Origin: Alistipes sp.
Lineage (GTDB): Bacteria; Bacteroidota; Bacteroidia; Bacteroidales; Rikenellaceae
Assembly: GCA_017463615.1 (NCBI GenBank)
Contig: JAFTOU010000018.1
Span: 62,001 to 126,000, forward strand
DNA: 64,000 bases
Reading direction: 5' to 3'
The notes beneath the pieces are model-generated. The model was not told where the DNA came from, did no database searches, and saw nothing but the letters and a program-made list of their open reading frames with translations. How positions within the stretch are numbered: position 1 is the stretch's first letter; each line of letters begins with the position of its first letter. A program made the translations under genes and the position numbers. Positions 1-64,000 of this stretch are shown here, piece after piece.

Positions 1-272
1 AGAAAGGTCTTCTTACTCTTTGCCTCGCCTACTATTGCCGAGATATTACCCGCCGAGCACACCGTTGCGCCGCCGATTGCAAGCAATGGTTTTACGGGAG
101 CCATAGGCTTGGTAATATCAATAATAAATGGAACAATACGCTGTTCGCGTAGTTCAATTTCTAAATCTTTAGTTACACTGCTGCTTAAAGATTGAAAATC
201 TGCCTCCATAGCGGCGATGTTGAATGTAGGCGCAGAGATTACTGCCGAGCCTACAGGTTCGTCTTTGTTCAT
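1..272 (-). CDS. Mobile-element AAA (RepA-like) ATPase, N-terminal part
   Basis: An open frame starts at the ATG complementary to 270-272 and runs off the left edge after about 90 codons. The last visible residues, AGNISAIVGEAKSKKTF, match the region around the Walker A loop of AAA_25/RepA-like ATPases carried by Bacteroidetes mobilizable and integrative elements, where the loop has the unusual form GxxKSxKT. The first ~60 residues are a poorly conserved leader. If so, the protein is an ATPase or helicase for element replication or mobilisation. A palindrome and a promoter-like box lie upstream (314-391). The Walker B region lies outside the window, so the family call rests on this short stretch. 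Confidence 0.6.
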   Translation of the reverse strand, partial: MNKDEPVGSAVISAPTFNIAAMEADFQSLSSSVTKDLEIELREQRIVPFIIDITKPMAPVKPLLAIGGATVCSAGNISAIVGEAKSKKTF

Positions 273-313
273 AAGTCAGTATGTATTAAAATGTTACGAT
301 AGACTACCAGAGC

Positions 314-325
314 GGTAGTACTACC
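314..325. promoter_or_regulatory. Perfect 12-bp palindrome, possible operator
   Basis: GGTAGTACTACC is a perfect palindrome 42 bp upstream of the ATPase start, between it and a TATATTTG-like -7 box on the minus strand (359-366). A further CTACC half-site precedes it (about 304-308). The position suits a repressor site on the ATPase gene; the binding protein is not visible. Confidence 0.35.
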
Positions 326-358
326 AAAAATAGATTGTTTTGGTTGGATATCCGACTG

Positions 359-391
359 CAAATATAATACACGAATACCCCCTTTGTCAAG
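359..391 (-). promoter_or_regulatory. Bacteroidetes-type promoter for the ATPase gene
   Basis: Read on the minus strand, TATATTTG (359-366) fits the -7 box TAnnTTTG. A TTG trimer about 21 bp upstream (388-390) could be the -33 element. The spacing is slightly long, so support is moderate. Confidence 0.4.
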
Positions 392-480
392 TATTTTTGG
401 AAATATTTTTGAACAAAAATAATAAATAGTTGAACAGTAAGCTATTAGAACGGCGGTGCGGTCAGTGGCGCAACATTAAA

Positions 481-512
481 GGTTATTAAGGGTTATTAAG
501 GACTACTAAGGG
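481..512 (+). repeat. 10-bp tandem repeat (GGTTATTAAG)
   Basis: Three decamers in a row, GGTTATTAAG, GGTTATTAAG and GACTACTAAG, followed by GG. The same decamer class recurs at 31681-31720, in inverted form at 31761-31790. A GTCGCG/CGCGAC hairpin follows at 544-558. The 273-849 stretch has no convincing gene; it holds this array, a half composite repeat (582-640), a 9-bp array (646-765) and the ackA promoter. Confidence 0.6.
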
Positions 513-581
513 TAGCGCGTATCGTCTTTGAGTACTGCGTAGCGTCGCGGAACGCGACCATTAGTTACCCCTAAACACTCA

Positions 582-640
582 TCCGCGTAGCGGACACCTC
601 TGAAAAGCTAATAGCCAAAAGCCAACGGCCAACGGCTAAA
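582..640 (+). repeat. Right half of composite repeat (hairpin plus 7-bp units)
   Basis: TCCGC-gta-GCGGA (582-594) is followed by ACACCTCTGAAA and then 7-bp units of the form NNRGCCA (ATAGCCA, AAAGCCA, ACGGCCA). The same order of hairpin, CTGAA and heptads occurs at the right ends of the complete copies at 2050-2226 and 3136-3296. Confidence 0.6.
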
Positions 641-645
641 TGTCA

Positions 646-765
646 CATGTCACACTGTCACAGGCGTGTGAAATGGGTGTGACAAGTGACATAGATGTGA
701 CGAATGTGACAAGAGTGACAGATGTGACAAACTCACACGCCCGTGACAATGTGACAAGTGACAAA
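646..765 (+). repeat. 9-bp interspersed array (TGTGACAAG)
   Basis: A run of about ten 9-bp units such as TGTGACAAG, TGTGACGAA, AGTGACAGA and TGTGACAAA, preceded by inverted units (GTCACATGTCACACTGTCAC). It ends 16 bp before the ackA -33 box. A shorter array of the same unit lies at 5204-5262. Apparent reading frames through it are low-complexity Cys/His/Ser/Leu and are not taken as genes. Confidence 0.65.
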
Positions 766-780
766 AAAGTCCGCTCTGAT

Positions 781-811
781 TTTGAAAATACATTAGTATT
801 TTGTACCTTTG
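781..811 (+). promoter_or_regulatory. ackA promoter
   Basis: TTTG (781-784), 19 bases, then TACCTTTG (804-811) is an exact match to the Bacteroidetes -33/-7 consensus. It predicts transcription from about 817, giving a leader of ~33 nt before the ackA ATG at 850. Confidence 0.8.
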
Positions 812-849
812 CAGGTTAGAGAAAAAAATCAACAAAATCTATAAAAATT

Positions 850-2052
850 ATGGTCATTTTAGTATTGAACTGTGGAAGCTCGTCCATTAAGTATCAGGTG
901 ATTGACATCTGCCAGGGCGGGCATACACTGCTGGCGAAGGGTTTGGTGGAGCGTATTGGTCTGCCAGAGGGAGATTTGACCCACAAGCCAGTGGGTAAGG
1001 AGGTTTACCATCTGCATCAGCCGATTGCAGACCACACGACGGGTATTCGTTTGGTGTTGGATGCGCTGACAGATGCGCAGCACGGCGTGATTGCTTCGTT
1101 GGACGAGGTTAAGGCTGTAGGTCATCGTGTAGCGCACGGTGGCGAGTATTTTGCAAGCAGCTGCATTGTTACTGAGGATGTGAAGGCTAAGATTCGCTCG
1201 CTATTTGACATTGCTCCGCTGCACAACCCTGCAAACCTTGAGGGTATTCTCTCAATAGAGAAGGTGTTGCCTGAGGTTGCTCAGGTGGCTGTCTTTGACA
1301 CCTCATTCCACCAGAGCATCCCTGCTGTGAACTACCTCTACGCCCTGCCGTACGAGTACTATGAGAAGTATCGCGTGCGTCGCTACGGCTTCCACGGCAC
1401 AAGCCACAAGTTTGTCGCTGCTGTGGGTGCTCAGCTTGCAGGTCTTGAGCTGGGTAGCTCAAAGATTATCACCTGCCACATCGGCAATGGTGCCTCTGTA
1501 ACGGCTATCAAGGATGGCAAGAGCGTATGCACCTCTATGGGCTTCTCGCCTGTGGACGGACTGGTTATGGGTACTCGCTGTGGCGATGTAGACCCATCGG
1601 CTCTGCTCTTCATCGCTGAGAAGGAGGGTATGAATCTTGCAGATATCAACACTATGATTAACAAGCGCTCGGGCGTTGAGGGTCTGAGTGGCGTATCAAG
1701 CGATATGCGCGACATTGACGCTGCCTATGAGGCTGGCAACGAGCGTGCTATCATCGCTCGCGATATCTACTACGACCGCGTGAAGCAGTATATCGGCAAG
1801 TACGCAGCCCTGATGGGTGGCGTAGACCTTGTAATCTTCACCGGTGGCGTGGGCGAGAACTCTTGGGAGCTGCGCGAGGGCGCAACCTCAGGGTTGGAGT
1901 TTATGGGTATCGCACTCAACGACGGCATAAACAAGGCTACCCGCGGCACAGACACCATCATCTCTGCCGAGGATGCAAAGGTAAAGGTTGCCGTTATCGC
2001 CACCAACGAGGAGCTTGTAATCGCTACAGACACATATAATTTAACACGATAG
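850..2052 (+). CDS. ackA: Acetate kinase
   Basis: This 400-residue protein matches the family length and all signature blocks: NCGSSS at 7-12, HGGEY near 96-100, YGFHGTSH near 179-186, HIGNGAS near 210-216, GTRCGDVD near 240 and GGVGEN near 329. These form the phosphate-binding and catalytic loops of the ASKHA fold. In the cytoplasm it converts acetyl phosphate and ADP to acetate and ATP, the substrate-level phosphorylation step of fermentation. It has its own strong promoter (781-811) and is followed 180 bp later by a phosphotransacylase-family gene, the usual partner. The gap holds a complete composite repeat. Butyrate kinase is a more distant relative and lacks this exact motif set, so acetate kinase is preferred. 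Confidence 0.97.
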   Translation: MVILVLNCGSSSIKYQVIDICQGGHTLLAKGLVERIGLPEGDLTHKPVGKEVYHLHQPIADHTTGIRLVLDALTDAQHGVIASLDEVKAVGHRVAHGGEYFASSCIVTEDVKAKIRSLFDIAPLHNPANLEGILSIEKVLPEVAQVAVFDTSFHQSIPAVNYLYALPYEYYEKYRVRRYGFHGTSHKFVAAVGAQLAGLELGSSKIITCHIGNGASVTAIKDGKSVCTSMGFSPVDGLVMGTRCGDVDPSALLFIAEKEGMNLADINTMINKRSGVEGLSGVSSDMRDIDAAYEAGNERAIIARDIYYDRVKQYIGKYAALMGGVDLVIFTGGVGENSWELREGATSGLEFMGIALNDGINKATRGTDTIISAEDAKVKVAVIATNEELVIATDTYNLTR

Positions 2053-2226
2053 CTGTTAGCCGTTAGCCATTGGCCATTAGCCTTATTAAGGTATCGCTCC
2101 GCGATAGTGTTTAGGGGTGCAAATAGATGCTTGCGATGCAAATTGCACTCTATAAATACCATCCGCGCAGCGGATACCACAGAAAAGCCAACAGCCAATA
2201 GCCAACAGCCAACAGCCAAAAAAAAG
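2050..2226 (+). repeat. Composite intergenic repeat, complete copy 1
   Basis: Order seen: heptads (TAGCTGT, TAGCCGT, TAGCCAT, TGGCCAT); AGGTATCGC-tcc-GCGATAG hairpin (2093-2105); TTTAGGGG; an inner GTGCAAAT/ATTTGCAC inverted repeat; CTATAAA; TCCGC-gca-GCGGA hairpin (2162-2174); then AGCCAAC/T heptads up to 2226. The copy at 3136-3296 has the same order with different hairpin arms. It fills the gap between ackA and the acyltransferase and ends 6 bp before the next start codon. Confidence 0.7.
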
Positions 2227-2232
2227 CAAACC

Positions 2233-3135
2233 ATGAAACACTTACAGGAGATAGTAGAGGTTGCGCAGCTGCGTGGAAAGAGACGCCTTGCAGTAGCCTA
2301 CGGACAGGATTCGCACACCATTGAGGCGGTATACAACGCCTACAACGAGGGTCTGGTAGACCCAATTCTCTATGGCGACCGCATCGTTATTGAGAATGTG
2401 TGCAAGCAGATGAATATTGACAGCTCGGTATTCCAGATTATTGACGAGAAGAGCGATGTTAAGGCTGCAGCCCTTGCAGCTACAGCCGTAGCCACTGGCG
2501 AGGCAGATGTGCTGATGAAGGGTATGCTTCCGACAGATAAGTATATGCGCGCCATTCTGAACAAGGACCTTGGTCTTTGTCCTCCAAAGGCGGTGCTGAG
2601 CCATGTATCTGTATTTGAGTGGAGCGGTTACCACAAGTTGCTCCTCGCATCGGATATCGCAATCATCCTCCAGCCTGATATCAAGCAGAAGCAGCAGCAG
2701 ATTGGCTACCTTCGTCAGGTGGCAAACACCCTGGGCGTAGAGACTCCGAAGATTGGCTGCGTAGCTCCATCGGAGCAGGTACTGCCAGCATCGGTATCAT
2801 CTATTGAGGGCGCTATGCTTGCCAAGATGGCAGACCGTGGTCAGTTAGGTAATGTTGTTGTAGATGGACCGCTGTCACTGGATGTTGCTCTGTTTAAGGA
2901 GGTTGCAGACCACAAGAAGGTCAAGGGCTCTACTATCGCGGGCGATGTAGATGCGCTGCTGTTCCCTAACATTGAGTCGGGCAATGTCTTCTTCAAGTCT
3001 GTATCACACCTTGCAGGTGGCGAGATTGCCGCTGTAGTTATGGGCGCTAAGGTCCCTTGCGTTCTCACCTCGCGTGGCGACTCTGCAGCCTCTAAGAAGT
3101 ACTCTATCGCCCTGGCTTGCCTGCTGGCACGATAG
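2233..3135 (+). CDS. ptb: Phosphate acetyl/butyryltransferase family protein
   Basis: The 300-residue protein from the ATG at 2233 is typical of single-domain phosphate acyltransferases (PTA_PTB family), which move an acyl group between CoA and phosphate. An upstream in-frame start at 2107 would translate the composite repeat and is rejected. Visible family blocks include a Lys/Gly-rich core (DVLMKGMLPTD near 95-105), the mid SHVSVF region, the CVAPSEQV stretch and a C-terminal GAKVPCVLTSRGDSAASKK motif that contacts the CoA phosphate. Next to ackA it probably supplies acyl phosphate. Whether acetyl or butyryl is preferred cannot be read from sequence; no butyrate kinase is present here. Confidence 0.85.
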   Translation: MKHLQEIVEVAQLRGKRRLAVAYGQDSHTIEAVYNAYNEGLVDPILYGDRIVIENVCKQMNIDSSVFQIIDEKSDVKAAALAATAVATGEADVLMKGMLPTDKYMRAILNKDLGLCPPKAVLSHVSVFEWSGYHKLLLASDIAIILQPDIKQKQQQIGYLRQVANTLGVETPKIGCVAPSEQVLPASVSSIEGAMLAKMADRGQLGNVVVDGPLSLDVALFKEVADHKKVKGSTIAGDVDALLFPNIESGNVFFKSVSHLAGGEIAAVVMGAKVPCVLTSRGDSAASKKYSIALACLLAR

Positions 3136-3296
3136 ACATTAGCCATTAGCTGTTAGCCATTGGCTTTATATAGGTATCGCTCCGCGATAGTTTTATAGGG
3201 GGGGGTAGGAATTAACAGTTCATACTACACCCTATAAACATTGTCGGCTTGCCGACACCTCTGAATAGCCAATAGCTAATAGCCAACAGCCAAAAG
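3136..3296 (+). repeat. Composite intergenic repeat, complete copy 2
   Basis: Same layout as the 2050-2226 copy: heptads (TTAGCCA, TTGGCTT), ATCGC-tcc-GCGAT hairpin (3176-3188), TTTATAGGG paired with CCCTATAAA across a ~40 bp core, TGTCGGC-tt-GCCGACA hairpin (3242-3257), CTGAAT and AGCCAAT/AGCCAAC heptads. The right-hand hairpin differs in sequence from copy 1 but stays a perfect stem, so the structure is kept while the bases change. Confidence 0.7.
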
Positions 3297-3303
3297 TATT
3301 ATT

Positions 3304-3729
3304 ATGAAAGTACTAATCCTCAACGGAGCCAACCTCAACCTCCAAGGTCGTCGCGACAAGGGGGTCTACGGCTGCGAGAGCTTTGATGAGTTTATCCCCC
3401 GCCTGCAGTCGCTCTACCCTAACGATACGATAGAGTACCACCAGACAAATATTGAGGGGGAGATTGTAGATGCCCTGCACCGCGCAGAGGGGCACTACGA
3501 CGGCGTGTTGCTCAACGCTGGCGGGTATACCCACACATCGGTAGTTATCCGCGATGCTATCTCGGCAATAGATACCCCTGTGGTGGAGATTCATATCTCC
3601 AATATCGCCGCTCGCGAAGATTTCCGCCATACAACCCTTATCGGCAGTGTGGCTATCGGCAGCATCGTAGGTTTCGGACTTAACTCCTATCGTCTTGGCG
3701 TTGAGGCACTTAAACTACACCTTGAGTAA
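3304..3729 (+). CDS. aroQ: Type II 3-dehydroquinate dehydratase
   Basis: A 141-residue protein, the normal size of the dodecameric type II enzyme. It carries LILNGANLNLQGRR at 4-17, the flexible-lid Tyr of GVYG near 21-24, NAGGYTHTSVVIRDAI near 76-91 (substrate-binding Asn/Gly/His/Ser) and the catalytic His in VEIHISNI near 97-104. It dehydrates 3-dehydroquinate in the shikimate pathway, cytoplasmic. The flippase gene starts 5 bp after its stop, so the two are probably co-transcribed, although no functional link is obvious. Confidence 0.95.
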   Translation: MKVLILNGANLNLQGRRDKGVYGCESFDEFIPRLQSLYPNDTIEYHQTNIEGEIVDALHRAEGHYDGVLLNAGGYTHTSVVIRDAISAIDTPVVEIHISNIAAREDFRHTTLIGSVAIGSIVGFGLNSYRLGVEALKLHLE

Positions 3730-3734
3730 CCTCT

Positions 3735-5186
3735 ATGGCGCAGCAGCTGAGGGATAAGGTGGCGTCGGGCGTGGCGTGGAGTGCAGCCGAGAAGGTTGGC
3801 TCTATGCTGCTACAGATGGTGGTTAGCATCGTCGTGGCACGACTGCTTATGCCTCAAGACTTCGGCGTGCTGGCTATACTCACCTTCTTCACGGCTCTGA
3901 TGACCGTGGTGGTAGATAGCGGCTTCTCGCAGACCCTTATCCGCAAGGCTGAGCCTACGGCAGACGACTATAAGAGCGTCTTTGTCTTTAATGTAGTGGT
4001 GTCGGTTGCGCTCTATGCCATTATGGTGGCTCTCGCTCCCGCTATTGCTGCATACTATAAGTTGCCGATTATCAACCACATAGCGCCAGTGCTGATGTTG
4101 CTGCTGCCGCTAAGCGCACTCTGCGTTATACAGAATACAATCTTTGCTCGTCAGTTCCGCTTCGCTACCCTCTCGCGCATAAACTTCGCCTGCTCGGCAC
4201 TCTCGGGTGCTGTGGCTATAGCTATGGCTTGCGCAGGATGTGGGGTGTGGAGCCTTGTCGGTCAGCGACTCTCGCAGATGGCTTGTAAGGCAGTGCTGCT
4301 GTGGCGCTATGGCAGCTGGCGATGCGAGGGACGATTTAGTCGTAAGGCTTTGGGCGAAATGAGCCACTTCTCGTTCAAACTTATGGGTACGGATATCATC
4401 TCCTACCTATATAATAATATAGCGCAACTCTTTATCGGCAAGATATACTCGCCCTCTACGCTCGGCTACTTCAACCAGGCTCAGAAGCTCAAGGAGCTAC
4501 CCGTAACCTCGGCTGTGCAGTCGTTCCAGAGCGTCACCTATCCCGCCCTTGCAGGCGTTAAGGATAACCCCGCGAAGTTAGCCGATAGCTACCGCCGCGT
4601 GCTGATGATTACTGCGGCTGTGATGTTCCCCGTTATGACGGGTATGGTCGCCGTTGCTGACGATATGTTTATGCTGCTGCTTGGTGAGCGTTGGATGCCT
4701 ACAGTGCCCTACTTCAAGATTCTGTCACTCTCAGGGCTCTTTTATCCGCTCTCCATGATTGCCTATAACATCCTTAAGGTGGGAGGCAATGGAACGCTTA
4801 TCCTGCGCCTTGAGGTGGTTAAAAAGAGCATTATGACCGTCATCCTCGCGGTCACTATTCCACACTCCGTTACGGCTGTCGCTTGGGGTCTTACAGCAAT
4901 GACCGCCGTTGAGTTTGTCCTCAACGCTGCCGCCTCCCTGCGCTTCGCCCGCCTTACTATCTGGCAACTGATACGGAGCCTGCTGCCCGTAGCCTTGCTC
5001 TCGCTTACTATGTACCTCGCCGTAACATTTGCCACCGAGCACCTGCTCTGCGATATGAGCCTGCCTCTGCGCTTTACGCTCCAAATCCTCACGGGCGTTA
5101 TCACCTACACCGCCCTCGGCCTCCTCTTCCGCCTTGAGGCCCTCGCAGACATCAAGGAGACTATCACACGAATGGTTGGGCGTTAG
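3735..5186 (+). CDS. Wzx/WzxC-type polysaccharide flippase
   Basis: A 483-residue, very hydrophobic protein with about 12-14 membrane spans, belonging to the MOP (MATE/Wzx) superfamily. The start MAQQLRDKVASGVAWSAAEK and the VARLLMPQDFGVLAILTFF block (near residues 34-52) are typical of the WzxC/lipopolysaccharide exporter branch. Such proteins flip undecaprenyl-linked sugar repeat units across the inner membrane. No glycosyltransferases are adjacent in the window, so the substrate is unknown. It is the last gene of the rightward 0.85-5.2 kb block and is followed by a 9-bp repeat array and a large palindromic element before convergent dut. Confidence 0.88.
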   Translation: MAQQLRDKVASGVAWSAAEKVGSMLLQMVVSIVVARLLMPQDFGVLAILTFFTALMTVVVDSGFSQTLIRKAEPTADDYKSVFVFNVVVSVALYAIMVALAPAIAAYYKLPIINHIAPVLMLLLPLSALCVIQNTIFARQFRFATLSRINFACSALSGAVAIAMACAGCGVWSLVGQRLSQMACKAVLLWRYGSWRCEGRFSRKALGEMSHFSFKLMGTDIISYLYNNIAQLFIGKIYSPSTLGYFNQAQKLKELPVTSAVQSFQSVTYPALAGVKDNPAKLADSYRRVLMITAAVMFPVMTGMVAVADDMFMLLLGERWMPTVPYFKILSLSGLFYPLSMIAYNILKVGGNGTLILRLEVVKKSIMTVILAVTIPHSVTAVAWGLTAMTAVEFVLNAAASLRFARLTIWQLIRSLLPVALLSLTMYLAVTFATEHLLCDMSLPLRFTLQILTGVITYTALGLLFRLEALADIKETITRMVGR

Positions 5187-5203
5187 CCTTATCAAAGCGT
5201 ACA

Positions 5204-5262
5204 CACTTGTCACATCTGTCACATCGTCTACACACGCCTGTGACATTGTGACATTGTGACAC
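5204..5262 (+). repeat. 9-bp interspersed array, second copy
   Basis: Units CTTGTCACA and TCTGTCACA are followed by inverted TGTGACATT and GTGACATTGTGAC. It is the same unit family as at 646-765, here downstream of the flippase and just before the palindromic element at 5281. Confidence 0.55.
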
Positions 5263-5280
5263 CCATTTTGTCGCACACCT

Positions 5281-5409
5281 AATTTGGCGTCAGAAGGCGG
5301 TAGATGCCACGCTCGGGTAAAAAAACAGCGATGGGCTGTACTAAAGCGTACTGCCCATTGCTGATTTTTTAGCTAGCGGAAGCAGGTATCCGCCTTATCA
5401 CGCCAAATT
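5281..5409. repeat. Nested palindromic element, copy A
   Basis: Ends are a perfect 10-bp inverted repeat, AATTTGGCGT (5281-5290) and ACGCCAAATT (5400-5409). Inside are GGCGG/CCGCC and a central A-run, 16-bp stem, taaagc loop, stem and T-run (5319-5370: CAGCGATGGGCTGTAC against GTACTGCCCATTGCTG). A-run/stem/T-run is what a bidirectional intrinsic terminator looks like, and the element lies between convergent genes. Its inverted repeat reaches the dut stop codon (TTA, 5408-5410). Related copies are at 21510, 24285 and 31829. Confidence 0.8.
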
Positions 5410-5839
5410 ACTTGCCAGTACTGCCAAACCCTCCTACCCCTCGCTCTGTATCGGAAAGAACATCCACTTCGCACCACTCTATGTGCGCGTGCTGGGCAAC
5501 TACGGCCTGGGCGATGCGCTCGCCAGGGAGGATTTCAAATGGGGTATTTGAGAGGTTTACGAGGATAACCTTTATCTCACCACGGTAGTCGGCATCAACG
5601 GTGCCTGGGCTATTGAGCACAGTGATACCGTGCTTTGCAGCCAGACCACTGCGTGGGCGCACCTGCAGCTCATAACCCTCAGGGAGCTCCACAAACAGGC
5701 CTGTAGGGACCATTGCTCGCTCAAGTGGGGCAAGGGTTATCTTCTCCTCTATTGCGGCTCTAAGGTCCATACCTGCTGATAGCGGGGTGGCATACTGTGG
5801 CAGAGCCATACCAGAACGGTTAATGATATTTACCTTCAT
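5408..5839 (-). CDS. dut: dUTP diphosphatase (dUTPase)
   Basis: A 143-residue trimeric-type dUTPase with all five motifs: I AGMDLRA (near 22-28), [12 protein letters not shown] (near 62-72), [14 protein letters not shown] (near 79-89, with the catalytic Asp and uracil-binding Tyr), IV GERIAQ (near 105-110) and [11 protein letters not shown] (near 133-142). It hydrolyses dUTP to dUMP and pyrophosphate, keeping uracil out of DNA and feeding thymidylate synthesis. The metallopeptidase gene lies 2 bp upstream in the same direction, so the two are co-transcribed. Confidence 0.97.
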
Positions 5840-5841
5840 AA

Positions 5842-6573
5842 TTATCTCTTTTTAACTAATATATCCATTGTCTTCTCAAGGTTATGCTCGCCCTCGGTCT
5901 CAAAGATAACCTTCACCTCCCTGAAACCCTCGCCGTATATTGGGTCGGGGCTGTTCATCATACCCTCCATAAGTCGCTGCGAGAGTTCGTTGTTCAGGTA
6001 GCCGTAGAACAGATACGAGCCGAGGTTGCAGAAGCCCTCGCAATATTTCGGAGGCAGCTGCCTTACGCGACGCTGATTCTGCCACACATGCAGCAGCTCG
6101 TGCGCAAGCACCCCACCGAAGTTCACTTTATGCTGACAATCAAGCATATAGACCTTATGGTGCACAGGCATACCGAATAGCGGAATACCACCCATTGACG
6201 CCAAACCCATAGGCAGAGCACCCAGGCGGTTGCAGTCAACCAGCTGGCGCATACGCTCAGCATTCACAATCTCTACGGGCACCTTCTCGGGCAGGACAAG
6301 GAAGTTACGCTCAAATATCTCGCACACGCGCTGATATACCCACTCAACATGCTCCGAACGGCGTACAACCTTACCCACGCAGTGGGAGCATACCGCACGG
6401 CCATCGCTTGAGCGCATATCATCATCCTTGACAATTCTACCGCAGTTTGCGCAGTAGGTAAGGTCGTGGTCCATACAGACCTTCTGTCCCCACTTATCCA
6501 TACGATACGACCCCAGCAGAGGCTTGCCACAGATGACGCAAGTACTTATTCCAATATCCTTAAGACTGAGCAT
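5842..6573 (-). CDS. LIM-like zinc domain plus DA1-type metallopeptidase
   Basis: A 243-residue protein from the ATG at 6573; a TTG 18 bases further upstream overlaps the promoter and is rejected. The N-terminus has spaced Cys pairs (CVIC near 12-15, C33/H36, CANC near 41-44, CSHC near 62-65) that fit a LIM-like treble-clef zinc module. The C-terminal half carries HELLH near 158-162 and a downstream Glu in YCEGF near 177-181, matching the DA1-like peptidase domain (HExxH plus distal E) known from plant DA1 and bacterial relatives. It is probably a cytoplasmic zinc protease or adaptor-guided protease. It is divergent from the vWA/PP2C/kinase block, with only ~88 bp between starts. Confidence 0.75.
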
Positions 6574-6588
6574 ACTCTCTATTTTTGA

Positions 6589-6620
6589 CAAATATATGAT
6601 ATTTTACTCTTTTTTGCAAT
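6589..6620 (-). promoter_or_regulatory. Promoter of the DA1-like peptidase/dut pair
   Basis: On the minus strand, TATATTTG (6589-6596) fits the -7 box, with TTG about 20 bp upstream (near 6617-6619). It supports the ATG at 6573 as start, with a leader of only ~10 nt. Confidence 0.5.
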
Positions 6621-6660
6621 ATTTTTTGCAATTTCGCCTCCATATTAGTAAATTCGCGCT

Positions 6661-7992
6661 ATGGATAGCAAAAACAGATACATAGACCAGCAGGTAGATA
6701 ATATGGAGATAAAATCTCCGTGTGTATTCGTTGTGGACATCACCAACGCCAATACGGATAGCAGTATGCTTGAGTGCATCAATATGTTCATCAGCAGCAT
6801 TTATGAGTCACTCAGCAGCTCGCGGTATGGCAATATTGTGGAGTTTGGTATCATCCAGAGCCTCGGCGAGGGCTACAACATCGTGCGCGACCTTGCACTG
6901 CTAACAAAGGGCGAGACGGCACCCACATTCTCTACTAACACTACTGCGAATAGCTCCGTAGCGGCTCTGCACGAGGCTATAGATATGATTTACGACCGCT
7001 GCCAGTGGTATGCGCACACTAAGCAGAAGCGCCACATACCTAACATCTACATCATCTCTACGGGCATCAAGGGCGATAAACACCACCTCCGCACATTGGC
7101 AGAGAGGGTCCAGTGCGACATATTCTTCAAGCGATACAAGATTGTCGGCTTAGATTGCTCTGGCGCGGCGATGGATGCCTTTGCAGATTGCAAGGAGCTA
7201 CTGAGCACCCTACTGCCTATGCCAGGTGCACTGTTTGAGTATACCTTCAGCATTCCGCGCAATAACAGCAGCATCCCGCCGCTATCCAGCCCCAAGTGGG
7301 AACGATATGATGTCCCAAACCGATATGCAGACCAAGCTGTTCCCAATATGACCCCTAAGCGCCTCTGTATATTTGTGATAGATGGCACCGCCTACAACGA
7401 CGGCGAGATAACCGCATCAGTAAATGCTATGCTGGAGGGTCTGTACTCACAGCTGCAATCTGCGGAGCTTAACGAGGCACTCGCCTCCTCCATTGAGGTT
7501 GGCATTATCCAGGCGGGCAAGGAGCCTACTATCCTGCGCAGCCCAGCACTGATAGACGAGGATGGGGATGAACTCCCGCCGAAGGTTGAGCCTACGCTCT
7601 GCATGCCCAATAATGCGGCAGCACTGCAGATGGCGATGGATATTATAGAGAAGCGCAAAGTGTGGTACCGCCAGAGCGGACAGCGATACTATATGCCACT
7701 GATACTCTTCTGCTCGGCTACAAACGAGTTATGCAACAACGCATCACTTGTACAACAACTTAACGACGCCCATACCCAACGTAAGTTCAGCACCATAAAG
7801 GTCGTAACGCACCCACACCTGCAGCCTATGGAGTTTAGCGAGCTGTTTGATGCGGAGATAAGCCTGAACATTGAGCAGATTGTGCACGCTATCGGCAACC
7901 CTCTGCAGGCTATAGACAATAAGCGCAGAGTGGCGGCTACCGACCCTGGGACAGCCAATTTTTCGGCTTTTTTGTCAGAATTTGACATATAG
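6661..7992 (+). CDS. Tandem von Willebrand A protein with degenerate MIDAS sites
   Basis: The 443-residue protein is two vWA-like halves. Each starts with a strand like that of TerY (CVFVVDITNAN near 21-31; CIFVIDGTAYN near 237-247), but the metal-binding DxSxS is changed to DxTxA/N in both, and the later TDG motif found in the 8087 protein is missing. Both halves keep the family pattern: an Asn/Ala-rich first helix, a 'VGIIQ' strand and 'RKVWYRQSGQRYYMP' (second half). It is probably a non-metal-binding scaffold or adaptor derived from TerY. It starts the vWA-PP2C-kinase set and is divergent from the DA1-like peptidase. Confidence 0.7.
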   Translation: MDSKNRYIDQQVDNMEIKSPCVFVVDITNANTDSSMLECINMFISSIYESLSSSRYGNIVEFGIIQSLGEGYNIVRDLALLTKGETAPTFSTNTTANSSVAALHEAIDMIYDRCQWYAHTKQKRHIPNIYIISTGIKGDKHHLRTLAERVQCDIFFKRYKIVGLDCSGAAMDAFADCKELLSTLLPMPGALFEYTFSIPRNNSSIPPLSSPKWERYDVPNRYADQAVPNMTPKRLCIFVIDGTAYNDGEITASVNAMLEGLYSQLQSAELNEALASSIEVGIIQAGKEPTILRSPALIDEDGDELPPKVEPTLCMPNNAAALQMAMDIIEKRKVWYRQSGQRYYMPLILFCSATNELCNNASLVQQLNDAHTQRKFSTIKVVTHPHLQPMEFSELFDAEISLNIEQIVHAIGNPLQAIDNKRRVAATDPGTANFSAFLSEFDI

Positions 7993-7994
7993 AT

Positions 7995-8025
7995 GTTGAA
8001 ATCTAAAAAATATTCATTATATTTG
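7995..8025 (+). promoter_or_regulatory. Promoter of the intact vWA gene
   Basis: GTTG (7995-7998), 19 bases, then TATATTTG (8018-8025). The vWA gene at 8087 therefore has its own promoter and a ~55-nt AT-rich leader, independent of the tandem vWA gene. Confidence 0.7.
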
Positions 8026-8086
8026 TAGGAAATTAACTTAGGAGAGTAAATTAACGAAATATTAACAACTTAACACAACTTAAACT

Positions 8087-8791
8087 ATGAGTACAGAACA
8101 CAGATTTGCCGGCGAATCGGCTGTAAACCAGGAGATGAAATGTCTTTGCGTATTCGTGCTGGATGTATCCGGCTCTATGCGCGGTGCAAGACTTGAGGCC
8201 CTCAACCAGGGTATGAAGGATTTCTATGCTGAGATTCAAGGTGGCGAGAATGTCTCTGAGAAGCTCATAGATCAGCTTGAGGTTGCTGTTATCCAGTATG
8301 ACGAGGAGGCTCAGATTCTGCGTGACCCTTCCCTGTTGGACGAGGAGGAGCAGGCTCCAACCCTCACAGAGCGTGGCTCTATCACCGATACCGTAACCGC
8401 TATGGAGGAGGCTATCCGTATGGTAGAGGAGCGTAAGGCTTGGTATAAGGAGACTGGTCAGAAGTACTACCGTCCTTGGATTGTAGTTATGACCGACGGT
8501 GAGCCTTATGGCAACCGCGACTCTGCTGCAGATATTGACGCTATCTCTGCTCGCGTAGCTGCTGACTCGGCTGCTAAGAAGTACTTTATGATGGGTATCG
8601 GCGTTGGCGAGGCTAATATGGAGTTGCTCGGCAGAATGTGCGGCAAGGCTCTGCCTCTGGCTGGTACTAAGTTCACTGAGTTCTTCCAGTGGCTCAGTAA
8701 CTCACTCTCTATGGTATCTACCAGCAAGGAGGGTGACAAGGTTAGCATCAAGGATGGTGCTGATGCTTGGATGGACTCTTTCGAGATCTAA
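8087..8791 (+). CDS. TerY-like von Willebrand A domain protein
   Basis: A 234-residue single vWA domain with an intact MIDAS: DVSGS at 26-30, a Thr in the mid region (RGSITDTV near 104-111) and TDGEPYG near 135-141. This is the form found in TerY, which acts with a PP2C phosphatase and a Ser/Thr kinase in the TerY-P triad described for Ter stress-response loci. It binds a divalent metal and probably a phospho-regulated partner. It has its own promoter and is followed by a strong terminator hairpin, which suggests it is made in excess over the phosphatase and kinases. No TerB/C/D genes lie in the window. Confidence 0.85.
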   Translation: MSTEHRFAGESAVNQEMKCLCVFVLDVSGSMRGARLEALNQGMKDFYAEIQGGENVSEKLIDQLEVAVIQYDEEAQILRDPSLLDEEEQAPTLTERGSITDTVTAMEEAIRMVEERKAWYKETGQKYYRPWIVVMTDGEPYGNRDSAADIDAISARVAADSAAKKYFMMGIGVGEANMELLGRMCGKALPLAGTKFTEFFQWLSNSLSMVSTSKEGDKVSIKDGADAWMDSFEI

Positions 8792-8812
8792 AATCAACTA
8801 TATGTATAGACA

Positions 8813-8847
8813 GAGGTGTATCCGCCTTGCGGTTACACCTCGTTTTT
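8813..8847 (+). terminator. Intrinsic terminator or attenuator after the vWA gene
   Basis: GAGGTGTA-t-CCGC (8813-8825), a CTT loop and GCGG-t-TACACCTC (8829-8841) form a long stem followed by GTTTTT. It lies between the vWA gene and the PP2C gene 14 bp later, so downstream genes depend on read-through or on a promoter inside it. Confidence 0.8.
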
Positions 8848-8860
8848 AATCTAACAGACT

Positions 8861-10291
8861 ATGAACAAGTTTACCGATTTCTTCAAGAATATCATCCCTG
8901 GAGGCGACAGCGCAGACTCAACTCCCGTTGTTACACCTCCTACACCCGCAGCTCCCGTAGCAGATGCGCCTGATGCGCCTGATGCGCCAGTAGAGCCAGT
9001 AACACCTGCTCCCGCTCCTGCGCCAAAGAAGTCCCCGCTGGATGACGACCTCTTCACAGTTGATACCAGCAGCGAGGATACTCCGAAGGACGAGCCAGCA
9101 GATACCCCTGCCGACGAGCCTAAGGATGAGCCTAAGGACGATGCTCCAGCCGACGAGCCGAAAGACGAGCCGAAAGACGAGCCGGAGGATACCCCTGCGG
9201 ATGCACCAGCAGACGAGCCTAAGGATGTTACCGACACCGACCCCGTAGATGTTCCTGCGGAGCCACAGAAGCCTGTAGACCTTGACAAGCCAGAGCGCCG
9301 CGTAGTGACCTCTGTTGCAGACGAGAGTGGCTATGTTGTAGGTTTCTCTATCCAGGGTCGTAGCCACATCTCCAACGGCACACCTTGCGAGGACTATCAC
9401 GCCTACAAGGAGCTTGCACCTGGTTGGAAGCTCTTTATCACCTCTGACGGCGCTGGCTCGGCACGCGAGTCTGCCCGTGGCTCAAAGGCCAACTGCGAGA
9501 TGGCTGAGAAGTTTATCACTCAGCTGCTTGCCACAAAGGGTTGGGTAGAGAAGAACTATATGCCAACCGAGCTGGAGTGGTACATTGAGTGCTACAACAT
9601 CTTCCTCTCTATGAAGGCTATCATCTTCCGTCAGGCAGAGAAGCAGGCGGCGCAGTACAAGGAGTCTAAGGAGGCTGCTCTCAAGGAGCTTGAGGCTAAG
9701 ATTGAGCAGACTTTAGACCTTGTTGTGCGTGGTAAGTTAGAGAGCCACAAGCGCGACCTTATTGCCGACATCAACCGTCCGCTGAGTGCACGCGACTTCA
9801 ACGCAACCATCATACTTATGCTGCTCACCCCTAACGGTATGCTTACCGCCCACATCGGCGATGGACGAATGGGCTACAAGAGCAAGGATGGCGAGTGGAA
9901 GGCCCTGCTCACACCACACAAGGGCGACGAGGCATCCTCAACAGTATTTATCCCTAACGACTGGAATCAGGTGCGCGTACCTGCATTTACGATGTCGGAC
10001 GCCTTCCTTCCAGATGTAAGGGTTGTGCACGAGCTACCAGAGGTTGTAGTACTTATGAGCGACGGCTGCGAGAATATCACCTGGAGCTGCTACTCACGCG
10101 ACGATAATGGTCACTACTACGACCCTAACAAGCCATTTACAGGCTTCTTTGAACCGCTGCTTGAGGAGATGAATGCAGACCTCACCCCAGAGGCTCGCGT
10201 AGACCGACTGATAGAGATTATCAATGTCGGCACCACTGCAGGTAGGTCTGAGCACGACGATAGAACAATGCTCTTTGGCGTATTCAAGTAG
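8861..10291 (+). CDS. PP2C-family protein phosphatase with acidic Pro-rich linker
   Basis: A 476-residue protein. Residues ~25-150 are an acidic Asp/Glu/Pro/Ala linker with repeated DEPKDEP and PADEPK units. The PP2C domain follows (about 160-476): an N-terminal Arg and GTPCEDYH near 172-180, DGAGS near 197-201, HIGDGRMGY near 331-339, MSDGCEN near 399-405 and EHDDRTML near 464-471. The aspartates are the expected metal ligands. A helical insertion near 250-300 (KEAALKELEAKIEQ) is atypical. It probably dephosphorylates targets of the adjacent kinases, as in TerY-P loci. The gene follows the vWA terminator and leads into three kinase-fold genes. Confidence 0.85.
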   Translation: MNKFTDFFKNIIPGGDSADSTPVVTPPTPAAPVADAPDAPDAPVEPVTPAPAPAPKKSPLDDDLFTVDTSSEDTPKDEPADTPADEPKDEPKDDAPADEPKDEPKDEPEDTPADAPADEPKDVTDTDPVDVPAEPQKPVDLDKPERRVVTSVADESGYVVGFSIQGRSHISNGTPCEDYHAYKELAPGWKLFITSDGAGSARESARGSKANCEMAEKFITQLLATKGWVEKNYMPTELEWYIECYNIFLSMKAIIFRQAEKQAAQYKESKEAALKELEAKIEQTLDLVVRGKLESHKRDLIADINRPLSARDFNATIILMLLTPNGMLTAHIGDGRMGYKSKDGEWKALLTPHKGDEASSTVFIPNDWNQVRVPAFTMSDAFLPDVRVVHELPEVVVLMSDGCENITWSCYSRDDNGHYYDPNKPFTGFFEPLLEEMNADLTPEARVDRLIEIINVGTTAGRSEHDDRTMLFGVFK

Positions 10292-10310
10292 CAGCCAATA
10301 GGCAGTGGGG

Positions 10311-11294
10311 ATGGAGAAGTTCTACTACATACACAACTCGCAGTTCAAGCACCTGCTTGTAGATAAGCCTCTTGGTAAGGGAGGTCAGGCGGTTGTGTAC
10401 AATGTGGTCTACCCCGCCGCTCTGGAGGATTGCTGCATAAAGGTCTACCACAACGGCTGCAAGGAGAGTACCGTTGAGCGCCTACGCTATATGATTGACC
10501 ACCCACCTGCCATAACACGCAGTGCCGCCTTTCGCATCTGCTGGCCGGAGGGGTTTGTATACAACGAGAATCACGAGGTCGTTGGCTTCTATATGCCGAA
10601 GGCTTTTGAGCATAGCCGCGACCTCTACATCCTCTGCTACCACAGCAAGGGCAAGAGTATAGCCAGCCGCTTCAAGAACTACCCCGAGTGGTTTGACAAG
10701 TTTGAACGCACCTCGGGCGATGGTATTCGCAACCGACTCAAGATGATGGCAAATATTGCTCAGGCGTTCTACCAGATACACCACACCGATAACTATGTGG
10801 TGCTGGATATCAAGCCCGACAATATCCTTGCAACGGCAACGGGCAAGGTCTCTATTGTAGATACCGACTCGTTCCAGATTGCCGATAGCGAGCATATCCT
10901 CTTCCCGGGGGCTGCCGCCACACCTGAGTATTGCGCCCCGGAGTTTGAGGCTCAGTACGAGCAGAAGCGACCATTTACCAAGACCAACGACTGCTTCTCG
11001 CTCTCCGTGGTATTCTACCAGATACTTATCGGGCTACACCCCTACTCTGGTATGCAGTTGCTTGCGCCATACGATACGGACCAGTACAACGAGCTTGCCG
11101 CCTGTATTCGCAAACACCTCTTCCTCTACGGATGCAATAAGCGATATATCAGGCAGTTATCGCCAAACCCTCACTCATTTTTTGAACGACTGCCACAGCA
11201 GTTACGAGTTATGTTTATCAAGGCTTTTGATGCACCCAACTACCGCCCAACGATGGAGGATTGGTGCAAGGAGCTATACAACTTATTGAAGTAA
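10311..11294 (+). CDS. Ser/Thr protein kinase (active form)
   Basis: A 327-residue kinase from the ATG at 10311; the GTG two codons upstream is less likely. It has a Gly-rich loop GKGGQAVVY near 22-30, the ATP-binding Lys in CCIKVY near 42-47, the catalytic loop LDIKPDN near 165-171 (Asp, Lys and Asn present, HRD replaced by VLD) and DTDSFQI in place of DFG near 184-190. Residues PEYCAPEF form the APE region. This is the TerY-P type kinase. It ends in TAATG, overlapping the start of the next kinase-fold gene by one base, which implies translational coupling. Confidence 0.85.
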   Translation: MEKFYYIHNSQFKHLLVDKPLGKGGQAVVYNVVYPAALEDCCIKVYHNGCKESTVERLRYMIDHPPAITRSAAFRICWPEGFVYNENHEVVGFYMPKAFEHSRDLYILCYHSKGKSIASRFKNYPEWFDKFERTSGDGIRNRLKMMANIAQAFYQIHHTDNYVVLDIKPDNILATATGKVSIVDTDSFQIADSEHILFPGAAATPEYCAPEFEAQYEQKRPFTKTNDCFSLSVVFYQILIGLHPYSGMQLLAPYDTDQYNELAACIRKHLFLYGCNKRYIRQLSPNPHSFFERLPQQLRVMFIKAFDAPNYRPTMEDWCKELYNLLK

Positions 11295-12274
11295 TGAATC
11301 TTTATATCAAGAAATCGCAGACCGATTGCTTTGAGGCTATCGTTGCAGATCAGCTGCTCTGCAAGTACCCAGAGTCTGACATGTACTCCCTCCAGGGGGC
11401 AGATTACAGCGACTACTGCGTCCACCTGATGCACAGTCCTGAGAATATCCTCACAGACAAGATATTCTATATGGCGGCACACCAGCCTAAGGGTGCCGAG
11501 AACAACCCAAACCTGCACATCTGCCTGCCTATGGCGGCTGTATACAATAGCGAGTGGAAGTGTGTCGGCTATATGACCCTCATGCCTTTTGAGGGCAGCC
11601 TTGGGCTGTCACTTCTGACAAGCTACAACGCACGCCCTATCTCCAAGCGTAAGCGCTTTGCCAGCAAGCCAGAGTGGCACGACAAGTTTGAGCGCGACGA
11701 AGTGGGTATGCAGAATCGCTACAAGCTACTCTACAATGTAGTCAAGGCTCTGCATCTTGTGCCAGAGTGCTACTCAATAGCAAACCTCACGCCTGAGGAG
11801 ATTCTCATCACCCCTAAGGGCAAGGTATCTATCATCGGACTCTACAACACTCAGATTGCCGAGAACGGCAAGGTGCTCTTCCCTATGCGCTCTATCACCC
11901 CTGACTACTTTGCACCAGAGGCGTATAAGGCCCGCAGTGCTAAAGAGGCTATCCCAGCCTCTGCGGGGCTATTCTCCGTTGCAGTCTACATCTATCAGGT
12001 GCTCACCGGCACGCACCCCTATGCAGGTACAGTCCTCAGACCGCCATACGATAGCGCCTCGGAGATTAGCGACTGCATCAAGAATGACCTGTTCCCATTC
12101 GGCGAGCGAAAGCAGTATATCACCCTGCCAGATGGTCTGAACCTACATAAGGCCTTTGAGAGTATGCCTGCAGATATACAGCAGCTCTTCAAGCAGGCAT
12201 TCAGTAGCAACTACACCTCCCGCCCAACACTTGAGCAGTGGGGTAAAACGATATATAACACTATTACACGATGA
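11294..12274 (+). CDS. Pseudokinase paralogue of the flanking kinases
   Basis: The ATG at 11294 overlaps the previous stop codon and gives 326 residues; an earlier in-frame GTG at 11261 would overlap the kinase by 34 bp. The protein aligns with its neighbours along the whole kinase fold (SKPEWHDKFERDE, DYFAPEAYK, LTGTHPYAGT, SRPTLEQWGK), but the catalytic residues are lost. There is no Gly-rich loop, the catalytic loop reads IANLTPEEIL without Asp-Lys-Asn, and the DTD/DFG site reads IIGLYNTQ. It is therefore probably a regulatory pseudokinase pairing with the active enzymes. It is tightly coupled on both sides. Confidence 0.8.
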   Translation: MNLYIKKSQTDCFEAIVADQLLCKYPESDMYSLQGADYSDYCVHLMHSPENILTDKIFYMAAHQPKGAENNPNLHICLPMAAVYNSEWKCVGYMTLMPFEGSLGLSLLTSYNARPISKRKRFASKPEWHDKFERDEVGMQNRYKLLYNVVKALHLVPECYSIANLTPEEILITPKGKVSIIGLYNTQIAENGKVLFPMRSITPDYFAPEAYKARSAKEAIPASAGLFSVAVYIYQVLTGTHPYAGTVLRPPYDSASEISDCIKNDLFPFGERKQYITLPDGLNLHKAFESMPADIQQLFKQAFSSNYTSRPTLEQWGKTIYNTITR

Positions 12275-14808
12275 AACTATACATCCAGAAGACAGCTAAC
12301 GGCAGCTTAGAGACTATTGATGTCAAGGACGACCCACTGGGCAAAGGTGGTCAAGGAGCTGTCTACAACATCATAACATCGCAGTATGCGGCAGAGTACT
12401 GTATCAAAATCTACTTGAGGGATGCTCAGAAGTCCTTTGAGAAGATTAAGTACATGGTCTCTCACCCGCCGCAGAATATCAAGGATAACCCATCCTTCCG
12501 CATCTGCTGGCCCGTGGCGTTGGTCTACGATACCAGCAAGAAGTTTGTCGGTTATATGATGCCGCTGGCATTTCAAAAGGGTCACGACCTTACTATCCTC
12601 TCCGTCTATCGTAACAAGCCGCTCTCGCAGATTAAGCGCTTCAAGAACAAGACCGAGTGGCACGACAAGTATGAGTTGGACACCAAGGAGGGTATTATCA
12701 ACCGTATCAAGATGCTCTGCAATGTAGCCATTGCGATACATAAGATTCACGATACGGGCAGATATGTACTTGTAGACCTCAAGCCTGAGAATATTGACGC
12801 AACAGGTACGGGTAAGGTCTCTATTATGGATACCGACTCTATCCAGATTTCGGAAAATGGTCGTATTCTCCACCCCGCTACAGCCTTTACCCCCGACTAC
12901 TTTGCACCTGAGGGTAAGGATTTGAAGAAGTGCAACCGCCCATTCCCTATTCAGTGCGATAACTTCGCTGCGGCTGTCTGCTTCTATCAGATTTTGACGG
13001 GTACCCACCCATACTCTGGAACGGTGCTCAAGCCACCTTACGACAAGTATACCGAGCTTGCCGACTGTATCGCTCAGGGACTTTTTGCCTTTGGCGAGAA
13101 GGCGCGATATATCAGCCTGCCTGCTGGTTTCAACCTCCAGCAGAACTTCTTTAACCTGCCTGTGGAGGTGCAGCAGATGTTCAAGCGTGCCTTTGGCACA
13201 AACCCTGCAATGCGTCCATCTATGGAGGAGTGGGGCAAGGTATTCTACACCATCATCAAGAAGGGCGTTAATGTCAATGCCTCTGCGGTCAAGCGCGTAT
13301 CTAACGACTCCCCTATCAAGATTATCAGCGTGGAGTATGGCGATACCGACAAAAATGGCAATGTGATTCGCAACTTCGGCAGTAAGCTCTACACAGATGT
13401 CTCATACCTCAATCCGAAGCTCAGCTACGAGGTGCTAAACCTTGCCGGTAGCATTGAGCTCAGATACCGAATTACAAACCCTAAGGGCGAGGTTATAACC
13501 TCCGACAAGACTATAGCCACCGTTTCTGCAAACTCAAAGGGCAAATGCACCCAGGCTATCGGCGGCTGGGGTAATCCTAATAAGACAGCCTACGATGTCC
13601 CAGGAACATACAACATAGAGTTCTACTTCAAGAATAAGTGTATCTTCAAGGACACCTTTACTATCTACGCATTAGGTAGTAGCCGCGCTGTCACCCCGCC
13701 AAAGAGCGTTCCGTCCTCTGCACCGTTCCAGATTACCAAGATGACATTCTTGGATGTGAAAAAGGATAATAGCGTCATTCGTGACGAAGGTAGCACCCTC
13801 TACACCGATGTAATGTATCTAAGACCGAAGATTTACTTCAATGTTAATCGTGTTGGTCCGAAGCGTACTGATGTATGGGTTAAGATTACTGACCCTAACG
13901 GAAAGGTTACCTCAAATAGCACCATCAAATCAGGTCTTTACAGTTCCGAGATAGACCTAAGTACTTCGGGTAGCTTCTCCTGCCTTCTCTCTGGTTGGGG
14001 AAATGATAGCTGCAATTTATATTCCATTCCAGGTAATTGGAAGGTTGAGATATACTACCAGAACTCCTGCATCTATAGCACCTATGTGACTATCAACCGT
14101 AAGAGCTCTACATCCTCGTCCTACACGCCTAAGCCAGCGCCTAAGCCAGCGCCAAAACCTGCTCCGAAGCCACACTACTCGCCTCGTTCTGGTGGTAGCA
14201 GCGAGGGTCTGTGGTCAAAATTGAACCGCATGGTGACAAGCATTGGCGATAAAATTGAGAACCTTATTGACGAACTGACGGAGGGTGATTTTGTTACAGT
14301 TGCAACCTTTGTTATAGGAGGTTTGTTGCTACTCTTCCTTGCAGCTATGACAAATAGTTGGTTCTGGGGTATCGTTGTATTTGTAATCGGATGTTGTATC
14401 GGCGTCTACGCCCTTACATTCATAGCGGGTATTTTAACCTTCGTTATATTGATACCTGCCTATGCTATACGATATGCGTTCTACAACATCTATACCCTGA
14501 TTGTTGCTCTTGCACTCCTCCTCGGCTCGTCAGCAATACCTTCTGTGGTCGAGCTTGTTAAGGATAGCGCGCAGGAGAAGACCAGCGTAACCACCTCCTC
14601 AAGGGAGACGACCACTTATGTCTGCACCTCAAAGGATGTGCTCAATGTTCGCAGCAAACCGAACACTGGTGCCAGTGTTGTGTCCACCCTCTCGCCAAAT
14701 CAGGCTGTTGAGGTATACTTTATCCGCGACGGCTGGGCAAAGGTTAAGCTGAAGAACAATACTACGGGCTATGCAAGTGCATTATTCTTAGAGAAATACA
14801 AACCATAA
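12271..14808 (+). CDS. Membrane Ser/Thr kinase with Ig-like repeats and SH3b domain
   Basis: An 845-residue multidomain protein whose ATGA overlaps the previous stop. Order: active kinase domain (GKGGQGAVY near 24-32, CIKIY, VDLKPEN near 168-174, MDTDSIQI near 186-193); two homologous beta-rich repeats (about 347-470 and 485-610, each with 'LYTDV.YL.PK' and 'GGWGN/SGWGN'); a Pro-Lys-Ala linker (APKPAPKPAPKP near 625-640); about four membrane spans (690-780); and a C-terminal bacterial SH3 domain (LNVRSKPNTG, WAKVKLKNNTTGYASALFL). The SH3b domain often binds peptidoglycan or peptides, so this kinase could sense the envelope. It is the probable membrane anchor of the vWA-PP2C-kinase set. Confidence 0.8.
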   Translation: MKLYIQKTANGSLETIDVKDDPLGKGGQGAVYNIITSQYAAEYCIKIYLRDAQKSFEKIKYMVSHPPQNIKDNPSFRICWPVALVYDTSKKFVGYMMPLAFQKGHDLTILSVYRNKPLSQIKRFKNKTEWHDKYELDTKEGIINRIKMLCNVAIAIHKIHDTGRYVLVDLKPENIDATGTGKVSIMDTDSIQISENGRILHPATAFTPDYFAPEGKDLKKCNRPFPIQCDNFAAAVCFYQILTGTHPYSGTVLKPPYDKYTELADCIAQGLFAFGEKARYISLPAGFNLQQNFFNLPVEVQQMFKRAFGTNPAMRPSMEEWGKVFYTIIKKGVNVNASAVKRVSNDSPIKIISVEYGDTDKNGNVIRNFGSKLYTDVSYLNPKLSYEVLNLAGSIELRYRITNPKGEVITSDKTIATVSANSKGKCTQAIGGWGNPNKTAYDVPGTYNIEFYFKNKCIFKDTFTIYALGSSRAVTPPKSVPSSAPFQITKMTFLDVKKDNSVIRDEGSTLYTDVMYLRPKIYFNVNRVGPKRTDVWVKITDPNGKVTSNSTIKSGLYSSEIDLSTSGSFSCLLSGWGNDSCNLYSIPGNWKVEIYYQNSCIYSTYVTINRKSSTSSSYTPKPAPKPAPKPAPKPHYSPRSGGSSEGLWSKLNRMVTSIGDKIENLIDELTEGDFVTVATFVIGGLLLLFLAAMTNSWFWGIVVFVIGCCIGVYALTFIAGILTFVILIPAYAIRYAFYNIYTLIVALALLLGSSAIPSVVELVKDSAQEKTSVTTSSRETTTYVCTSKDVLNVRSKPNTGASVVSTLSPNQAVEVYFIRDGWAKVKLKNNTTGYASALFLEKYKP

Positions 14809-14832
14809 ACCGCTGATTTATAGCCGTTTGCT

Positions 14833-16659
14833 ATGACAGATACTATTGAGAACACACTCAAGGAGCAGGTAGCAATGTTGCCATTGCTACCTGGCTGCTA
14901 TCTCTTCTCAAACAAGGAGGGCGAGGTGATATATGTCGGCAAGGCTAAGAGTCTGAAAAAGCGTGTAAGCAGCTACTTCGTTCAGAACCGCGACCATAGT
15001 GCCAAGGTGCGCGTTATGGTGCGTCAGATAGCCTCGCTACGCTACATTATCGTTGATAGCGAGACCGACGCCCTACTGCTTGAGAACTCGCTTATCAAGA
15101 GTCTCAAACCCCGCTACAACATCCTACTCAAGGACGACAAGTCCTATCCGTGGATAGCCCTCACTCCCCCACCTTTTGAGCGTGTAATATCTACCCGCCG
15201 CGTGGTTAAGGATGGCTCGCGCTACTTCGGGCCCTACGCCTCCGTTGCGGCGCAGAAGGCTATGCTGGAGTTTATCGGCGAGGTTATTCCGCTGCGCACC
15301 TGCCGCCTAAATCTCTCTCAGGAGCAGATAGACAAGGGCAAATATGCCCCCTGCTTGCAGTACCATATCGGCAACTGCAAAGCCCCCTGCTGTGGTCGTC
15401 AGAGTGCGGCTGAGTATGCCGAGCTGGTGGAGCTCGCCGTATCGGCTCTCAAAGGCGAGCTGCGCGGTGTAAAGAGCTACTTGGAGGGCGAGATGAATCG
15501 TGCTGCTGCGGAGCTACGCTTTGAGGCTGCACACCGCTTCAAGATGCGGTTGGAGGCGCTGGAGAAGTATCGCGCAAAGTCTGTCATTGTCAGTGCCAAT
15601 ATGACCGATGCAGATATCTTCTCGCTCTACACCGAGGGCGACGAGGCATACTGTAACTTCCTGCGTGTCAAGGGCGGAGCTATCATCGCCGTGCAGACCC
15701 TCGCCATATCGCAGGGCGTTGAGGCTACCGAGGAGCAGATGCTCACGCTGGGCATACAGCATATTGTAGAGAATATCGCGGGCGAGCTGCAAAAAGAGGT
15801 TATCGTGCCATTTATGCCCGAGCAGGAGCTCTTCCCATCAACCCACTTCATCATCCCGCAGCGCGGCGAGAAGCGCGAGCTGCTGGAGTTCTCGCTCCGC
15901 ACGGCAAGGCTCTATCGTGCCGAGCTGATGAAGAATCTTGAGATTAAAAACCCTGAGCGACATACCGACCGCCTTATGGAGGCTATGCAGCGCGAGCTTC
16001 ACCTTGACCGCCAGCCGCGACATATAGAGTGCTTTGATAACTCTAACACTCAGGGCACAAACCCTGTAGCTTCGTGCGTTGTCTTTCGTAATGGCAAGCC
16101 ATCTAAGCGCGAGTATCGCCACTTCAACATCAAGACCGTTGTGGGTGCTGACGACTTCGCCTCTATGCGCGAGATTATCACCCGCCGCTATACACGCCTT
16201 ATGGAGGAGGGGGCAGAGCTGCCAGACCTCATCGTTGTAGATGGCGGTAAGGGTCAGCTCTCAAGTGCCTACGCGGTGCTCTGCGAACTGGGCTTGCAAG
16301 ATAAGATTCCTATCGTCGGACTTGCCAAGCGATTGGAGGAGGTCTACTACCCTGGCGACCCTATGCCCTACTACCTTTCGCGTACGGGCGAGCCGCTGAA
16401 GGTTATGTGCCACATCCGCGACGAGGCGCACCGCTTCGGCATCACCTTCCACCGCAATAAACGCAGTAATGCAATGATACACAGCTCACTGGAAGGCATA
16501 CCAGGCATCGGCAGCAAGACCATAGAGAACCTATTCAAGCACTTCAAAACCCTATCCAAAATCAAGGTTGCCACCGTAGAGCAGCTCGCTGAGGTTGTGG
16601 GCGCAGCGCGTGCCGAGAAGATTGCAAAACACTTTAACAAGGACAACAATGAGAATTAA
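14833..16659 (+). CDS. uvrC: Excinuclease ABC subunit C
   Basis: 608 residues, the usual UvrC length. The GIY-YIG nuclease is at the N-terminus (LPGCYLFSN, VIYVGKAKSLKKRVSSYF, near 17-50). A UVR motif lies near 200-240, the RNase H-like second nuclease carries CFDNSNTQG near 397-405 and VVDGGKGQL near 470-478, and a C-terminal helix-hairpin-helix (GIPGIGSKTIENL) binds DNA. It makes the dual incisions of nucleotide excision repair with UvrA and UvrB. The nth start lies inside its last codons, so two repair genes are co-transcribed. Confidence 0.97.
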   Translation: MTDTIENTLKEQVAMLPLLPGCYLFSNKEGEVIYVGKAKSLKKRVSSYFVQNRDHSAKVRVMVRQIASLRYIIVDSETDALLLENSLIKSLKPRYNILLKDDKSYPWIALTPPPFERVISTRRVVKDGSRYFGPYASVAAQKAMLEFIGEVIPLRTCRLNLSQEQIDKGKYAPCLQYHIGNCKAPCCGRQSAAEYAELVELAVSALKGELRGVKSYLEGEMNRAAAELRFEAAHRFKMRLEALEKYRAKSVIVSANMTDADIFSLYTEGDEAYCNFLRVKGGAIIAVQTLAISQGVEATEEQMLTLGIQHIVENIAGELQKEVIVPFMPEQELFPSTHFIIPQRGEKRELLEFSLRTARLYRAELMKNLEIKNPERHTDRLMEAMQRELHLDRQPRHIECFDNSNTQGTNPVASCVVFRNGKPSKREYRHFNIKTVVGADDFASMREIITRRYTRLMEEGAELPDLIVVDGGKGQLSSAYAVLCELGLQDKIPIVGLAKRLEEVYYPGDPMPYYLSRTGEPLKVMCHIRDEAHRFGITFHRNKRSNAMIHSSLEGIPGIGSKTIENLFKHFKTLSKIKVATVEQLAEVVGAARAEKIAKHFNKDNNEN

Positions 16660-17290
16660 GGAGAGATACGACGGCATAATAGGCTGGTTTTCAGAGAATA
16701 TGCCCGTTGCCGAGAGCGAACTAAACTTTGAGAACACCTTTCAGCTGCTTGTTGCCGTGATACTCTCGGCGCAGTGCACCGACAAGCGTGTCAATCTTAC
16801 CACCCCCGCCCTCTTTGCAGCCTTCCCGACCCCCGAGGCACTTGCTGCTGCGAGCGTAGAGGAGGTCTATAGCTACATCCGCTCTATCTCCTACCCGAAC
16901 AATAAGGCGAAGAATCTGGTCGCTATGGCGCGTATGCTCTGCAGCGACTTTGGGGGCGAAGTTCCTTCGGATATTGAGAGTATGATGCGCCTGCCGGGCG
17001 TGGGTCGCAAGACGGCAAATGTCGTGGGCGCTGTGGTCTGGGGCAAGGAGGTTATGCCCGTAGATACCCATGTCTTCCGCGTCTCTGCCCGCATAGGCCT
17101 TACATCCAACGCCAAAACCCCGCGCCAAACCGAGCTGCAGCTGGAGAAAAACATCCCCTCCCACCTGCTCCCTATCGCCCACCACTGGCTCATCCTCCAC
17201 GGCCGCTACATCTGCACCGCCCGCAAGCCCAAATGCTCCGAGTGCGGTATCGCCCACTGGTGCAAATCAGCCCCAAAGAATAACGAATAG
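16649..17290 (+). CDS. nth: Endonuclease III (DNA glycosylase/AP lyase)
   Basis: A 213-residue protein from the ATG at 16649; a longer in-frame start inside uvrC adds residues the family lacks. It has the helix-hairpin-helix LPGVGRKTANVV with the catalytic Lys near 120, the catalytic Asp in VDTHVFRVS near 138 and a C-terminal [4Fe-4S] site C-x6-C-x2-C-x5-C near 188-205. It removes oxidised pyrimidines and cleaves AP sites in base excision repair. It overlaps uvrC by 11 bp. Confidence 0.97.
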   Translation: MRIKERYDGIIGWFSENMPVAESELNFENTFQLLVAVILSAQCTDKRVNLTTPALFAAFPTPEALAAASVEEVYSYIRSISYPNNKAKNLVAMARMLCSDFGGEVPSDIESMMRLPGVGRKTANVVGAVVWGKEVMPVDTHVFRVSARIGLTSNAKTPRQTELQLEKNIPSHLLPIAHHWLILHGRYICTARKPKCSECGIAHWCKSAPKNNE

Positions 17291-17300
17291 GATTTTTTAT

Positions 17301-17308
17301 TATCTTTG
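17301..17308 (+). promoter_or_regulatory. -7 promoter box very close to a start codon
   Basis: TATCTTTG ends only 5 bp before the ATG at 17314. Since Bacteroidetes transcription starts a few bases after this box, the transcript would be leaderless or nearly so. No clear -33 box is seen 19-20 bp upstream. Confidence 0.45.
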
Positions 17309-17313
17309 TGCCT

Positions 17314-17796
17314 ATGAATCGTGATATAAACATAGATACCGAGCAGCGGGTGGCAAGAGCCAAGGAGTTGTTTAACAGCGGGTACAACTGCTGTCAGGCG
17401 GTGGTGATGGCGTATGCCGATGTGGTTGAGATTGAACCAACACTTGCCGCTACCATTGCTGCGCCCTTTGGGGGTGGTATGGGTCGGTTGCGTGAGGTGT
17501 GCGGAGCGGTGAGCGGAATGACTATGCTTGCAGGTTTTATCTCGCCTTGTCCGACTGCCGACAGCGCACTTGCCAAGAGGGAGAACTACGCCCTTGTGCA
17601 GCGTTTTGCCGAGGCATTTCGCGCACAGAATGGTGCGATAGTATGTCGCACGCTTTTGGGTCTTGACCACGCAAAGGACGACCCTACCCCATCGCCACGC
17701 ACAGCGGAGTACTACCGCAAGCGCCCATGTGCCGAGCTTGTGGGCGATGCCGCACGAATAGTAGCACAACATTTAGTAGAGAACAGTAATAAATAG
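17314..17796 (+). CDS. C_GCAxxG_C_C family protein (putative redox protein)
   Basis: 160 residues from the ATG at 17314. The family signature is seen as GYNCCQAVVMAY (near 22-33), an FGGGMGR loop and CGAVSGMTML (near 60-70), with a later Cys in CRTLLG and another in the RPCAELV region. Members are small cytoplasmic proteins with conserved cysteines, suspected of metal or redox function; no activity is established. The gene follows nth by 23 bp but has its own -7 box. Confidence 0.8.
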   Translation: MNRDINIDTEQRVARAKELFNSGYNCCQAVVMAYADVVEIEPTLAATIAAPFGGGMGRLREVCGAVSGMTMLAGFISPCPTADSALAKRENYALVQRFAEAFRAQNGAIVCRTLLGLDHAKDDPTPSPRTAEYYRKRPCAELVGDAARIVAQHLVENSNK

Positions 17797-17815
17797 TATT
17801 AACCACATTTTGGAA

Positions 17816-17919
17816 TTTAGACGAGGATTTTCGAGGCTTGCGCAGGCGAGAAAAACGGAGCATACTGAGCGTATGTGAGTATTTTTGAGCCAAGCGTAAC
17901 GCAGAAAATACCGTCTAAA
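17816..17919. repeat. 104-bp nested palindromic repeat upstream of ridA
   Basis: Bounded by TTTAGACG (17816-17823) and CGTCTAAA (17912-17919). Inside are a GATTTTC/GAAAATa pair and a CATAC-tgagc-GTATG hairpin in 'GGAGCATACTGAGCGTATG'. The right end (GCGTAACGCAGAAAATACC) is repeated, slightly altered, at 18417-18433 upstream of the next gene. It may be a mobile REP/MITE-like element or a structured leader. Confidence 0.55.
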
Positions 17920-17948
17920 AACAAAATCTAAATTAAAGAGATGTCATT

Positions 17949-18326
17949 ATGAACAAAGTAATCGCAAGTCCACACGCCCCAAAGGCAGTAGGACCTTACT
18001 CACAGGCAATTCAGGCAGAGGGAACACTCTACCTTTCAGGACAGCTTCCAATTGACGGAGCTACAGGCACTATGGCCGAGACTATTGAGGAGCAGACAGA
18101 GCAGAGCCTCAAGAATGTAGGTCACATTCTCCGCGAGGCTGGCTACGACTACTCAGATGTAGTTAAGACAACCGTACTGCTGGCAGACATCAAGGAGTTT
18201 GCAGCTATGAACGCTGTATATGCAAAGTACTTCAGCGGCGCCTTCCCTGCTCGCGTATGCTACCAGGTTGCAGCACTTCCTATGGGTGCAAAGGTTGAGA
18301 TTGACGCTATTGCAGTGAAACTCTAA
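17949..18326 (+). CDS. ridA: RidA family enamine/imine deaminase
   Basis: 125 residues, standard for the RidA/YjgF/YER057c family. Seen: PKAVGPYSQAIQ near 10-21, LYLSGQLPID near 29-38, LREAGYDYSDVVKTTV and the C-terminal PARVCYQVAALPMGAKVEIDAIA, which holds the Arg that binds substrate carboxylate and the backbone water site. It hydrolyses reactive 2-aminoacrylate-type enamines released by PLP enzymes, in the cytoplasm. It is monocistronic, with a palindromic repeat upstream and a half composite repeat downstream. Confidence 0.93.
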   Translation: MNKVIASPHAPKAVGPYSQAIQAEGTLYLSGQLPIDGATGTMAETIEEQTEQSLKNVGHILREAGYDYSDVVKTTVLLADIKEFAAMNAVYAKYFSGAFPARVCYQVAALPMGAKVEIDAIAVKL

Positions 18327-18328
18327 CT

Positions 18329-18366
18329 ATTAGCCGTTAGCTTTTTAGAGGTATCCGCAAAGCGGA
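18329..18366 (+). repeat. Half composite repeat after ridA
   Basis: Heptad-like TTAGCCGTTAGC is followed by the hairpin TCCGC-aaa-GCGGA (18354-18366). It corresponds to the left half of the complete copies at 2050 and 3136. From 18417 the right end of the 17816-17919 palindrome is repeated. Confidence 0.5.
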
Positions 18367-18451
18367 TTTACAGTTAGTCGGCATAGCAGAGCGATGTGGC
18401 TGCTGAAGCTACTTATGCGTAACGCAAAAATACCATATAAAATTCAAAATT

Positions 18452-21415
18452 ATGGATACGCAGCAGAACGAGAAAGGCAAAGACTACTCTGGTCTGATGA
18501 GTCGTAGGATTCGTCGCATACTGTTGGTGTGCAACAGCTACGACAGCTACACGCTGGAGGAGGATGGTAGGTTGGAGGTGCAGATTACGCAGGAGTATTC
18601 GGAGCTCAATCTGAGTAATCCGCCATCAATTACGCGCGTAGAGTCCACTATAGAGGCGCTGGAGCTGATAAGTCGCAGCGAGAATTTTGACCTTGTAATT
18701 ACGATGTACAATGTCGGTCAGATGGATGTCTATACCTTCTCGCACAAGATGAAGCAGATATGTCCGACCACGCCCGTTGTGCTGCTGACCAACTTTTCAA
18801 AGGAGATATATCGCCAGATTGAGAGCAACGACACCTCGTCGTTGGACTATGTATTCTGCTGGAACAACTCCACAGACCTTATCATCGCCATCATCAAGCT
18901 GATTGAGGATAGTATGAATGCCGAGCACGACTGCATTGAGTTCGGTGTGCAGACCATCCTGCTTGTTGAGGACTCTGTGCGTTACTACTCCACCTATCTG
19001 CCGGCGATATACAAGCTCGTGCTGCAGCAGAATGGAGCCTCTATTCGCGATGCACTCAACGAGCAGCAGCAGATTGCCCGCAAGCGTGCCCGTCCGAAGA
19101 TTTTGATGGCAACCAACTACGACGACGCTGTGGCTCTCTACGAGCGTTACAAGGGCAATATGCTGGGTGTTATCTCCGATGTGGGTTTTGTGATTCACAA
19201 GGGCGACGACCCTGCAACCGAGAAGTTGGATGCCGGCATAGACCTCTGCAACCTTATCCACAAGGATAACCCTACGATGCCATTTCTGATGCAGTCCTCG
19301 CAGGAGAGTATGCGCGAGGTGGCAGATAGTCTGGGCGTTGGTTTTGTTGTCAAGCACTCCAAGACCCTGATACACGAGATTAGCGAGTATATCGGTCGTG
19401 CATTTGCCTTCGGAGACTTCGTACTCACCGACCCCGACACGGGCGAGCAGATTGCCCGCGCCGAGGATTTGCTGGGGTTAGAGCGTCTGCTGCACAACAT
19501 ATCCGACACTGTCCTGAGCAGCGTTGTAACAACCACCTATCTATCAAAGTGGCTCCTCTCGCGCGGTATTTTCTCCCTTGGAAACTCTTTCAGGGAGCTG
19601 ACCCTCAAGGAGTTTAACAACGATATTGCTGCCGTAAGGCAATTCCTCACCGAGTCGCTGCGTGACTACCGCATAAAGCAGGGACTGGGCGTGGTTGCGC
19701 GCTTTACGCCAGATACCTACAACGATGCGATATGGTTTGCACGATTGGGCAACGGTTCTATCGGTGGCAAGGCTCGCGGACTGGCATTTATGAACCATAT
19801 CCTGCAGCAGTACAACCTCTACAACGAGTGGCAGGATGTGCGAGTGATGATACCTCGTACGCTGGTGGTTACTACCGAGTATTTTGACCGCTTTATCATT
19901 GAGAATGGACTGCAGTATGTCATCAATGCCGACTTGACCGATGCTGAGATACTCTCCGAGTTTGTCGCCTCGTCACTGCCTACGGAGCTTACTGAGTCGC
20001 TCAGGGTATTTATACGCGGCGTGAAGAAGCCTTTGGCTGTCCGCTCGTCGTCCAAGCTGGAGGACTCCTACTACCAGCCATTTGCGGGCATATACTCCAC
20101 CTATATGATTCCTCACACCGAGAATGAGGACCAGAAGCTGCGACTGCTCTCCAAGGCTATAAAGAGTGTCTACGCCTCTGTCTACTTCGCCTCATCGCGT
20201 GCATATATCACCGCCACGGCGAATGTTATCTCGGAGGAGAAGATGGCTATCGTGCTGCAGGAGATTTGCGGCTCGGAGGATCGCGGCTACTTCTTCCCGA
20301 CGCTTTCGGGCGTGGCTCGCTCGCTGAACTTCTACCCTATCGGCTACGAGCGTGCCGAGGAGGGCGTGGCTAAGGTAGCCTTTGGACTGGGTAAGGCTGT
20401 GGTAGATGGCGAGCAGGTGCTCCGCTTCAGCCCTAAATACCCGCAGCATATACTCCAGACATCCACTCCGGAGCTTACTATGCGCGAGACCCAGCAGACA
20501 ATGTATGCCCTAAACCTGCAGCCCGATAAGTTCAAGACATCTATAGACGACGCCGTAAACCTTGAGAGGCTGAAGATTGCCGACTGTGCGCAGTTCCGCA
20601 ACATAAAGCATGTAACCTCTACATGGGATATGCAGAGGATGACGCTCACCGACTCGCCATTTGCCGAGGGTGTTAAGGTTGTGACATTCTCTAAGATTCT
20701 CAAGTACAACTCCTTCCCACTCGCCGACATCCTCTGCCGACTGCTTGAGATTGGTCAGAACGAGATGAAGACCTGCGTGGAGATAGAGTTCGCCGCCAAC
20801 CTTGACCGCGGAAATCGCTTTAGTATCTTCAATGTGTTGCAGATACGCCCTATCGCTGCTGCGGCTGCCGAGACAAATAAGGATTGGAGCACCGTAGAGC
20901 CAGAGAGGGCACTTATCTACTCCCAGAGTGCATTGGGAACGGGATATATAGAGGGTGTTAGCGATGTTATCTACCTGCGTCGCGAGAACTTTGACCCTGC
21001 CGCAACACAGATTATCGCCGAGCAGACCTGCCACCTCAATAGCCAGATGCGCGCACAGGGGCGTGGCTACCTACTTGTGGGCTTCGGACGCTGGGGCTCT
21101 AGCGACCCGTGGCTCGGCGTACCAGTCCGCTGGAGCGATATCTCGGAGGTTAAGGTTATCGTTGAGTGCGGACTTGATAAGTTCCGCATAGAGCCAAGCC
21201 AGGGCACCCACTTCTTCCAGAATATGACCTCCTTCGGCGTGGGCTATATGACCGTAAACCCTCACGCTGGCGATGGTGTGCTGAACTTTGACGCCCTTGA
21301 CGCCATGCCCGCCCTCTACGAGAGCGAGTATATCCGCCATGTGCGCTTTGAGCACCCTCTGGAAATCTGCATCGACGGAGTCAAGAATAAAGGCGTGGTG
21401 GAGATTGGCCATTAG
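18452..21415 (+). CDS. Two receiver-like domains fused to a PPDK N-terminal ATP-grasp domain
   Basis: 987 residues. Residues ~20-155 resemble a response-regulator receiver whose phospho-acceptor region reads LVITMYNVGQMD, so the usual Asp is doubtful. Residues ~165-330 form a second receiver with ILLVEDS and GVISDVGF, where the acidic pair and the acceptor Asp are kept. The rest is the ATP/pyruvate-binding half of PEP synthase/pyruvate phosphate dikinase (NGSIGGKARGLAF near 430, PLAVRSSSKLEDS near 530, LQIRPI near 795). No swivelling His domain or PEP-binding TIM barrel is present, so it is unlikely to be a full PEP synthase. It may phosphorylate a partner under two-component control. Confidence 0.75.
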   Translation: MDTQQNEKGKDYSGLMSRRIRRILLVCNSYDSYTLEEDGRLEVQITQEYSELNLSNPPSITRVESTIEALELISRSENFDLVITMYNVGQMDVYTFSHKMKQICPTTPVVLLTNFSKEIYRQIESNDTSSLDYVFCWNNSTDLIIAIIKLIEDSMNAEHDCIEFGVQTILLVEDSVRYYSTYLPAIYKLVLQQNGASIRDALNEQQQIARKRARPKILMATNYDDAVALYERYKGNMLGVISDVGFVIHKGDDPATEKLDAGIDLCNLIHKDNPTMPFLMQSSQESMREVADSLGVGFVVKHSKTLIHEISEYIGRAFAFGDFVLTDPDTGEQIARAEDLLGLERLLHNISDTVLSSVVTTTYLSKWLLSRGIFSLGNSFRELTLKEFNNDIAAVRQFLTESLRDYRIKQGLGVVARFTPDTYNDAIWFARLGNGSIGGKARGLAFMNHILQQYNLYNEWQDVRVMIPRTLVVTTEYFDRFIIENGLQYVINADLTDAEILSEFVASSLPTELTESLRVFIRGVKKPLAVRSSSKLEDSYYQPFAGIYSTYMIPHTENEDQKLRLLSKAIKSVYASVYFASSRAYITATANVISEEKMAIVLQEICGSEDRGYFFPTLSGVARSLNFYPIGYERAEEGVAKVAFGLGKAVVDGEQVLRFSPKYPQHILQTSTPELTMRETQQTMYALNLQPDKFKTSIDDAVNLERLKIADCAQFRNIKHVTSTWDMQRMTLTDSPFAEGVKVVTFSKILKYNSFPLADILCRLLEIGQNEMKTCVEIEFAANLDRGNRFSIFNVLQIRPIAAAAAETNKDWSTVEPERALIYSQSALGTGYIEGVSDVIYLRRENFDPAATQIIAEQTCHLNSQMRAQGRGYLLVGFGRWGSSDPWLGVPVRWSDISEVKVIVECGLDKFRIEPSQGTHFFQNMTSFGVGYMTVNPHAGDGVLNFDALDAMPALYESEYIRHVRFEHPLEICIDGVKNKGVVEIGH

Positions 21416-21461
21416 CTATTAGCTATTAGCCATTGGCTATATCAAGGTATCGCTGCGCGAT
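21413..21461 (+). repeat. Half composite repeat
   Basis: Heptads (TTAGCTA, TTAGCCA, TTGGCTA) overlap the previous stop and lead to ATCGC-tgc-GCGAT (21449-21461), then TTTTTATAGAGG. This is the left half of the composite repeat, followed by palindromic element copy B. Confidence 0.55.
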
Positions 21462-21509
21462 AGTTTTTATAGAGGTGCGGATTGCACCGTCGGCTACCAC
21501 TTGCACCCA

Positions 21510-21636
21510 TTTTTGCGTCAAAATGCGGTAGTAGGTGTGCATCGTGCAAAAAAGCAACATCGGATAGTACTAAAAGCGTACAGCCGATGTTGCTTTTTAA
21601 GGGATGTGCAGCTAATGCCGTATTTTCACGCGAAAA
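21510..21636. repeat. Nested palindromic element, copy B (diverged)
   Basis: Outer pair TTTTTGCGT / ACGCGAAAA, inner AAAATGCGG / CCGTATTTT, and a central A-run hairpin (21548-21597: GCAACATCGGATAGTAC, taaaagc loop, GTACAGCCGATGTTGC, T-run). The stem differs at most positions from copy A yet remains paired, and the GTAC-TAAA-GC-GTAC core is kept. It ends directly next to the stop codon of the DUF2812 gene (21637) and lies between convergent genes. Confidence 0.72.
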
Positions 21637-22227
21637 TTAGTGTTTGATGGCAATCTCGTCTATCAAAGCATTCATCTTTTTGCGCAGCTTAGTAATTATA
21701 GGCACCCAGATAATGGTAATTGCGAAGATTGCTCCGATGCCGACACCTAAGACGATGCCCTCAAAGAAGTTTTGAAGATTAACGCCAATAGGCAGGTGCT
21801 GACAAAGTATTGCAACAGCCATAATTACAGTAAACACCCTAAGCAACATTGAGAGTGTGCGGATAGCATAACTGTAGGACTTATTGGTCATCTTTAGTTT
21901 GGCGAAGGTGTCATTTTCGTTATTAAAAGGACCCTCGTCAGCAGGTTTCTGGAGATACATCCACTCTTTATGTTCATGGACGATGCGTATTCCGCACTCA
22001 GTCAAAAAGTTGTAATACTCCTCCTTACCAAGACCGTGTGGCATATTCTCTGGCAAGTCAAGTTTGTAGATAAATTCGCCAGGTTTTCCCCTCTTAAAGA
22101 CATAGCGGCACAAACACTGCACGCGCACAAAGTTCCAACCATTGCGTGCCATCTCATTAAGCCAACGCTCCTCTTCATCCGCCTGAGAGATAAAGAAAAA
22201 ATTCCAAACTTTTTTGTACTCTTTCAT
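21637..22227 (-). CDS. DUF2812 membrane protein
   Basis: 196 residues. The N-terminal half has the DUF2812 pattern: EERWLNEMARNGWNF near 18-32, a YVFKRG strand and FIYKLDL near 52-58. The C-terminal half has two hydrophobic segments (near 125-145 and 152-180), so it is anchored in the inner membrane with the DUF2812 part in the cytoplasm. It is 4 bp after a PadR regulator, the usual arrangement for this family; the pair probably form an autoregulated envelope-stress or efflux-type module. Exact function unknown. Confidence 0.78.
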   Translation of the reverse strand: MKEYKKVWNFFFISQADEEERWLNEMARNGWNFVRVQCLCRYVFKRGKPGEFIYKLDLPENMPHGLGKEEYYNFLTECGIRIVHEHKEWMYLQKPADEGPFNNENDTFAKLKMTNKSYSYAIRTLSMLLRVFTVIMAVAILCQHLPIGVNLQNFFEGIVLGVGIGAIFAITIIWVPIITKLRKKMNALIDEIAIKH

Positions 22228-22231
22228 ATTA

Positions 22232-22546
22232 CTACCTTTTTAAGATTTTTACTCCATTTCTTACAAGCTCCTCAAGGCGAGTAAGCTCCTGCTCTAATAC
22301 CGCGCGACCCGCCGAGGTGATTTTATACTCCTTCTTGCGAGAGTCTGCCTGCAGTTCAAGCTGCTCTATCCAACCCTTCTCCAACAGAGTGGATAACGCC
22401 CCGTAGAGCGTTCCGGCTGATATAACCAATCGCCCACCACTAAGCTGCGCCGTGCGCTGCATAATTCCGTAGCCATGCAGCGGCTCTACAAGGGCAAGCA
22501 GAATGTAGTATACCGCCTCCGTAAGTGCATTGTTTGATGTGTTCAT
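22232..22546 (-). CDS. PadR family transcriptional regulator
   Basis: 104 residues, a short (PadR-s2) regulator. The winged helix is visible in AVYYILLALVEPLHGYGIMQ and SAGTLYGALSTLLEKGWI (near 36-54, recognition helix), then the wing DSRKKEYKITSAGRAVL. It binds DNA as a dimer and usually represses its own operon until a ligand is bound. It is transcribed with the DUF2812 gene. Upstream DNA holds AT-rich repeats and an inverted copy of the start region that could be its operators. Confidence 0.9.
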   Translation of the reverse strand: MNTSNNALTEAVYYILLALVEPLHGYGIMQRTAQLSGGRLVISAGTLYGALSTLLEKGWIEQLELQADSRKKEYKITSAGRAVLEQELTRLEELVRNGVKILKR

Positions 22547-22568
22547 AGTAGGTATGTTCTATAAATTA
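22544..22568. promoter_or_regulatory. Candidate PadR operator half, inverted at 22721-22742
   Basis: CATAGTAGGTATGTTCTATAAATTA at the PadR start is matched in inverted orientation by TAATTTATAGAACCTACCTATG near 22721-22742, differing by a few bases. The region between (22547-22881, about 335 bp) holds no credible gene. It also contains repeated GTTATATTG-like units at 22740-22800 and a minus-strand TACCTTTG box (22806-22813) that may drive padR. Confidence 0.4.
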
Positions 22569-22857
22569 GTAATCTCTTATCGCTTTTAAGTAGATTCTAT
22601 TGCGGTCGCTTTTGGGTTTATTTTGGCATCTTTTCCTGCTTTTCGCGGTTATAATCGGCGATTACGCCCTTAAAAGAGCAGAAAAACTTGCTCAAAATAA
22701 CCTCCAAAATCACCTCGCCCTAATTTATAGAACCTACCTATGTTATATTATACTATATTATATTGCCTTTCGTTATATTGCCCTCCGTTATATCGGTTGA
22801 CGATACAAAGGTAGACGATATATTTTTAATATGCAAGAGTTTTTCAGAAAATTTTAC

Positions 22858-22865
22858 TATTTTTG
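22858..22865 (+). promoter_or_regulatory. -7 box of the secreted amidotransferase-like gene
   Basis: TATTTTTG fits TAnnTTTG and lies 16 bp before the ATG at 22882, which supports that start over an in-frame ATG at 22831 that would sit upstream of the promoter. The -33 element is weak. Confidence 0.45.
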
Positions 22866-22881
22866 TTGTAAAATAGATTTT

Positions 22882-24207
22882 ATGCGGAGGTTTTTGGTAT
22901 ATTTTGTAGCGATGCTACTACTTGCCACGCCCGAGGTTTTGGCTACGGGGCGTGGTGAGGCTCGCAATCGCGCGGCGGTGCTTAGTGGTGGTGACGGCTA
23001 CTACAAGGAGCTGTTTATGGACGGAGGTATACACCTCACATCGCGTCGCAAGCTCCCAGCAGCGCGTGCATTAGGCATAGATATGGAGTTCTTCGCCTCT
23101 GCGGCTACGAAGGAGCTGACCGCGCAAGATACAATCCTCCAGTCGCGCATATTCTGCGGTAGCGACCAGGATACAAACGGTCCGCTACTCTACCCCGACG
23201 GAGCACCTCGCTTTCGCGCCATATATGTCAATGGTGGTAGTGCCGCCAAGCACGCCCGCACGCTTACGGCAGAGGGGCGCGAGCGCATACGCCAGTTTGT
23301 GGCGGCAGGTGGCTCGTATATCGGCACTTGCGCAGGTGCATTCCTCGCCTCGGCAGCAAGTAAGCGGACGGGCAAGTCGGAGCGAAACAGAGGGCTCTAC
23401 CTCAACCTTTGGCCCGGCACGATGCACTCCACAGGGCTGCTTAAGAGTCGCACAGCGATGCAGTTAGAGCGTGGCTCTGCCCTGCTGCGATACTACGACT
23501 TTGGCGGGGATGGAGTGATTGACTCTGTGCGCCACAATGGCGGCGGCTATGCCCTGGAGAGCACCCTCCCTGCAGGTACAGAGGCGCTGACACGATATAT
23601 CTTCAAGGATAACGACAAGGTTAAAATCAACAACTGCATAAGCGCTTGGGCGTATAAAAAAGATGAGCAGAGCGGTCGCGTGGTGCTTGTTGGCTCACAC
23701 CCCGAGGCTGTAACTTCGGGCGAAAGATTGGAGTATATGTCGGCAATGCTGCTCTACGCAATGGATGGCAACGGCAAGCCCAAAATCAAGGCTGAACTGA
23801 ATAGCGGGCAGAGAATACAGATGAACCTCCGCACAGAGGATAACCTGCCCGAGCGCACCGCCATAGGCGATAGGCAATACCACCACTTCACCGTCACTGT
23901 GCCTAAGGGTTGCAAGCAGATGACTATCAAGCTCAGCGGCTACGACGGCTCGGATAACTTTGACCTCGCCCTCTCTGCCCACCCTCGCAGCTTCGCGTTT
24001 ATGGACTCAGCACAGTATACAGACTCCACCTCGGGCTGCTACAAAACACTTACCATAACACGGCCAAAACCTGGCGTGTGGTATATCTCCGTACTCTGCC
24101 AAACAACCGTCTCAGCCATCACAGGCCAGTACGGCACCAAATACTTCGGCCGCACCGATGTCCTCAACGGCGTACCGTACACAATCTCTGCAGAGATTGA
24201 CTATTAG
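22882..24207 (+). CDS. Secreted class I amidotransferase-like (BPL_N) protein
   Basis: 441 residues from the ATG at 22882, where a signal peptide is clear (MRRFLVYFVAMLLLATP, then ATG-type cleavage region). Residues ~40-290 look like the BPL_N/glutamine amidotransferase-like fold: AIYVNGGSAAKHA and a nucleophile elbow YIGTCAGAFLAS near 150-161 with Cys at the turn, then a His/Glu-containing GSHPEAVTSGE near 275. The C-terminal ~120 residues are a beta-sandwich resembling the bacterial pre-peptidase C-terminal (PPC) domain (DGSDNFDLALS, GVWYISVLC). It is probably a periplasmic hydrolase; substrate unknown. Confidence 0.65.
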   Translation: MRRFLVYFVAMLLLATPEVLATGRGEARNRAAVLSGGDGYYKELFMDGGIHLTSRRKLPAARALGIDMEFFASAATKELTAQDTILQSRIFCGSDQDTNGPLLYPDGAPRFRAIYVNGGSAAKHARTLTAEGRERIRQFVAAGGSYIGTCAGAFLASAASKRTGKSERNRGLYLNLWPGTMHSTGLLKSRTAMQLERGSALLRYYDFGGDGVIDSVRHNGGGYALESTLPAGTEALTRYIFKDNDKVKINNCISAWAYKKDEQSGRVVLVGSHPEAVTSGERLEYMSAMLLYAMDGNGKPKIKAELNSGQRIQMNLRTEDNLPERTAIGDRQYHHFTVTVPKGCKQMTIKLSGYDGSDNFDLALSAHPRSFAFMDSAQYTDSTSGCYKTLTITRPKPGVWYISVLCQTTVSAITGQYGTKYFGRTDVLNGVPYTISAEIDY

Positions 24208-24254
24208 CCGTTAGCCATTGGCTATTAGCTTTTCAGCGGTGTCGCTAAAGCGAC
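24204..24254 (+). repeat. Half composite repeat
   Basis: Heptads TTAGCCG, TTAGCCA, TTGGCTA, TTAGC are followed by GTCGC-taaa-GCGAC (24241-24254). Same left-half layout as at 21413 and 18329, again directly after a stop codon. Confidence 0.55.
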
Positions 24255-24284
24255 AGAGTTTATGGGGTCTACCATTCGCACCCA

Positions 24285-24413
24285 TTTTGGCGTCAGAAGG
24301 CGGTAGATACAACGCTCGGCAAAAATACCCGCGATGAGCTGTACTAAAGCGTACTGCTCATTGCGGGTACTTTTTTGTTAGCGGAAGTAGGTATCCGCCT
24401 TATCACGCCAAAA
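24285..24413. repeat. Nested palindromic element, copy C
   Basis: Ends TTTTGGCGT (24285-24293) and ACGCCAAAA (24405-24413); inner GGCGG/CCGCC; central hairpin ACCCGCGATGAGCTGTAC, taaagc, GTACTGCTCATTGCGGGT with flanking A and T runs. Relative to copy A, the stem has matched changes on both sides (GGGC to GAGC, GCCC to GCTC). It ends 1 bp from the TAG stop of the clostripain gene. Confidence 0.8.
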
Positions 24414-24414
24414 G

Positions 24415-26457
24415 CTAATGGGTGGCTTTGTACCATTCGGTTTCTTTCCACTTCGCCCTATACACAGAGCCCGGAACTATCATGATGGGGGCTGAGGTGG
24501 TGATTCCAGAGTAGTAATCTATAGGGTTTGCGAGGTTGTTATATGCGGAGTAGAAGGTCTCTGTGTGGTGCTGACCGGTGACGGTGCGGGCGAGCTGCTC
24601 GGAGAATGCGGCTACGGCAGAGGCATCGGTGCAGCTCTTGATGATATAGTCCTCAAGGTCAAAGAAGATGTGCGTAGGGTTACGCAGGTTGCTAATACCG
24701 TCGTACACCTGCAGCGTATCGGGGTCTACATCCTGCGTTGCGAGGTTTGTAGCCTTGACGGTCGCAGCCAGAGCCTCAAGCTCGGCGCAGTTGATAACAG
24801 CCGAGCAGGCAGAGGAGTAGATGCCCGTCTTATTGACCTTATAGTAGTCCACAAACGCCTTTGCCGAGCCCTCCAAGCGGGTGAGCAGCGGCTGCGAGCT
24901 GACCATTGTAGTGATAATATCGTTATACGGCATACCGCTTGCCATAACCTCGCACGGAGAGCCGAGGATATAGTCTGTAACATCCTTCAGGTCGTAGGCG
25001 GTCTCTACATTTGCCATATAGCAGACATCAAAGATGATATAGTCCAGATGGTGACCCGTGCGGGCGATAGCCGAGGCGAACTCGGTAGTATTGAGCTGCG
25101 TAGCTGCCGCATCGCCGATATGGCGCACCATAGCTGCCCCTGGCGCTGGCGTCCAGATAAGTTCCTCGGCAATATCAAACGCTGAGAGCGCCGAGGTGGA
25201 TGTATCGGCCTTAGGTATCCAACCCTTGCCATGCGAGCCCACATAGAGTCCATACTCCTTAGCTGGTGCAGCCTTGAATAGGTCGTTCAGTATTGAGTAT
25301 GCCATAGGCTCGTCGTAAATCATCGGCAGGCTATAGTCGGCAATATGCTCGCGAAGAACCTTGCTCATGCCGCTGTCGTAGCGAACCTCAAACATAGAGC
25401 CTGCAAGCTGACTGCTCTGCATAAAGACAATCACGCGGCTATTATCCAGCGTACCCTGCTGGGCGATGGTCTCCACCATCTGCAGATTGGTGTTGAAGTA
25501 GCTCTTGAGGCTTGTTCCGAGCATAAAGAATAGCAGGGCGTGGTCGGCAAGCTCCTTGCGCTGCCAAACCTCTATGGTCGTAGAGCAAGATGGGTAGTCT
25601 ACAAGCGCGACTGTCAGCACCGCAATCTTACGCTCCGCATCGGTCTTGTTGCCCTCCAAGGCTGTAAGCTCTATGCTCTGACCCTCGCCACGCACAGCAG
25701 TAAGGGTTGTGGCAGAGCTTGTTACGGTAAAGTCAAATGGGGTGATAACATCCACACTTGTCGTTGCCCCCTCAGTGCCGTTGATAACTATACGGCTGCG
25801 GTCAAAGGCTATGGCTGCCTGCTGCAGAACCTCTATACGACCCTCTATAGTATCGCCGCCAACCTTGAAGCTGATGTGACCGATAGTGCTCTTCTCGGTG
25901 GTTGTGTTATCCTTGGTTGCACTGACAGCTACGCTATACTTGTTTGTACCCACGCTGCGCGGTATTGAGCAGAGGATATCGCCCGTAGTGACCACCTCAA
26001 AGTCGTCGCTACGACACTCAAAGGTAAATGTTGTAGGCTCGCCCTGTACCGCAGCAACGGTTATCTGCTCCAGATACTGCTCGTCTACTATAATCTGAGG
26101 CCGCTGATACGCCACAATGCCCGTAAATCGGGTCTGCGAGAGGCGGATGACAACATCGCCCAGCTTGCGCTGCTGCAGAGTGTAGTTCGCCTCGGTGGCA
26201 GTGGCGGTAATAGAGGTCTTTGTAGTCGCCTCGCCCGCCGCAGGAGCATACTCCACACCTGGAGTATCAAGCATCTCCCACGCCAACTTTGAGCTGATGG
26301 CAAATGTCGCCTGCGACCCCTTAGTTCCACCCAGAACAAGTTTATTGTCGTTCACTCCGCTAAGGATAGAGAGCGAATCGCTTGGCACTGGCTCTGGTGG
26401 GTTACAAGCCGTGAAGGTCAGGGTCAGCAGTAGTGTATATATCCAAAATCTCTTCAT
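24415..26457 (-). CDS. Clostripain (C11) family lipoprotein protease
   Basis: 680 residues. The N-terminus is a lipoprotein signal (LLLTLTFTAC, Cys at 18), so it is exported and lipid-anchored. Residues ~35-300 form about three Bacteroidetes BACON/Ig-like repeats. The C11 peptidase domain follows, with the catalytic His in VGSHGKGWIP near 410 and the Cys in IIFDVCYMAN near 478. C11 enzymes cleave after basic residues and are self-activated. In gut Bacteroidetes they act on host or bacterial surface proteins. It is the last gene of the ligA-dapA run, 3 bp after a DUF4919 gene. Confidence 0.88.
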   Translation of the reverse strand: MKRFWIYTLLLTLTFTACNPPEPVPSDSLSILSGVNDNKLVLGGTKGSQATFAISSKLAWEMLDTPGVEYAPAAGEATTKTSITATATEANYTLQQRKLGDVVIRLSQTRFTGIVAYQRPQIIVDEQYLEQITVAAVQGEPTTFTFECRSDDFEVVTTGDILCSIPRSVGTNKYSVAVSATKDNTTTEKSTIGHISFKVGGDTIEGRIEVLQQAAIAFDRSRIVINGTEGATTSVDVITPFDFTVTSSATTLTAVRGEGQSIELTALEGNKTDAERKIAVLTVALVDYPSCSTTIEVWQRKELADHALLFFMLGTSLKSYFNTNLQMVETIAQQGTLDNSRVIVFMQSSQLAGSMFEVRYDSGMSKVLREHIADYSLPMIYDEPMAYSILNDLFKAAPAKEYGLYVGSHGKGWIPKADTSTSALSAFDIAEELIWTPAPGAAMVRHIGDAAATQLNTTEFASAIARTGHHLDYIIFDVCYMANVETAYDLKDVTDYILGSPCEVMASGMPYNDIITTMVSSQPLLTRLEGSAKAFVDYYKVNKTGIYSSACSAVINCAELEALAATVKATNLATQDVDPDTLQVYDGISNLRNPTHIFFDLEDYIIKSCTDASAVAAFSEQLARTVTGQHHTETFYSAYNNLANPIDYYSGITTSAPIMIVPGSVYRAKWKETEWYKATH

Positions 26458-26460
26458 ATC

Positions 26461-27195
26461 TTACTTATATTCGCGTGGTTTAAGGTTGTTAAACTGCCAG
26501 GTACGCTCACGCTTGAAGGTGTAGTCGTCTGGCTTATTCCAGTACATACGACTGTAGTCAAAGTAGTAGCCCTTCAGCTTATTCTTCGGGCTCTCAAAGG
26601 GGATAAACTCAACCTCGCGGCTGATGATGCGGCTCTTGCGCTGATTCCAACCCTTTGCTGCGATAAAGTCTACGCCGTGCGAGAAGAAGAGGATGTGCAT
26701 CGCCTCCTTCTCCTTCGCCCCCGTACCCGAAGCGGCTATCGTACGCAGTATGGCTGCCAGATGGTCGGCATATATCTTCTCGCGCACACTGTCGCCCGCC
26801 GTTCCGTAGGCGTATGCCATAATATTGAGCAACTTTGGCGAGAAGGGGTCGTACTCCATAGCCTCCGTACCTGCAGCGATAAGCTCGTCTATATCCGCCA
26901 CAGAGGGGGTATCAATGGCTATGCGGGCCATGATATTCTGCACCTTGGTCATTCCCGGGTTATCGTTCAGTGGACGATATGCTGCCTGATAGGCATAGCC
27001 GTAGTAGAGGTAGTGATACTCTTGGTCGGTAAGCTGCTCGCCCGCCTGATAACGCATAATCAGGTTGGGGTAATAGTAGGGCGAGTTGCTGTCGTTTATA
27101 GCAGCAAAAATCTTATCGTTGTTGGGCACCTCCGCCATAGCAACCGAGAGGGTCGCCACAGCACAGAGAAGTGCAAAAAATCTCTTAAGCCTCAT
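26461..27195 (-). CDS. DUF4919 family exported protein
   Basis: 244 residues with a signal peptide (MRLKRFFALLCAVATLSVAMA). The body is helical, with YYYPNLIMRYQAGEQLTDQEYHYLYYGYAYQ-type sequence near 38-70, typical of the Bacteroidetes DUF4919 family. No catalytic motif is visible. It overlaps the end of dapA by 11 bp and is followed by the clostripain, so it may assist an exported protease. Function unknown. Confidence 0.72.
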   Translation of the reverse strand: MRLKRFFALLCAVATLSVAMAEVPNNDKIFAAINDSNSPYYYPNLIMRYQAGEQLTDQEYHYLYYGYAYQAAYRPLNDNPGMTKVQNIMARIAIDTPSVADIDELIAAGTEAMEYDPFSPKLLNIMAYAYGTAGDSVREKIYADHLAAILRTIAASGTGAKEKEAMHILFFSHGVDFIAAKGWNQRKSRIISREVEFIPFESPKNKLKGYYFDYSRMYWNKPDDYTFKRERTWQFNNLKPREYK

Positions 27196-28081
27196 ACTTT
27201 ATAATCTCCAATCGCTGTCGTATATCAAGCTCTACACTCGCCTCAGCAAGCGGCAGACGCACCGTTGGGGTGCAGAGCTGTTTTGTTGCAAGTGCATTTT
27301 TTATGCCTACAGGGTTACCCTCGCAGAAGAGGGTGTCAATTATGCTGTCGAGCTTTGAAATCATATACTCCGCCTTGTCAAAGTTGCCCTCCAGAGCGAG
27401 TGTTGTCAGCTCCACAACCTGCTGCGGATAGAGGTGACCGAGCACCGAGAGCACGCCGCTACCACCGCGACGAATAGCCTCAACGGTAAGTCCGTCGTCG
27501 CCGCTTACAAGGATAAACTCCTCGCGCACCTGCTTTACAGCCTTGATTATAGCCTCCATCTGCTCCACATTGCCCGATGCCTCCTTGATTCCGAACACAT
27601 TGCTGCAAGCGGCAACAATGCGAGCAACGGTCTGCGGGGTCATATTCACACCCGTACGGCCAGGGATGTTATAGAGCATAATAGGCAGTGGCGATGCCTC
27701 CGAGACAGCCTTGAAGTGGCGGAAAAGGCCCTCCTGATTTGGCTTGTTGTAGTATGGATTTACACTCAGCACAGCATCGTAGCCCGTAAAGTCCCAACTC
27801 TTGAGCGTTGCCACAACATCGGCAGTGCAGTTGCCGCCAATGCCGACCATCAGCGCTACCCTACCCGCTGCTCGCTGGGCAATAAAGCGCGATACGGCAA
27901 TACGCTCCGCAGATGTAAGGGTCGGAGTCTCGGATGTAGTTCCGAGGGCGAGCAGATAGTCTACCCCACCGTCAATCACGCGGTCAATAATTGCAGCAAG
28001 CGATGCAAAGTCTACACTACCCTTGCTGTCAAATGGTGTGATAAGGGCCACACCTACGCCTCTAAATTTATCTGTAATCAT
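27185..28081 (-). CDS. dapA: 4-hydroxy-tetrahydrodipicolinate synthase
   Basis: 298 residues, standard TIM-barrel length. Seen: GTTSETPTL near 47-55 (pyruvate carboxylate-binding Thr pair), the catalytic Tyr in YNIPGRTGVNM near 136-146 and the Schiff-base Lys in GIKEASGN near 163-170. It condenses pyruvate with aspartate semialdehyde, the first committed step to lysine and meso-diaminopimelate. It sits 6 bp after ligA and overlaps the DUF4919 gene. Confidence 0.96.
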   Translation of the reverse strand: MITDKFRGVGVALITPFDSKGSVDFASLAAIIDRVIDGGVDYLLALGTTSETPTLTSAERIAVSRFIAQRAAGRVALMVGIGGNCTADVVATLKSWDFTGYDAVLSVNPYYNKPNQEGLFRHFKAVSEASPLPIMLYNIPGRTGVNMTPQTVARIVAACSNVFGIKEASGNVEQMEAIIKAVKQVREEFILVSGDDGLTVEAIRRGGSGVLSVLGHLYPQQVVELTTLALEGNFDKAEYMISKLDSIIDTLFCEGNPVGIKNALATKQLCTPTVRLPLAEASVELDIRQRLEIIKYEA

Positions 28082-28087
28082 ATCTCT

Positions 28088-30193
<2,106 letters not shown>

Positions 30194-30269
30194 CTATAAC
30201 CCGCAAAAATACACATTTCATTTCAAACCACAGCTAAAATCAAAAAAAAAAGAAAAAAAATCTGTTAAA

Positions 30270-30301
30270 TTGGCGCGATTACAAATTTTTGCTTATACTT
30301 G
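30270..30301 (+). promoter_or_regulatory. Promoter of the acidic protein/fabI pair
   Basis: TTGG (30270-30273), 20 bases, then TATACTTG (30294-30301). It predicts a leader of ~100 nt before 30405. The leader contains a possible hairpin CTATATCGG ... CCGATAGAG. Confidence 0.5.
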
Positions 30302-30404
30302 CACCCGAAAACAGTGATAATTGCTCTTGACAAGGGCCTATATCGGTTAGTTTTTTGCTATACAGCGCCCGATAGAGGTCGGTCAATAGCCCAAAATAAA
30401 CATT

Positions 30405-30740
30405 ATGGCACCAATAAATAAAAAGAGATCTGTTGTTAGTTTTAACAATCTTCCATTAGAGATTCAGGAGGCAGTAAAGGCCTTCTACCCACACGGCTAC
30501 TCTGAGGCTATGATTCGTGTAGATAAGCCAAATGGCGACTTCTTCTTCGCAGTACCATTTGAGACCGAGCTGGTAAGCTATCTGGTAAAGATTGATGTCA
30601 AGATAGACGACCTTTCGGACGATGACGACGATAAGGAGTACTACGACGACGAGATTAAGGGCGCCGATCAGATTCAGGACGATGAGGAGGAGGAAGAGGA
30701 GCGCCGCCCATCGCCTATCGTATACGACGACGAAGACTAA
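30405..30740 (+). CDS. Conserved acidic protein upstream of fabI
   Basis: 111 residues. The first ~65 are a small folded region (NNLPLEIQEAVKAFYPHGYS) and the tail is extremely acidic (DDDDDKEYYDDE, DDEEEEEERR). Bacteroidales genomes commonly carry such a protein next to fabI. The acidic tail suggests a partner-binding role, for instance with basic or nucleic-acid-binding proteins, but this is inference. It shares a promoter with fabI, 41 bp downstream. Confidence 0.7.
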   Translation: MAPINKKRSVVSFNNLPLEIQEAVKAFYPHGYSEAMIRVDKPNGDFFFAVPFETELVSYLVKIDVKIDDLSDDDDDKEYYDDEIKGADQIQDDEEEEEERRPSPIVYDDED

Positions 30741-30781
30741 TTGTCCGCGGCAATAGTGCCGTTGACAGAAAATTAAATACT

Positions 30782-31615
30782 ATGAGTTACAATCTATTAA
30801 AAGGCAAGAAAGGAATTATTTTCGGTGCTCTCAACGACCTATCTATAGCGTGGAAAGTTGCCGAGCGTGCGGTTGAAGAGGGAGCCGAGATTGTACTGAC
30901 AAACACCGAGATTTCGCTCCGTATGGGCGAGATTAACAGTTTGGCAGAGAAGTGCAATGCACCAATCATTGCTGCCGATGCTACAAATGTTGAGGATTTG
31001 GAGGCATTGGTAGATAAGGCGATGGAGCATTTTGGCGGTAAGATTGACTTCGTACTCCACTCAGTGGGTATGTCGCCAAATGTGCGCAAGAACATACCTT
31101 ATCAGTCGCTCAACTACACCTTTTTTGACAAGACATTAGACATCTCTGCAGTATCCTTCCACAAGGTTATGCAGGTGCTCTACAACAAGAATGCTATGAA
31201 CGAGTGGGGCTCTATCGTGGCTCTTACTTATATGGCAGCACAGCGAACTTTTGTCGGCTATGGCGATATGGCAGATGCTAAGGCACTGCTTGAGTCTATC
31301 GCTCGCAGCTACGGCGCAATCTATGGTCGCGACCATAAGGTGCGCGTGAATACTGTTTCCCAGTCCCCAACCTACACCACTGCAGGCAAGGGCGTGAAGG
31401 GTATGGGCGGTATGCTTGACTTCGCCGAGGCTATGTCCCCACTGGGCAACGCCAGCGCTGACGAGTGCGCCGACTACTGCGTAACACTCTTTAGCGACCT
31501 TACCCGCAAGGTTACGATGCAGAACCTCTACCACGACGGCGGTTTCGCATCCATGGGCCTAAGCGAGGCTGTCTACCACAACTTCCTCAAAGGCGCCGAA
31601 CAGGCAGAGGAGTAA
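30782..31615 (+). CDS. fabI: Enoyl-ACP reductase (FabI)
   Basis: 277 residues of the SDR-type enoyl-ACP reductase. Seen: GALNDLSIAWKVAE near 16-29 (divergent NAD-binding loop), a HSVGMSP strand near 97-103, and the catalytic YGDMADAK near 159-166 (Tyr-x6-Lys). It carries out the last reduction of each fatty-acid elongation cycle using NADH. It is followed 2 bp later by a strong intrinsic terminator. Confidence 0.95.
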   Translation: MSYNLLKGKKGIIFGALNDLSIAWKVAERAVEEGAEIVLTNTEISLRMGEINSLAEKCNAPIIAADATNVEDLEALVDKAMEHFGGKIDFVLHSVGMSPNVRKNIPYQSLNYTFFDKTLDISAVSFHKVMQVLYNKNAMNEWGSIVALTYMAAQRTFVGYGDMADAKALLESIARSYGAIYGRDHKVRVNTVSQSPTYTTAGKGVKGMGGMLDFAEAMSPLGNASADECADYCVTLFSDLTRKVTMQNLYHDGGFASMGLSEAVYHNFLKGAEQAEE

Positions 31616-31618
31616 ATA

Positions 31619-31652
31619 AAAAATATCACTCGTTTGAGTGATATTTTTTTTT
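31619..31652 (+). terminator. Intrinsic terminator after fabI
   Basis: AATATCACTC-gttt-GAGTGATATT (31622-31645) with an A-run before and T-run after. The stem is perfect and could work in both directions. Confidence 0.9.
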
Positions 31653-31790
31653 GGCTGTTGGCCTTTAGCCATTGGCTGTTTTACTAAGGGTTATTAAAGA
31701 GTATTAAGGGTTACTAATGGTCGCTGGCGCGACGCTACGCAGTACAGAAAAGTTGCGCTTCCCTTAATAGCCTTTAATAGCCTTTAATAT
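31652..31790. repeat. Heptad and inverted decamer arrays
   Basis: Heptads (TTGGCTG, TTGGCCT, TTAGCCA, TTGGCTG) at 31652-31679 are followed by decamers (TTATTAAAGA, GTATTAAGGG, TTACTAATGG) at 31681-31720, a GTCGC-tggc-GCGAC hairpin (31720-31733) and inverted decamers (CCTTTAATAG twice) at 31761-31790. The decamers could pair across the hairpin. With element copy D this fills the 340-bp convergent gap. Confidence 0.55.
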
Positions 31791-31828
31791 ATCGCCACGG
31801 ACTCCACCGCCGTCAATTCCATGCCCCG

Positions 31829-31955
31829 TTTTGGCGTCAGAAGGGGTTAGATGCAACGCTCGGGTAAAAAAACAGCGAAGGGTAGTACTAAAGCGTACGA
31901 CCCTTTGCTGATTTTTTAGCTAGCGGCGGCAGGTATGCCCCTTATCACGCCAAAA
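31829..31955. repeat. Nested palindromic element, copy D
   Basis: Ends TTTTGGCGT (31829-31837) and ACGCCAAAA (31947-31955); inner GGGGTTA / TGCCCCTTA-type pair; central hairpin CAGCGAAGGGTAGTAC, taaagc, GTACGACCCTTTGCTG with A and T runs. It abuts the stop codon of the permease gene (31956). The stem again shows paired substitutions relative to copies A and C. Confidence 0.8.
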
Positions 31956-33407
31956 CTACTTCTGCCAGTGGAAGGGTGCAAAGGTAGTATCATCGCTCTT
32001 CCAGCTTGGCTTACGCATTGCGTAGATGATGAGTGGGATGATTACCACAATAAGGCAACCTACAACAAGGATGGTGACCCAGGTTTTAGGGCTACCGGTT
32101 GGAATCTGAGCAGGTGGGATAAAGCTAAGCACAAAGGCGAGCAGGGAGCCGCAGAAGCCAAGGCCTGCGATTATCCACATCATAAGGTTGCTACCGAGGT
32201 GGAAAGGTCGCTCGGTGTTTCGCATCTTATAGCGCAGCACTATAGCAGCGGCAAAGAGCATCATATACATTATAAGGTAGAGCGAGGCGGTCATCTGCGA
32301 GAGTATCTGGTAGAAGGACTGCACCGACGGCATAACGACAAACAGCAGCGAGAGCAGGGTCACAATTCCGCCCTGGATGAGCAGGATATTTCGCTGCACG
32401 CCATTCTTATTACTCTTCTGGAAGAATGGGGGCAGGTAGCCCGCCTTGCCGACGGTAAAGATACCCTTTGATGGACCAGCCACCCATGTAAGCACGCCCG
32501 CCAGCACGCCGAACATCAGCGCAATAGCTATCAGCGGCGATGCCCACGACATGTGCAGGTACTCAAAATAGCGGTCAAAGCCGATAAGCAGCGACTGGGT
32601 CAGCGAGACATCCTTAGCCGGGATGATAAAGCCGAGCGAGAAGGTGCCGAGGATGAATATCGCCACCGTAATAAGCGAGCCGATGATAATCGCCTTAGGA
32701 TAGTTTCGCTTAGGGTTATTGACCTCCATAACATGGATACCCATCATCTCCATACCGGCGTAGAAGAGGAAGATACTGCTGGCCAGTACCAGATTGTCAA
32801 ACTTCTTCAAGTCGGGCAGAAAACCTGCACTCATATCCATATTATTATGACCTCCAGTGGCGAGGTATATCACGCCCAGCACAATAAGCAGCGCCGCGGG
32901 GATAATCGTGCCAATAATACCGCCCCACTTACTTATCTTGCCGACCCAGCCTAAGCCCTTAAGGGATATAAATGTGGCGGTCCAGTATATCGCCAGCACC
33001 ACCACAAGGGTAAAGAGCTTGTTGGACGCCAGCGCCATATCCGCCTGCTGATTCATGCCGATAAAGGCGATAGATACCGCGCCAAAGGTCAGCACCGTAG
33101 GGTACCAAATCGTGGACTGAATCCACTGCAACCATATCGCCAGAAAGCCAGCCTTTGCACCAAAAGCCTCGCCTATCCAGCGAAATACACCGCCCTCCTT
33201 GTCGCTAAACATAGCCGCGAGTTCGGCAGCCACCAACGCCGTAGGAATCAAAAATACAAACGCCGCAAATAGGTAGTAAAACGCTGAGCCTAAGCCATAT
33301 ACCGACTCTGCAGCCAAGCCTCTAAGGCTCACTACCGCCGTGACATTCATAATCGCCAGCGTTGCCACCGACAGTCTAAATGTAGAATTTTTCTTCTCCA
33401 TACACAC
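31956..33407 (-). CDS. APC-family amino-acid permease (GadC-like)
   Basis: 483 residues with about 12 membrane spans. The N-terminus (LSVATLAIMNVTAVVSLRGL) and MFSDKEGGVFRWIGEAFG near 67-84 match the amino acid-polyamine-organocation superfamily, closest in feel to the glutamate:GABA antiporter branch. No glutamate decarboxylase is nearby, so the substrate is unassigned. Two Met codons (33407 and 33401) are possible starts. It reads toward fabI and is separated from it by element copy D. Confidence 0.85.
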   Translation of the reverse strand: MCMEKKNSTFRLSVATLAIMNVTAVVSLRGLAAESVYGLGSAFYYLFAAFVFLIPTALVAAELAAMFSDKEGGVFRWIGEAFGAKAGFLAIWLQWIQSTIWYPTVLTFGAVSIAFIGMNQQADMALASNKLFTLVVVLAIYWTATFISLKGLGWVGKISKWGGIIGTIIPAALLIVLGVIYLATGGHNNMDMSAGFLPDLKKFDNLVLASSIFLFYAGMEMMGIHVMEVNNPKRNYPKAIIIGSLITVAIFILGTFSLGFIIPAKDVSLTQSLLIGFDRYFEYLHMSWASPLIAIALMFGVLAGVLTWVAGPSKGIFTVGKAGYLPPFFQKSNKNGVQRNILLIQGGIVTLLSLLFVVMPSVQSFYQILSQMTASLYLIMYMMLFAAAIVLRYKMRNTERPFHLGSNLMMWIIAGLGFCGSLLAFVLSFIPPAQIPTGSPKTWVTILVVGCLIVVIIPLIIYAMRKPSWKSDDTTFAPFHWQK

Positions 33408-33481
33408 ATTTTTTAATGAACGAATACCCCCACATGTGCAACAATCAAACCATTCTACAATCTGCCGTCAGCTACGGGCAT

Positions 33482-33510
33482 AAAAAAGGGCGATGTCAAT
33501 GACATCACCC
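33482..33510 (-). terminator. Terminator of the TIR-RyR operon
   Basis: On the minus strand, GGGTGATGTCA-t-TGACATCGCCC is followed by TTTTTT (plus 33482-33487). It lies 8 bp after the stop of the RyR gene and marks the end of the seven-gene run that starts at 41261. Confidence 0.85.
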
Positions 33511-33517
33511 CACTCTG

Positions 33518-33808
33518 CTACTGCTTCTCTATCTTGAAGCCCAACTTACAAATCAGTTTGAGCGTCTGCAGAGCCGTATTGCGGTCATACTCGCGCTCGG
33601 AGTCTGGCAAAGACTCATACGGCACTAAACACGGATGGTGCTTCAGAACATCATTGCGCTGCTCGCCATAGCTCCAGCCCTGCTCTATTCGCCCCTGCGC
33701 CCACACATCGTGGACATTTCTCGCCATCTGCTCAACAAGCTCATTAAGCTCTGCCGACAACTCTATATCGCCCGTATCTACAGGCTGCGGTACATAAGTT
33801 TTACTCAT
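33518..33808 (-). CDS. Stand-alone RyR domain protein
   Basis: 96 residues, almost exactly one RyR domain: YVPQPVDTGDIEL near 5-17, NVHDVWAQGRIEQGWSYG near 31-48, HHPCLVPYESLPDSEREYDR near 57-76 and a closing LKLICKLGF. RyR repeats are known in ryanodine receptors and in prokaryotic proteins tied to predicted nucleotide-signalling systems, where they are thought to sense a small molecule. This gene is last of the operon, 12 bp after a second RyR-containing gene. Ligand unknown. Confidence 0.88.
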   Translation of the reverse strand: MSKTYVPQPVDTGDIELSAELNELVEQMARNVHDVWAQGRIEQGWSYGEQRNDVLKHHPCLVPYESLPDSEREYDRNTALQTLKLICKLGFKIEKQ

Positions 33809-33820
33809 AATTGCTATCTT

Positions 33821-35050
33821 TTATTTATCATCTTTTACTCTCTCAGCAATAGACTCTGCCGCCATAACTAAGAGGCAGTCGTACTTGAAACTTGACGGGT
33901 CTATACGCATCAAATCGTCGCAAGAGCACAAATCTATATGCGCCTTCTCCCCCTTCAATCGTGCACGCTCGCGCCTCAACGCTGCCGCATCTGCAAATAG
34001 TCTCTCATAGCGATAGCTCTCCTCGGCGGTATAGACGCGAAAACCGAGAGTCAGCTTCTCCACATTCCATCGCGCATGCTCAGACCTTGCAAGGCTCTCC
34101 AACATACCATAACTACTCCAACTGCTGTTCTTTATGCTACGCAATTTTGATGCTATACAATCTGCGCAGAAGAGATTAGATAGTTTTCCATTGATATCTG
34201 TACTCATCTTGTTCCATTTGCGGCATATAGCCAGTCGGGTTGCACGGGCGCATAATATATCCACCAAATTGCGATACTCCTCTACCTCAAACATATCCGA
34301 CACGCAGATGCTATTCAGGCAAGTACCCATTTCGTAGACCATACTCACCATCTGAGCCCTACGAATATCTATGCCGAAGTCTGCAACCTTCCCTTCCCTA
34401 ACACCCTCAGGCACAGCGTAGTACTGATATACCCCATTCTTAAGCGAAGTATTGGCATTTAACCCGCTATTATCAATAACGCTAACTTTCGCGTTGCTAT
34501 TATCCGGGGCAATATAATTATGCAGCTGCTTAATATCATCCACACCTACAAACTCAAACCGCACATCTATAAACGACACCGTCTTAGAGCCCTCAGCCCA
34601 CTCGGTAGCATTGCCATTCTGGTAATAATACTTACAACACCAGATAGCCTCCTTGAGCAGGTTGCCAGTTACACTCTCAAACTCCCGCTTCAGAGCCTTT
34701 ACATCATCAAGGTTTGCAGCCGAAGGGTGAACGATTGTAATAACCGTACGATATTTACCCACCGCGTCATTAAAGTTCGGATAGTGACACACGAGTGCAA
34801 TCTGACGCGCTATGTACAACGACAGCTCGTCACATCCAATAACCACCGCATGTACAGACTCTTCACTCGTGTAGCTAATACCCTCGCCATCAAGCGGTTT
34901 TATTTGGTTGAGCACGATATCGCGTGCAAAAAACTTACAGCGATTGCCCTCAAATAGGTCCTCTTTATCGGGCTTAATCCACCCGAGCATATAAAGTAGC
35001 TCTCTGAATACATTGAGTATCCATCTGAATATATTAAGCAACCATTTCAT
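33821..35050 (-). CDS. Membrane-anchored Rossmann (TrkA-N-like) plus RyR-like protein
   Basis: 409 residues. An N-terminal hydrophobic/amphipathic stretch (about 3-25) precedes a Rossmann-like strand-loop-helix, HAVVIGCDELSLYIARQ (near 67-83), as in TrkA-N ligand-gating domains. After a divergent middle, residues ~325-405 carry SLARSEHARWNVEKLTLGFR, the core of a RyR-like domain, although the HPxLvPY part is degenerate (DLCSCDDL). TrkA-N plus RyR fusions are predicted sensors for ion channels. It lies 3 bp after mscS, so it may gate that channel. The middle third has no clear assignment. Confidence 0.65.
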   Translation of the reverse strand: MKWLLNIFRWILNVFRELLYMLGWIKPDKEDLFEGNRCKFFARDIVLNQIKPLDGEGISYTSEESVHAVVIGCDELSLYIARQIALVCHYPNFNDAVGKYRTVITIVHPSAANLDDVKALKREFESVTGNLLKEAIWCCKYYYQNGNATEWAEGSKTVSFIDVRFEFVGVDDIKQLHNYIAPDNSNAKVSVIDNSGLNANTSLKNGVYQYYAVPEGVREGKVADFGIDIRRAQMVSMVYEMGTCLNSICVSDMFEVEEYRNLVDILCARATRLAICRKWNKMSTDINGKLSNLFCADCIASKLRSIKNSSWSSYGMLESLARSEHARWNVEKLTLGFRVYTAEESYRYERLFADAAALRRERARLKGEKAHIDLCSCDDLMRIDPSSFKYDCLLVMAAESIAERVKDDK

Positions 35051-35053
35051 ACT

Positions 35054-36154
35054 CTAATCTTTTTGATACAGTTTAAGGCCAAACCAACTCAGAGTCATCA
35101 GCATGTGCTCCATAACCGACGACTGCACCTCCTCGTAAGACATAATGCCGCTCTTGCGAATAAAGGTGTAGACCTGCAACGGCACGCCACCCTCGCTCGC
35201 CTGCTCCCTCAGGCGCACCATAAGGCACGGCTCGCGGGTAATATCCCTATTATTCATCAGCCAATGGTGCAAATATCTACGATAGAGGTGGATATTGAGC
35301 GTTGTATGTTGGTGCTCAGCGTACTCCTGGAAGATATATGTAGCATCCTGCCCTGCTGCTTTAAGCCTATCCTCCAAACACTTCAGCTCCTCAGCACTTA
35401 GCTCCTTGATAGAGGTGACATCTATTCTAAACGAGCGACGCATTCTGCGTCCCGTAGTCTTGCCGTCGCGCACCTTCTGATTATTCTGGAAAGAGCTCTC
35501 CTGAAGCTCAAGAATGGAGACATTAGACTCTGTGCCATCCCAATTTCTGACCGTAACAGTCATCAACGATATATCGGTAATCTCGCCATCAACATTGTGA
35601 TTCGGAACCTCTATATGGTCGCCAATACGGAGCAGATTATTCATCCTGAAGTGTATATACGCCACCGCTCCCCTGATAGCATTGCTAAAAACAAGTCCCA
35701 TCACCGCCGCCCCAAGGCTGACAGCAAGCGAATTTTCCTCAGTAATATTAAAACTAACTATCGCATAGACAAGCACCACCCCAAAACCGATGAGATATGC
35801 TATCTGCAACACATTATTCAAACTGTCTTTACGCCTATTATCACTCCTCAGCGTCTTCACAAATCGGCGGAACACCCACAATATATATAGGATATGCAAC
35901 AGCAATAACGCCAGTCCTAACCACGACTTTACCGTAATATTCTCAGTATATCGTAGCCACATATCAAACCCAAACACCGACAAAACAAACACCACCCAGT
36001 CCTTGCGCTTCAACGCCACACCAAACGCATGCCAGCCAGGCTTATTGATAGCCGAAATCATTATACCACGAAAGCACAGCGCCAGAAACCCCAAAAAAGC
36101 CACTCCCAGCGATAGCCACTCCCACCACACTATATTCTTCAAAAAATCACACAT
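35054..36154 (-). CDS. MscS-family mechanosensitive or ligand-gated channel
   Basis: 366 residues. There are about five hydrophobic segments, then the pore helix and beta domain: LGAAVMGLVFSNAIRGAVAYI near 148-168, IGDHIEVPNHNVDGEITDISLMTVTVRNWDGT (positions near 177-208) and the mixed alpha/beta cytoplasmic cap. This fits the YbdG/MscM branch. MscS proteins open on membrane tension or, in some systems, on ligand binding, and are recurrent effectors in nucleotide-signalling defence loci. It is flanked by PrsW 7 bp upstream and the TrkA-N/RyR gene 3 bp downstream. Confidence 0.88.
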   Translation of the reverse strand: MCDFLKNIVWWEWLSLGVAFLGFLALCFRGIMISAINKPGWHAFGVALKRKDWVVFVLSVFGFDMWLRYTENITVKSWLGLALLLLHILYILWVFRRFVKTLRSDNRRKDSLNNVLQIAYLIGFGVVLVYAIVSFNITEENSLAVSLGAAVMGLVFSNAIRGAVAYIHFRMNNLLRIGDHIEVPNHNVDGEITDISLMTVTVRNWDGTESNVSILELQESSFQNNQKVRDGKTTGRRMRRSFRIDVTSIKELSAEELKCLEDRLKAAGQDATYIFQEYAEHQHTTLNIHLYRRYLHHWLMNNRDITREPCLMVRLREQASEGGVPLQVYTFIRKSGIMSYEEVQSSVMEHMLMTLSWFGLKLYQKD

Positions 36155-36161
36155 AATTCAC

Positions 36162-36875
36162 TTAGATTTGTACAACATTATCGCGCTCAAGATGCTCAGC
36201 TATCTTCTTGCTTCCATACTTCCACATCTTGTAACAAAGCCACAAAAATAGTAGCGTCAACACCCCGCTCAGACCTGCCGCCACATCCGAAACAAACAGT
36301 ATGGTATCGTATGCGCCGTGAACCAGAACTGGAGCTAACACCACAAAGATACTATTTTTCTTTGATTCTGAAGGACAAAACTTCGCCAAAGAGTAATAAT
36401 AACCCATCAAAATACCAAAACAGAAGTGTCCTGGAATGGCAAACAGCGCACGAGAGATACCTATAGACATAAATGACTCAGCATCTGAGAATAGATATAA
36501 CAGATTCTCTATCGCCGCAAATCCCAACGAAACACACACGGCATATACGATTCCATCCATCTTCTCGTCAAAATATCTATTCTTGCGAAGGACTAACCAT
36601 AGTATAAACAACTTCGCCAACTCCTCCGGTATCGCCGCACCAAAGAATGATATCCTCACACAATCCTCTATCGTCTGCGCATCCTGCACAAACAACCCCA
36701 TCGCCTCCAGAGGCGAGGATATACACAAAGATAACGGTGCCGCCAACACACCCAACGCAAACGCCTTAAACAACTGTCCCACTGGCTCTGGCGCAATCCT
36801 ATCCTTGCGATATATATAAACCAACAATACCGCCACCGGAATAAGCGCTGTTAGGATAATTGCAATGTAATTCAT
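36162..36875 (-). CDS. PrsW-family intramembrane metalloprotease
   Basis: 237 residues with about seven to eight membrane spans. The family motifs are present: DRIAPEPVG near 24-32, PEELAKLF near 99-106 (EExxK), DGIVYAVCVSLGFAAIEN near 126-143, IPGHFCFG near 168-175 and HGAYD near 208-212. PrsW cleaves membrane anti-sigma factors such as RsiW; relatives of the CPBP/Abi superfamily also occur in immunity loci. Here it sits between a TIR gene and an MscS gene, suggesting proteolytic activation of a membrane partner. Confidence 0.88.
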   Translation of the reverse strand: MNYIAIILTALIPVAVLLVYIYRKDRIAPEPVGQLFKAFALGVLAAPLSLCISSPLEAMGLFVQDAQTIEDCVRISFFGAAIPEELAKLFILWLVLRKNRYFDEKMDGIVYAVCVSLGFAAIENLLYLFSDAESFMSIGISRALFAIPGHFCFGILMGYYYSLAKFCPSESKKNSIFVVLAPVLVHGAYDTILFVSDVAAGLSGVLTLLFLWLCYKMWKYGSKKIAEHLERDNVVQI

Positions 36876-36888
36876 AGTTTTGTTCTAT

Positions 36889-38028
36889 TTAGTTAATTTT
36901 CACCTCTACAATATCATTCCGCCCGCACGGCATAATAAGCGTATCACGCACAAGCTCTACAGATGATGATATACGATACCTTTGTTTCTGATTAGGGAGT
37001 GGGATATATAATCTCACATAACCATTTGCATCAGAAGTTGTCTCGTATGATTCAATCCTAAGACTAACATTCCCAACGCCTTTGCTTTTCTGATGGTCCC
37101 ACAATCTAAACATTACACGACCATATCGTGACGAATCTCTGCTAACATCTATCCTAACATTCCTCTTGAGTAATAAAGATGTATCTACATCGTTGTAGTT
37201 TGGGGCGTTAAATGTGATATTTACCCTCTTATTCAGTAATCGTTGTGGAACATTTTTGAACACCAGAGAATGACCAACACTCTTTATCGTATCTCTCTTC
37301 ACTTCATTATCTAATACCATTGTGACAACCGCATTTTCTAATGGTGGTAAACAGTCGTTACAATATGACACCTCCTTCAGACTCACATTTACACCCACTG
37401 GCAAACTTTTCAACCAAACACCTGCTATCACAGCAATAATTAATAACGCCATTGCACTCCAGCCAATAATCTTCTGAATAAGCAGTCTATGATGTCGTCG
37501 CCAAATTGTATCAAATTCAACTCCTAATAATTTTGAAATCAGTTGAACATAGGCTCGCTCGCGGTTCAACCACGACCATCGGTATATCTTCTCGTGAATA
37601 TTAGCTCCCAACACCTCCGACAAACCAAGTGTTTTTATTATCGGATTAAAACACGCCGTAGCGTCATATCCACTATTAGGCACGCCGTCCACAATAAAGA
37701 AGTGTATATAATCAGCACGCCCAAGTCGGTAAAAAAATTCAATTTCTCGCCCCACCCACTCTGACTGCGCAGAATTTGGAGAGCATATAACTATTAAATT
37801 CCGAGAAGCCTGTAAACGTTCCTGTAGTTCCTTGGATAACACACCTGGTTGAATGTCTGTAGGAGCAAAGAATACAGGTTTTATGGGCGTACGGCTCCAA
37901 CCTCGCTCATTGCATAAAGTCGCAGGCATCCTATAATGCTCCAACTTACGCTGTAATCGTTGCCCCCACTCAAGGTCTTTTGAGCTATAACTTATAAAGG
38001 CAAAATATTTATATTTGTCTATCATCAC
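36889..38028 (-). CDS. TIR-domain membrane protein with C-terminal beta domains
   Basis: 379 residues. TIR domain at ~1-170: FAFISYSSKDLEWGQRLQRK near 9-28, PVFFAPTDIQ near 50-59 and SAQSEWVGREIEFFYR near 84-99, which includes the Glu expected in NAD-cleaving TIRs. One membrane helix follows (near 187-208). The C-terminal ~165 residues are two carboxypeptidase-regulatory/Cna-B-like beta domains (SLRIESYETTSDANGYV). TIR in the cytoplasm and beta domains outside suggest a transmembrane sensor. A decayed homologue of the C-terminal part remains at 41367-41820. The gene is 4 bp after the TPR gene. Confidence 0.82.
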   Translation of the reverse strand: MMIDKYKYFAFISYSSKDLEWGQRLQRKLEHYRMPATLCNERGWSRTPIKPVFFAPTDIQPGVLSKELQERLQASRNLIVICSPNSAQSEWVGREIEFFYRLGRADYIHFFIVDGVPNSGYDATACFNPIIKTLGLSEVLGANIHEKIYRWSWLNRERAYVQLISKLLGVEFDTIWRRHHRLLIQKIIGWSAMALLIIAVIAGVWLKSLPVGVNVSLKEVSYCNDCLPPLENAVVTMVLDNEVKRDTIKSVGHSLVFKNVPQRLLNKRVNITFNAPNYNDVDTSLLLKRNVRIDVSRDSSRYGRVMFRLWDHQKSKGVGNVSLRIESYETTSDANGYVRLYIPLPNQKQRYRISSSVELVRDTLIMPCGRNDIVEVKIN

Positions 38029-38032
38029 CTTG

Positions 38033-39973
38033 CTACTTAGACTGAATTTTGGATATCTTCCACTTTATAACCTCGGTATTCGGGTGTTCCTTCCCAAGAT
38101 TCTTTTCAAATCCCTCCAATGTCTTAGTATAATAGGTTAATGCTTCGCTATAATTCCCCTCAATCTCATAAGCGTGTGCTATACCAAAATACGAAAGCGC
38201 AGTCTTTATATGATCCTTCCCAAATGTTTGTTCTGTAATTACAGATGATTTTTTAAGATAGGTTAAAGCTTCCGAAAAATTCTTTTTTTGACTATATGTA
38301 GTGCCTAAATTCCCATATATAGTTCCAAGTCTCGGATGCTCTTCCCCAAAACAATATTCCAGAATATTTACAGCCCGCTCTGTATAAGTTAATGACTGAT
38401 CCAAATCCCCCTTCTCAAAGTACAAATGACCAATGTTAGCATATACAGTCGCTACGTTAGGATGGTCCTTGCCTAAAATCTTCTCTCTAATATCTACCGA
38501 CTTGAGATAATATTCCAACGCCTGAGTATCATTGCGCAGGCTCTGATAAATCGCGCCTAAATTATTGTAGCATGTTGCGGCACCCAACTCTGCATCCGAT
38601 GCAAGACTCTTTTCTCTAATAGCCAATGCTTTTGAGATATACTCTATTGCCTTATCATAATCCTTCAACTGCGCATATACCTCACCCACATTATTATATG
38701 AGACAGCTGTAATATTATGCTCTTCCCCAAATACCTGTTCTCTAATTACTAAAGACTTTTTATAGTATTCCAATGATTTTGGATAATTATGAAGTGTGCG
38801 ATAAATTGCACCTATATTGTTGTAGGTTGCACTTATCTCTTCTTGTCGTTCCGTCTTGAATATTCTCTCTTTAATCTCTAAAGCTTTTGTTAAATATTCT
38901 AAAGCCTGAGTATGATCAAGTATCTCATGGTAAACGCAACCTATATCATTATAAACCTCAGCCAACAATTCCTCAGGACAATCGTCTTGCGCTTCAACAA
39001 TCTGCAGACATGAGTTATATATAGACAATGCACCTTTGTAATCAGCAACATATCCTGTCATATATTTTGCTGCTTCCAATTGCCACTTAATATTTGTAGT
39101 GTCCAACTGCGCACGGTACTTAATATAGTAGACCGCAGAGTCACGCAAATACTGCTGCTTGAATATCTCAAACTTCCTGTAACTATCAGTAGCTAAGTCT
39201 TCCAACTTACGAATGGCTAAACGCTCACTCTTTTCCAATCGTTTTTGTCGTGCTGAAAGTTTTTCTCGCTCCAATTTATTTGCCTCCTGCAACTCTCGCA
39301 ACTCCTGCTCACGACTACGAAAGCTACCTTTAGTCTGCATCAGGGAGTCTGCTTCTGACAAACGACCATCAACAATGCAATGACTGATACGCAGATTAAG
39401 TTCATCAATCGCATCAAAATCCATTTTTGAATATCGTTCTGCCATCTCAGCAATAAGATTCTCATCCTTTGACTGGTCTGAATAGAGTTTTTGCAACTTC
39501 TGACGGAACTCTTCTACTGTAATCCGATTCTCCTCTCTAAGTCTATTGATTTCAGCTCTACGGGCTTGAAGTTGCTGGGATAGGTTATTTCTAATCTTAT
39601 CTACAATAGCAAGGCTATCCTCCCAAATATGATCAGGAGTATCCAGAACAATTGTATGCGGATTAGAAGATCGTCTATATTTAGTCCATAGGACATCCTT
39701 ATCCACAAGCTCATAACCCTTTTTTTTAACATCTGAAATGGAGTATTCATCTTTCGTTAGCGCAAGCACGAAATTGCCCTTTGTGTCACTAAGCACCGTG
39801 TTTCCATCCTTAACTGCGATACTCGTATCAGGCAATCGCTTACCTGGAATTAAGTGACCAGATTCACTCATACGGCCACGGGTCTTCACATAGCCAGACT
39901 GAAAGTCTTGTGCAAATGCTGCACCTACACTTAAAGATAAAAATAATAGTATATAACAACTAAATCGTTTCAT
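38033..39973 (-). CDS. Exported TPR-repeat protein with coiled coil
   Basis: 646 residues. A signal peptide (MKRFSCYILLFLSLSVGAAFAQ) is followed by a small beta domain (about 25-115), a long coiled coil (REEQ/K-rich, about 125-260) and about eight kinesin-light-chain-type TPR units (ATYNNIGAIYRTLHNYPKS-like, each ~42 residues) from ~320 to 640. It probably acts as a periplasmic protein-binding scaffold. It lies between the two TIR genes, so it may present a cue to the extracytoplasmic parts of those proteins. AT content is clearly higher than in backbone genes. Confidence 0.82.
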   Translation of the reverse strand: MKRFSCYILLFLSLSVGAAFAQDFQSGYVKTRGRMSESGHLIPGKRLPDTSIAVKDGNTVLSDTKGNFVLALTKDEYSISDVKKKGYELVDKDVLWTKYRRSSNPHTIVLDTPDHIWEDSLAIVDKIRNNLSQQLQARRAEINRLREENRITVEEFRQKLQKLYSDQSKDENLIAEMAERYSKMDFDAIDELNLRISHCIVDGRLSEADSLMQTKGSFRSREQELRELQEANKLEREKLSARQKRLEKSERLAIRKLEDLATDSYRKFEIFKQQYLRDSAVYYIKYRAQLDTTNIKWQLEAAKYMTGYVADYKGALSIYNSCLQIVEAQDDCPEELLAEVYNDIGCVYHEILDHTQALEYLTKALEIKERIFKTERQEEISATYNNIGAIYRTLHNYPKSLEYYKKSLVIREQVFGEEHNITAVSYNNVGEVYAQLKDYDKAIEYISKALAIREKSLASDAELGAATCYNNLGAIYQSLRNDTQALEYYLKSVDIREKILGKDHPNVATVYANIGHLYFEKGDLDQSLTYTERAVNILEYCFGEEHPRLGTIYGNLGTTYSQKKNFSEALTYLKKSSVITEQTFGKDHIKTALSYFGIAHAYEIEGNYSEALTYYTKTLEGFEKNLGKEHPNTEVIKWKISKIQSK

Positions 39974-40016
39974 AATTCCAATTTATCAACCTTCTATTTA
40001 GAGACATTCAATAATA

Positions 40017-41261
40017 TTAGTTCGCCGCTTCCATTGAGTTGATACGCTGCTCAATCATCTGAATCTGCCGTGACAAATCGTTCAAGACTAGATCATTTTT
40101 CTCCAGTAAAGCTTTTTTCCCATATAGAAACTCTAACTGAGACTTCATCTCCTGCTTATAAAAGTGTTGATATTGCTCTTTCTTCAAGCCAATTGCGACC
40201 CCTTTAGGGAAATTCTGCCAATCACTTGCAACCTCATAATATGAATCTATTGCTTTTCGTGGAAAATCAGAGATGAATTCCATGTAAGTATAGTATGTTG
40301 AATTCAAGTCTCCTTTAACAATCTCTTTGTTAATATCACGCTGAAAGTTGATTGTTACCGATAAATCTGTAGATGTAATAGCTTTCTGCATTGCCTTTAT
40401 CTCGGTGCGCAACGCGTCAATTGTTTGCCTTGCCACGGTTGCAAACAATTCACAGTCAGTAGGATTCACACCGTAGCAACTAACTAAAAATGCCTGATAA
40501 TCAGTCAAGACTTCATCTTTAACCATATATCCTTTCAGCTCTACCAAACTATTATCTATTACACCTAGCTCCTCAAGAGTAAGTGTCAGTAGCTCTACAA
40601 GTTCATCTCCTGTTTTTAGCTGAGGTATTTCATTACGCATATTGTCCCAGCATTTGTATATCCATTTTGTATACTCTCCACCCTCATCTAAAAGACACAT
40701 ATTAAGAGTTGCGTTATCTACGACTCGTTTGCAAACTGGTATCGCTAATATACGAAAAATAAAAGTACCCAATAATAATATGGTTGCAATTGATAACAAA
40801 GTTATTCCCACGCGAGCAAATAACCTACGCCAATCTCTATGAGGCTTACTAATTAAGTATGATGCTAATCGCTGCATTGACAAATCAAAGAATTCTCTTT
40901 CTCCCGCAGCAACAGCCTGGTATAAACAGAGGTCCTCAATCCCCTTTGGCATTGGACTTGGCCACTTAAACCCACTTAGAAGAACAGGTATGATATTCTT
41001 CTTACACTTCATCGCTTGCATAATTTCCTTACGCACCCAATCTTCTTCATTCTCACATCTATCTAATGCATCTGGAGGCAACACCACAACAAAGTCCGAA
41101 CAGTGGTCAATAACATCGTATAACTGTTCATTAAACTTTCCCGAACGAAGAGTCTCTACATCAAAAAAGACATTATACCCCATCAGTCGCAATTTATTTG
41201 CAATGAGATTTGCCGATTCAAACGAACTGCGTCTATAACTTATAAAAATATCGTATTGCAT
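40017..41261 (-). CDS. TIR-domain protein with membrane helix
   Basis: 414 residues. TIR at ~1-150: YDIFISYRRSSFESANLIAN near 3-22, FFDVETLRSGKF near 31-42, DFVVVLPPDALDRC near 57-70 and EEDWVRKEIMQAM near 73-85, with the Glu typical of NADase-type TIRs. One membrane span follows (near 152-175). The C-terminal ~230 residues are helical and unassigned, ending in a coiled coil. First gene of the seven-gene run, 43 bp ahead of the TPR gene. TIR domains either make NAD-derived signals or deplete NAD; the data cannot say which applies. Confidence 0.82.
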   Translation of the reverse strand: MQYDIFISYRRSSFESANLIANKLRLMGYNVFFDVETLRSGKFNEQLYDVIDHCSDFVVVLPPDALDRCENEEDWVRKEIMQAMKCKKNIIPVLLSGFKWPSPMPKGIEDLCLYQAVAAGEREFFDLSMQRLASYLISKPHRDWRRLFARVGITLLSIATILLLGTFIFRILAIPVCKRVVDNATLNMCLLDEGGEYTKWIYKCWDNMRNEIPQLKTGDELVELLTLTLEELGVIDNSLVELKGYMVKDEVLTDYQAFLVSCYGVNPTDCELFATVARQTIDALRTEIKAMQKAITSTDLSVTINFQRDINKEIVKGDLNSTYYTYMEFISDFPRKAIDSYYEVASDWQNFPKGVAIGLKKEQYQHFYKQEMKSQLEFLYGKKALLEKNDLVLNDLSRQIQMIEQRINSMEAAN

Positions 41262-41366
41262 AATCTGACTAACTTTTATAAAACTATCTATGTAATATGT
41301 ATATCAATTGATTACTAGGGCGCTCATCTTCTCCAATATAGTCTTTATACCCCGTCTTGCTTAATC

Positions 41367-41820
41367 TTATCTTTTTGCAACCGTTTGTTCCAATACCGGT
41401 ATCTCAAAACAAAAGCGCCCCTGTGCATCACTCTTAGACTCCATTTCATCCAGGCGAATTATTACATCCTCTAATGGCTCCCCATCTTCATTGTATACAA
41501 CACCCGAGAATGTTGCGAATGAGGAGTCTCTACTCAGTGATAGTTGTACATCATTCTGCACACCCACGCCTATTCTAACCGGTTTTAATGTAGTTATAGT
41601 ACTGAGCTGCAAACATTATTGGCACATTATAAGCCCTTAAATATCCAGGCAATCTCTTTATTAACAAAATAGTGTCCACATATTCAACTTTGTAATCTTC
41701 CTCCCTTACATGTATCGTAAAAGACTCTTCTATATTATACCAAATCCACAAACCACACTCCCTGATTGGGTTATTCCTCAAGCAAATATATAAAAAAAAT
41801 ATCAAATAATAGACATAATT
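41367..41820 (-). pseudogene. Decayed C-terminal part of a TIR/beta-domain paralogue
   Basis: Two minus-strand frames, broken near 41575-41590, together match the C-terminal half of the TIR protein at 36889. The upstream frame reads FTIHVREEDYKVEYVDTILL ... PIMFAAQYYN, comparable to RVNITFNAPNYNDVDTSLLL. The downstream frame reads QLSLSRDSSFATFSGVVYN ... SDAQGRFCFEIP, comparable to RIDVSRDSSRYG ... TSDANGYVRLYIP. No TIR domain or start codon remains. It lies just upstream of the TIR operon, so it looks like a remnant of a duplicated operon member. The rest of 41262-42039 shows no gene. Confidence 0.6.
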
Positions 41821-42039
41821 GACAATAAGTTTGTCCTTCTGGCGCATTTGCAGATAACTATTCGGATATGCAATGTTGTTCAATTGAAAAACATTTTCTA
41901 ACTTTGTTAGGCCTTGTGCCCTCGGTGATGCCGGGTGGAACATTCTTACGAAAGTGGACTATTCTCAACTCCGCACTTTCGCTTTCTATTTTAAGGACTC
42001 GCCATATAGGAGTTGAATGGCAAAAACTACTGACTTACT

Positions 42040-43074
42040 ATGGAGAATAAAGAACAAATTCTAAACCTGATTAAAAATCATATTATCCCTGTGTTAAAAG
42101 TCGAAGAAGGGGGCAATAGAGATACAGCCTCTAACGACAGTTTTTCGTATGTGCAGCAGCGTGCAATGATAAATCGAATCTTTAAATCAACATCCGAAGA
42201 GTACAACCAGCAATCAATTATGTTACGACTGATTGTGATTGATTCGCTATACTCCACCAATGCTGCGTATAGTTATTTCTCGTTTGAGGAGATGGCAAAA
42301 AAGATTTATGAATTGGGCAAGACTGAGGAAAGTGCTGCTCAATACTTTTACGATATAGTTGAGAAAAAGAATAATGGAGAGGACTTATTCTCCGCCAATT
42401 ATGGCATTCGCAAGAACTTGGCGAATGGCAGTAAACAGATGTCGCTAATGTCAAAATATGCCTACTATGCTTTATTGCAGAATCCTACAGAATACCCGTT
42501 AGGCTTCCCTATTTACGACAGTTTGGCTATTAAGATGTATTGTAATAAATTGAGCATTCCTGAAAACAAAAAGTTTACAGAAAATCAGGCAAATAATAAC
42601 AATGTAGCTATCAAAGTTTATATTTCTGCGCTAAATGAGTTAAGAGAGGCTATTTTCGACAATGATGATTTGTATGAAGGCTATCAGCAATACGATCTCC
42701 TTGATGCCTACCTTTGGCGTATGGGCAAACTTGACGGGGGTAATTATTCACTACTACTTGAGCGTAAAGATTATGAGCAATTTATTACTAATCTTGGACT
42801 TAATACTGAAGAGAAAGAGTCAAGAACAAAATATAACAGCAGAATCTTTGATCCTTTCAAGAATAAACAGTTAAACAACAAAAAGGGAACAAAAGATAAG
42901 GATGGAAATGTAGTGTATAGTTACGACTTCAACGACCTTGTTAGATACAAATGTGCAACGATGGACATTAGTGATATTCTCAAAGGTATCAAAAATGAAC
43001 ATCTACTGCCAATGATTGAGCATTGGAGACATTTTTATGTCAAGGAGAACGAATACAATAATTTGAATCAATAG
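42040..43074 (+). CDS. Uncharacterised protein, possible OGG-fold/HhH member
   Basis: 344 residues, AT-rich. The segment MSLMSKYAYYALLQN ... GFPIYDSLAIKMYC (near 145-185), followed by YDLLDAYLWRMGKLDGG (near 222-238), resembles the 'SKYLHF...FPIYDS...D.YLW' pattern of 8-oxoguanine glycosylase-fold proteins found in bacterial conflict loci. The catalytic Lys/Asp of true glycosylases could not be placed. The N-terminal 100 residues and C-terminal tail are unassigned. It is the first gene of the island, about 780 bp from the divergent TIR operon. Confidence 0.4.
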   Translation: MENKEQILNLIKNHIIPVLKVEEGGNRDTASNDSFSYVQQRAMINRIFKSTSEEYNQQSIMLRLIVIDSLYSTNAAYSYFSFEEMAKKIYELGKTEESAAQYFYDIVEKKNNGEDLFSANYGIRKNLANGSKQMSLMSKYAYYALLQNPTEYPLGFPIYDSLAIKMYCNKLSIPENKKFTENQANNNNVAIKVYISALNELREAIFDNDDLYEGYQQYDLLDAYLWRMGKLDGGNYSLLLERKDYEQFITNLGLNTEEKESRTKYNSRIFDPFKNKQLNNKKGTKDKDGNVVYSYDFNDLVRYKCATMDISDILKGIKNEHLLPMIEHWRHFYVKENEYNNLNQ

Positions 43075-43120
43075 CCCTGCTTTGCAACAGCTTAATTATC
43101 AACGCTTTACAAAATAGATT

Positions 43121-43175
43121 AAAAAAATAGTTGCGATTTTCACTAAAGATTTTCTGTTTTTTAGTATATATATAA
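43121..43175 (+). promoter_or_regulatory. Island promoter-like motif, copy 1
   Basis: An A-run, TAGTTGCGATTTTC, ACTAAA (43142-43147) and TATATATATA (from 43165). The same two boxes, ~23 bp apart, precede the genes at 45515 and 47493. It differs from the usual TTTG / TAnnTTTG promoter. Confidence 0.45.
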
Positions 43176-43212
43176 CAGGAGTTAATGCCGAAAATCCCAT
43201 AAAGAGTAGGCA
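43176..43212 (+). promoter_or_regulatory. Repeated 5' leader motif, copy 1
   Basis: CAGGAG, then TGCCGAAAATCC, AAAGAGTAGGCA. TGCC and GGCA can close a small stem. A near-identical copy lies at 43758-43792 upstream of the next gene, 22 bp before its start (21 bp here). Confidence 0.5.
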
Positions 43213-43233
43213 TAAGAAATATCTTAAACTATT

Positions 43234-43749
43234 ATGAAGTATTTACACATTTTTGTTGCGAACGATGCCACAAAGGCGGGTACGGTTAATTTAGATTCTC
43301 TGTTGGAAGAGTATGAAAGCGTTGAGAAGCTCGTAGAGGAGTGCGGTGCAGAAGCAATTATGGACTACTATGAGGAGGATGGCTGGTATTTGGACAATGT
43401 AAGCAGCGTATATGTTGCAGAGACCAAGGCTATGCCTCAATGTTTTCCTGATGATGTTCCAGACGATGGCACTACCTACGAGGAAGAATGGGAGATTGAT
43501 TTCTCGGCAGAAGAGTTCGAAGTACCAGAGGAGGGTGTTGCTTTTGTTCAGCACAATTACGGTCTTACGTCAAGATTCTGCGTAGAGGTTGAGGACGATG
43601 AGGAGTTTGCCATTGAATCCTTGCAGATTATAGATGGAGGTAATCGCATTGTCTATGATGGGAATGAGTACGACTGCGCAGGTCAGGACGGAGATGACAA
43701 CGGCGAGGTTGAAATCTATATAGATGGCGAACTGTTAGAGTGCTGCTAA
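43234..43749 (+). CDS. Acidic hypothetical protein
   Basis: 171 residues, strongly acidic (DGTTYEEEWEID, QDGDDNGEVEIYIDGE). It is predicted beta-rich, without signal peptide or membrane span. No family is recognised. The low pI would suit a DNA-mimic or immunity-type protein, but nothing in the sequence proves that. It shares a promoter-like block and a leader motif with neighbouring island genes, so it is probably expressed with them. Confidence 0.6.
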   Translation: MKYLHIFVANDATKAGTVNLDSLLEEYESVEKLVEECGAEAIMDYYEEDGWYLDNVSSVYVAETKAMPQCFPDDVPDDGTTYEEEWEIDFSAEEFEVPEEGVAFVQHNYGLTSRFCVEVEDDEEFAIESLQIIDGGNRIVYDGNEYDCAGQDGDDNGEVEIYIDGELLECC

Positions 43750-43757
43750 TAATAAAA

Positions 43758-43792
43758 CAGGAGGTTGCCGAAAATCCTTAAAAGAGTAGGCA
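43758..43792 (+). promoter_or_regulatory. Repeated 5' leader motif, copy 2
   Basis: CAGGAGG, TTGCCGAAAATCC, AAAGAGTAGGCA. It matches copy 1 at 43176-43212 over most of its length and sits 21 bp before the ATG at 43814. The GGAG may also act as a ribosome-binding site, although it is far from the start. Confidence 0.5.
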
Positions 43793-43813
43793 CTCTTAAA
43801 AATAACTATATCT

Positions 43814-44798
43814 ATGAGCCTATTAGACGAAGAAAATGTATTAGAGGCAAATGTTGAACACGCTGTAAAAAAAGGCTGTTTATCCTCCTGGATACCTCAA
43901 AAGAGGTTGGGATAAGTTTGAAGATGTAGTCATTGAAGATCTTGAGCAATTGGGCTGCACGGGATTAAAGAGCATTACTATCCCAAGTGGGGTTAGGAGA
44001 ATTAGAAATAAAGCATTCAAACACTGTGAGAAATTAACAAATATCACTATCCCAAACGGTGTAAAGTCAATTGGAGATGAGGCGTTCTATGACTGCACTA
44101 GTTTAACAAGCGTAGTCATTCCCGAAGGCGTAACAAAGATTGGAAGAGATGCTTTTTATGGCTGTTTGAGCCTGAAAAGTATTACAATCCCAGAGAGTGT
44201 AAAAGAGATTGGAACTCATGCCTTTTTTAGTTGCTCTTTGAGGTCTGTTACTATCCCAGATGGCGTAACTGTAATTGCAAACAATACTTTTCTGCATTGT
44301 GGGAGATTGATGAGTGTTACGATTCCTAATAGTGTAACATCTATTGGGGGTAGTGCATTCAAATATTGTACAGAATTAACAGACATTACTATCCCAAAGG
44401 GAGTAAGGGAGATTGGTGTGGGAGCTTTTGACCATTGTGAGAATTTAACAAGTATTACTATCCCGGGCAGTGTAACCAAGATTTCCGCTTATGCTTTTTC
44501 GGATTGCAAGTCTTTGAAAAAAGTAGTAATTGAGGAGGGGGTGAAAGAGATAGAGGAGTGTGCATTTGGTGGTTGTGAGAGCTTGGAGGAGGTAGTGCTT
44601 CCTGCGGGAGTTGCGGAGATTGATCGTGACTTGCATATCACATACGAATGGGGAGGCATCCCATTTTCACGAGAAATCTTCCACGAATGTCCCAATATCA
44701 AGGCTATTTATGTTCCAGCCCAGCAGACAGACTACTATAAACAACGGCTGGATAGTTCACTCCATAGCCTGATTGTAGAACTAAAACCCGAGAAATAA
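43814..44798 (+). pseudogene. BspA-like leucine-rich repeat protein, frameshifted in an A7 run
   Basis: Reading from the ATG at 43814, the frame breaks at a run of seven A (about 43870-43876) in GTAAAAAAAGG. With six A the frame stays open to 44798, giving ~327 residues. The N-terminal ~50 residues (MSLLDEENV, EHAVKKAVYPPGYLKRGWDKF) match the start of the next gene. From ~55 on there are about ten BspA/TpLRR repeats of 23 residues with the pattern 'L.SITIP.GV..IG..AF..C'. Such repeats bind proteins. It is either a pseudogene, a phase-variable gene, or a sequencing error in a homopolymer; the downstream part alone could start at 43950. Confidence 0.7.
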
Positions 44799-44800
44799 TA

Positions 44801-45367
44801 ATGAGCATATTAGACCCCGAAGAAGAGTTTGTGTAGCGTGCCGACCACGCTGTAAAGGTCGCTGTATTTACGCCCGAATACGACAAGAAGAGTTGGGATG
44901 AGTTCCAAGCCGAAGCGATTGAGCCGATTGTAAAGAAGTTGGCAGCGGGCAAGCGAGTTGGCAAGTTCGCTGTTGGAGTATATGTGCCTACCGAGCCACC
45001 GTTCCATTGTAGCGTGGCGGATAGTATCAATTCAGTGTGTCAGGCTAATAGGCTTCGTTGTTTCTATATCAATGGTCGAAATATTCGCACTATAACCGAT
45101 GCGCTGGCTGTATTGACCGAGATATCACGCTATCCATATTCGATGGTTGTAGTGGAGGATTTCGATATGATACCCGAAACGCCCGCAAAGTCCTATATCG
45201 AGCGAGCTATCATCGGCACTTGGGAGCGAGAAACGATACTGCCCCGTAGTTGTTATGGGGTTGTTTTTACCACCTCGCAGGGCGATGGTGAGGAGTTGCC
45301 CACGCTACTCAAAAAGATTAAACGCCTCGCTTGGTGGGGCAATATCCGCAGGTATAAGGTGGAATAA
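44801..45367 (+). pseudogene. Sister gene of the LRR protein with internal stop; Walker-B-like core
   Basis: The ATG at 44801 starts MSILDPEEEFV and meets TAG at 44834-44836; the frame then stays open to 45367. Ignoring the stop gives 188 residues. The start and the stretch HAVKVAVFTPEYDKKSWDEF match the LRR gene's head. The rest has MVVVEDFDMIPETPAKSYIE (near 125), like a Walker B strand, and GVVFTTSQGD, like a sensor strand, but no Walker A loop. It may be a fragment of an AAA+ domain. An internal start (for example TTG at 44939) could still yield a short product. Confidence 0.55.
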
Positions 45368-45412
45368 GTCGACTTGGAAATAATTGTTTATTAATAAGTT
45401 GCGAAGTGGCGT

Positions 45413-45466
45413 AAAAAAATAGTTGCGATTTCTACTAAATTTTCGCCCCCGATTTCTTATATATAC
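45413..45466 (+). promoter_or_regulatory. Island promoter-like motif, copy 2
   Basis: AAAAAAATAGTTGCGATTTC, ACTAAA (45434-45439), ~18 bp, TATATA (45458-45463). The first 18 bases are identical to copy 1. It lies ~50 bp upstream of the WG-repeat gene. Confidence 0.5.
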
Positions 45467-45514
45467 ACAGAAGTGCTTCCCAAAACAAAAACCAAAGCAA
45501 ACAAAATTTGAAAT

Positions 45515-47296
45515 ATGAGAAATAATCGTTTTAGCAAATTAACAGGTAACGGAGTAGAACTTTATGTAGATGCTATTGAAGTGCGAATCCAAGGCGGTGG
45601 CTTCGATTATATGTATGGTTTCGTGAATGAGAAAGATGAGATTGTAATTCCATACAAGTATCAATTCGTAGAGGCTGTATTGGGCGATCTGGCAATTGTA
45701 GCAGAGGACGAAAAGGAAAAAGGATGGAAGATTATTAATGCCAAAGGTGAAATCGTTTACGAATACGATGAGCTCAATTGGTTTGATGATGAACTCAAAG
45801 CAGCAGTATGCCTTAATGGCAAGTGGGGAGTTATCAACGAGCGTTGCGAGGTTGTCTGCCCAATCAAATATGAAGATGTCTGTTGGTTTGACGAGAAGAT
45901 ATTTATTGTTCGGCAGGGCGGTAAATGGGGTGCTGTAAACTATCAAGATGAAGTCGTCTACGAATTTCAGTATGATGATTTTGAGGGTAGCGTTGGCTGG
46001 TTGGGGGCAGATCTTATAAAGGGGCGCATACGCCACAAACCTATATTCAGAGTACGCCTCGGTGATAAGTGGGGCTTTATCAATACCAACTTTACTCCAG
46101 TTTGCGAGTTTAAGTATGACAATGCTGATGAATTGAATGATGATGGTTATGCCAAGGTTAAAATCGGAGATAAAGTCGGAATCGTTGATGAGACCGGCAA
46201 CGAGATTCTCCCTCCAAAATACAAATCAAGCACCTACTCTATATCCCGTAATAGCCTCGAATTACAAGATGGTAAACTTTTCGGGTGGTTTGATTCCAAA
46301 AGCAAATATCTCTGCAAGCCAAAGTACGATGAGATTTCCGAGTGGAATTCTATTTTCATTGTAAAACTTAATGGTAAGTATGGTATTGTTCGTGCCGATG
46401 GTACAGAACTTTGCCCATTGCAATACGATGAACTTGTAAAGTGGTGGTGCTATGGACGCAACGAGGCGGTATACAAGGTGCAAATTGGAGAGAAATGGGG
46501 CGTTATAGATGTCAATACGGGAGAATATATTTTTGAGCCGATATACGATGAGATAAGCGACAATGACGAGTGTTGCACGCAAACTCTCCGCATTGGTGAT
46601 AAGTGGGGTTATATATATCTTGGCGAGTCAAAAAACATCGTGAGTGATATCATCTACGATGAAATCAAGTGCAACGGTCAAGTAGTAGCATATCGCCTCG
46701 GTGATAAATGGGGTGTACACTTTATTTTGGACTCTGACTCTTGGGACCCGGAGGGAGGTTGTGCAATTGAAGATGATGTTAAAGTTATAGACCTATTCGA
46801 GTGTAAATATGATGCTTGTGAGAGTGGTCGTTGGGGTAGAGTTTATTATCTTTCGTTATCATTAAATGGCAAATGTGGTTATTTTAGTGTCTCTCGAAAA
46901 GATTGCTCTATCAAGATGATATGTGAACACAAGTACGATGAGATATGTTTTGATATTGATGGTATGGCTGCTATTCGCATTGGCGAGAAGTGGGGCTACA
47001 TAGACAGAGAGGGCAATACGATTTGTGAAATTAAGTATGACGATGTTCGACACTCCGCACAACCTCTCTGTTATGACTATGGGAGAGAAGATTTTGAGTA
47101 TCCTCATTTGATAGCGGTGTGTATCGGAAACAAGTGGGGTTTTATCAATACGCAGGGTGAAGAGTTTTGCGAGTTCAAGTTTGATAGAGTTGAGCGATGG
47201 ACTTCCGAGTATGACGGCGATTGGTATGTGGCTTATATAGGCGAACAGAAGTATGAACTATCCGAAGATGGATTGAAATTTGAGCCTCGAGATTAA
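45515..47296 (+). CDS. WG-repeat protein (large)
   Basis: 593 residues built of about 14 WG repeats of ~35-45 residues. Each has the core 'GDKWGxIn' (GKWGVINERCE, GDKWGFINTNF, GEKWGYIDREGN, GNKWGFINTQGE) followed by 'CEFKYD..'. No signal peptide or membrane segment is seen. WG-repeat proteins form beta-propeller-like folds and occur in bacterial conflict and signalling loci, but no biochemical role is settled. It is driven by a motif shared with neighbouring island genes, and a short relative lies 200 bp downstream. Confidence 0.85.
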   Translation: MRNNRFSKLTGNGVELYVDAIEVRIQGGGFDYMYGFVNEKDEIVIPYKYQFVEAVLGDLAIVAEDEKEKGWKIINAKGEIVYEYDELNWFDDELKAAVCLNGKWGVINERCEVVCPIKYEDVCWFDEKIFIVRQGGKWGAVNYQDEVVYEFQYDDFEGSVGWLGADLIKGRIRHKPIFRVRLGDKWGFINTNFTPVCEFKYDNADELNDDGYAKVKIGDKVGIVDETGNEILPPKYKSSTYSISRNSLELQDGKLFGWFDSKSKYLCKPKYDEISEWNSIFIVKLNGKYGIVRADGTELCPLQYDELVKWWCYGRNEAVYKVQIGEKWGVIDVNTGEYIFEPIYDEISDNDECCTQTLRIGDKWGYIYLGESKNIVSDIIYDEIKCNGQVVAYRLGDKWGVHFILDSDSWDPEGGCAIEDDVKVIDLFECKYDACESGRWGRVYYLSLSLNGKCGYFSVSRKDCSIKMICEHKYDEICFDIDGMAAIRIGEKWGYIDREGNTICEIKYDDVRHSAQPLCYDYGREDFEYPHLIAVCIGNKWGFINTQGEEFCEFKFDRVERWTSEYDGDWYVAYIGEQKYELSEDGLKFEPRD

Positions 47297-47400
47297 GAAT
47301 AATAAGTGTGAATAAATGAGTTCTGCGAGGGCTTGTGAGTGGCAAGCCCTCTTTTTTTGTCTTGTTGTGCAAAAATATCTTGTTGATTGACTGATGCTTA

Positions 47401-47464
47401 CAAAATCGCCTTAAATATCTTTCCGATTTTTACTAAATTTTTCTGAGTTTTTCTTATATATAAT
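47401..47464 (+). promoter_or_regulatory. Island promoter-like motif, copy 3
   Basis: CCGATTTTT, ACTAAA (47432-47437), 17 bp, TATATA (47455-47460). The A-run and GTTGCG block are less conserved here. It lies 30-60 bp upstream of the small WG-repeat gene. Confidence 0.4.
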
Positions 47465-47492
47465 TAGAACACGATATTAAAACTCAAAAACT

Positions 47493-48002
47493 ATGAACAA
47501 GAACGAAGAGAAATTTATGTTAATGATGGATGCGCTGAATGAGGATGGCAGTGTAAATCCCGATGTGGTGAGATTCTCTTACAACGGTCACGAAGGCTCT
47601 TTCACTCCAGTTGGCAACTGTATGGCATTTGAAATAGATGGTCTTTGGGGCTTTGCCGACCCTGACGGATATTTCGCCACACCGCCACAATATGAAGATG
47701 TTATTCTGCCCATACAGCGAGATTCTGCCAAAATCGTGGGAGTAAAGATGGGCGAGAAGTGGGCTATTGCCGACATCTGTGGCAAGTTGCTTACCGAGTT
47801 TAAGTACGATTCGGTGGAGGAGATTATCAACGGCTACGCCTCAGTGGAGATTGACGACAAGCGTGGCTTTGTCAATGGCAAGGGTAAGGAACTCTGCGAA
47901 ATCAAGTATGACGAGGTCTATTTCTTTCGCAAAGGTAAGGCGAAAGTTGCTCTTGGAGGCGAGGAGTTTTATATTAACAGCAATGGTAAAAGAGTGGAAT
48001 AG
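47493..48002 (+). CDS. WG-repeat protein (small)
   Basis: 169 residues with about three to four WG-type units: DGLWGFADPDGYFATPPQY near 49-67, GEKWAIADICGKLLTEFKYD near 87-106, DDKRGFVNGKGKELCEIKYD near 122-141, and a final degenerate unit. It is a smaller relative of the 45515 protein. The truncated sigma factor gene begins 3 bp after its stop, so the two are co-transcribed, linking the WG protein to a transcription factor. Confidence 0.8.
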   Translation: MNKNEEKFMLMMDALNEDGSVNPDVVRFSYNGHEGSFTPVGNCMAFEIDGLWGFADPDGYFATPPQYEDVILPIQRDSAKIVGVKMGEKWAIADICGKLLTEFKYDSVEEIINGYASVEIDDKRGFVNGKGKELCEIKYDEVYFFRKGKAKVALGGEEFYINSNGKRVE

Positions 48003-48004
48003 TT

Positions 48005-48421
48005 ATGAATACAGCAAAGACAATTATGGAGGAGCAGAAACAAGTTGATAAATATCTTCAAGAGGTGGGACAATATGATTTGCTCTCGGCGGAGGAGGAG
48101 CAGACCCTGTTAGCGCAGGCTCTTGACGGAGATAAGAGTGCTTTTGACAAAGTTTTATGCGCCAACCTGCGCTATACGGTGAGCCTGACTGCCCGTTATA
48201 AAAACAGAGGACTTTCGTTGCTCCAACTCTTTGAGGTTAGCAAACAAGGTTTGGCAAACGCCATTATGGCAAGTGCCTCGAAATCCCAAGATGAACGATT
48301 GATAACATTTGCCCTCCCCTTTATACGCCAAGCCATCGTGAAAAAAATACGAGAAGTTAGAGGGGCGACGAGTTATATGATGCTTCAAAGGATGACACAA
48401 CTTGACGAAAAGGAGATGTAG
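48005..48421 (+). CDS. Sigma-70 family protein reduced to regions 1.2-2
   Basis: 138 residues. Region 1.2 is visible in VDKYLQEVGQYDLLSAEEEQTLL near 14-36 and region 2 in ANLRYTVSLTARYKNRGLSLLQLFEVSKQGL near 55-85, followed by FALPFIRQAIVKKIREVR near 102-119, which corresponds to region 2.3-2.4. It stops before regions 3 and 4. The usual LDLIQEGN is changed to LQLFEVSKQ. It could be a decoy or a minimal sigma that binds core RNA polymerase; with unusual promoters nearby, an island-specific factor is possible. A truncated remnant is the alternative. Confidence 0.75.
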   Translation: MNTAKTIMEEQKQVDKYLQEVGQYDLLSAEEEQTLLAQALDGDKSAFDKVLCANLRYTVSLTARYKNRGLSLLQLFEVSKQGLANAIMASASKSQDERLITFALPFIRQAIVKKIREVRGATSYMMLQRMTQLDEKEM

Positions 48422-48447
48422 TTTTGTGAAAGGAAAATGTAAAAGCG

Positions 48448-49359
48448 ATGATATATTTAGAAAATTTTAGATTTCCGACCTTTGAGCAGGAGGATGATTT
48501 CTTGGCGAGTTATTTCTGCGCTAATCCGTCAAGTATGGAAACGATATATCCTTTTAAGGTGTTATCTGTCAAGGGACTTGACTCATTGGACTTCACCGAA
48601 ATAACTATTCTCTATGGTGGTAATGGCTCTGGGAAATCAACGGCTTTGAATGCCATTAGCAACAAGTTGGGGTTGGCTCGCAATTCGGTCTATAACAAAG
48701 GAGATATGCAAAGTGCTTATCTTCGTATGTGTAGATATAAAAAGTCTGTTTATGAAGATGAGGAAGAAGACGACCATCTTGAGCTGAAAGACAAAGCGAC
48801 CCTTATAACCAGCGATGACATCTTCAAATATATGTTAGATACTCGCAGAAATAACGCTGCGATGAAACGAAAGATTGAAAAAGCTGCGGACGAGTGGTAT
48901 GCTAATCGTAGCAGAAACGGTAAAGTTCCAATCTCAGATATCGGCTTGACACCTGAACAGAGAGTGAAATTGGGGTTGGGGCGAGTGCGAGGTCTAAACC
49001 GCTCGCAATATGTAAGGATAACAGCAGGAGAGCGAATAAATACATTCTCCAATGGCGAAACGGGCTTTATGAAGTTTGTTGAGAGTATTGTCCCCGATAG
49101 GTTGTATATCCTTGATGAGCCTGAAAATAGTCTGTCGTGCGCCCTGCAAATGGAGTTGGCAAAATATATCGAAGGCTCGGCTCGGCATTTTGGCTGCCAG
49201 TTTATTATCGCAACGCACTCCCCGTTTCTGCTGGCGATTGGCGGTGCTAAAATCTACAACCTTGATGGCGACCCTGCCACCATTTCAAAGTTTTGGGAGT
49301 TGCCCAATATGAGACTCTACTACGAACTTTTCAAAGGGTATCAGGAGAAATTTGAGTAA
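48448..49359 (+). CDS. AAA/ABC-type ATPase
   Basis: 303 residues. Walker A is YGGNGSGKSTALNAI near 52-66; an ABC-like signature region lies near ITAGERINTFSNGE (190-203); Walker B with catalytic Glu is RLYILDEPENSLSC near 216-229; the switch His is in FIIATHSPFLL near 251-261. A helical, charged insertion fills ~90-185. It resembles the AAA_21/RecF-type ATPases found alone or with partners in defence loci (OLD-like, but no Toprim is present). The gene starts 26 bp after the sigma-like gene. Substrate or partner unknown. Confidence 0.85.
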   Translation: MIYLENFRFPTFEQEDDFLASYFCANPSSMETIYPFKVLSVKGLDSLDFTEITILYGGNGSGKSTALNAISNKLGLARNSVYNKGDMQSAYLRMCRYKKSVYEDEEEDDHLELKDKATLITSDDIFKYMLDTRRNNAAMKRKIEKAADEWYANRSRNGKVPISDIGLTPEQRVKLGLGRVRGLNRSQYVRITAGERINTFSNGETGFMKFVESIVPDRLYILDEPENSLSCALQMELAKYIEGSARHFGCQFIIATHSPFLLAIGGAKIYNLDGDPATISKFWELPNMRLYYELFKGYQEKFE

Positions 49360-49450
49360 ATTTGATGAAGAGGCAATTTATTCACAACGCCATAATTTGG
49401 CGCAAGTTCATATTATTTTTGCCCGCAGAAAACAATAAACAGTACTAATT

Positions 49451-50155
49451 ATGGAGACAAAACCTTACAAAAGAGCAACTGATGTATTGTACAAGTTGGT
49501 TACAATTCGCTACGCAAACAAAGCCTATGCTCGCTACCCTCGTTTTAAGGTCGAGCGTTATGGTGTTGGGTATTTCCACACACTTGAAGATGCCGAAAAG
49601 CGTATAGCGGAACTTGTGGCGAAAGATAAGAAACATACCGTTACCTGTGGATATAGTTGTGAATATTACGGCTTTATGATTATGGAGATTCCTTTCGATT
49701 GGGAATTGATAAACTGTGATTACTACGCACAGCGGACTCGCACCTATTTGGAAGATGGCTTGTTCCTCTGCGAAACAAAGGTTTCAAATCTCGGTTACGA
49801 AAAAACAAGTGGCGAGTTAGAGCCTTTCAAAGGTAGAGCCGAAGAGGAGAGCCCATTTAAGGTGGGTGATTTGGTTGAGGTATTCCACGGCGAGGATGTT
49901 ACTCTGGAGATTGTATGCTCTCTTCCTGCTTCACCTGCTAAAGTTGAACAAATGTATAATAATGTATTGGCACAGAGGAGATGTTGGAGCATTGACTATT
50001 CTGATGACTCCTATGTAACCCTCGATGGCGATGAGGGCTATGTAAATCATTCTCATCCATCAGTCGTTAATGTCTTTCCAGTTCGCCGTAAGGTGTCGGA
50101 CAAACTGCGAAAAATGCTAATGGCGGGATTAGAAAAAGCACAGAAAGGAGAGTAA
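49451..50155 (+). CDS. Hypothetical protein
   Basis: 234 residues without signal peptide or membrane span. The N-terminal ~80 residues (RYANKAYARYPRFKVERYG, HTLEDAEKRIAELV) look like a small alpha/beta fold of the kind used for numeric features of tRNA-like or DUF-type cytoplasmic proteins, but no family is recognised. Residues ~140-165 (SPFKVGDLVEVFHGEDVTL) resemble a small beta-barrel, SH3-like or KOW-like. It is 4 bp from the hydrolase gene that follows, with a shared ribosome-binding region (GAAAGGAGAG). Confidence 0.55.
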   Translation: METKPYKRATDVLYKLVTIRYANKAYARYPRFKVERYGVGYFHTLEDAEKRIAELVAKDKKHTVTCGYSCEYYGFMIMEIPFDWELINCDYYAQRTRTYLEDGLFLCETKVSNLGYEKTSGELEPFKGRAEEESPFKVGDLVEVFHGEDVTLEIVCSLPASPAKVEQMYNNVLAQRRCWSIDYSDDSYVTLDGDEGYVNHSHPSVVNVFPVRRKVSDKLRKMLMAGLEKAQKGE

Positions 50156-50159
50156 AGTT

Positions 50160-50732
50160 ATGAGCAAAAAGATTCTATATATTCACGGACTTGGCTCCGA
50201 TGCCAACTCTACAACTTTTCAGACACTCAAACAGGGCTTTTTGCACTACGAGTGGATAACCGACACCTTTGATTTGCTGGACATTGCCGCAACCAAAGAT
50301 AAATTGCAAACATTGTTATTCACGGAAAATATAGACACAATCGTAGCATCGAGTTTGGGGGCATTTTATGCGCTTGGAGTAGAAAATTCTCTTGCCAAAA
50401 TTGTGATTAACCCCTGTATGAATCCGTCGGTGGAACTACCTAAACTCGTTGAGGAGGTAGATACCACCCTCTTCCGCGCCTTTGAACTTTACAATAGCGG
50501 GCTGCCATTTACAGAGCTTCTTTTGGATAACGAAATGAGATTCTGCACCTACGGCATATTCTCGACCGATGACGAACTTTTCAGTTGTCTGCCCGACTTC
50601 AAACGCCTCTACGGCAACCGCTATATTGAGGTCAAAGGCGGTCATCGTCTGAAAGGACAAGCCCTACTCTCGTCAGTGCAAAGCGGCTTCAACTACTTCG
50701 AGGAACTGAACAGGAAATTAAGGATGCACTAA
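50160..50732 (+). CDS. YqiA-like alpha/beta hydrolase
   Basis: 190 residues, close to the UPF0227/YqiA esterase length. Seen: KKILYIHGLGSDANSTT near 3-19 (oxyanion His-Gly), nucleophile elbow VASSLGAFYAL near 63-73 with the central Ser, a possible acid in FSTDDELF near 137-144 and the catalytic His in VKGGHRLKG near 158-166. It is a small cytoplasmic esterase or thioesterase. It is the last complete protein gene of the island. Confidence 0.8.
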   Translation: MSKKILYIHGLGSDANSTTFQTLKQGFLHYEWITDTFDLLDIAATKDKLQTLLFTENIDTIVASSLGAFYALGVENSLAKIVINPCMNPSVELPKLVEEVDTTLFRAFELYNSGLPFTELLLDNEMRFCTYGIFSTDDELFSCLPDFKRLYGNRYIEVKGGHRLKGQALLSSVQSGFNYFEELNRKLRMH

Positions 50733-50784
50733 GGACCGAGTGCGAGCCGAGTGCAGAGCTAAGTTTGCTTAAGCTGTGTGTTAA

Positions 50785-51133
50785 TTAGATAAATTCGTCA
50801 AATTCGTGTGGAATATTAACTTCGTGCTCAAAGCCCAACCTATCAAACTCTGGTTTTCCACAAGACCTCAAATACTCGTTATATGTATCAAGGGTTGCTT
50901 TGTAGCACGCCTTATCCAGAATATCATAAATATCAGGATTGTCTCTTTTAGGCGTAAACGTTTCACATCGGTATAGCCGGCAAAAGAAATCAAGTTTAGA
51001 AGGTTGCTGGCTTGTTCGTCTTCAAGTTCGTTAGTGCTTAAAAAGTTATCTAACATAGCAAAAAAATCTATCTGCGAGTCGGTATCCAATGCTTCAAATG
51101 CCGTAGATTCCTCCTTATCTTTATCATAAACAA
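50785..51133 (-). pseudogene. Frameshifted hypothetical gene
   Basis: A minus-strand frame from about 51133 (WFVYDKDKEESTAFEALDTD) runs to ~50955, where it shifts. The next frame continues DNPDIYDILDKACYKATLD and ends EFDEFI at a TAA (50785-50787). The two parts read as one protein of ~115 residues broken near GATGTGAAACG. No family is recognised and no good start codon is visible, so it is a decayed fragment at the edge of the island. Confidence 0.5.
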
Positions 51134-51150
51134 ACCAACACCTCTCGAAC

Positions 51151-51250
51151 TTTGAATTCCTCTCTATCCGCCATAAACAGACAGGACAGCCGATTGGCTG
51201 TCCGTGTTTTGTTTTTGTTCTGCTGGGAGCTTGCTCACGGGCAGAAACAA
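51151..51250 (+). repeat. tRNA-tail-like direct repeat, copy 1, with terminator stem
   Basis: TTTGAATTCCTCTCTATCCG, then CCA (51151-51173) matches 20 of 23 bases of the 3' end of tRNA-Ser, but on the opposite strand. It is followed by GGACAGCC-gatt-GGCTGTCC (51184-51203), GTGTTTTG and a GGGAGCTTGCTC stretch. The same ~95 bp recurs at 51381-51480. Confidence 0.6.
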
Positions 51251-51278
51251 AGCCTACCTGTAATATACTGGGATTCGA

Positions 51279-51312
51279 ATGTTGTGCCTTTGCGGTGGCA
51301 AAGGCACAACAT
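51279..51312. other. Perfect 15-bp stem hairpin
   Basis: ATGTTGTGCCTTTGC-ggtg-GCAAAGGCACAACAT between the two tRNA-tail repeats. No T-run follows on either strand, so it is not a simple terminator. It could be a recombination site remnant or structured RNA. Confidence 0.5.
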
Positions 51313-51380
51313 CACCGACGAGGCAGCGCAGTCGTGCTTGCACGGTGCGCGAATAGCCGAGGAGGTAACCCCCTCCCAAG

Positions 51381-51480
51381 TTTGAGTCCCTCTCTCCACC
51401 ATAACAGACAGGACAGCCGATTGGCTGTCCGTGTTTTGTTTTTGTTCTGCAGGGAGCTTGCTCACGGGCAGGAACAAAAA
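51381..51480 (+). repeat. tRNA-tail-like direct repeat, copy 2, with terminator stem
   Basis: TTTGAGTCCCTCTCTCCACC, then A (51381-51401), AACAGACA and GGACAGCC-gatt-GGCTGTCC (51411-51430), GTGTTTTGTTTTTG. Together with the real tRNA 3' end at 51519 it forms an inverted pair around GGGAGCTTGCTCACGG. Confidence 0.6.
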
Positions 51481-51507
51481 CAAAACAGGTGACTGAAATC
51501 AGTCACC
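51480..51507 (-). terminator. Terminator of tRNA-Ser
   Basis: On the minus strand, GGTGACTGA-tt-TCAGTCACC is followed by TGTTTTGTTTTTG. It begins 12 bp after the encoded CCA end of the tRNA. Confidence 0.8.
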
Positions 51508-51517
51508 TGTCTGTTTT

Positions 51518-51606
<89 letters not shown>

Positions 51607-51611
51607 AGGGA

Positions 51612-51642
51612 CAAAAGTAGTCTCTTTTTTTTAATCTGCAAA
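51612..51642 (-). promoter_or_regulatory. tRNA-Ser promoter
   Basis: On the minus strand, TTTG (51639-51642), 19 bases, then TACTTTTG (51612-51619), 5 bp before the tRNA 5' end. A full consensus match. The rest of 51643-51758 is AT-rich with nothing else recognised. Confidence 0.8.
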
Positions 51643-51758
51643 ATTTTCTTAAACTTTTTTAATAATTTTTTGCAGGCAAATTTTGCGGTGGGTCTCTAAA
51701 GTTTTGTCAATCAGTATTTTGTGCGCAAAATATTTTTTTGAAAAATTTTACACATTTT

Positions 51759-52577
51759 CTACTTAAATGGCGAATCGGGCTCCTTGGACATCACCCAGTA
51801 GAACATTTTGTCCAAGAAGGCTGGGGCGAATTTCTTTACGAAGTGGGTTGCGCGACCCTCAGCCTCCATAAGGCAGAGGCGCTTGCGGCGGGCGATGCCG
51901 CGGGCAACGATGCGGGCAACCTCCTCGGGGGTCATCATCTTAGACTCCTCGCGTGGGGTTGCGCCCTGCTGCGAGCCGTCGGCAACGAGTGCCGAGAAGC
52001 GGACATTAGATGCTGTAAAGCCTGGGCAGGCAACCATAACATGGAGCCCCTTCTTGATATTCTCAATGCGGATAGTCTCCAGCAGGCCCGTCATAGCGTA
52101 TTTAGATGCCGAGTAGCCCGTTCTGCCTGGCAGACCGTGCAGACCTGCCACCGATGAGATACCCACCAGCGAGCCCTTTGACGCCTGCAGGTATGGCAGT
52201 GCGTACTTAGCGCAATATACTGTGCCCCAGAAGTTTACATCCATAAGACGGTGCAGCACGCTAAGGTCTACATCGTCAAAAATGGCGCGCATAGATATAC
52301 CTGCGTTGCAGATAAGCACATCAATGCCACCAAAAGCCTCTACGGCTGTATCTATCAGTTTTTTACAATCTTCTGCTACTGTAACATCTGTAGCGCAATA
52401 TGCCGCCTGACCGCCATCGGCGATAATCTGCTCCGCCAGCGCCTGGAGCTTCTGCTCGCTACGCGCACCGAGCACCACCTTTGCACCCATCTGCGCATAG
52501 ACCTTAGCCATAGCCTCGCCAATGCCCGACGAAGCACCGGTGATAACCACCGTCTTTGATTTCAATGCGTTTTTCAT
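51759..52577 (-). CDS. SDR family oxidoreductase
   Basis: 272 residues of a classical short-chain dehydrogenase: TGASSGIGEAMA near 13-24 (NAD(P) loop), LICNAGIS near 88-95, and the catalytic ISSVAGLHGLPGRTGYSASKYA (Ser near 141, YSASK near 154-158). A C-terminal hydrophobic patch (FAPAFLDKMFYWVM) may touch membranes. Substrate unknown. It overlaps the hydrolase gene by 4 bp (ATGA), so the two are coupled. Confidence 0.88.
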   Translation of the reverse strand: MKNALKSKTVVITGASSGIGEAMAKVYAQMGAKVVLGARSEQKLQALAEQIIADGGQAAYCATDVTVAEDCKKLIDTAVEAFGGIDVLICNAGISMRAIFDDVDLSVLHRLMDVNFWGTVYCAKYALPYLQASKGSLVGISSVAGLHGLPGRTGYSASKYAMTGLLETIRIENIKKGLHVMVACPGFTASNVRFSALVADGSQQGATPREESKMMTPEEVARIVARGIARRKRLCLMEAEGRATHFVKKFAPAFLDKMFYWVMSKEPDSPFK

Positions 52578-53359
52578 ATCTCTATTTTTAATCCATCGTA
52601 AGCAAAATAAACATTATTTGGTAGACGCCTCTCCGCCTGACTATGCAGCCCCACCTCGTGCGACATGTGGGTGAGGTATGCCCTATCGGGCCCCACCTGC
52701 TCTATGAGTTGCAGGGCGTCGGATACGGAAAAGTGCGAGTCGTGCGGGGTAAATCGCAAAGCATTGACAACCAACACTTTTACACCTTTGAGCTTTGCAA
52801 TCTCGCTATCGTCAATCTCCTTAAAATCGGTAAGATAGACCATATCGCCAAAGCGGTAGCCTGTAACCTCAAAGTGGGCGTGGCGACCGCGAATAGGGAC
52901 AATCTCAACGCCAGCGATACTAAACGGTTGCTCGGGGTCTATGGTGTGGAGCACAATCTCTGGCACACCGCGATAGCGAACAGTAAAGAAGGCGTAGTCG
53001 TAGTCCTTGCGCACGCAGGCAACAGTGTCGGCTGTGGCGTAGATATTGACATCGTGAATCTGCGGATAGTCCACAAAGTTGAGCGCCCGCACATCGTCAA
53101 TACCGCCGATATGGTCCTTATGCTTGTGAGTGAGCAGTATGGCAGTGATGTGGCTCACCCCCTCGCGCAGCAGCTGCTGACGGAAGTCGGGACCGGCATC
53201 AATGATAAAACGACAGTCGCCCACCTCAACCATAGCCGAGGTGCGGAGGCGATGATCGCGCGCATCGGTAGAGCGGCAGACTTCGCAACGACAACCAATA
53301 ACCGGCACGCCCTGCGAAGTACCCGTTCCAAGGAGGGTTAAAATAGCCTTTTTTGCCAT
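52574..53359 (-). CDS. MBL-fold hydrolase (PhnP/RNase Z-like)
   Basis: 261 residues. Seen: LLGTGTSQGVPVIGCRCEVC near 8-27 (typical of the PhnP branch, with zinc-binding Cys pair), DAGPDFRQQ near 55-63, the metal motif LTHKHKDHIGG near 75-85 and later His in GRHAHF and THMSHEVG. PhnP is a cyclic phosphodiesterase; relatives hydrolyse cyclic nucleotides or lipoate-type esters. A TATCTTTG box (minus, 53414-53421) lies upstream. Exact substrate uncertain. Confidence 0.85.
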   Translation of the reverse strand: MAKKAILTLLGTGTSQGVPVIGCRCEVCRSTDARDHRLRTSAMVEVGDCRFIIDAGPDFRQQLLREGVSHITAILLTHKHKDHIGGIDDVRALNFVDYPQIHDVNIYATADTVACVRKDYDYAFFTVRYRGVPEIVLHTIDPEQPFSIAGVEIVPIRGRHAHFEVTGYRFGDMVYLTDFKEIDDSEIAKLKGVKVLVVNALRFTPHDSHFSVSDALQLIEQVGPDRAYLTHMSHEVGLHSQAERRLPNNVYFAYDGLKIEI

Positions 53360-53427
53360 AGCTAACTACTCTTTTAGGCTGTAAAGATACTTTTTTCGTA
53401 ACAAATACAACTACAAAGATACAAATT

Positions 53428-53459
53428 TTTGGATAATTCACATTAAAGTAGTAATTTTG
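53428..53459 (+). promoter_or_regulatory. Ferredoxin promoter
   Basis: TTTG (53428-53431), 20 bases, TAATTTTG (53452-53459), 26 bp before the ferredoxin start. Confidence 0.65.
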
Positions 53460-53485
53460 CAGGACATTTATAAAAATATATTTTT

Positions 53486-53653
53486 ATGGCTTACAAAATT
53501 TCAGATTCTTGCGTTGCATGTGGTACCTGCATCGACGAGTGTCCTGTTGAAGCAATTTCGGCAGGTGACATCTATGTAATTGACGCTGACAAGTGCATCG
53601 AGTGTGGTGCTTGCGCAGGCGTTTGTCCTTCTGAGGCTATCTCTTTGGAGTAG
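53486..53653 (+). CDS. 2[4Fe-4S] ferredoxin
   Basis: A 55-residue protein with two perfect clusters, CVACGTCIDECP (near 9-20) and CIECGACAGVCP (near 37-48), each CxxCxxCxxxCP. This is a clostridial-type low-potential ferredoxin, a cytoplasmic electron carrier. Its place directly before hydA makes it the likely electron donor to, or acceptor from, the hydrogenase. It has its own promoter and terminator. Confidence 0.95.
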   Translation: MAYKISDSCVACGTCIDECPVEAISAGDIYVIDADKCIECGACAGVCPSEAISLE

Positions 53654-53673
53654 CACCTGCCTCAAGGATAGAT

Positions 53674-53707
53674 GGCGACCCCAAACAAGGGTCGCCTCTT
53701 TATTTTT
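53674..53707 (+). terminator. Terminator after ferredoxin
   Basis: GGCGACCC-caaacaa-GGGTCGCC (53674-53696) followed by TCTTTATTTTT. Confidence 0.85.
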
Positions 53708-53738
53708 ATATAGGTATGATGTCAAGTTTAGCTCTTTT

Positions 53739-53769
53739 TTTGTTTTTATAGGAATTTTCATTATCTTCG
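53739..53769 (+). promoter_or_regulatory. hydA operon promoter
   Basis: TTTG (53739-53742), 19 bases, TATCTTCG (53762-53769), one mismatch to the -7 consensus, 23 bp before the hydA ATG. Confidence 0.65.
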
Positions 53770-53792
53770 CAATCTGAAACATTCGGGATATT

Positions 53793-55232
53793 ATGGCAAT
53801 TAGGAATAATGTAATGATTGTGCGTCAGACTCTGCTGACCAGACTTATTGAGATGTGGAACAATGGCGAGTTGGTTGAGAAGATTGACCGCCTGCCTTTG
53901 GAGTTATCTCCACGCGATGCTGCGCCTGTGGGTCGCTGCTGTATTCACAAGGAGAGAGCGGTAAACAAGTACAAATCGCTACCGCTGTTGGGTTTTGATA
54001 TGACCGACGAGGTGGACGAGCTTGACCCACTCTCGCACTATGCTGCTGCGGCACTGGAGCGCAAGGCTCTGAAGGAGAATATTATGTGCGTGGTAGATGA
54101 GGCTTGTTCCTCGTGCGTAAGAACAAACTACCAGATTACAAACCTCTGTCGTGGTTGTGTGGCTCGCTCTTGTGCTGCATCGTGTCCAAAGGGTGCTATT
54201 GAGTTTGACCCGGAGACCAGTCAGGGTCGCATACATAAGTCTATGTGTATCAGCTGTGGCAAGTGTTACGACAACTGCCCATATCACGCTATCGTTCACA
54301 TCCCCGTACCGTGCGAGGAGGCGTGTCCTGTAGGCGCGATTACCAAGGACGAGAATGGCGTAGAGCATATTGACGAGACAAAGTGTATCTACTGCGGCAA
54401 GTGTGTGAACAGCTGTCCTTTCGGTGCTATATTTGAGATTTCGCAGGTGTTTGATATTCTGCAGTCTATCCGTCGTGGCGAGAAGGTTGTGGCTATGGTT
54501 GCACCAGCATTCTTGGCTCAGTATGATGCTCCGACAGAGCAGGTTTACGGCGCTATCAAGTCTGTAGGCTTCAGCGATATTATTGAGGTTGCCCAGGGTG
54601 CGATGATTACCACCGCCAAGGAGGCTGCCGAGCTTGCAGAGAAGATTGAGGAGGGTCAGCCATTTATGACCACCTCCTGCTGTCCTTCATACATTGAGAT
54701 GGCGGAGAAGCATGTGCCATATCTGAAGAAGTATATCTCCGACACCCGCTCGCCGATGTACTACACCGCGCAGATTGCACGCCAGAAGTACCCAGATGCT
54801 AAGTTGGTATTCGTAGGCCCTTGTATTGCCAAGCGCAAGGAGGCTCGTCGTGACGATATGGTGGACTATGTGCTCACCTTTGAGGAGTTGCACTCTATCT
54901 TCCTCGGTATGAAGATAGATATCGCCCTTGCTGAGCCATACACCGTTGCCGACAGCGCTATCCGTGCAGCTCACGGCTTTGCTCAGGGTGGTGGCGTAAC
55001 GGCTGCTGTAAAGGAGCATGTAGGCGAGAAGTTCAACTATACCACGCTCCAGATTGCCAACCTTACAAAGAAGAATGTTGCCCTGCTCAAGGCATACGCC
55101 AAGACCAGCAAGGCACCAGCGCAGTTTATTGAGGTTATGGCATGCGAGGGCGGATGTATATCTGGTCCGAGCGCACACACCTCATTTGACTCTGGCAAGA
55201 AAATTTTTGCAACAGAATTGGCAAAGCGATAA
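53793..55232 (+). CDS. hydA: [FeFe]-hydrogenase, group B-like
   Basis: 479 residues. The N-terminal ~100 residues have few cysteines. Then come Cys-rich segments (CSSCV ... CRGCVARSCAASCPKG), and ferredoxin-type sites CISCGKCYDNCP, CEEACP and CIYCGKCVNSCP near 150-215. H-cluster motifs: L1 TTSCCPSY near 292-299, L2 GPCIAKRKEA near 341-350, L3 MACEGGCISGP near 449-459. L3 has Glu where group A enzymes have Pro (MACPGGC), pointing to the less-studied group B type. It makes or consumes H2 with ferredoxin. TAATGA couples it to hydE. Confidence 0.93.
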   Translation: MAIRNNVMIVRQTLLTRLIEMWNNGELVEKIDRLPLELSPRDAAPVGRCCIHKERAVNKYKSLPLLGFDMTDEVDELDPLSHYAAAALERKALKENIMCVVDEACSSCVRTNYQITNLCRGCVARSCAASCPKGAIEFDPETSQGRIHKSMCISCGKCYDNCPYHAIVHIPVPCEEACPVGAITKDENGVEHIDETKCIYCGKCVNSCPFGAIFEISQVFDILQSIRRGEKVVAMVAPAFLAQYDAPTEQVYGAIKSVGFSDIIEVAQGAMITTAKEAAELAEKIEEGQPFMTTSCCPSYIEMAEKHVPYLKKYISDTRSPMYYTAQIARQKYPDAKLVFVGPCIAKRKEARRDDMVDYVLTFEELHSIFLGMKIDIALAEPYTVADSAIRAAHGFAQGGGVTAAVKEHVGEKFNYTTLQIANLTKKNVALLKAYAKTSKAPAQFIEVMACEGGCISGPSAHTSFDSGKKIFATELAKR

Positions 55233-56245
55233 TGAAACCACAACTCTCCCCTATTGAGCTTCGCGCACTGCTCAACTCTCGGGGCGAGGAGGCTCAATAT
55301 TTACGAGATTGCGCCGCCCGAACCTCTGAGGAGCTGTTCGGGCGTGCCGTTTATCTGAGGGGGCTGATAGAGATTTCGTCCTACTGTCGTAACAACTGCC
55401 TCTACTGCGGTCTTAGGCGCGACAACACCTCGGCAGAGCGATACCGCCTGACGGCTGAGCAGATTATTGAGTGCTGCCAGCATGGCTACAAGGCGGGACT
55501 GCGCACCTTCGTGCTTCAGGGTGGCGAGGATGGCTACTGGACAGACGAGCGCTTAGTACCTCTTGTGGAGAGCATTGTCGCCACATTCCCCGATGCGGCG
55601 GTGACCCTCTCGCTCGGTGAGCGTAGTGCCGACTCCTACAAGGCTCTGCGAGCTGCTGGCGCTTCGCGCTACCTGCTTCGCCACGAGGCGGCAAGCGAGT
55701 CGCTCTACCGCGCCATACACCCCGCAGAGATGTCCTACCGCGCGCGACTGGAGGCTATAGAACACCTCCTTGCGCTGGGGTATCAGACGGGGATGGGTAT
55801 GATGATAGGCGTGCCGGGTCAGAGCGTAGATGATATTGCCGAGGATATAAAATTGATATACAACCTAAAGCCACAGATGGTTGGCATAGGGCCCTTTATA
55901 CCCCATCCAGCAACGCCATTTGGTGGTGCTGAAGCGGGAGATATAGAGCTGGTACTCAACTGCATAGCCATCATTAGGCTGATGCTGCCACACGCGCTGA
56001 TACCTGCCACAACAGCGCTGGCAACCCTCTGCCATGATGGGCATCGTCGTGCCATAGAGGCGGGGGCAAATGTGATTATGCCCAACCTCTCGCCCGCGGC
56101 GGTGAGGAGCAAGTACTCCATCTACGCTGGCAAGGCGGCAAGTGGTACGGAGGCAGCTGAGAATCTGCGCGATTTGGAGGCAGAGCTATCGGCTTTTGGT
56201 TACACGATAAATTACGGGAAAGGAGACTACAATGACACACTATAA
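55232..56245 (+). CDS. hydE: [FeFe]-hydrogenase maturase HydE (radical SAM)
   Basis: 337 residues. The radical-SAM cluster motif is CRNNCLYC near 51-58, followed by GLRRDN, typical of HydE. A TIM barrel with LQGGEDGYW (near 90-98) and GMMIGVPGQS (near 185-194) follows. With HydG and HydF it builds the dithiomethylamine bridge of the H-cluster. It overlaps hydA by one base and hydG by 14 bp. Confidence 0.95.
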   Translation: MKPQLSPIELRALLNSRGEEAQYLRDCAARTSEELFGRAVYLRGLIEISSYCRNNCLYCGLRRDNTSAERYRLTAEQIIECCQHGYKAGLRTFVLQGGEDGYWTDERLVPLVESIVATFPDAAVTLSLGERSADSYKALRAAGASRYLLRHEAASESLYRAIHPAEMSYRARLEAIEHLLALGYQTGMGMMIGVPGQSVDDIAEDIKLIYNLKPQMVGIGPFIPHPATPFGGAEAGDIELVLNCIAIIRLMLPHALIPATTALATLCHDGHRRAIEAGANVIMPNLSPAAVRSKYSIYAGKAASGTEAAENLRDLEAELSAFGYTINYGKGDYNDTL

Positions 56246-57653
56246 TCCACACTCTGCCTCGGCGGAGGAGTTTATATCGCACAGCGCGATAGTGGACGCC
56301 CTTGATTATGCGGCGTCACATCGTGGCGATAGTGCGCTGATAGAGGAGATACTATCCATCGCTGCCGAGGGTCGCGGGCTTACCCATCGTCAGGCGGCGG
56401 TGCTGATGGAGTGCGAGGATAGCGACACTATAGAGCGCATCTTTACCCTTGCCCGCCAGCTCAAGCAGCGCATCTATGGCGACCGCATAGTGATGTTTGC
56501 GCCGCTATACCTCTCAAACCACTGCATCAACGGCTGTACATACTGTCCTTACCACGCCACAAACCGCACCATACCGCGCCGTAAGCTGACGCAGGAGCAG
56601 ATTGCAGCCGAGGTTATCGCCCTGCAGGATATGGGACATAAGCGATTGGCATTGGAGGCGGGCGAGCATCCGACAATTGCGCCGATAGAGTATATCCTTG
56701 ACTCTATAGAGACCATCTACTCTATCCGCCACCGCAACGGAGCTATTCGCCGCGTGAATGTCAATATTGCCGCAACTACCGTAGAGAACTACCGCCTACT
56801 CAAGGATGCGGGCATAGGCACATACATCCTCTTTGAAGAGACCTACAACCGCAGCGTCTACAACGCCCTCCACCCATCGGGCCCTAAGAGCGACTGGGCA
56901 TACCACACCGAGGCGATGGATCGCGCTATGGAGGGTGGCATTGACGATGTGGGCATAGGTGCTCTATTTGGACTTACCGACTACCGCTACGACCTTGTGG
57001 GACTGCTGATGCACGCCGAGCACCTTGAAGCTCGCTTTGGCGTAGGTCCGCACACCATAAGCGTGCCGAGAATACGACCTGCCGACGATATAGACCTTAC
57101 GAAGTTCCCTAATGCCGTCACCGACTCTGTATTTAAGCGCATTGTGGCGATACTGCGCCTTGCCGTGCCATATACGGGTATGATTATCTCCACGCGCGAG
57201 AGTGCTCAGGTGCGTGCAGAGGTGCTTGATATTGGCGTTTCGCAGATTAGTGGTGGCTCAAAGACTACGGTCGGCGGCTATGCCGACAGCGCCGAGGCTC
57301 TGCACTCCGAGCAGTTTGATATCTCGGACAATAGAACCCTTGACCAGATTGTCGGCTGGCTACTCAGCTTGGGATATATCCCGAGCTTCTGCACCGCCTG
57401 CTACCGCGAGGGCAGAACGGGCGACCGATTTATGAGCCTTGCCAAGAGTGGCGCTATAGGCAACTGCTGCGCCCCAAATGCGCTGATGACCCTTGCCGAG
57501 TACCTGCACGACTACGCCTCACCACAGACCCTTGAGGCTGCGAAGGGAGTCCTTGAGACGCAAATTGCAAAGATACCATCCGAGAAGGTACAGACCATCA
57601 CCCGCCAGCGCCTTGAGCTGATAGCCGCCGGCGAGCGAGATTTTAGATTTTAA
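56232..57653 (+). CDS. hydG: [FeFe]-hydrogenase maturase HydG (radical SAM)
   Basis: 473 residues. The radical-SAM motif is CINGCTYC near 97-104, and the C-terminal auxiliary cluster site is seen in CTACYREGRTGDRFM and IGNCCAPNA near 388-418. HydG cleaves tyrosine to give CO and cyanide as an Fe(CO)2(CN) unit. Its start lies inside the end of hydE; hydF begins 3 bp after it. Confidence 0.95.
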   Translation: MTHYNPHSASAEEFISHSAIVDALDYAASHRGDSALIEEILSIAAEGRGLTHRQAAVLMECEDSDTIERIFTLARQLKQRIYGDRIVMFAPLYLSNHCINGCTYCPYHATNRTIPRRKLTQEQIAAEVIALQDMGHKRLALEAGEHPTIAPIEYILDSIETIYSIRHRNGAIRRVNVNIAATTVENYRLLKDAGIGTYILFEETYNRSVYNALHPSGPKSDWAYHTEAMDRAMEGGIDDVGIGALFGLTDYRYDLVGLLMHAEHLEARFGVGPHTISVPRIRPADDIDLTKFPNAVTDSVFKRIVAILRLAVPYTGMIISTRESAQVRAEVLDIGVSQISGGSKTTVGGYADSAEALHSEQFDISDNRTLDQIVGWLLSLGYIPSFCTACYREGRTGDRFMSLAKSGAIGNCCAPNALMTLAEYLHDYASPQTLEAAKGVLETQIAKIPSEKVQTITRQRLELIAAGERDFRF

Positions 57654-57656
57654 GAT

Positions 57657-58781
57657 ATGAAAACGCCGAACTCTGAGAGAGTACATATTGCTATTTTTGG
57701 CAACTGCAACAGCGGAAAGTCGTCGCTGATAAATGCCCTGACGGGGGCGCAGACGGCTATTGTATCCGATGTTGCAGGAACGACCACCGACCCCGTAAAG
57801 AAGAGCATTGAGTTGCAGGGTGTAGGTGCTGCCGTACTTATAGACACCCCGGGGCTGGACGACAACACCGAGCTCGGCTCGTTGCGTGCTGCGCAGAGCC
57901 ATAAGGCGTTGCTAACCACCGATATAGCCGTAGTGTTTCTCCCCGTTGCGCAGAGCTTTATAGCCAAGGTGCAGGCGATGGAGATTCCCGCGATTTTTGT
58001 AGCTCCGAAGGCGGATATTCAGCCGTTAGATAGCCACTATGCAGACCTTAGCCCTATTGCCGTAAGTAGCACAACGGGCGAGGGGTTGGATGCGCTCCGA
58101 GCGGCGATTGCAGCAAAGAGCCACAGCGAGGAGCGGCTACTCACAGAGGGTATCTGCAATGCGGGCGACTGCGTGGTGCTCGTAATGCCGCAAGACAGCT
58201 CGGCACCCAAGAGGCGACTGATAAAACCGCAAGTGGAGGTGCTCCGCGAGCTACTTGACCGTCGCTGCAGGGTATTCTGCTGCCAGACCGAGGAGTTAGC
58301 CTCTACGCTCCAGAGCCTTGTCTGCCCACCACAGGCGATAATCACCGACTCGTCGGCCTTTGCTGCCGTGCGACCACTTGTACCTGAAGGAACAAAGCTC
58401 ACATCGTTCTCAATTCTCTTTGCGGCATACAAGGGCGACATCGCCCTATTCCGCGAGGGTGCAAAGCGCATGCTTGCCCTACCCGCCACAGCGCGAATAC
58501 TTATTGCCGAGGCGTGCGCCCACACACCTCAGAACGAGGATATTGGGCGTGTAAAGTTACCACGGCTGCTACGCAAGCGATTAGGCGAGGGCATTGAGAT
58601 AGATACTGTCGGCAGTGGCGATTTTCCCAACGACCTTACCCCGTACGACCTTATCATCCACTGCGGAGCGTGCATGGCAACGCGCCGATATGTCCTCAGC
58701 CGCATAAGTATGGCGCAGTCGCAGGGGGTTCCGATGACAAACTACGGAGTAGCCATAGCGGCGTTGCTAAACATTGAATAA
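57657..58781 (+). CDS. hydF: [FeFe]-hydrogenase maturase HydF (GTPase scaffold)
   Basis: 374 residues. P-loop GNCNSGKSS near 15-23, AGTTTDP (switch I) near 42-48, DTPGLDD near 63-69. The C-terminal FeS site is CAH near 283-285 and HCGAC near 335-339, the CxH...HCxxC pattern of HydF. It assembles the 2Fe subcluster and delivers it to HydA. Its presence completes the full HydEFG set, so the hydrogenase should be matured in this cell. Confidence 0.95.
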   Translation: MKTPNSERVHIAIFGNCNSGKSSLINALTGAQTAIVSDVAGTTTDPVKKSIELQGVGAAVLIDTPGLDDNTELGSLRAAQSHKALLTTDIAVVFLPVAQSFIAKVQAMEIPAIFVAPKADIQPLDSHYADLSPIAVSSTTGEGLDALRAAIAAKSHSEERLLTEGICNAGDCVVLVMPQDSSAPKRRLIKPQVEVLRELLDRRCRVFCCQTEELASTLQSLVCPPQAIITDSSAFAAVRPLVPEGTKLTSFSILFAAYKGDIALFREGAKRMLALPATARILIAEACAHTPQNEDIGRVKLPRLLRKRLGEGIEIDTVGSGDFPNDLTPYDLIIHCGACMATRRYVLSRISMAQSQGVPMTNYGVAIAALLNIE

Positions 58782-58798
58782 CCTAAAAAATAGATGAT

Positions 58799-60034
58799 AT
58801 GAAACAATTTCTACCTCTTACGACCAACACTCAGCGCAAGATTGCCATTGCAACGCTGGTGGCTGTCGCCCTAAGCCTTATCGCATCGTTAGTGGCGATA
58901 TTTGCGGGCACAGTTCTGTTTGAAAACCCTATGCCGAAGAACTTTTTGGAGTATGACGGCTGGCTTGGACTTATATGCGGAGCGTGCGGTATAGGACTCG
59001 GCGGTCTGGGTCTTGTATATGGCGTGCAGCAGTTCTTTAACGAGGATGTTGTAGAGGTAACCAAAGATAAGTACGGCAATGTGATAGATGAAAATCGTGG
59101 CAATGGCGTCGTGCTGCAGATAATGATTATGCTCGCAGCGCCACTGCTGGGCTATATGCTCGGCACGATTGTCAGCTACTACATCCTCTACGCCATCCTT
59201 GCCGTTGTCAGCTTCATACTACCATATCTGATGGTTGTAGGTATGGTAACGGTGGGCATCTGGTACTTCCTGAACATCTATCGCACCCTCGGCATGCCAA
59301 CGGATGCGGACGATAAGGATGATAGCACAGATGACAAGCCAGCGCCAAAATCTACCATACTCAAGATTCTTGATATTGTAGGCAAGTTCTGCAACGCATA
59401 CTCCATGGAGCTTAAGTCTGCACTTATCGCTCTGGCTGCTCTATTCTGCGCTGCGACTATTGTTGTAGATGGCTTTGATATAAAGTTACGCTCTCAACAG
59501 CAGGCTACTGAGAGCTTTGACTTTACGATTATGTATGGAGGTGTAGGGACTCTCAAACTTGGCGCTGAGTTCTACGACTCGCCATCGGGTAGCGCAGGTT
59601 TCTACAACGATATTCGCACGGAAAGAGTTGAAGGTAGCACAGATGAGAATCCAGAGTATATATACTCTCTATATCTAGATGACGAGCTTGTTGCCTCATT
59701 CCAAAGCTCGCCAGTTAAAAACTGTATGGTAGACTCCTACAAGGTGCACTCATCCCGCATAAGCCTGCCAAATGGCGTGCATCCGGGTATGCCACTGCGC
59801 AAGGCTCTTAAAGATGATAGCGTTAAGGCAAAGGCTACCTACAACGGCAAGGGTTATACTATATCTGTAACCTCAAACACCTACGACCTTATCTCGCCAG
59901 AGGCGGCTGCCAAGGCTCTGGTCAAAGAGGCGCATATAAAGTGTAGTTTCCTTGACCAGTTTAACACCTCTATAGAACTTACTGGAAGCGACTTTACAAA
60001 GGATGCCGTTGTAGAGTTTATCCACATACGCTAA
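58799..60034 (+). CDS. Uncharacterised membrane protein downstream of hydF
   Basis: 411 residues. Two N-terminal spans (near 15-37 and 55-75), two to three more (near 103-165), a cytoplasmic-type acidic linker (DADDKDDSTDDKPAPK near 175-190), another span (near 205-222) and a C-terminal ~170-residue beta-rich domain without known motif. No family recognised. It begins 17 bp after hydF and may be transcribed with the maturases, but nothing else ties it to hydrogen metabolism. It converges on the YgjP-Sel1 gene. Confidence 0.6.
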   Translation: MKQFLPLTTNTQRKIAIATLVAVALSLIASLVAIFAGTVLFENPMPKNFLEYDGWLGLICGACGIGLGGLGLVYGVQQFFNEDVVEVTKDKYGNVIDENRGNGVVLQIMIMLAAPLLGYMLGTIVSYYILYAILAVVSFILPYLMVVGMVTVGIWYFLNIYRTLGMPTDADDKDDSTDDKPAPKSTILKILDIVGKFCNAYSMELKSALIALAALFCAATIVVDGFDIKLRSQQQATESFDFTIMYGGVGTLKLGAEFYDSPSGSAGFYNDIRTERVEGSTDENPEYIYSLYLDDELVASFQSSPVKNCMVDSYKVHSSRISLPNGVHPGMPLRKALKDDSVKAKATYNGKGYTISVTSNTYDLISPEAAAKALVKEAHIKCSFLDQFNTSIELTGSDFTKDAVVEFIHIR

Positions 60035-60050
60035 ACGATTGTAGCATAGA

Positions 60051-60085
60051 ATAATGTAGCCGATAGTGTCTATCGGCTACATTAT
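60051..60085. terminator. Bidirectional terminator-like perfect palindrome
   Basis: ATAATGTAGCCGATAG-tgt-CTATCGGCTACATTAT: a perfect 16-bp stem between convergent genes, overlapping the 3' end of the minus-strand gene. It is unrelated in sequence to the 128-bp palindromic elements. Confidence 0.8.
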
Positions 60086-61093
60086 CTCTTCTCGGGCATT
60101 CTCTCCAATTCGCTTTCTATCAACCTCAAGCAGCCTCTCGCCGCCATACTTTCGCAATGTGGCGTAGAAGTAGTTGTTATGATACTTACAGAGCGAATGG
60201 ACAAGTTCGTGAACGATGACCGAGTCCACAAACTCGGCGCTACACTTCATCAGGTAGTAGGAGAGGTAGACGACCTTTGACTTGAGAAAGTAGCAACCCC
60301 AGCGCTTAGTGACAATCTTGCAGCGGGAGTAGATGAGTCCCGTCTGCGCCGAGAGCTCGGCAATACGCTGTGGCAGGTAGCTCTCCGCCGCCTTTTTGAG
60401 CAGTTTTGTGGCGTAGTCTATAATATACTCGCGGGTATTTACGCGGTTAAAGTCCGTAGTCGCCGGGACAACGATAGTATAACATAGACCCTCGCAGCGG
60501 TGGCTATACCTACGCCCTGCTCCGCGCTCTATGCGCAGCTTAAAGAGTGGGAAATCTATCGTAAAATTCTCGTCTATACGCCCATAGTCCCACCCCTGCC
60601 TACGAAAGTCGGCATTGACAAGTGCATGACAGATAGCACCCACCGCCCTACCGTATGGCTCGCTATGGAAGAGGGTTACGGAGATATTATTGGCGTTAAA
60701 TCGTACCTGCGGATACTCTATATTTGCCGAGAAGTAGACCACTATCTCGCCAAACTGACTATCTACAAATGTCACAGACTCGCGAGTCTTTGCAGGGGCA
60801 TCGCCAACCTCGCTCCTGAGTCGTTTTATATCCTCTACTACCCAACTATAGAGCGGCGATAATCTCCAGCTATACCAGCGCAGAGCCTCGCGCGGACTTC
60901 GCTCAACACCCAGTCCACGAGCATAACAGTAACCCAAGTAACACTCCGACGGCAGATAGCCATCCGTAGCGGCGCGAAGGAAGAGCTCAACAGCCTCGGC
61001 ATAACGCCTCTGCTTGAACAGAGCTACGCCCTGCTTATGCTGCTCCGCCTTAAGTTTTGAGCTATACGCCCCCTCTCCAAAATTGTAAAACAT
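60077..61093 (-). CDS. Sel1-repeat plus YgjP-type metallopeptidase protein
   Basis: 338 residues. The N-terminal ~85 hold Sel1-like repeats (AEQHKQGVALFKQRRYAEAV, ECYLGYCYARGLGVERSP). The C-terminal ~200 match the YgjP/DUF45 (WLM-like) domain, with KSKVVYLSYYLMKCSAEFVD and the zinc motif VIVHELVHSLCKYHNNYF near 290-307 (HExxH plus a further His). YgjP proteins are predicted zinc proteases. The fusion to Sel1 repeats, which bind proteins, is uncommon. It is divergent from the sulfatase gene. Confidence 0.75.
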   Translation of the reverse strand: MFYNFGEGAYSSKLKAEQHKQGVALFKQRRYAEAVELFLRAATDGYLPSECYLGYCYARGLGVERSPREALRWYSWRLSPLYSWVVEDIKRLRSEVGDAPAKTRESVTFVDSQFGEIVVYFSANIEYPQVRFNANNISVTLFHSEPYGRAVGAICHALVNADFRRQGWDYGRIDENFTIDFPLFKLRIERGAGRRYSHRCEGLCYTIVVPATTDFNRVNTREYIIDYATKLLKKAAESYLPQRIAELSAQTGLIYSRCKIVTKRWGCYFLKSKVVYLSYYLMKCSAEFVDSVIVHELVHSLCKYHNNYFYATLRKYGGERLLEVDRKRIGENAREEIM

Positions 61094-61111
61094 AGCCTAC
61101 ATATTAACTAT

Positions 61112-61143
61112 CTTGCAAAATTAGTATTTTTTTTCTATCTTTG
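61112..61143 (+). promoter_or_regulatory. Sulfatase/permease promoter
   Basis: CTTG (61112-61115), 20 bases, TATCTTTG (61136-61143), 18 bp before the ATG at 61162. It rules out the in-frame TTG at 61141 as start. Confidence 0.65.
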
Positions 61144-61161
61144 GCAAATAAACCTGAAACT

Positions 61162-62808
61162 ATGAAATGTAGAGACCTTGCTCCACTACTTTTGGCAGCT
61201 CCATTTGTCAGCTGCACGAAGAGTGAGAAGAGCCCAAACATTGTATTTTTTCTCATTGACGACTTTGGTTGGTTAGATAGCTCCGTGGCCTATGGCGAGG
61301 AGGTATATCCAAACAATCTGCGCTACAACACCCCCAATATGGAGCGTCTTGCTCAGAAGGGTGTGATTATGACCTCGGCATACGCCTGCCCCGTTTCATC
61401 CCCTACCCGCACATCTATTATGACGGGTATGCACCCAGCGCAGTCGGGCATTACAATGTTCTGTTCAAACAACTACGACATTCCGACCGATGCTACGGGC
61501 GGTATGCGTGGCACCTTCCGCGCAAATGATAATCAGGCCGACCCATTCATCCGTCCCGACTGGAACTGGAACGGTATCTCGCCAACAGAGGGCACTCCGC
61601 GCACGGTGGTTGCAACGCCTATGGTGCAGTTACTCAAGGATGCAGGTTACTTTACAATTCTTGCGGGCAAGGCGCACTTTGCAACAATGGGCACACCTGC
61701 CGCCTCGCCATACAACCTCGGCTTTTTGGTAAACCTTACCGGCCACTACGGCGGTATGCCATCCTCCTATCAGGGCGAGGACCACTACGGCAACAAGCCT
61801 GGCGAGTGGAAGTATCACGCTGTGCCTGGTCTGTTTGACTACTGGGGCACAGATACCCACCTTACCGAGGCGCTGACCGTAAGCACTCTCAAGACCCTTG
61901 ACTATCCGATTGACAACGGCATACCATTCTACCTCAACTTTGCCCACTACGGCACTCACACCCCTATTCAGCCAGATAAGCGCTTCTACGACAACTACCG
62001 TCAGAAGGGTATGGACCACCTGCAGGCGTGCTACGGCTCTATGGTGGAGGGCGTGGATAAGAGCCTTGGCGATTTGATGGACTACCTTGAGCGCAAGGGT
62101 GTTGCCGACAATACAATCATCATCTTCTACTCCGACAATGGCGGACACAGCGTAAACACCTCTAAGGGTGGCGATGCGCACGTCTACAACCTCCCTCTGC
62201 GCGAGGGTAAGGGCTCGGTCTACGAGGGTGGTGTGCGTGTGCCGATGATGGTATATATCCCAAACAAGACCGCAGCGGGAGTACGTATAAACACACCTGT
62301 AAACCCGCAGGACCTCTACCCTACTATCCTTGAGCTTGCGGGCGTTACCGACTACAAGACCATCCAGCAGATTGACGGCAAGAGCCTTGTAAAGCTGCTC
62401 ACCGACGGCTCGCAGTATGTTGCAGCGGCCGTAGAGCGTGGCGAGATTTGCGACCAGAAGCAGGCAAATGCCTTTGTTGTGCCACAGTCCATCTCGGGCA
62501 TAGACCCTCAGCGTGCCGTAATATCGCACTTCCCACACCAGTGGCGTATAGAGGACCAGTATGATGTAGACTATCTGAGCGCTATTCGTCGTGGCGAGTG
62601 GAAGTTAGTATACCGTATGCACGACGCAGCACTTGAGCTCTACAACCTGAACGACGATATTGGCGAGCGCAACAATGTTGCCGCCGACCATCCTCAGATT
62701 GTCAGCGAGCTTGCTGCCGAGCTGAGCAACACCCTCAGAGGGTGGAACGCCCCAATGCCGACCATTCGCGCTACGGGCGATGTAGTACCAATGCCAGACA
62801 ATTTATAG
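61162..62808 (+). CDS. Ser-type sulfatase lipoprotein
   Basis: 548 residues from the ATG at 61162. The start LLLAAPFVSC looks like a lipoprotein signal with Cys near 18. The alkaline-phosphatase-fold sulfatase domain is clear: NIVFFLIDDFG near 26-36 (metal Asp pair), the formylglycine site PVSSPTRTSIMTG near 80-92 with Ser in place of Cys, and later DNGGHS (metal Asp/Asn). Ser-type enzymes depend on the radical-SAM maturase anSME. It probably removes sulfate from host or dietary glycans in the periplasm or at the surface. It is 4 bp ahead of a permease gene. Confidence 0.92.
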   Translation: MKCRDLAPLLLAAPFVSCTKSEKSPNIVFFLIDDFGWLDSSVAYGEEVYPNNLRYNTPNMERLAQKGVIMTSAYACPVSSPTRTSIMTGMHPAQSGITMFCSNNYDIPTDATGGMRGTFRANDNQADPFIRPDWNWNGISPTEGTPRTVVATPMVQLLKDAGYFTILAGKAHFATMGTPAASPYNLGFLVNLTGHYGGMPSSYQGEDHYGNKPGEWKYHAVPGLFDYWGTDTHLTEALTVSTLKTLDYPIDNGIPFYLNFAHYGTHTPIQPDKRFYDNYRQKGMDHLQACYGSMVEGVDKSLGDLMDYLERKGVADNTIIIFYSDNGGHSVNTSKGGDAHVYNLPLREGKGSVYEGGVRVPMMVYIPNKTAAGVRINTPVNPQDLYPTILELAGVTDYKTIQQIDGKSLVKLLTDGSQYVAAAVERGEICDQKQANAFVVPQSISGIDPQRAVISHFPHQWRIEDQYDVDYLSAIRRGEWKLVYRMHDAALELYNLNDDIGERNNVAADHPQIVSELAAELSNTLRGWNAPMPTIRATGDVVPMPDNL

Positions 62809-62812
62809 TATT

Positions 62813-64000
62813 ATGAATAAGAATAAAATCCTATCCAAACTTTTCGGTTTCAATCCTGAAAAGAACAAAGTCTCCACCGAGTTGATGGCAGGCTTGACCA
62901 CTTTCCTTACAATGGCGTATATCCTTGCCGTAAACCCTGCAATCCTCAGCGAGACGGGTATGGACAAGGGCGCACTCTTCACCTCGGCAGCTCTGATGTC
63001 GGGCATAGCTACGCTGCTGATGGCATTTATCGCTAAGCTGCCATTTGCACTGGGCCCAGGTATGGGTCTGAATGCCTTTTTTGCCTATACGGTCTGCATC
63101 GGTATGGGTTACAGCTGGCAGTTTGCCCTCACAGCCGTATTTATTGAGGGTATCATCTTCATCCTGCTGACGGTATCTAATATGCGCGAGCATATTGTAA
63201 ACAGTCTCCCAAAGACCGTTCAGAATGCAATCAGTATCGGTATCGGACTATTCATCGCCTTCATCGGTCTGCAGAATGCTGGCATTATCGTACATAGCAG
63301 TGGCACACTGGTAAAGTTGGGCGATATCACCTCTGGCGCTCCGCTGCTGGCTATCATCGGTATGGTTATCACCGCGGTGATGTTGATTAGAAATGTTAAG
63401 GGTGCATTGCTTATCGGTATCATCCTCACATCGCTTATCGGTATCCCTATGGGCGTTACCCACTTTGATGGTATATTCAGCACACCGCCATCAATAGAGC
63501 CTATCTTCTGCAAGTTGGAGTGGCCAAGCCTCTTTACTAAGGATATGTTCGTGGTGGTATTTACAATGCTCTTTATCGACCTCTTCGATACTATCGGAAC
63601 CGTTATCGGCGTATGTAACAAGGCGGGTATGGTTACCCCAGATGGCAAGATTCCACGCCTGCAGCAGGCATTCTACGCCGACTCTATCGCAACTACTCTC
63701 GGCGCACTGATGGGTTCAAGCACCATTACAACCTTCGTTGAGAGTGCAGCAGGTGTAAACGAGGGCGGTCGTACAGGTCTTACATCCTTTACTGCAGGAA
63801 TGTGCTTCTTTGCGGCTCTCTTCCTCTCGCCATTCTTCCTCTCAGTACCTGGCGCAGCTACAGCTCCGGTGCTTATCTTCGTGGGTCTGATGATGTGTAC
63901 CTCACTCTCTAAGATAGACTTTACAAACTACACCGAGGCTATCCCTGCATTTATCTGTATCATCATGATGCCGCTGGCATATAGCATCTCCGACGGTATC
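62813..64000 (+). CDS. NCS2 (AzgA-type) purine permease, N-terminal part
   Basis: An open frame of 396 codons starts at the ATG at 62813 and continues past the right edge. The start KLFGFNPEKNKVSTELMAGL and TFLTMAYILAVNPAIL (near 25-40), ALGPGMGLNAFFAYTV near 80-95 and GTVIGVCNKAGMV near 263-275 match the AzgA adenine/guanine/hypoxanthine branch. About ten spans are visible. It follows the sulfatase by 4 bp, an odd pairing that probably reflects only a shared promoter. Confidence 0.9.
   Translation, partial: MNKNKILSKLFGFNPEKNKVSTELMAGLTTFLTMAYILAVNPAILSETGMDKGALFTSAALMSGIATLLMAFIAKLPFALGPGMGLNAFFAYTVCIGMGYSWQFALTAVFIEGIIFILLTVSNMREHIVNSLPKTVQNAISIGIGLFIAFIGLQNAGIIVHSSGTLVKLGDITSGAPLLAIIGMVITAVMLIRNVKGALLIGIILTSLIGIPMGVTHFDGIFSTPPSIEPIFCKLEWPSLFTKDMFVVVFTMLFIDLFDTIGTVIGVCNKAGMVTPDGKIPRLQQAFYADSIATTLGALMGSSTITTFVESAAGVNEGGRTGLTSFTAGMCFFAALFLSPFFLSVPGAATAPVLIFVGLMMCTSLSKIDFTNYTEAIPAFICIIMMPLAYSISDGI

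Follow-up and report, generated by a model that had tools for sequence, protein, structure and literature searches.

The window, a stretch of 64,000 nucleotides from the gut bacterium Alistipes sp., carries on its minus strand seven tightly spaced open reading frames that may form a Thoeris-like operon for membrane-based nucleotide signalling, with RyR domains at its core; to this reading we give even chances. It was drawn from the genes and their spacing, topology signals, conserved catalytic and ligand residues, gene fusions and co-localisation, and from these we infer every biochemical step as well as the putative immune purpose of the operon.

The original prediction of seven genes on one strand was confirmed exactly in coordinates and in the gaps of 43, 4, 13, 7, 3 and 12 bp (Table 1), and the genes are presumably co-transcribed. 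The single terminator proposed for the operon end also stood: an 11-pair stem is followed by T's, and the minus-strand RNA of 41 bases folds with -18.5 kcal/mol (z -4.5; 0 of 200 shuffles were as stable). A terminator scan gave 9 sites versus 4.8 expected, and a promoter scan gave 16 sites versus 21.7 expected, which is nothing above chance. GC3 is 0.35-0.37 for TIR1, the TPR gene and TIR2 and 0.49-0.62 for the remaining four genes; the step falls between TIR2 and PrsW, so the operon may have been pieced together recently. PADLOC matches within the operon were confined to the TIR parts (SAVED-TIR, Aga, ThsB and others) and one TPR model. The remnant upstream of TIR1, read in three frames, was matched by a profile built on the C-terminal domain of TIR2 and weakly, below the curated cut-off, by CarboxypepD_reg of Pfam (8.4e-4); tblastn with whole TIR2, TIR1 and TPR protein gave nothing convincing at this site.

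Table 1. Features of the operon and its flanks (positions in the window).
Feature	Position	Strand	Evidence
TIR1 (gene 1)	40017..41261	-	Pfam TIR_2; SARM1 TIR match; Glu and TM
Signal-peptide TPR protein (gene 2)	38033..39973	-	TPR_12; homologues beside TIR2; signal peptide by eye
TIR2 (gene 3)	36889..38028	-	TIR_2, ThsB_TIR; TM and Glu; GTG start
PrsW-family intramembrane protease (gene 4)	36162..36875	-	PF13367
MscS-type channel, rare subfamily (gene 5)	35054..36154	-	PF00924; neighbours in G003, G201
Rossmann(RCK2-like)-RyR protein (gene 6)	33821..35050	-	alignments with relatives; His325, Trp328, His371, Asp391
Small stand-alone RyR protein (gene 7)	33518..33808	-	PF02026; His33, Trp36, His58, Asp75
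Intrinsic terminator, operon end	33487..33511	-	stem and T's; folding test
Degraded remnant of a C-terminal domain of TIR2 type, upstream of TIR1	41367..41612	-	CarboxypepD_reg, TIR2 C-terminal profile

That two TIR proteins are anchored in the membrane was borne out by TIR_2 matches and by one TM segment each, located directly after the TIR domain. Lys and Arg are commoner on the TIR side of this segment, which predicts for both proteins that the TIR domain is inside and the C-terminus outside. TIR1 matched TIR_2 of Pfam with 6.1e-14, and its TIR domain (residues 4-132) matched the human SARM1 TIR with 1.4e-25; in this match E79 is paired with the Glu of DWVHKEI in SARM1, a residue that we take to be the catalytic, active-site Glu. 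The TM near residue 151 is followed by a C-terminus of about 240 aa, predicted to be extracytoplasmic. Pfam detected no ARM or SAM domain in TIR1, and the Thoeris type III model scored 30.3 at a cut-off of 220. TIR2 matched TIR_2 (1.6e-10), ThsB_TIR (5.6e-7) and, over short stretches, the ThsB models of PADLOC. It has Glu95, a TM near residue 187 and a C-terminus predicted to be extracytoplasmic, and is 53-59% identical to the copies in L029, L038 and L085. Extracytoplasmic beta domains had been proposed for this part of TIR2; the topology agrees with the location, and the beta identity found no backing, since the part has no Pfam match of its own. E79 and E95 share one alignment column, which holds Glu in 52 of the 55 TIRs from same-strand runs with RyR genes; a TM follows the TIR domain in 31 of these 55. 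Judged by alignment, TIR1 and TIR2 thus have the catalytic Glu of NAD-consuming TIR enzymes, and they are likely membrane-bound enzymes that make an NAD-derived messenger. Products of SARM1 TIRs are ADPR or cADPR, with gcADPR as a minor one (PMC11025887).

The secreted TPR protein expected between the TIRs was recovered as well: gene 2 matched TPR_12 of Pfam with 2.2e-70, and its N-terminus resembles a signal peptide by eye. Its homologues adjoin TIR2 in L029, L038 and L085, and the protein is predicted to be a periplasmic adaptor or sensor. Pfam upheld the PrsW and MscS identities of genes 4 and 5. Gene 4 is a PrsW family member by PF13367 (3.6e-38; 131.5 bits, cut-off 23.5), and its match to the NCBIfam PrsW model (3.8e-43; 147.6 bits) lies under the equivalog cut-off of 225; one relative has a RyR domain fused to PrsW (PrsW-RyR). 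Gene 5 matched PF00924 (MS_channel_2nd) with 1.2e-7 (32.2 bits, cut-off 20.2) and shows four hydrophobic segments with the MscS beta domain after the TM helices, as expected of an MscS protein. The MscS gene adjoins genes for a Rossmann-RyR protein and a RyR protein in three families (here, G003 and G201), a pairing that rests on these three loci and is partly circular, since two of them were found through gene 6. A profile (A2) built from these three MscS loci themselves, whose high scores are therefore by construction, found no fourth member of the subfamily above 195 bits in 393 genomes of the order.

As to the two proposed RyR proteins, gene 7 was established by PF02026 (4.7e-37; 126.6 bits, gathering score 27.4), and it matched solved RyR proteins, e.g. 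3nrt (3.3e-36), and RyR2 (1.7e-62, summed over four repeats). Gene 6 does not reach the gathering score of PF02026 and was assigned by alignment with relatives. The phage protein RyDEP uses His, Trp, His and Asp to bind and cleave cyclic ADP-ribose messengers (PMC13232231). H75/W78/H100/D117 of RyDEP align to H33/W36/H58/D75 in gene 7, and the equivalents in gene 6 are H325/W328/H371/D391, so that by alignment both proteins have the His/Asp dyad and the Trp and His contacts. All four residues occur in 46 of 52 small RyRs and in 45 of 47 Rossmann-RyR proteins (rows of alignment A3, in which 46 of 48 relatives given were used and L087 and L137 left out); they are shared across PF02026, also by animal RyRs, and therefore can neither separate binding from hydrolysis nor prove cADPR. 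RyRs within longer proteins keep all four in 7 of 21 cases, and Thr replaces the second His in 9 of 21. Six of eight phage RyDEP homologues tested bind 2'/3'cADPR and none hydrolyses it (PMC13232231); thus, the residues do not predict activity. Two phage-collection records, H1 and H2, both unannotated faecal scaffolds, share 66.7% and 58.7% identity with the small RyR.

Gene 6 by itself gave nothing significant in Pfam, NCBIfam or PDB (CASTOR row E 0.8), no match to viral contigs and no TM by hydropathy; its identity as a Rossmann-RyR protein comes from alignments with relatives (A1, A3, A4) and from the aligned RyR residues. Most relatives carry the Rossmann-RyR protein as part of a longer chain, fused to a TM-RCK channel of BK/GsuK-like type. 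Gene 6 starts after the first RCK and is without the pore/channel part. Of the Rossmann domains in the longer relatives, it aligns with the second, and the Pfam RCK match of these relatives lies in the first. Of the TrkA-N label originally given to gene 6, the Rossmann assignment was retained and the equivalence to the RCK-matching domain was dropped. A profile restricted to the Rossmann-RyR part (A3) matched only RyR, and weakly (3nrt, 0.0075). A profile of long forms (A4, 29 of 41 with 12 left out) matched 4gx0, presumably GsuK, with 9.4e-10 and BK with 2.9e-8, spanning TM and RCK; its RCK part matched DMI1 (6.8e-8) and CASTOR (1e-6), and its C-terminus matched RyR (1.5e-9). A Slo-like RCK is present in 21 of the 29 (E up to 0.05; best 8e-9). 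Pore TM and RCK in one chain, as in RCK channels, are thus found in the long relatives and not in gene 6, and our reading is that here, as in two other families, the separate, rare MscS may take the place of the fused channel. Near the fused channels relatives have a sigma-like gene of about 190 aa, for which a sigma-factor identity is tentative: one of them matched Sigma70_r2 with 0.039, two other such neighbours gave no match at 0.01, and the gene is absent from the window. Relatives also carry an M48 peptidase, and one TIR1 homologue has weak PDZ matches. Among ten proteins of relatives, PADLOC matched TIR parts in one and gave another a weak Csn2 match (0.0021).

TIRs (PF13676) were found at most 10 kb from a RyR gene in 27 of 70 cases versus 1.17 expected, an enrichment of about 23-fold that includes the window's own two TIRs. 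They came from 10 of 20 genomes, the PF02026-positive ones of 150 sampled in the family; such genomes are related and the genome counts are not independent. A count over 30 genomes (44 of 92 within 10 kb, 1.41 expected) was not used, since for 10 of them the layouts were already known when they were chosen. After removal of the duplicates L073 and L028 (of L085/L086 and L139), same-strand runs with TIR and RyR numbered 31 of 85 and occurred in 25 of 54 genomes. In 29 of the 54, some with loci cut by contig ends, RyR loci have no TIR in the same run, and among the named genome contigs only three of ten (L074, L077 and L081) have one; RyR channels may therefore answer other signals, too. CHAT-like proteins were present in 3 and nSTAND-like proteins in 6 of the 85 runs, with one of each confirmed by Pfam. 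The predicted co-occurrence elsewhere held in part. One island of a congener (G441) contains six of the seven families, including TIR2/TPR/PrsW/TIR1/RyR, with MscS replaced by a fused channel. The MscS-to-TPR part (MscS-Rossmann-RyR-RyR-TPR) recurs in two other families: in G003, and in G201 as MscS-Rossmann-RyR-RyR-TPR-TPR-TIR2, a gene order unlike that of the window. The exact seven-gene set was seen in this genome only, among 81 loci examined. The parts of the operon are a recurring kit in Bacteroidales. Among the top matches of a literature search, whose scope mostly excluded subscription papers, the gene set was not described, and the operon may be a new variant among nucleotide-signalling systems.

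Burroughs et al. (2015) reportedly predicted RyR domains to be sensors in prokaryotic RyR/TrkA/TIR nucleotide-signalling loci. For the operon described here we propose that the two single-pass TIR proteins would act as receptors: their outside domains, probably together with the periplasmic TPR protein, would respond to an event at the envelope, e.g. phage attack. The activated TIR domains would convert NAD+ to messengers of the ADP-ribose type, either cADPR or 2'/3'cADPR. The messenger would bind to the RyR domain of the Rossmann-RyR protein, and this domain would gate the adjoining MscS channel; the fused TM-RCK-Rossmann-RyR relatives would sense and gate within one chain. PrsW, as the other effector, would cleave a membrane protein. 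The small RyR could be a co-sensor or, as a hydrolase or sponge like RyDEP, could set the threshold of the signal or terminate it. Ions would leak, and the attacked cell would stop growing or die. The idea of a chain from TIR over RyR to channel or protease is partly supported by co-localisation, by fusions of RyR to channels and PrsW and by the aligned cADPR-contact residues. The similarity to SARM1, and a possible role of the small RyR in degrading or sequestering the messenger, did not figure in the original prediction. More tentatively, cyclic ADP-ribose made by Toll-like, single-pass TIR receptors might bind RyR domains directly and thereby open an ion channel. RyR would then be a messenger sensor that Bacteroidales use interchangeably on BK/CASTOR-like channels, MscS and PrsW, and the whole a bacterial counterpart of the debated cADPR-ryanodine-receptor axis of animals.

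It is unlikely that the same chain serves envelope or osmotic stress and not immunity, with damage sensing, turgor relief by MscS and a proteolytic response by PrsW. Admittedly, PrsW, MscS, the periplasmic TPR protein and the extracytoplasmic TIR domains are all envelope-related, and the sigma-like gene, the M48 peptidase and the weak PDZ in relatives point the same way; however, the CHAT and nSTAND neighbours, the several divergent TIRs per island and the accessory distribution resemble conflict systems, and the sigma link is weak and without a counterpart in the window. Alternatively, the TIRs could be simple NADase effectors, killing through loss of NAD+, while the RyRs sponge or hydrolyse ADPR isomers for self-protection and channel and protease are separate. 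RyDEP is a precedent for hydrolysis and sequestration (PMC13232231) and the catalytic His/Asp pair is intact in the small RyR, but the fusions of RyR to channel-like proteins and a protease are those expected of effector sensors, and with MscS beside Rossmann-RyR in three families they make this account quite unlikely. A RyR ligand unrelated to TIR (e.g. NAD+, ADP-ribose or ATP), with TIR genes merely sharing defence islands, would explain the RyR loci without TIR in their run. RCK domains of channels such as 4gx0, to which the fused channels are related, sense other ligands. We nevertheless regard this as improbable in view of the TIR enrichment near RyR genes and the existence of tight TIR-RyR operons. 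A chance joining of an upstream operon of receptor genes to an unrelated downstream one of channel genes fits the GC3 step and the absence of the exact set from all other loci examined, but is highly improbable given the related combinations in G201, G003 and G441.

There has long been debate about a direct action of cADPR on ryanodine receptors. Studies of such action have been called for (PMC13232231), and because a SARM1-like TIR, RyRs with the RyDEP contact residues and a channel adjoin here, the question could be tested in small bacterial proteins. If the reading as a Thoeris-like operon with RyR sensors is true, TIR signalling would operate here with receptor-like, outward-facing TIRs. 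Such operons would also put the binding or breakdown of TIR messengers by phage RyR proteins into a cellular context.

As in Thoeris, TIR proteins stand beside a candidate receptor or effector for ADPR-type messengers, and TIR2 matches ThsB_TIR; here, however, the TIRs are membrane-anchored, RyR is the candidate sensor, and MscS and PrsW are the candidate effectors. No ThsA, SIR2, SLOG or Macro match, indicative of a ThsA-type effector, was detected among the seven proteins with Pfam, PADLOC and NCBIfam. RyDEP phage proteins share the domain and the four ligand residues at matching positions, whereas the RyRs of the operon are bacterial, belong to a TIR operon and in some relatives are fused to a channel or a protease. 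The long relatives of gene 6 resemble BK/Slo, GsuK and CASTOR/DMI1 by TM and RCK, but end in RyR, and gene 6, without pore and first RCK, adjoins MscS. With animal ryanodine receptors the operon has in common the RyR repeat domain and an ion channel as proposed output, although the bacterial proteins are small and modular and no match to an animal RyR pore was found for MscS or for the TM-RCK part. TIR1 resembles SARM1 in its TIR domain with the aligned active-site Glu, and differs from it as a single-pass protein with an extracytoplasmic domain.

The seven minus-strand genes of the operon have the positions and the spacing given in the original prediction, and its terminator is present. Pfam supported the labels TIR, TPR, TIR, PrsW, MscS and RyR, while gene 6, the Rossmann-RyR protein, gave no Pfam match. 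No promoter is claimed, because a scan for sigma-70-type sites found 16 compared with 21.7 in shuffled sequences. Membrane anchoring of both TIR proteins was borne out: each has a single transmembrane segment (TM) immediately after the TIR domain. Since Lys and Arg are more frequent on the TIR side of the TM (5 versus 2 in TIR1, 4 versus 2 in TIR2), the positive-inside rule would place the TIR domains inside and the C-termini outside. The N-terminal stretch of the TPR protein resembles a signal peptide by eye, and PrsW and MscS are polytopic with 5 and 4 hydrophobic segments.

The TIR domain of TIR1 matched the TIR domain of human SARM1 (1.4e-25), and the Glu of its DWVRKEI motif aligned to the Glu of SARM1 DWVHKEI, which we take to be the catalytic residue. 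TIR2 is ThsB-like and matched TLR2 weakly (0.011). PMC11025887 gives ADPR or cADPR, plus traces of gcADPR, as products of the human and fly SARM1 TIRs. Among 55 TIRs from RyR-containing runs, window included, the Glu is kept in 52 and a TM follows the TIR in 31, with higher positive charge on the TIR side in 25 of these 31.

Gene 7, the small RyR protein, matches RyR proteins of solved structure such as 3nrt (3.3e-36), presumably a B. thetaiotaomicron protein, and animal RyRs. According to a 2026 preprint (PMC13232231), the phage protein RyDEP hydrolyses 2'/3'cADPR via H75 and D117 and contacts the ligand with W78 and H100; six of the eight homologues assayed there were able to bind the messengers, and hydrolysis was seen with none. 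Alignment with the family revealed H33, D75, W36 and H58 as the gene 7 counterparts of H75, D117, W78 and H100. All four residues occur in 46 of 52 small RyRs (up to 160 aa, window not counted), in 45 of 47 Rossmann-RyR proteins (window included; the alignment took in 46 of the 48 relatives found) and in 7 of 21 RyRs of longer proteins, where Thr replaces the second His in 9.

Most relatives of gene 6 are longer. The 41 full-length long forms (609-911 aa) usually have 2-4 hydrophobic segments near the N-terminus, followed by Rossmann domains and RyR. A profile built from 29 of them matched, over the TM-RCK part, 4gx0 ('TrkA domain protein', which we take to be GsuK; 9.4e-10) and BK (2.9e-8), over the RCK alone DMI1 (6.8e-8) and CASTOR (1e-6), and at its end RyR (1.5e-9). 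Individually, at E-values up to 0.05, 21 of the 29 matched Slo-like RCK, 11 RyR and 7 TrkA_N. These profile and member matches argue that the long forms are channel-like proteins bearing a RyR domain. By eye, the stretch between their TM segments showed no recognizable signature of a K+ selectivity filter. Gene 6 retains only the second Rossmann domain and RyR, and is adjoined by an MscS of a distinct subfamily. The neighbour set of MscS, short Rossmann-RyR, RyR and TPR recurs in G003 and G201, genomes of two other families found via the gene 6 search. The MscS profile was made from these three copies, so that their scores of 739, 729 and 576.5 bits are high by construction; the best match beyond them in 393 order genomes reached 195 bits, and therefore the subfamily was not seen there apart from Rossmann-RyR.

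RyR is also fused to other partners. In the 350 aa PrsW-RyR fusion of locus L117 both Pfam domains exceed the cut-off and all four RyDEP-type residues are kept. A C39-peptidase-like-RyR fusion in another relative (31.2 bits versus 24 and 116.5 versus 27.4) has Thr at the second His position. Because RyR is found with channel, PrsW and C39-peptidase-like partners, it appears to be an exchangeable sensor module on membrane effectors. Proteins of ~900 aa carrying two RyR matches side by side were repeatedly found in one genus (g273, family f136) from another part of the phylum.

Features of the operon, its surroundings and related loci (L, locus; G, genome)
Source	Position	Feature
Window	33518..41261 (-)	Operon
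Window	33821..35050	Gene 6, Rossmann-RyR
Window	33518..33808	Gene 7, RyR
Window	41262-41943 (-)	Frameshifted, decayed remnant directly upstream of TIR1, ending in a TIR2-type C-terminal domain
Window	43950-47296 (+)	LRR (BspA-type) and WG-repeat-like proteins adjoining the operon (by eye)
Window	6661-14808 (+)	VWA-type proteins, then several protein-kinase-like genes (by eye); presumably resembling Ter-like phosphorylation triads
L117	17823-18875	PrsW-RyR fusion, adjoining a TIR1 homologue
L085	3437-5166	Fused channel-RyR, then conserved ~190 aa sigma-like protein and ~330-380 aa RyR protein (C39-peptidase-like in the one scanned); similar in L088, L091, L097, L106, L107, L112
L096	10114-12543	nSTAND1 NTPase and CHAT-TPR proteins within RyR/TIR/PrsW runs (with L089)
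L089	6732-9521	See L096
G201		MscS-Rossmann-RyR-RyR-TPR-TPR-TIR2
G003		As G201 through the TPRs, where the contig ends
G120		Long Rossmann-RyR-RyR-TIR2-TPR-TPR
G441		TIR2-TPR-PrsW-RyR-containing 744 aa-TIR1-TIR-RyR; preceded in this run by a fused channel-RyR (L085/L086 overlap)

The RyR family PF02026 was matched in 20 of 150 genomes of the family, 37 of 393 of the order and 22 of 296 of the phylum, with 21 of the last exceeding the cut-off; outside the order, matches stayed at or below 50 bits (window 126), mostly within longer ORFs. Gene 6 was matched in 15 of 295 order genomes, its own included. Among named genomes, the 11 closest RyR relatives come from MAGs with the titles Rikenellaceae, Alistipes, Bacteroidales, Bacteroidaceae, Prevotellaceae and Tannerella. 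Searching Bacteroidales for co-occurrence of the seven families, as originally proposed, revealed six of them in G441, with a fused channel in place of MscS; the full set was found in none of the 81 loci examined besides the window's own. Same-strand runs with RyR, Rossmann or RyR-like domains (n=85, the L085/L086 island counted twice) contained TIR in 31, PrsW in 13, the TPR type in 7 and MscS in 3 cases, CHAT-like proteins in 3 and nSTAND-like proteins in 6 (phmmer, 1e-5; Pfam agreed for one scanned protein of each kind). The nSTAND1 and CHAT-TPR neighbours point to biological conflict. The family and order PF02026 sets united comprise 56 genomes, and in the 54 whose main loci were examined the RyR run contained a TIR in 25 and none in 29; TIR was likewise present in 3 of 10 named genome contigs (one duplicate dropped), and PrsW in 6 family genomes out of 20 and in 5 of the 35 order genomes examined, the own genome counting in both. 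Of the 70 TIRs in the 20 family genomes, 27 lie within 10 kb of a RyR (25 without the window's own), compared with 1.17 expected by position; owing to the relatedness of these genomes, the counts are not independent. Beside RyR/TIR2 the TPR gene is doubled in L038, L029 and L028, from other families; the diverged copies might represent recognition diversity.

A search of 180 genus genomes with gene 6 gave matches at 1e-10 or better in five others, all of them long ORFs of 718-835 aa without a further short form. The own genome assembly comprises 2.38 Mb in 67 contigs. The flanking permease occurs in 42 of 61 genus genomes, and eight permease regions were compared, including four of the five closest permeases (88-95% identity; G562 left out). 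These four share the block permease-FabI-111 aa-LigA, carry differing genes upstream of the permease and lack the operon (G550 with only ~2.9 kb of contig available upstream); the downstream block was not seen in the other four, and operon genes were in none of the eight. For 40 other genes of the window the 5th percentile of GC3 is 0.403; TIR1, TPR and TIR2 fall below it at 0.35-0.37, and PrsW, MscS, Rossmann-RyR and RyR have 0.49-0.62. The operon belongs to the accessory genome and has a mosaic appearance. The remnant next to TIR1 gives the impression that a receptor gene was lost there.

Similarity to SARM1 and ThsB, together with the Glu, suggests that putative envelope-facing TIR receptors would make an ADPR-type messenger. 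The conserved RyDEP residues suggest that the RyR domains would bind it, and fusions and neighbourhood that MscS would then open and PrsW be engaged; the small RyR could act either as sensor or as off-switch. Burroughs et al. reportedly predicted RyR sensors in such loci in 2015, and a description of the seven-gene set was not found among the top literature matches listed. ThsA has no counterpart in the operon, so that by this test it is not Thoeris, although it would work alike if the proposed chain holds.
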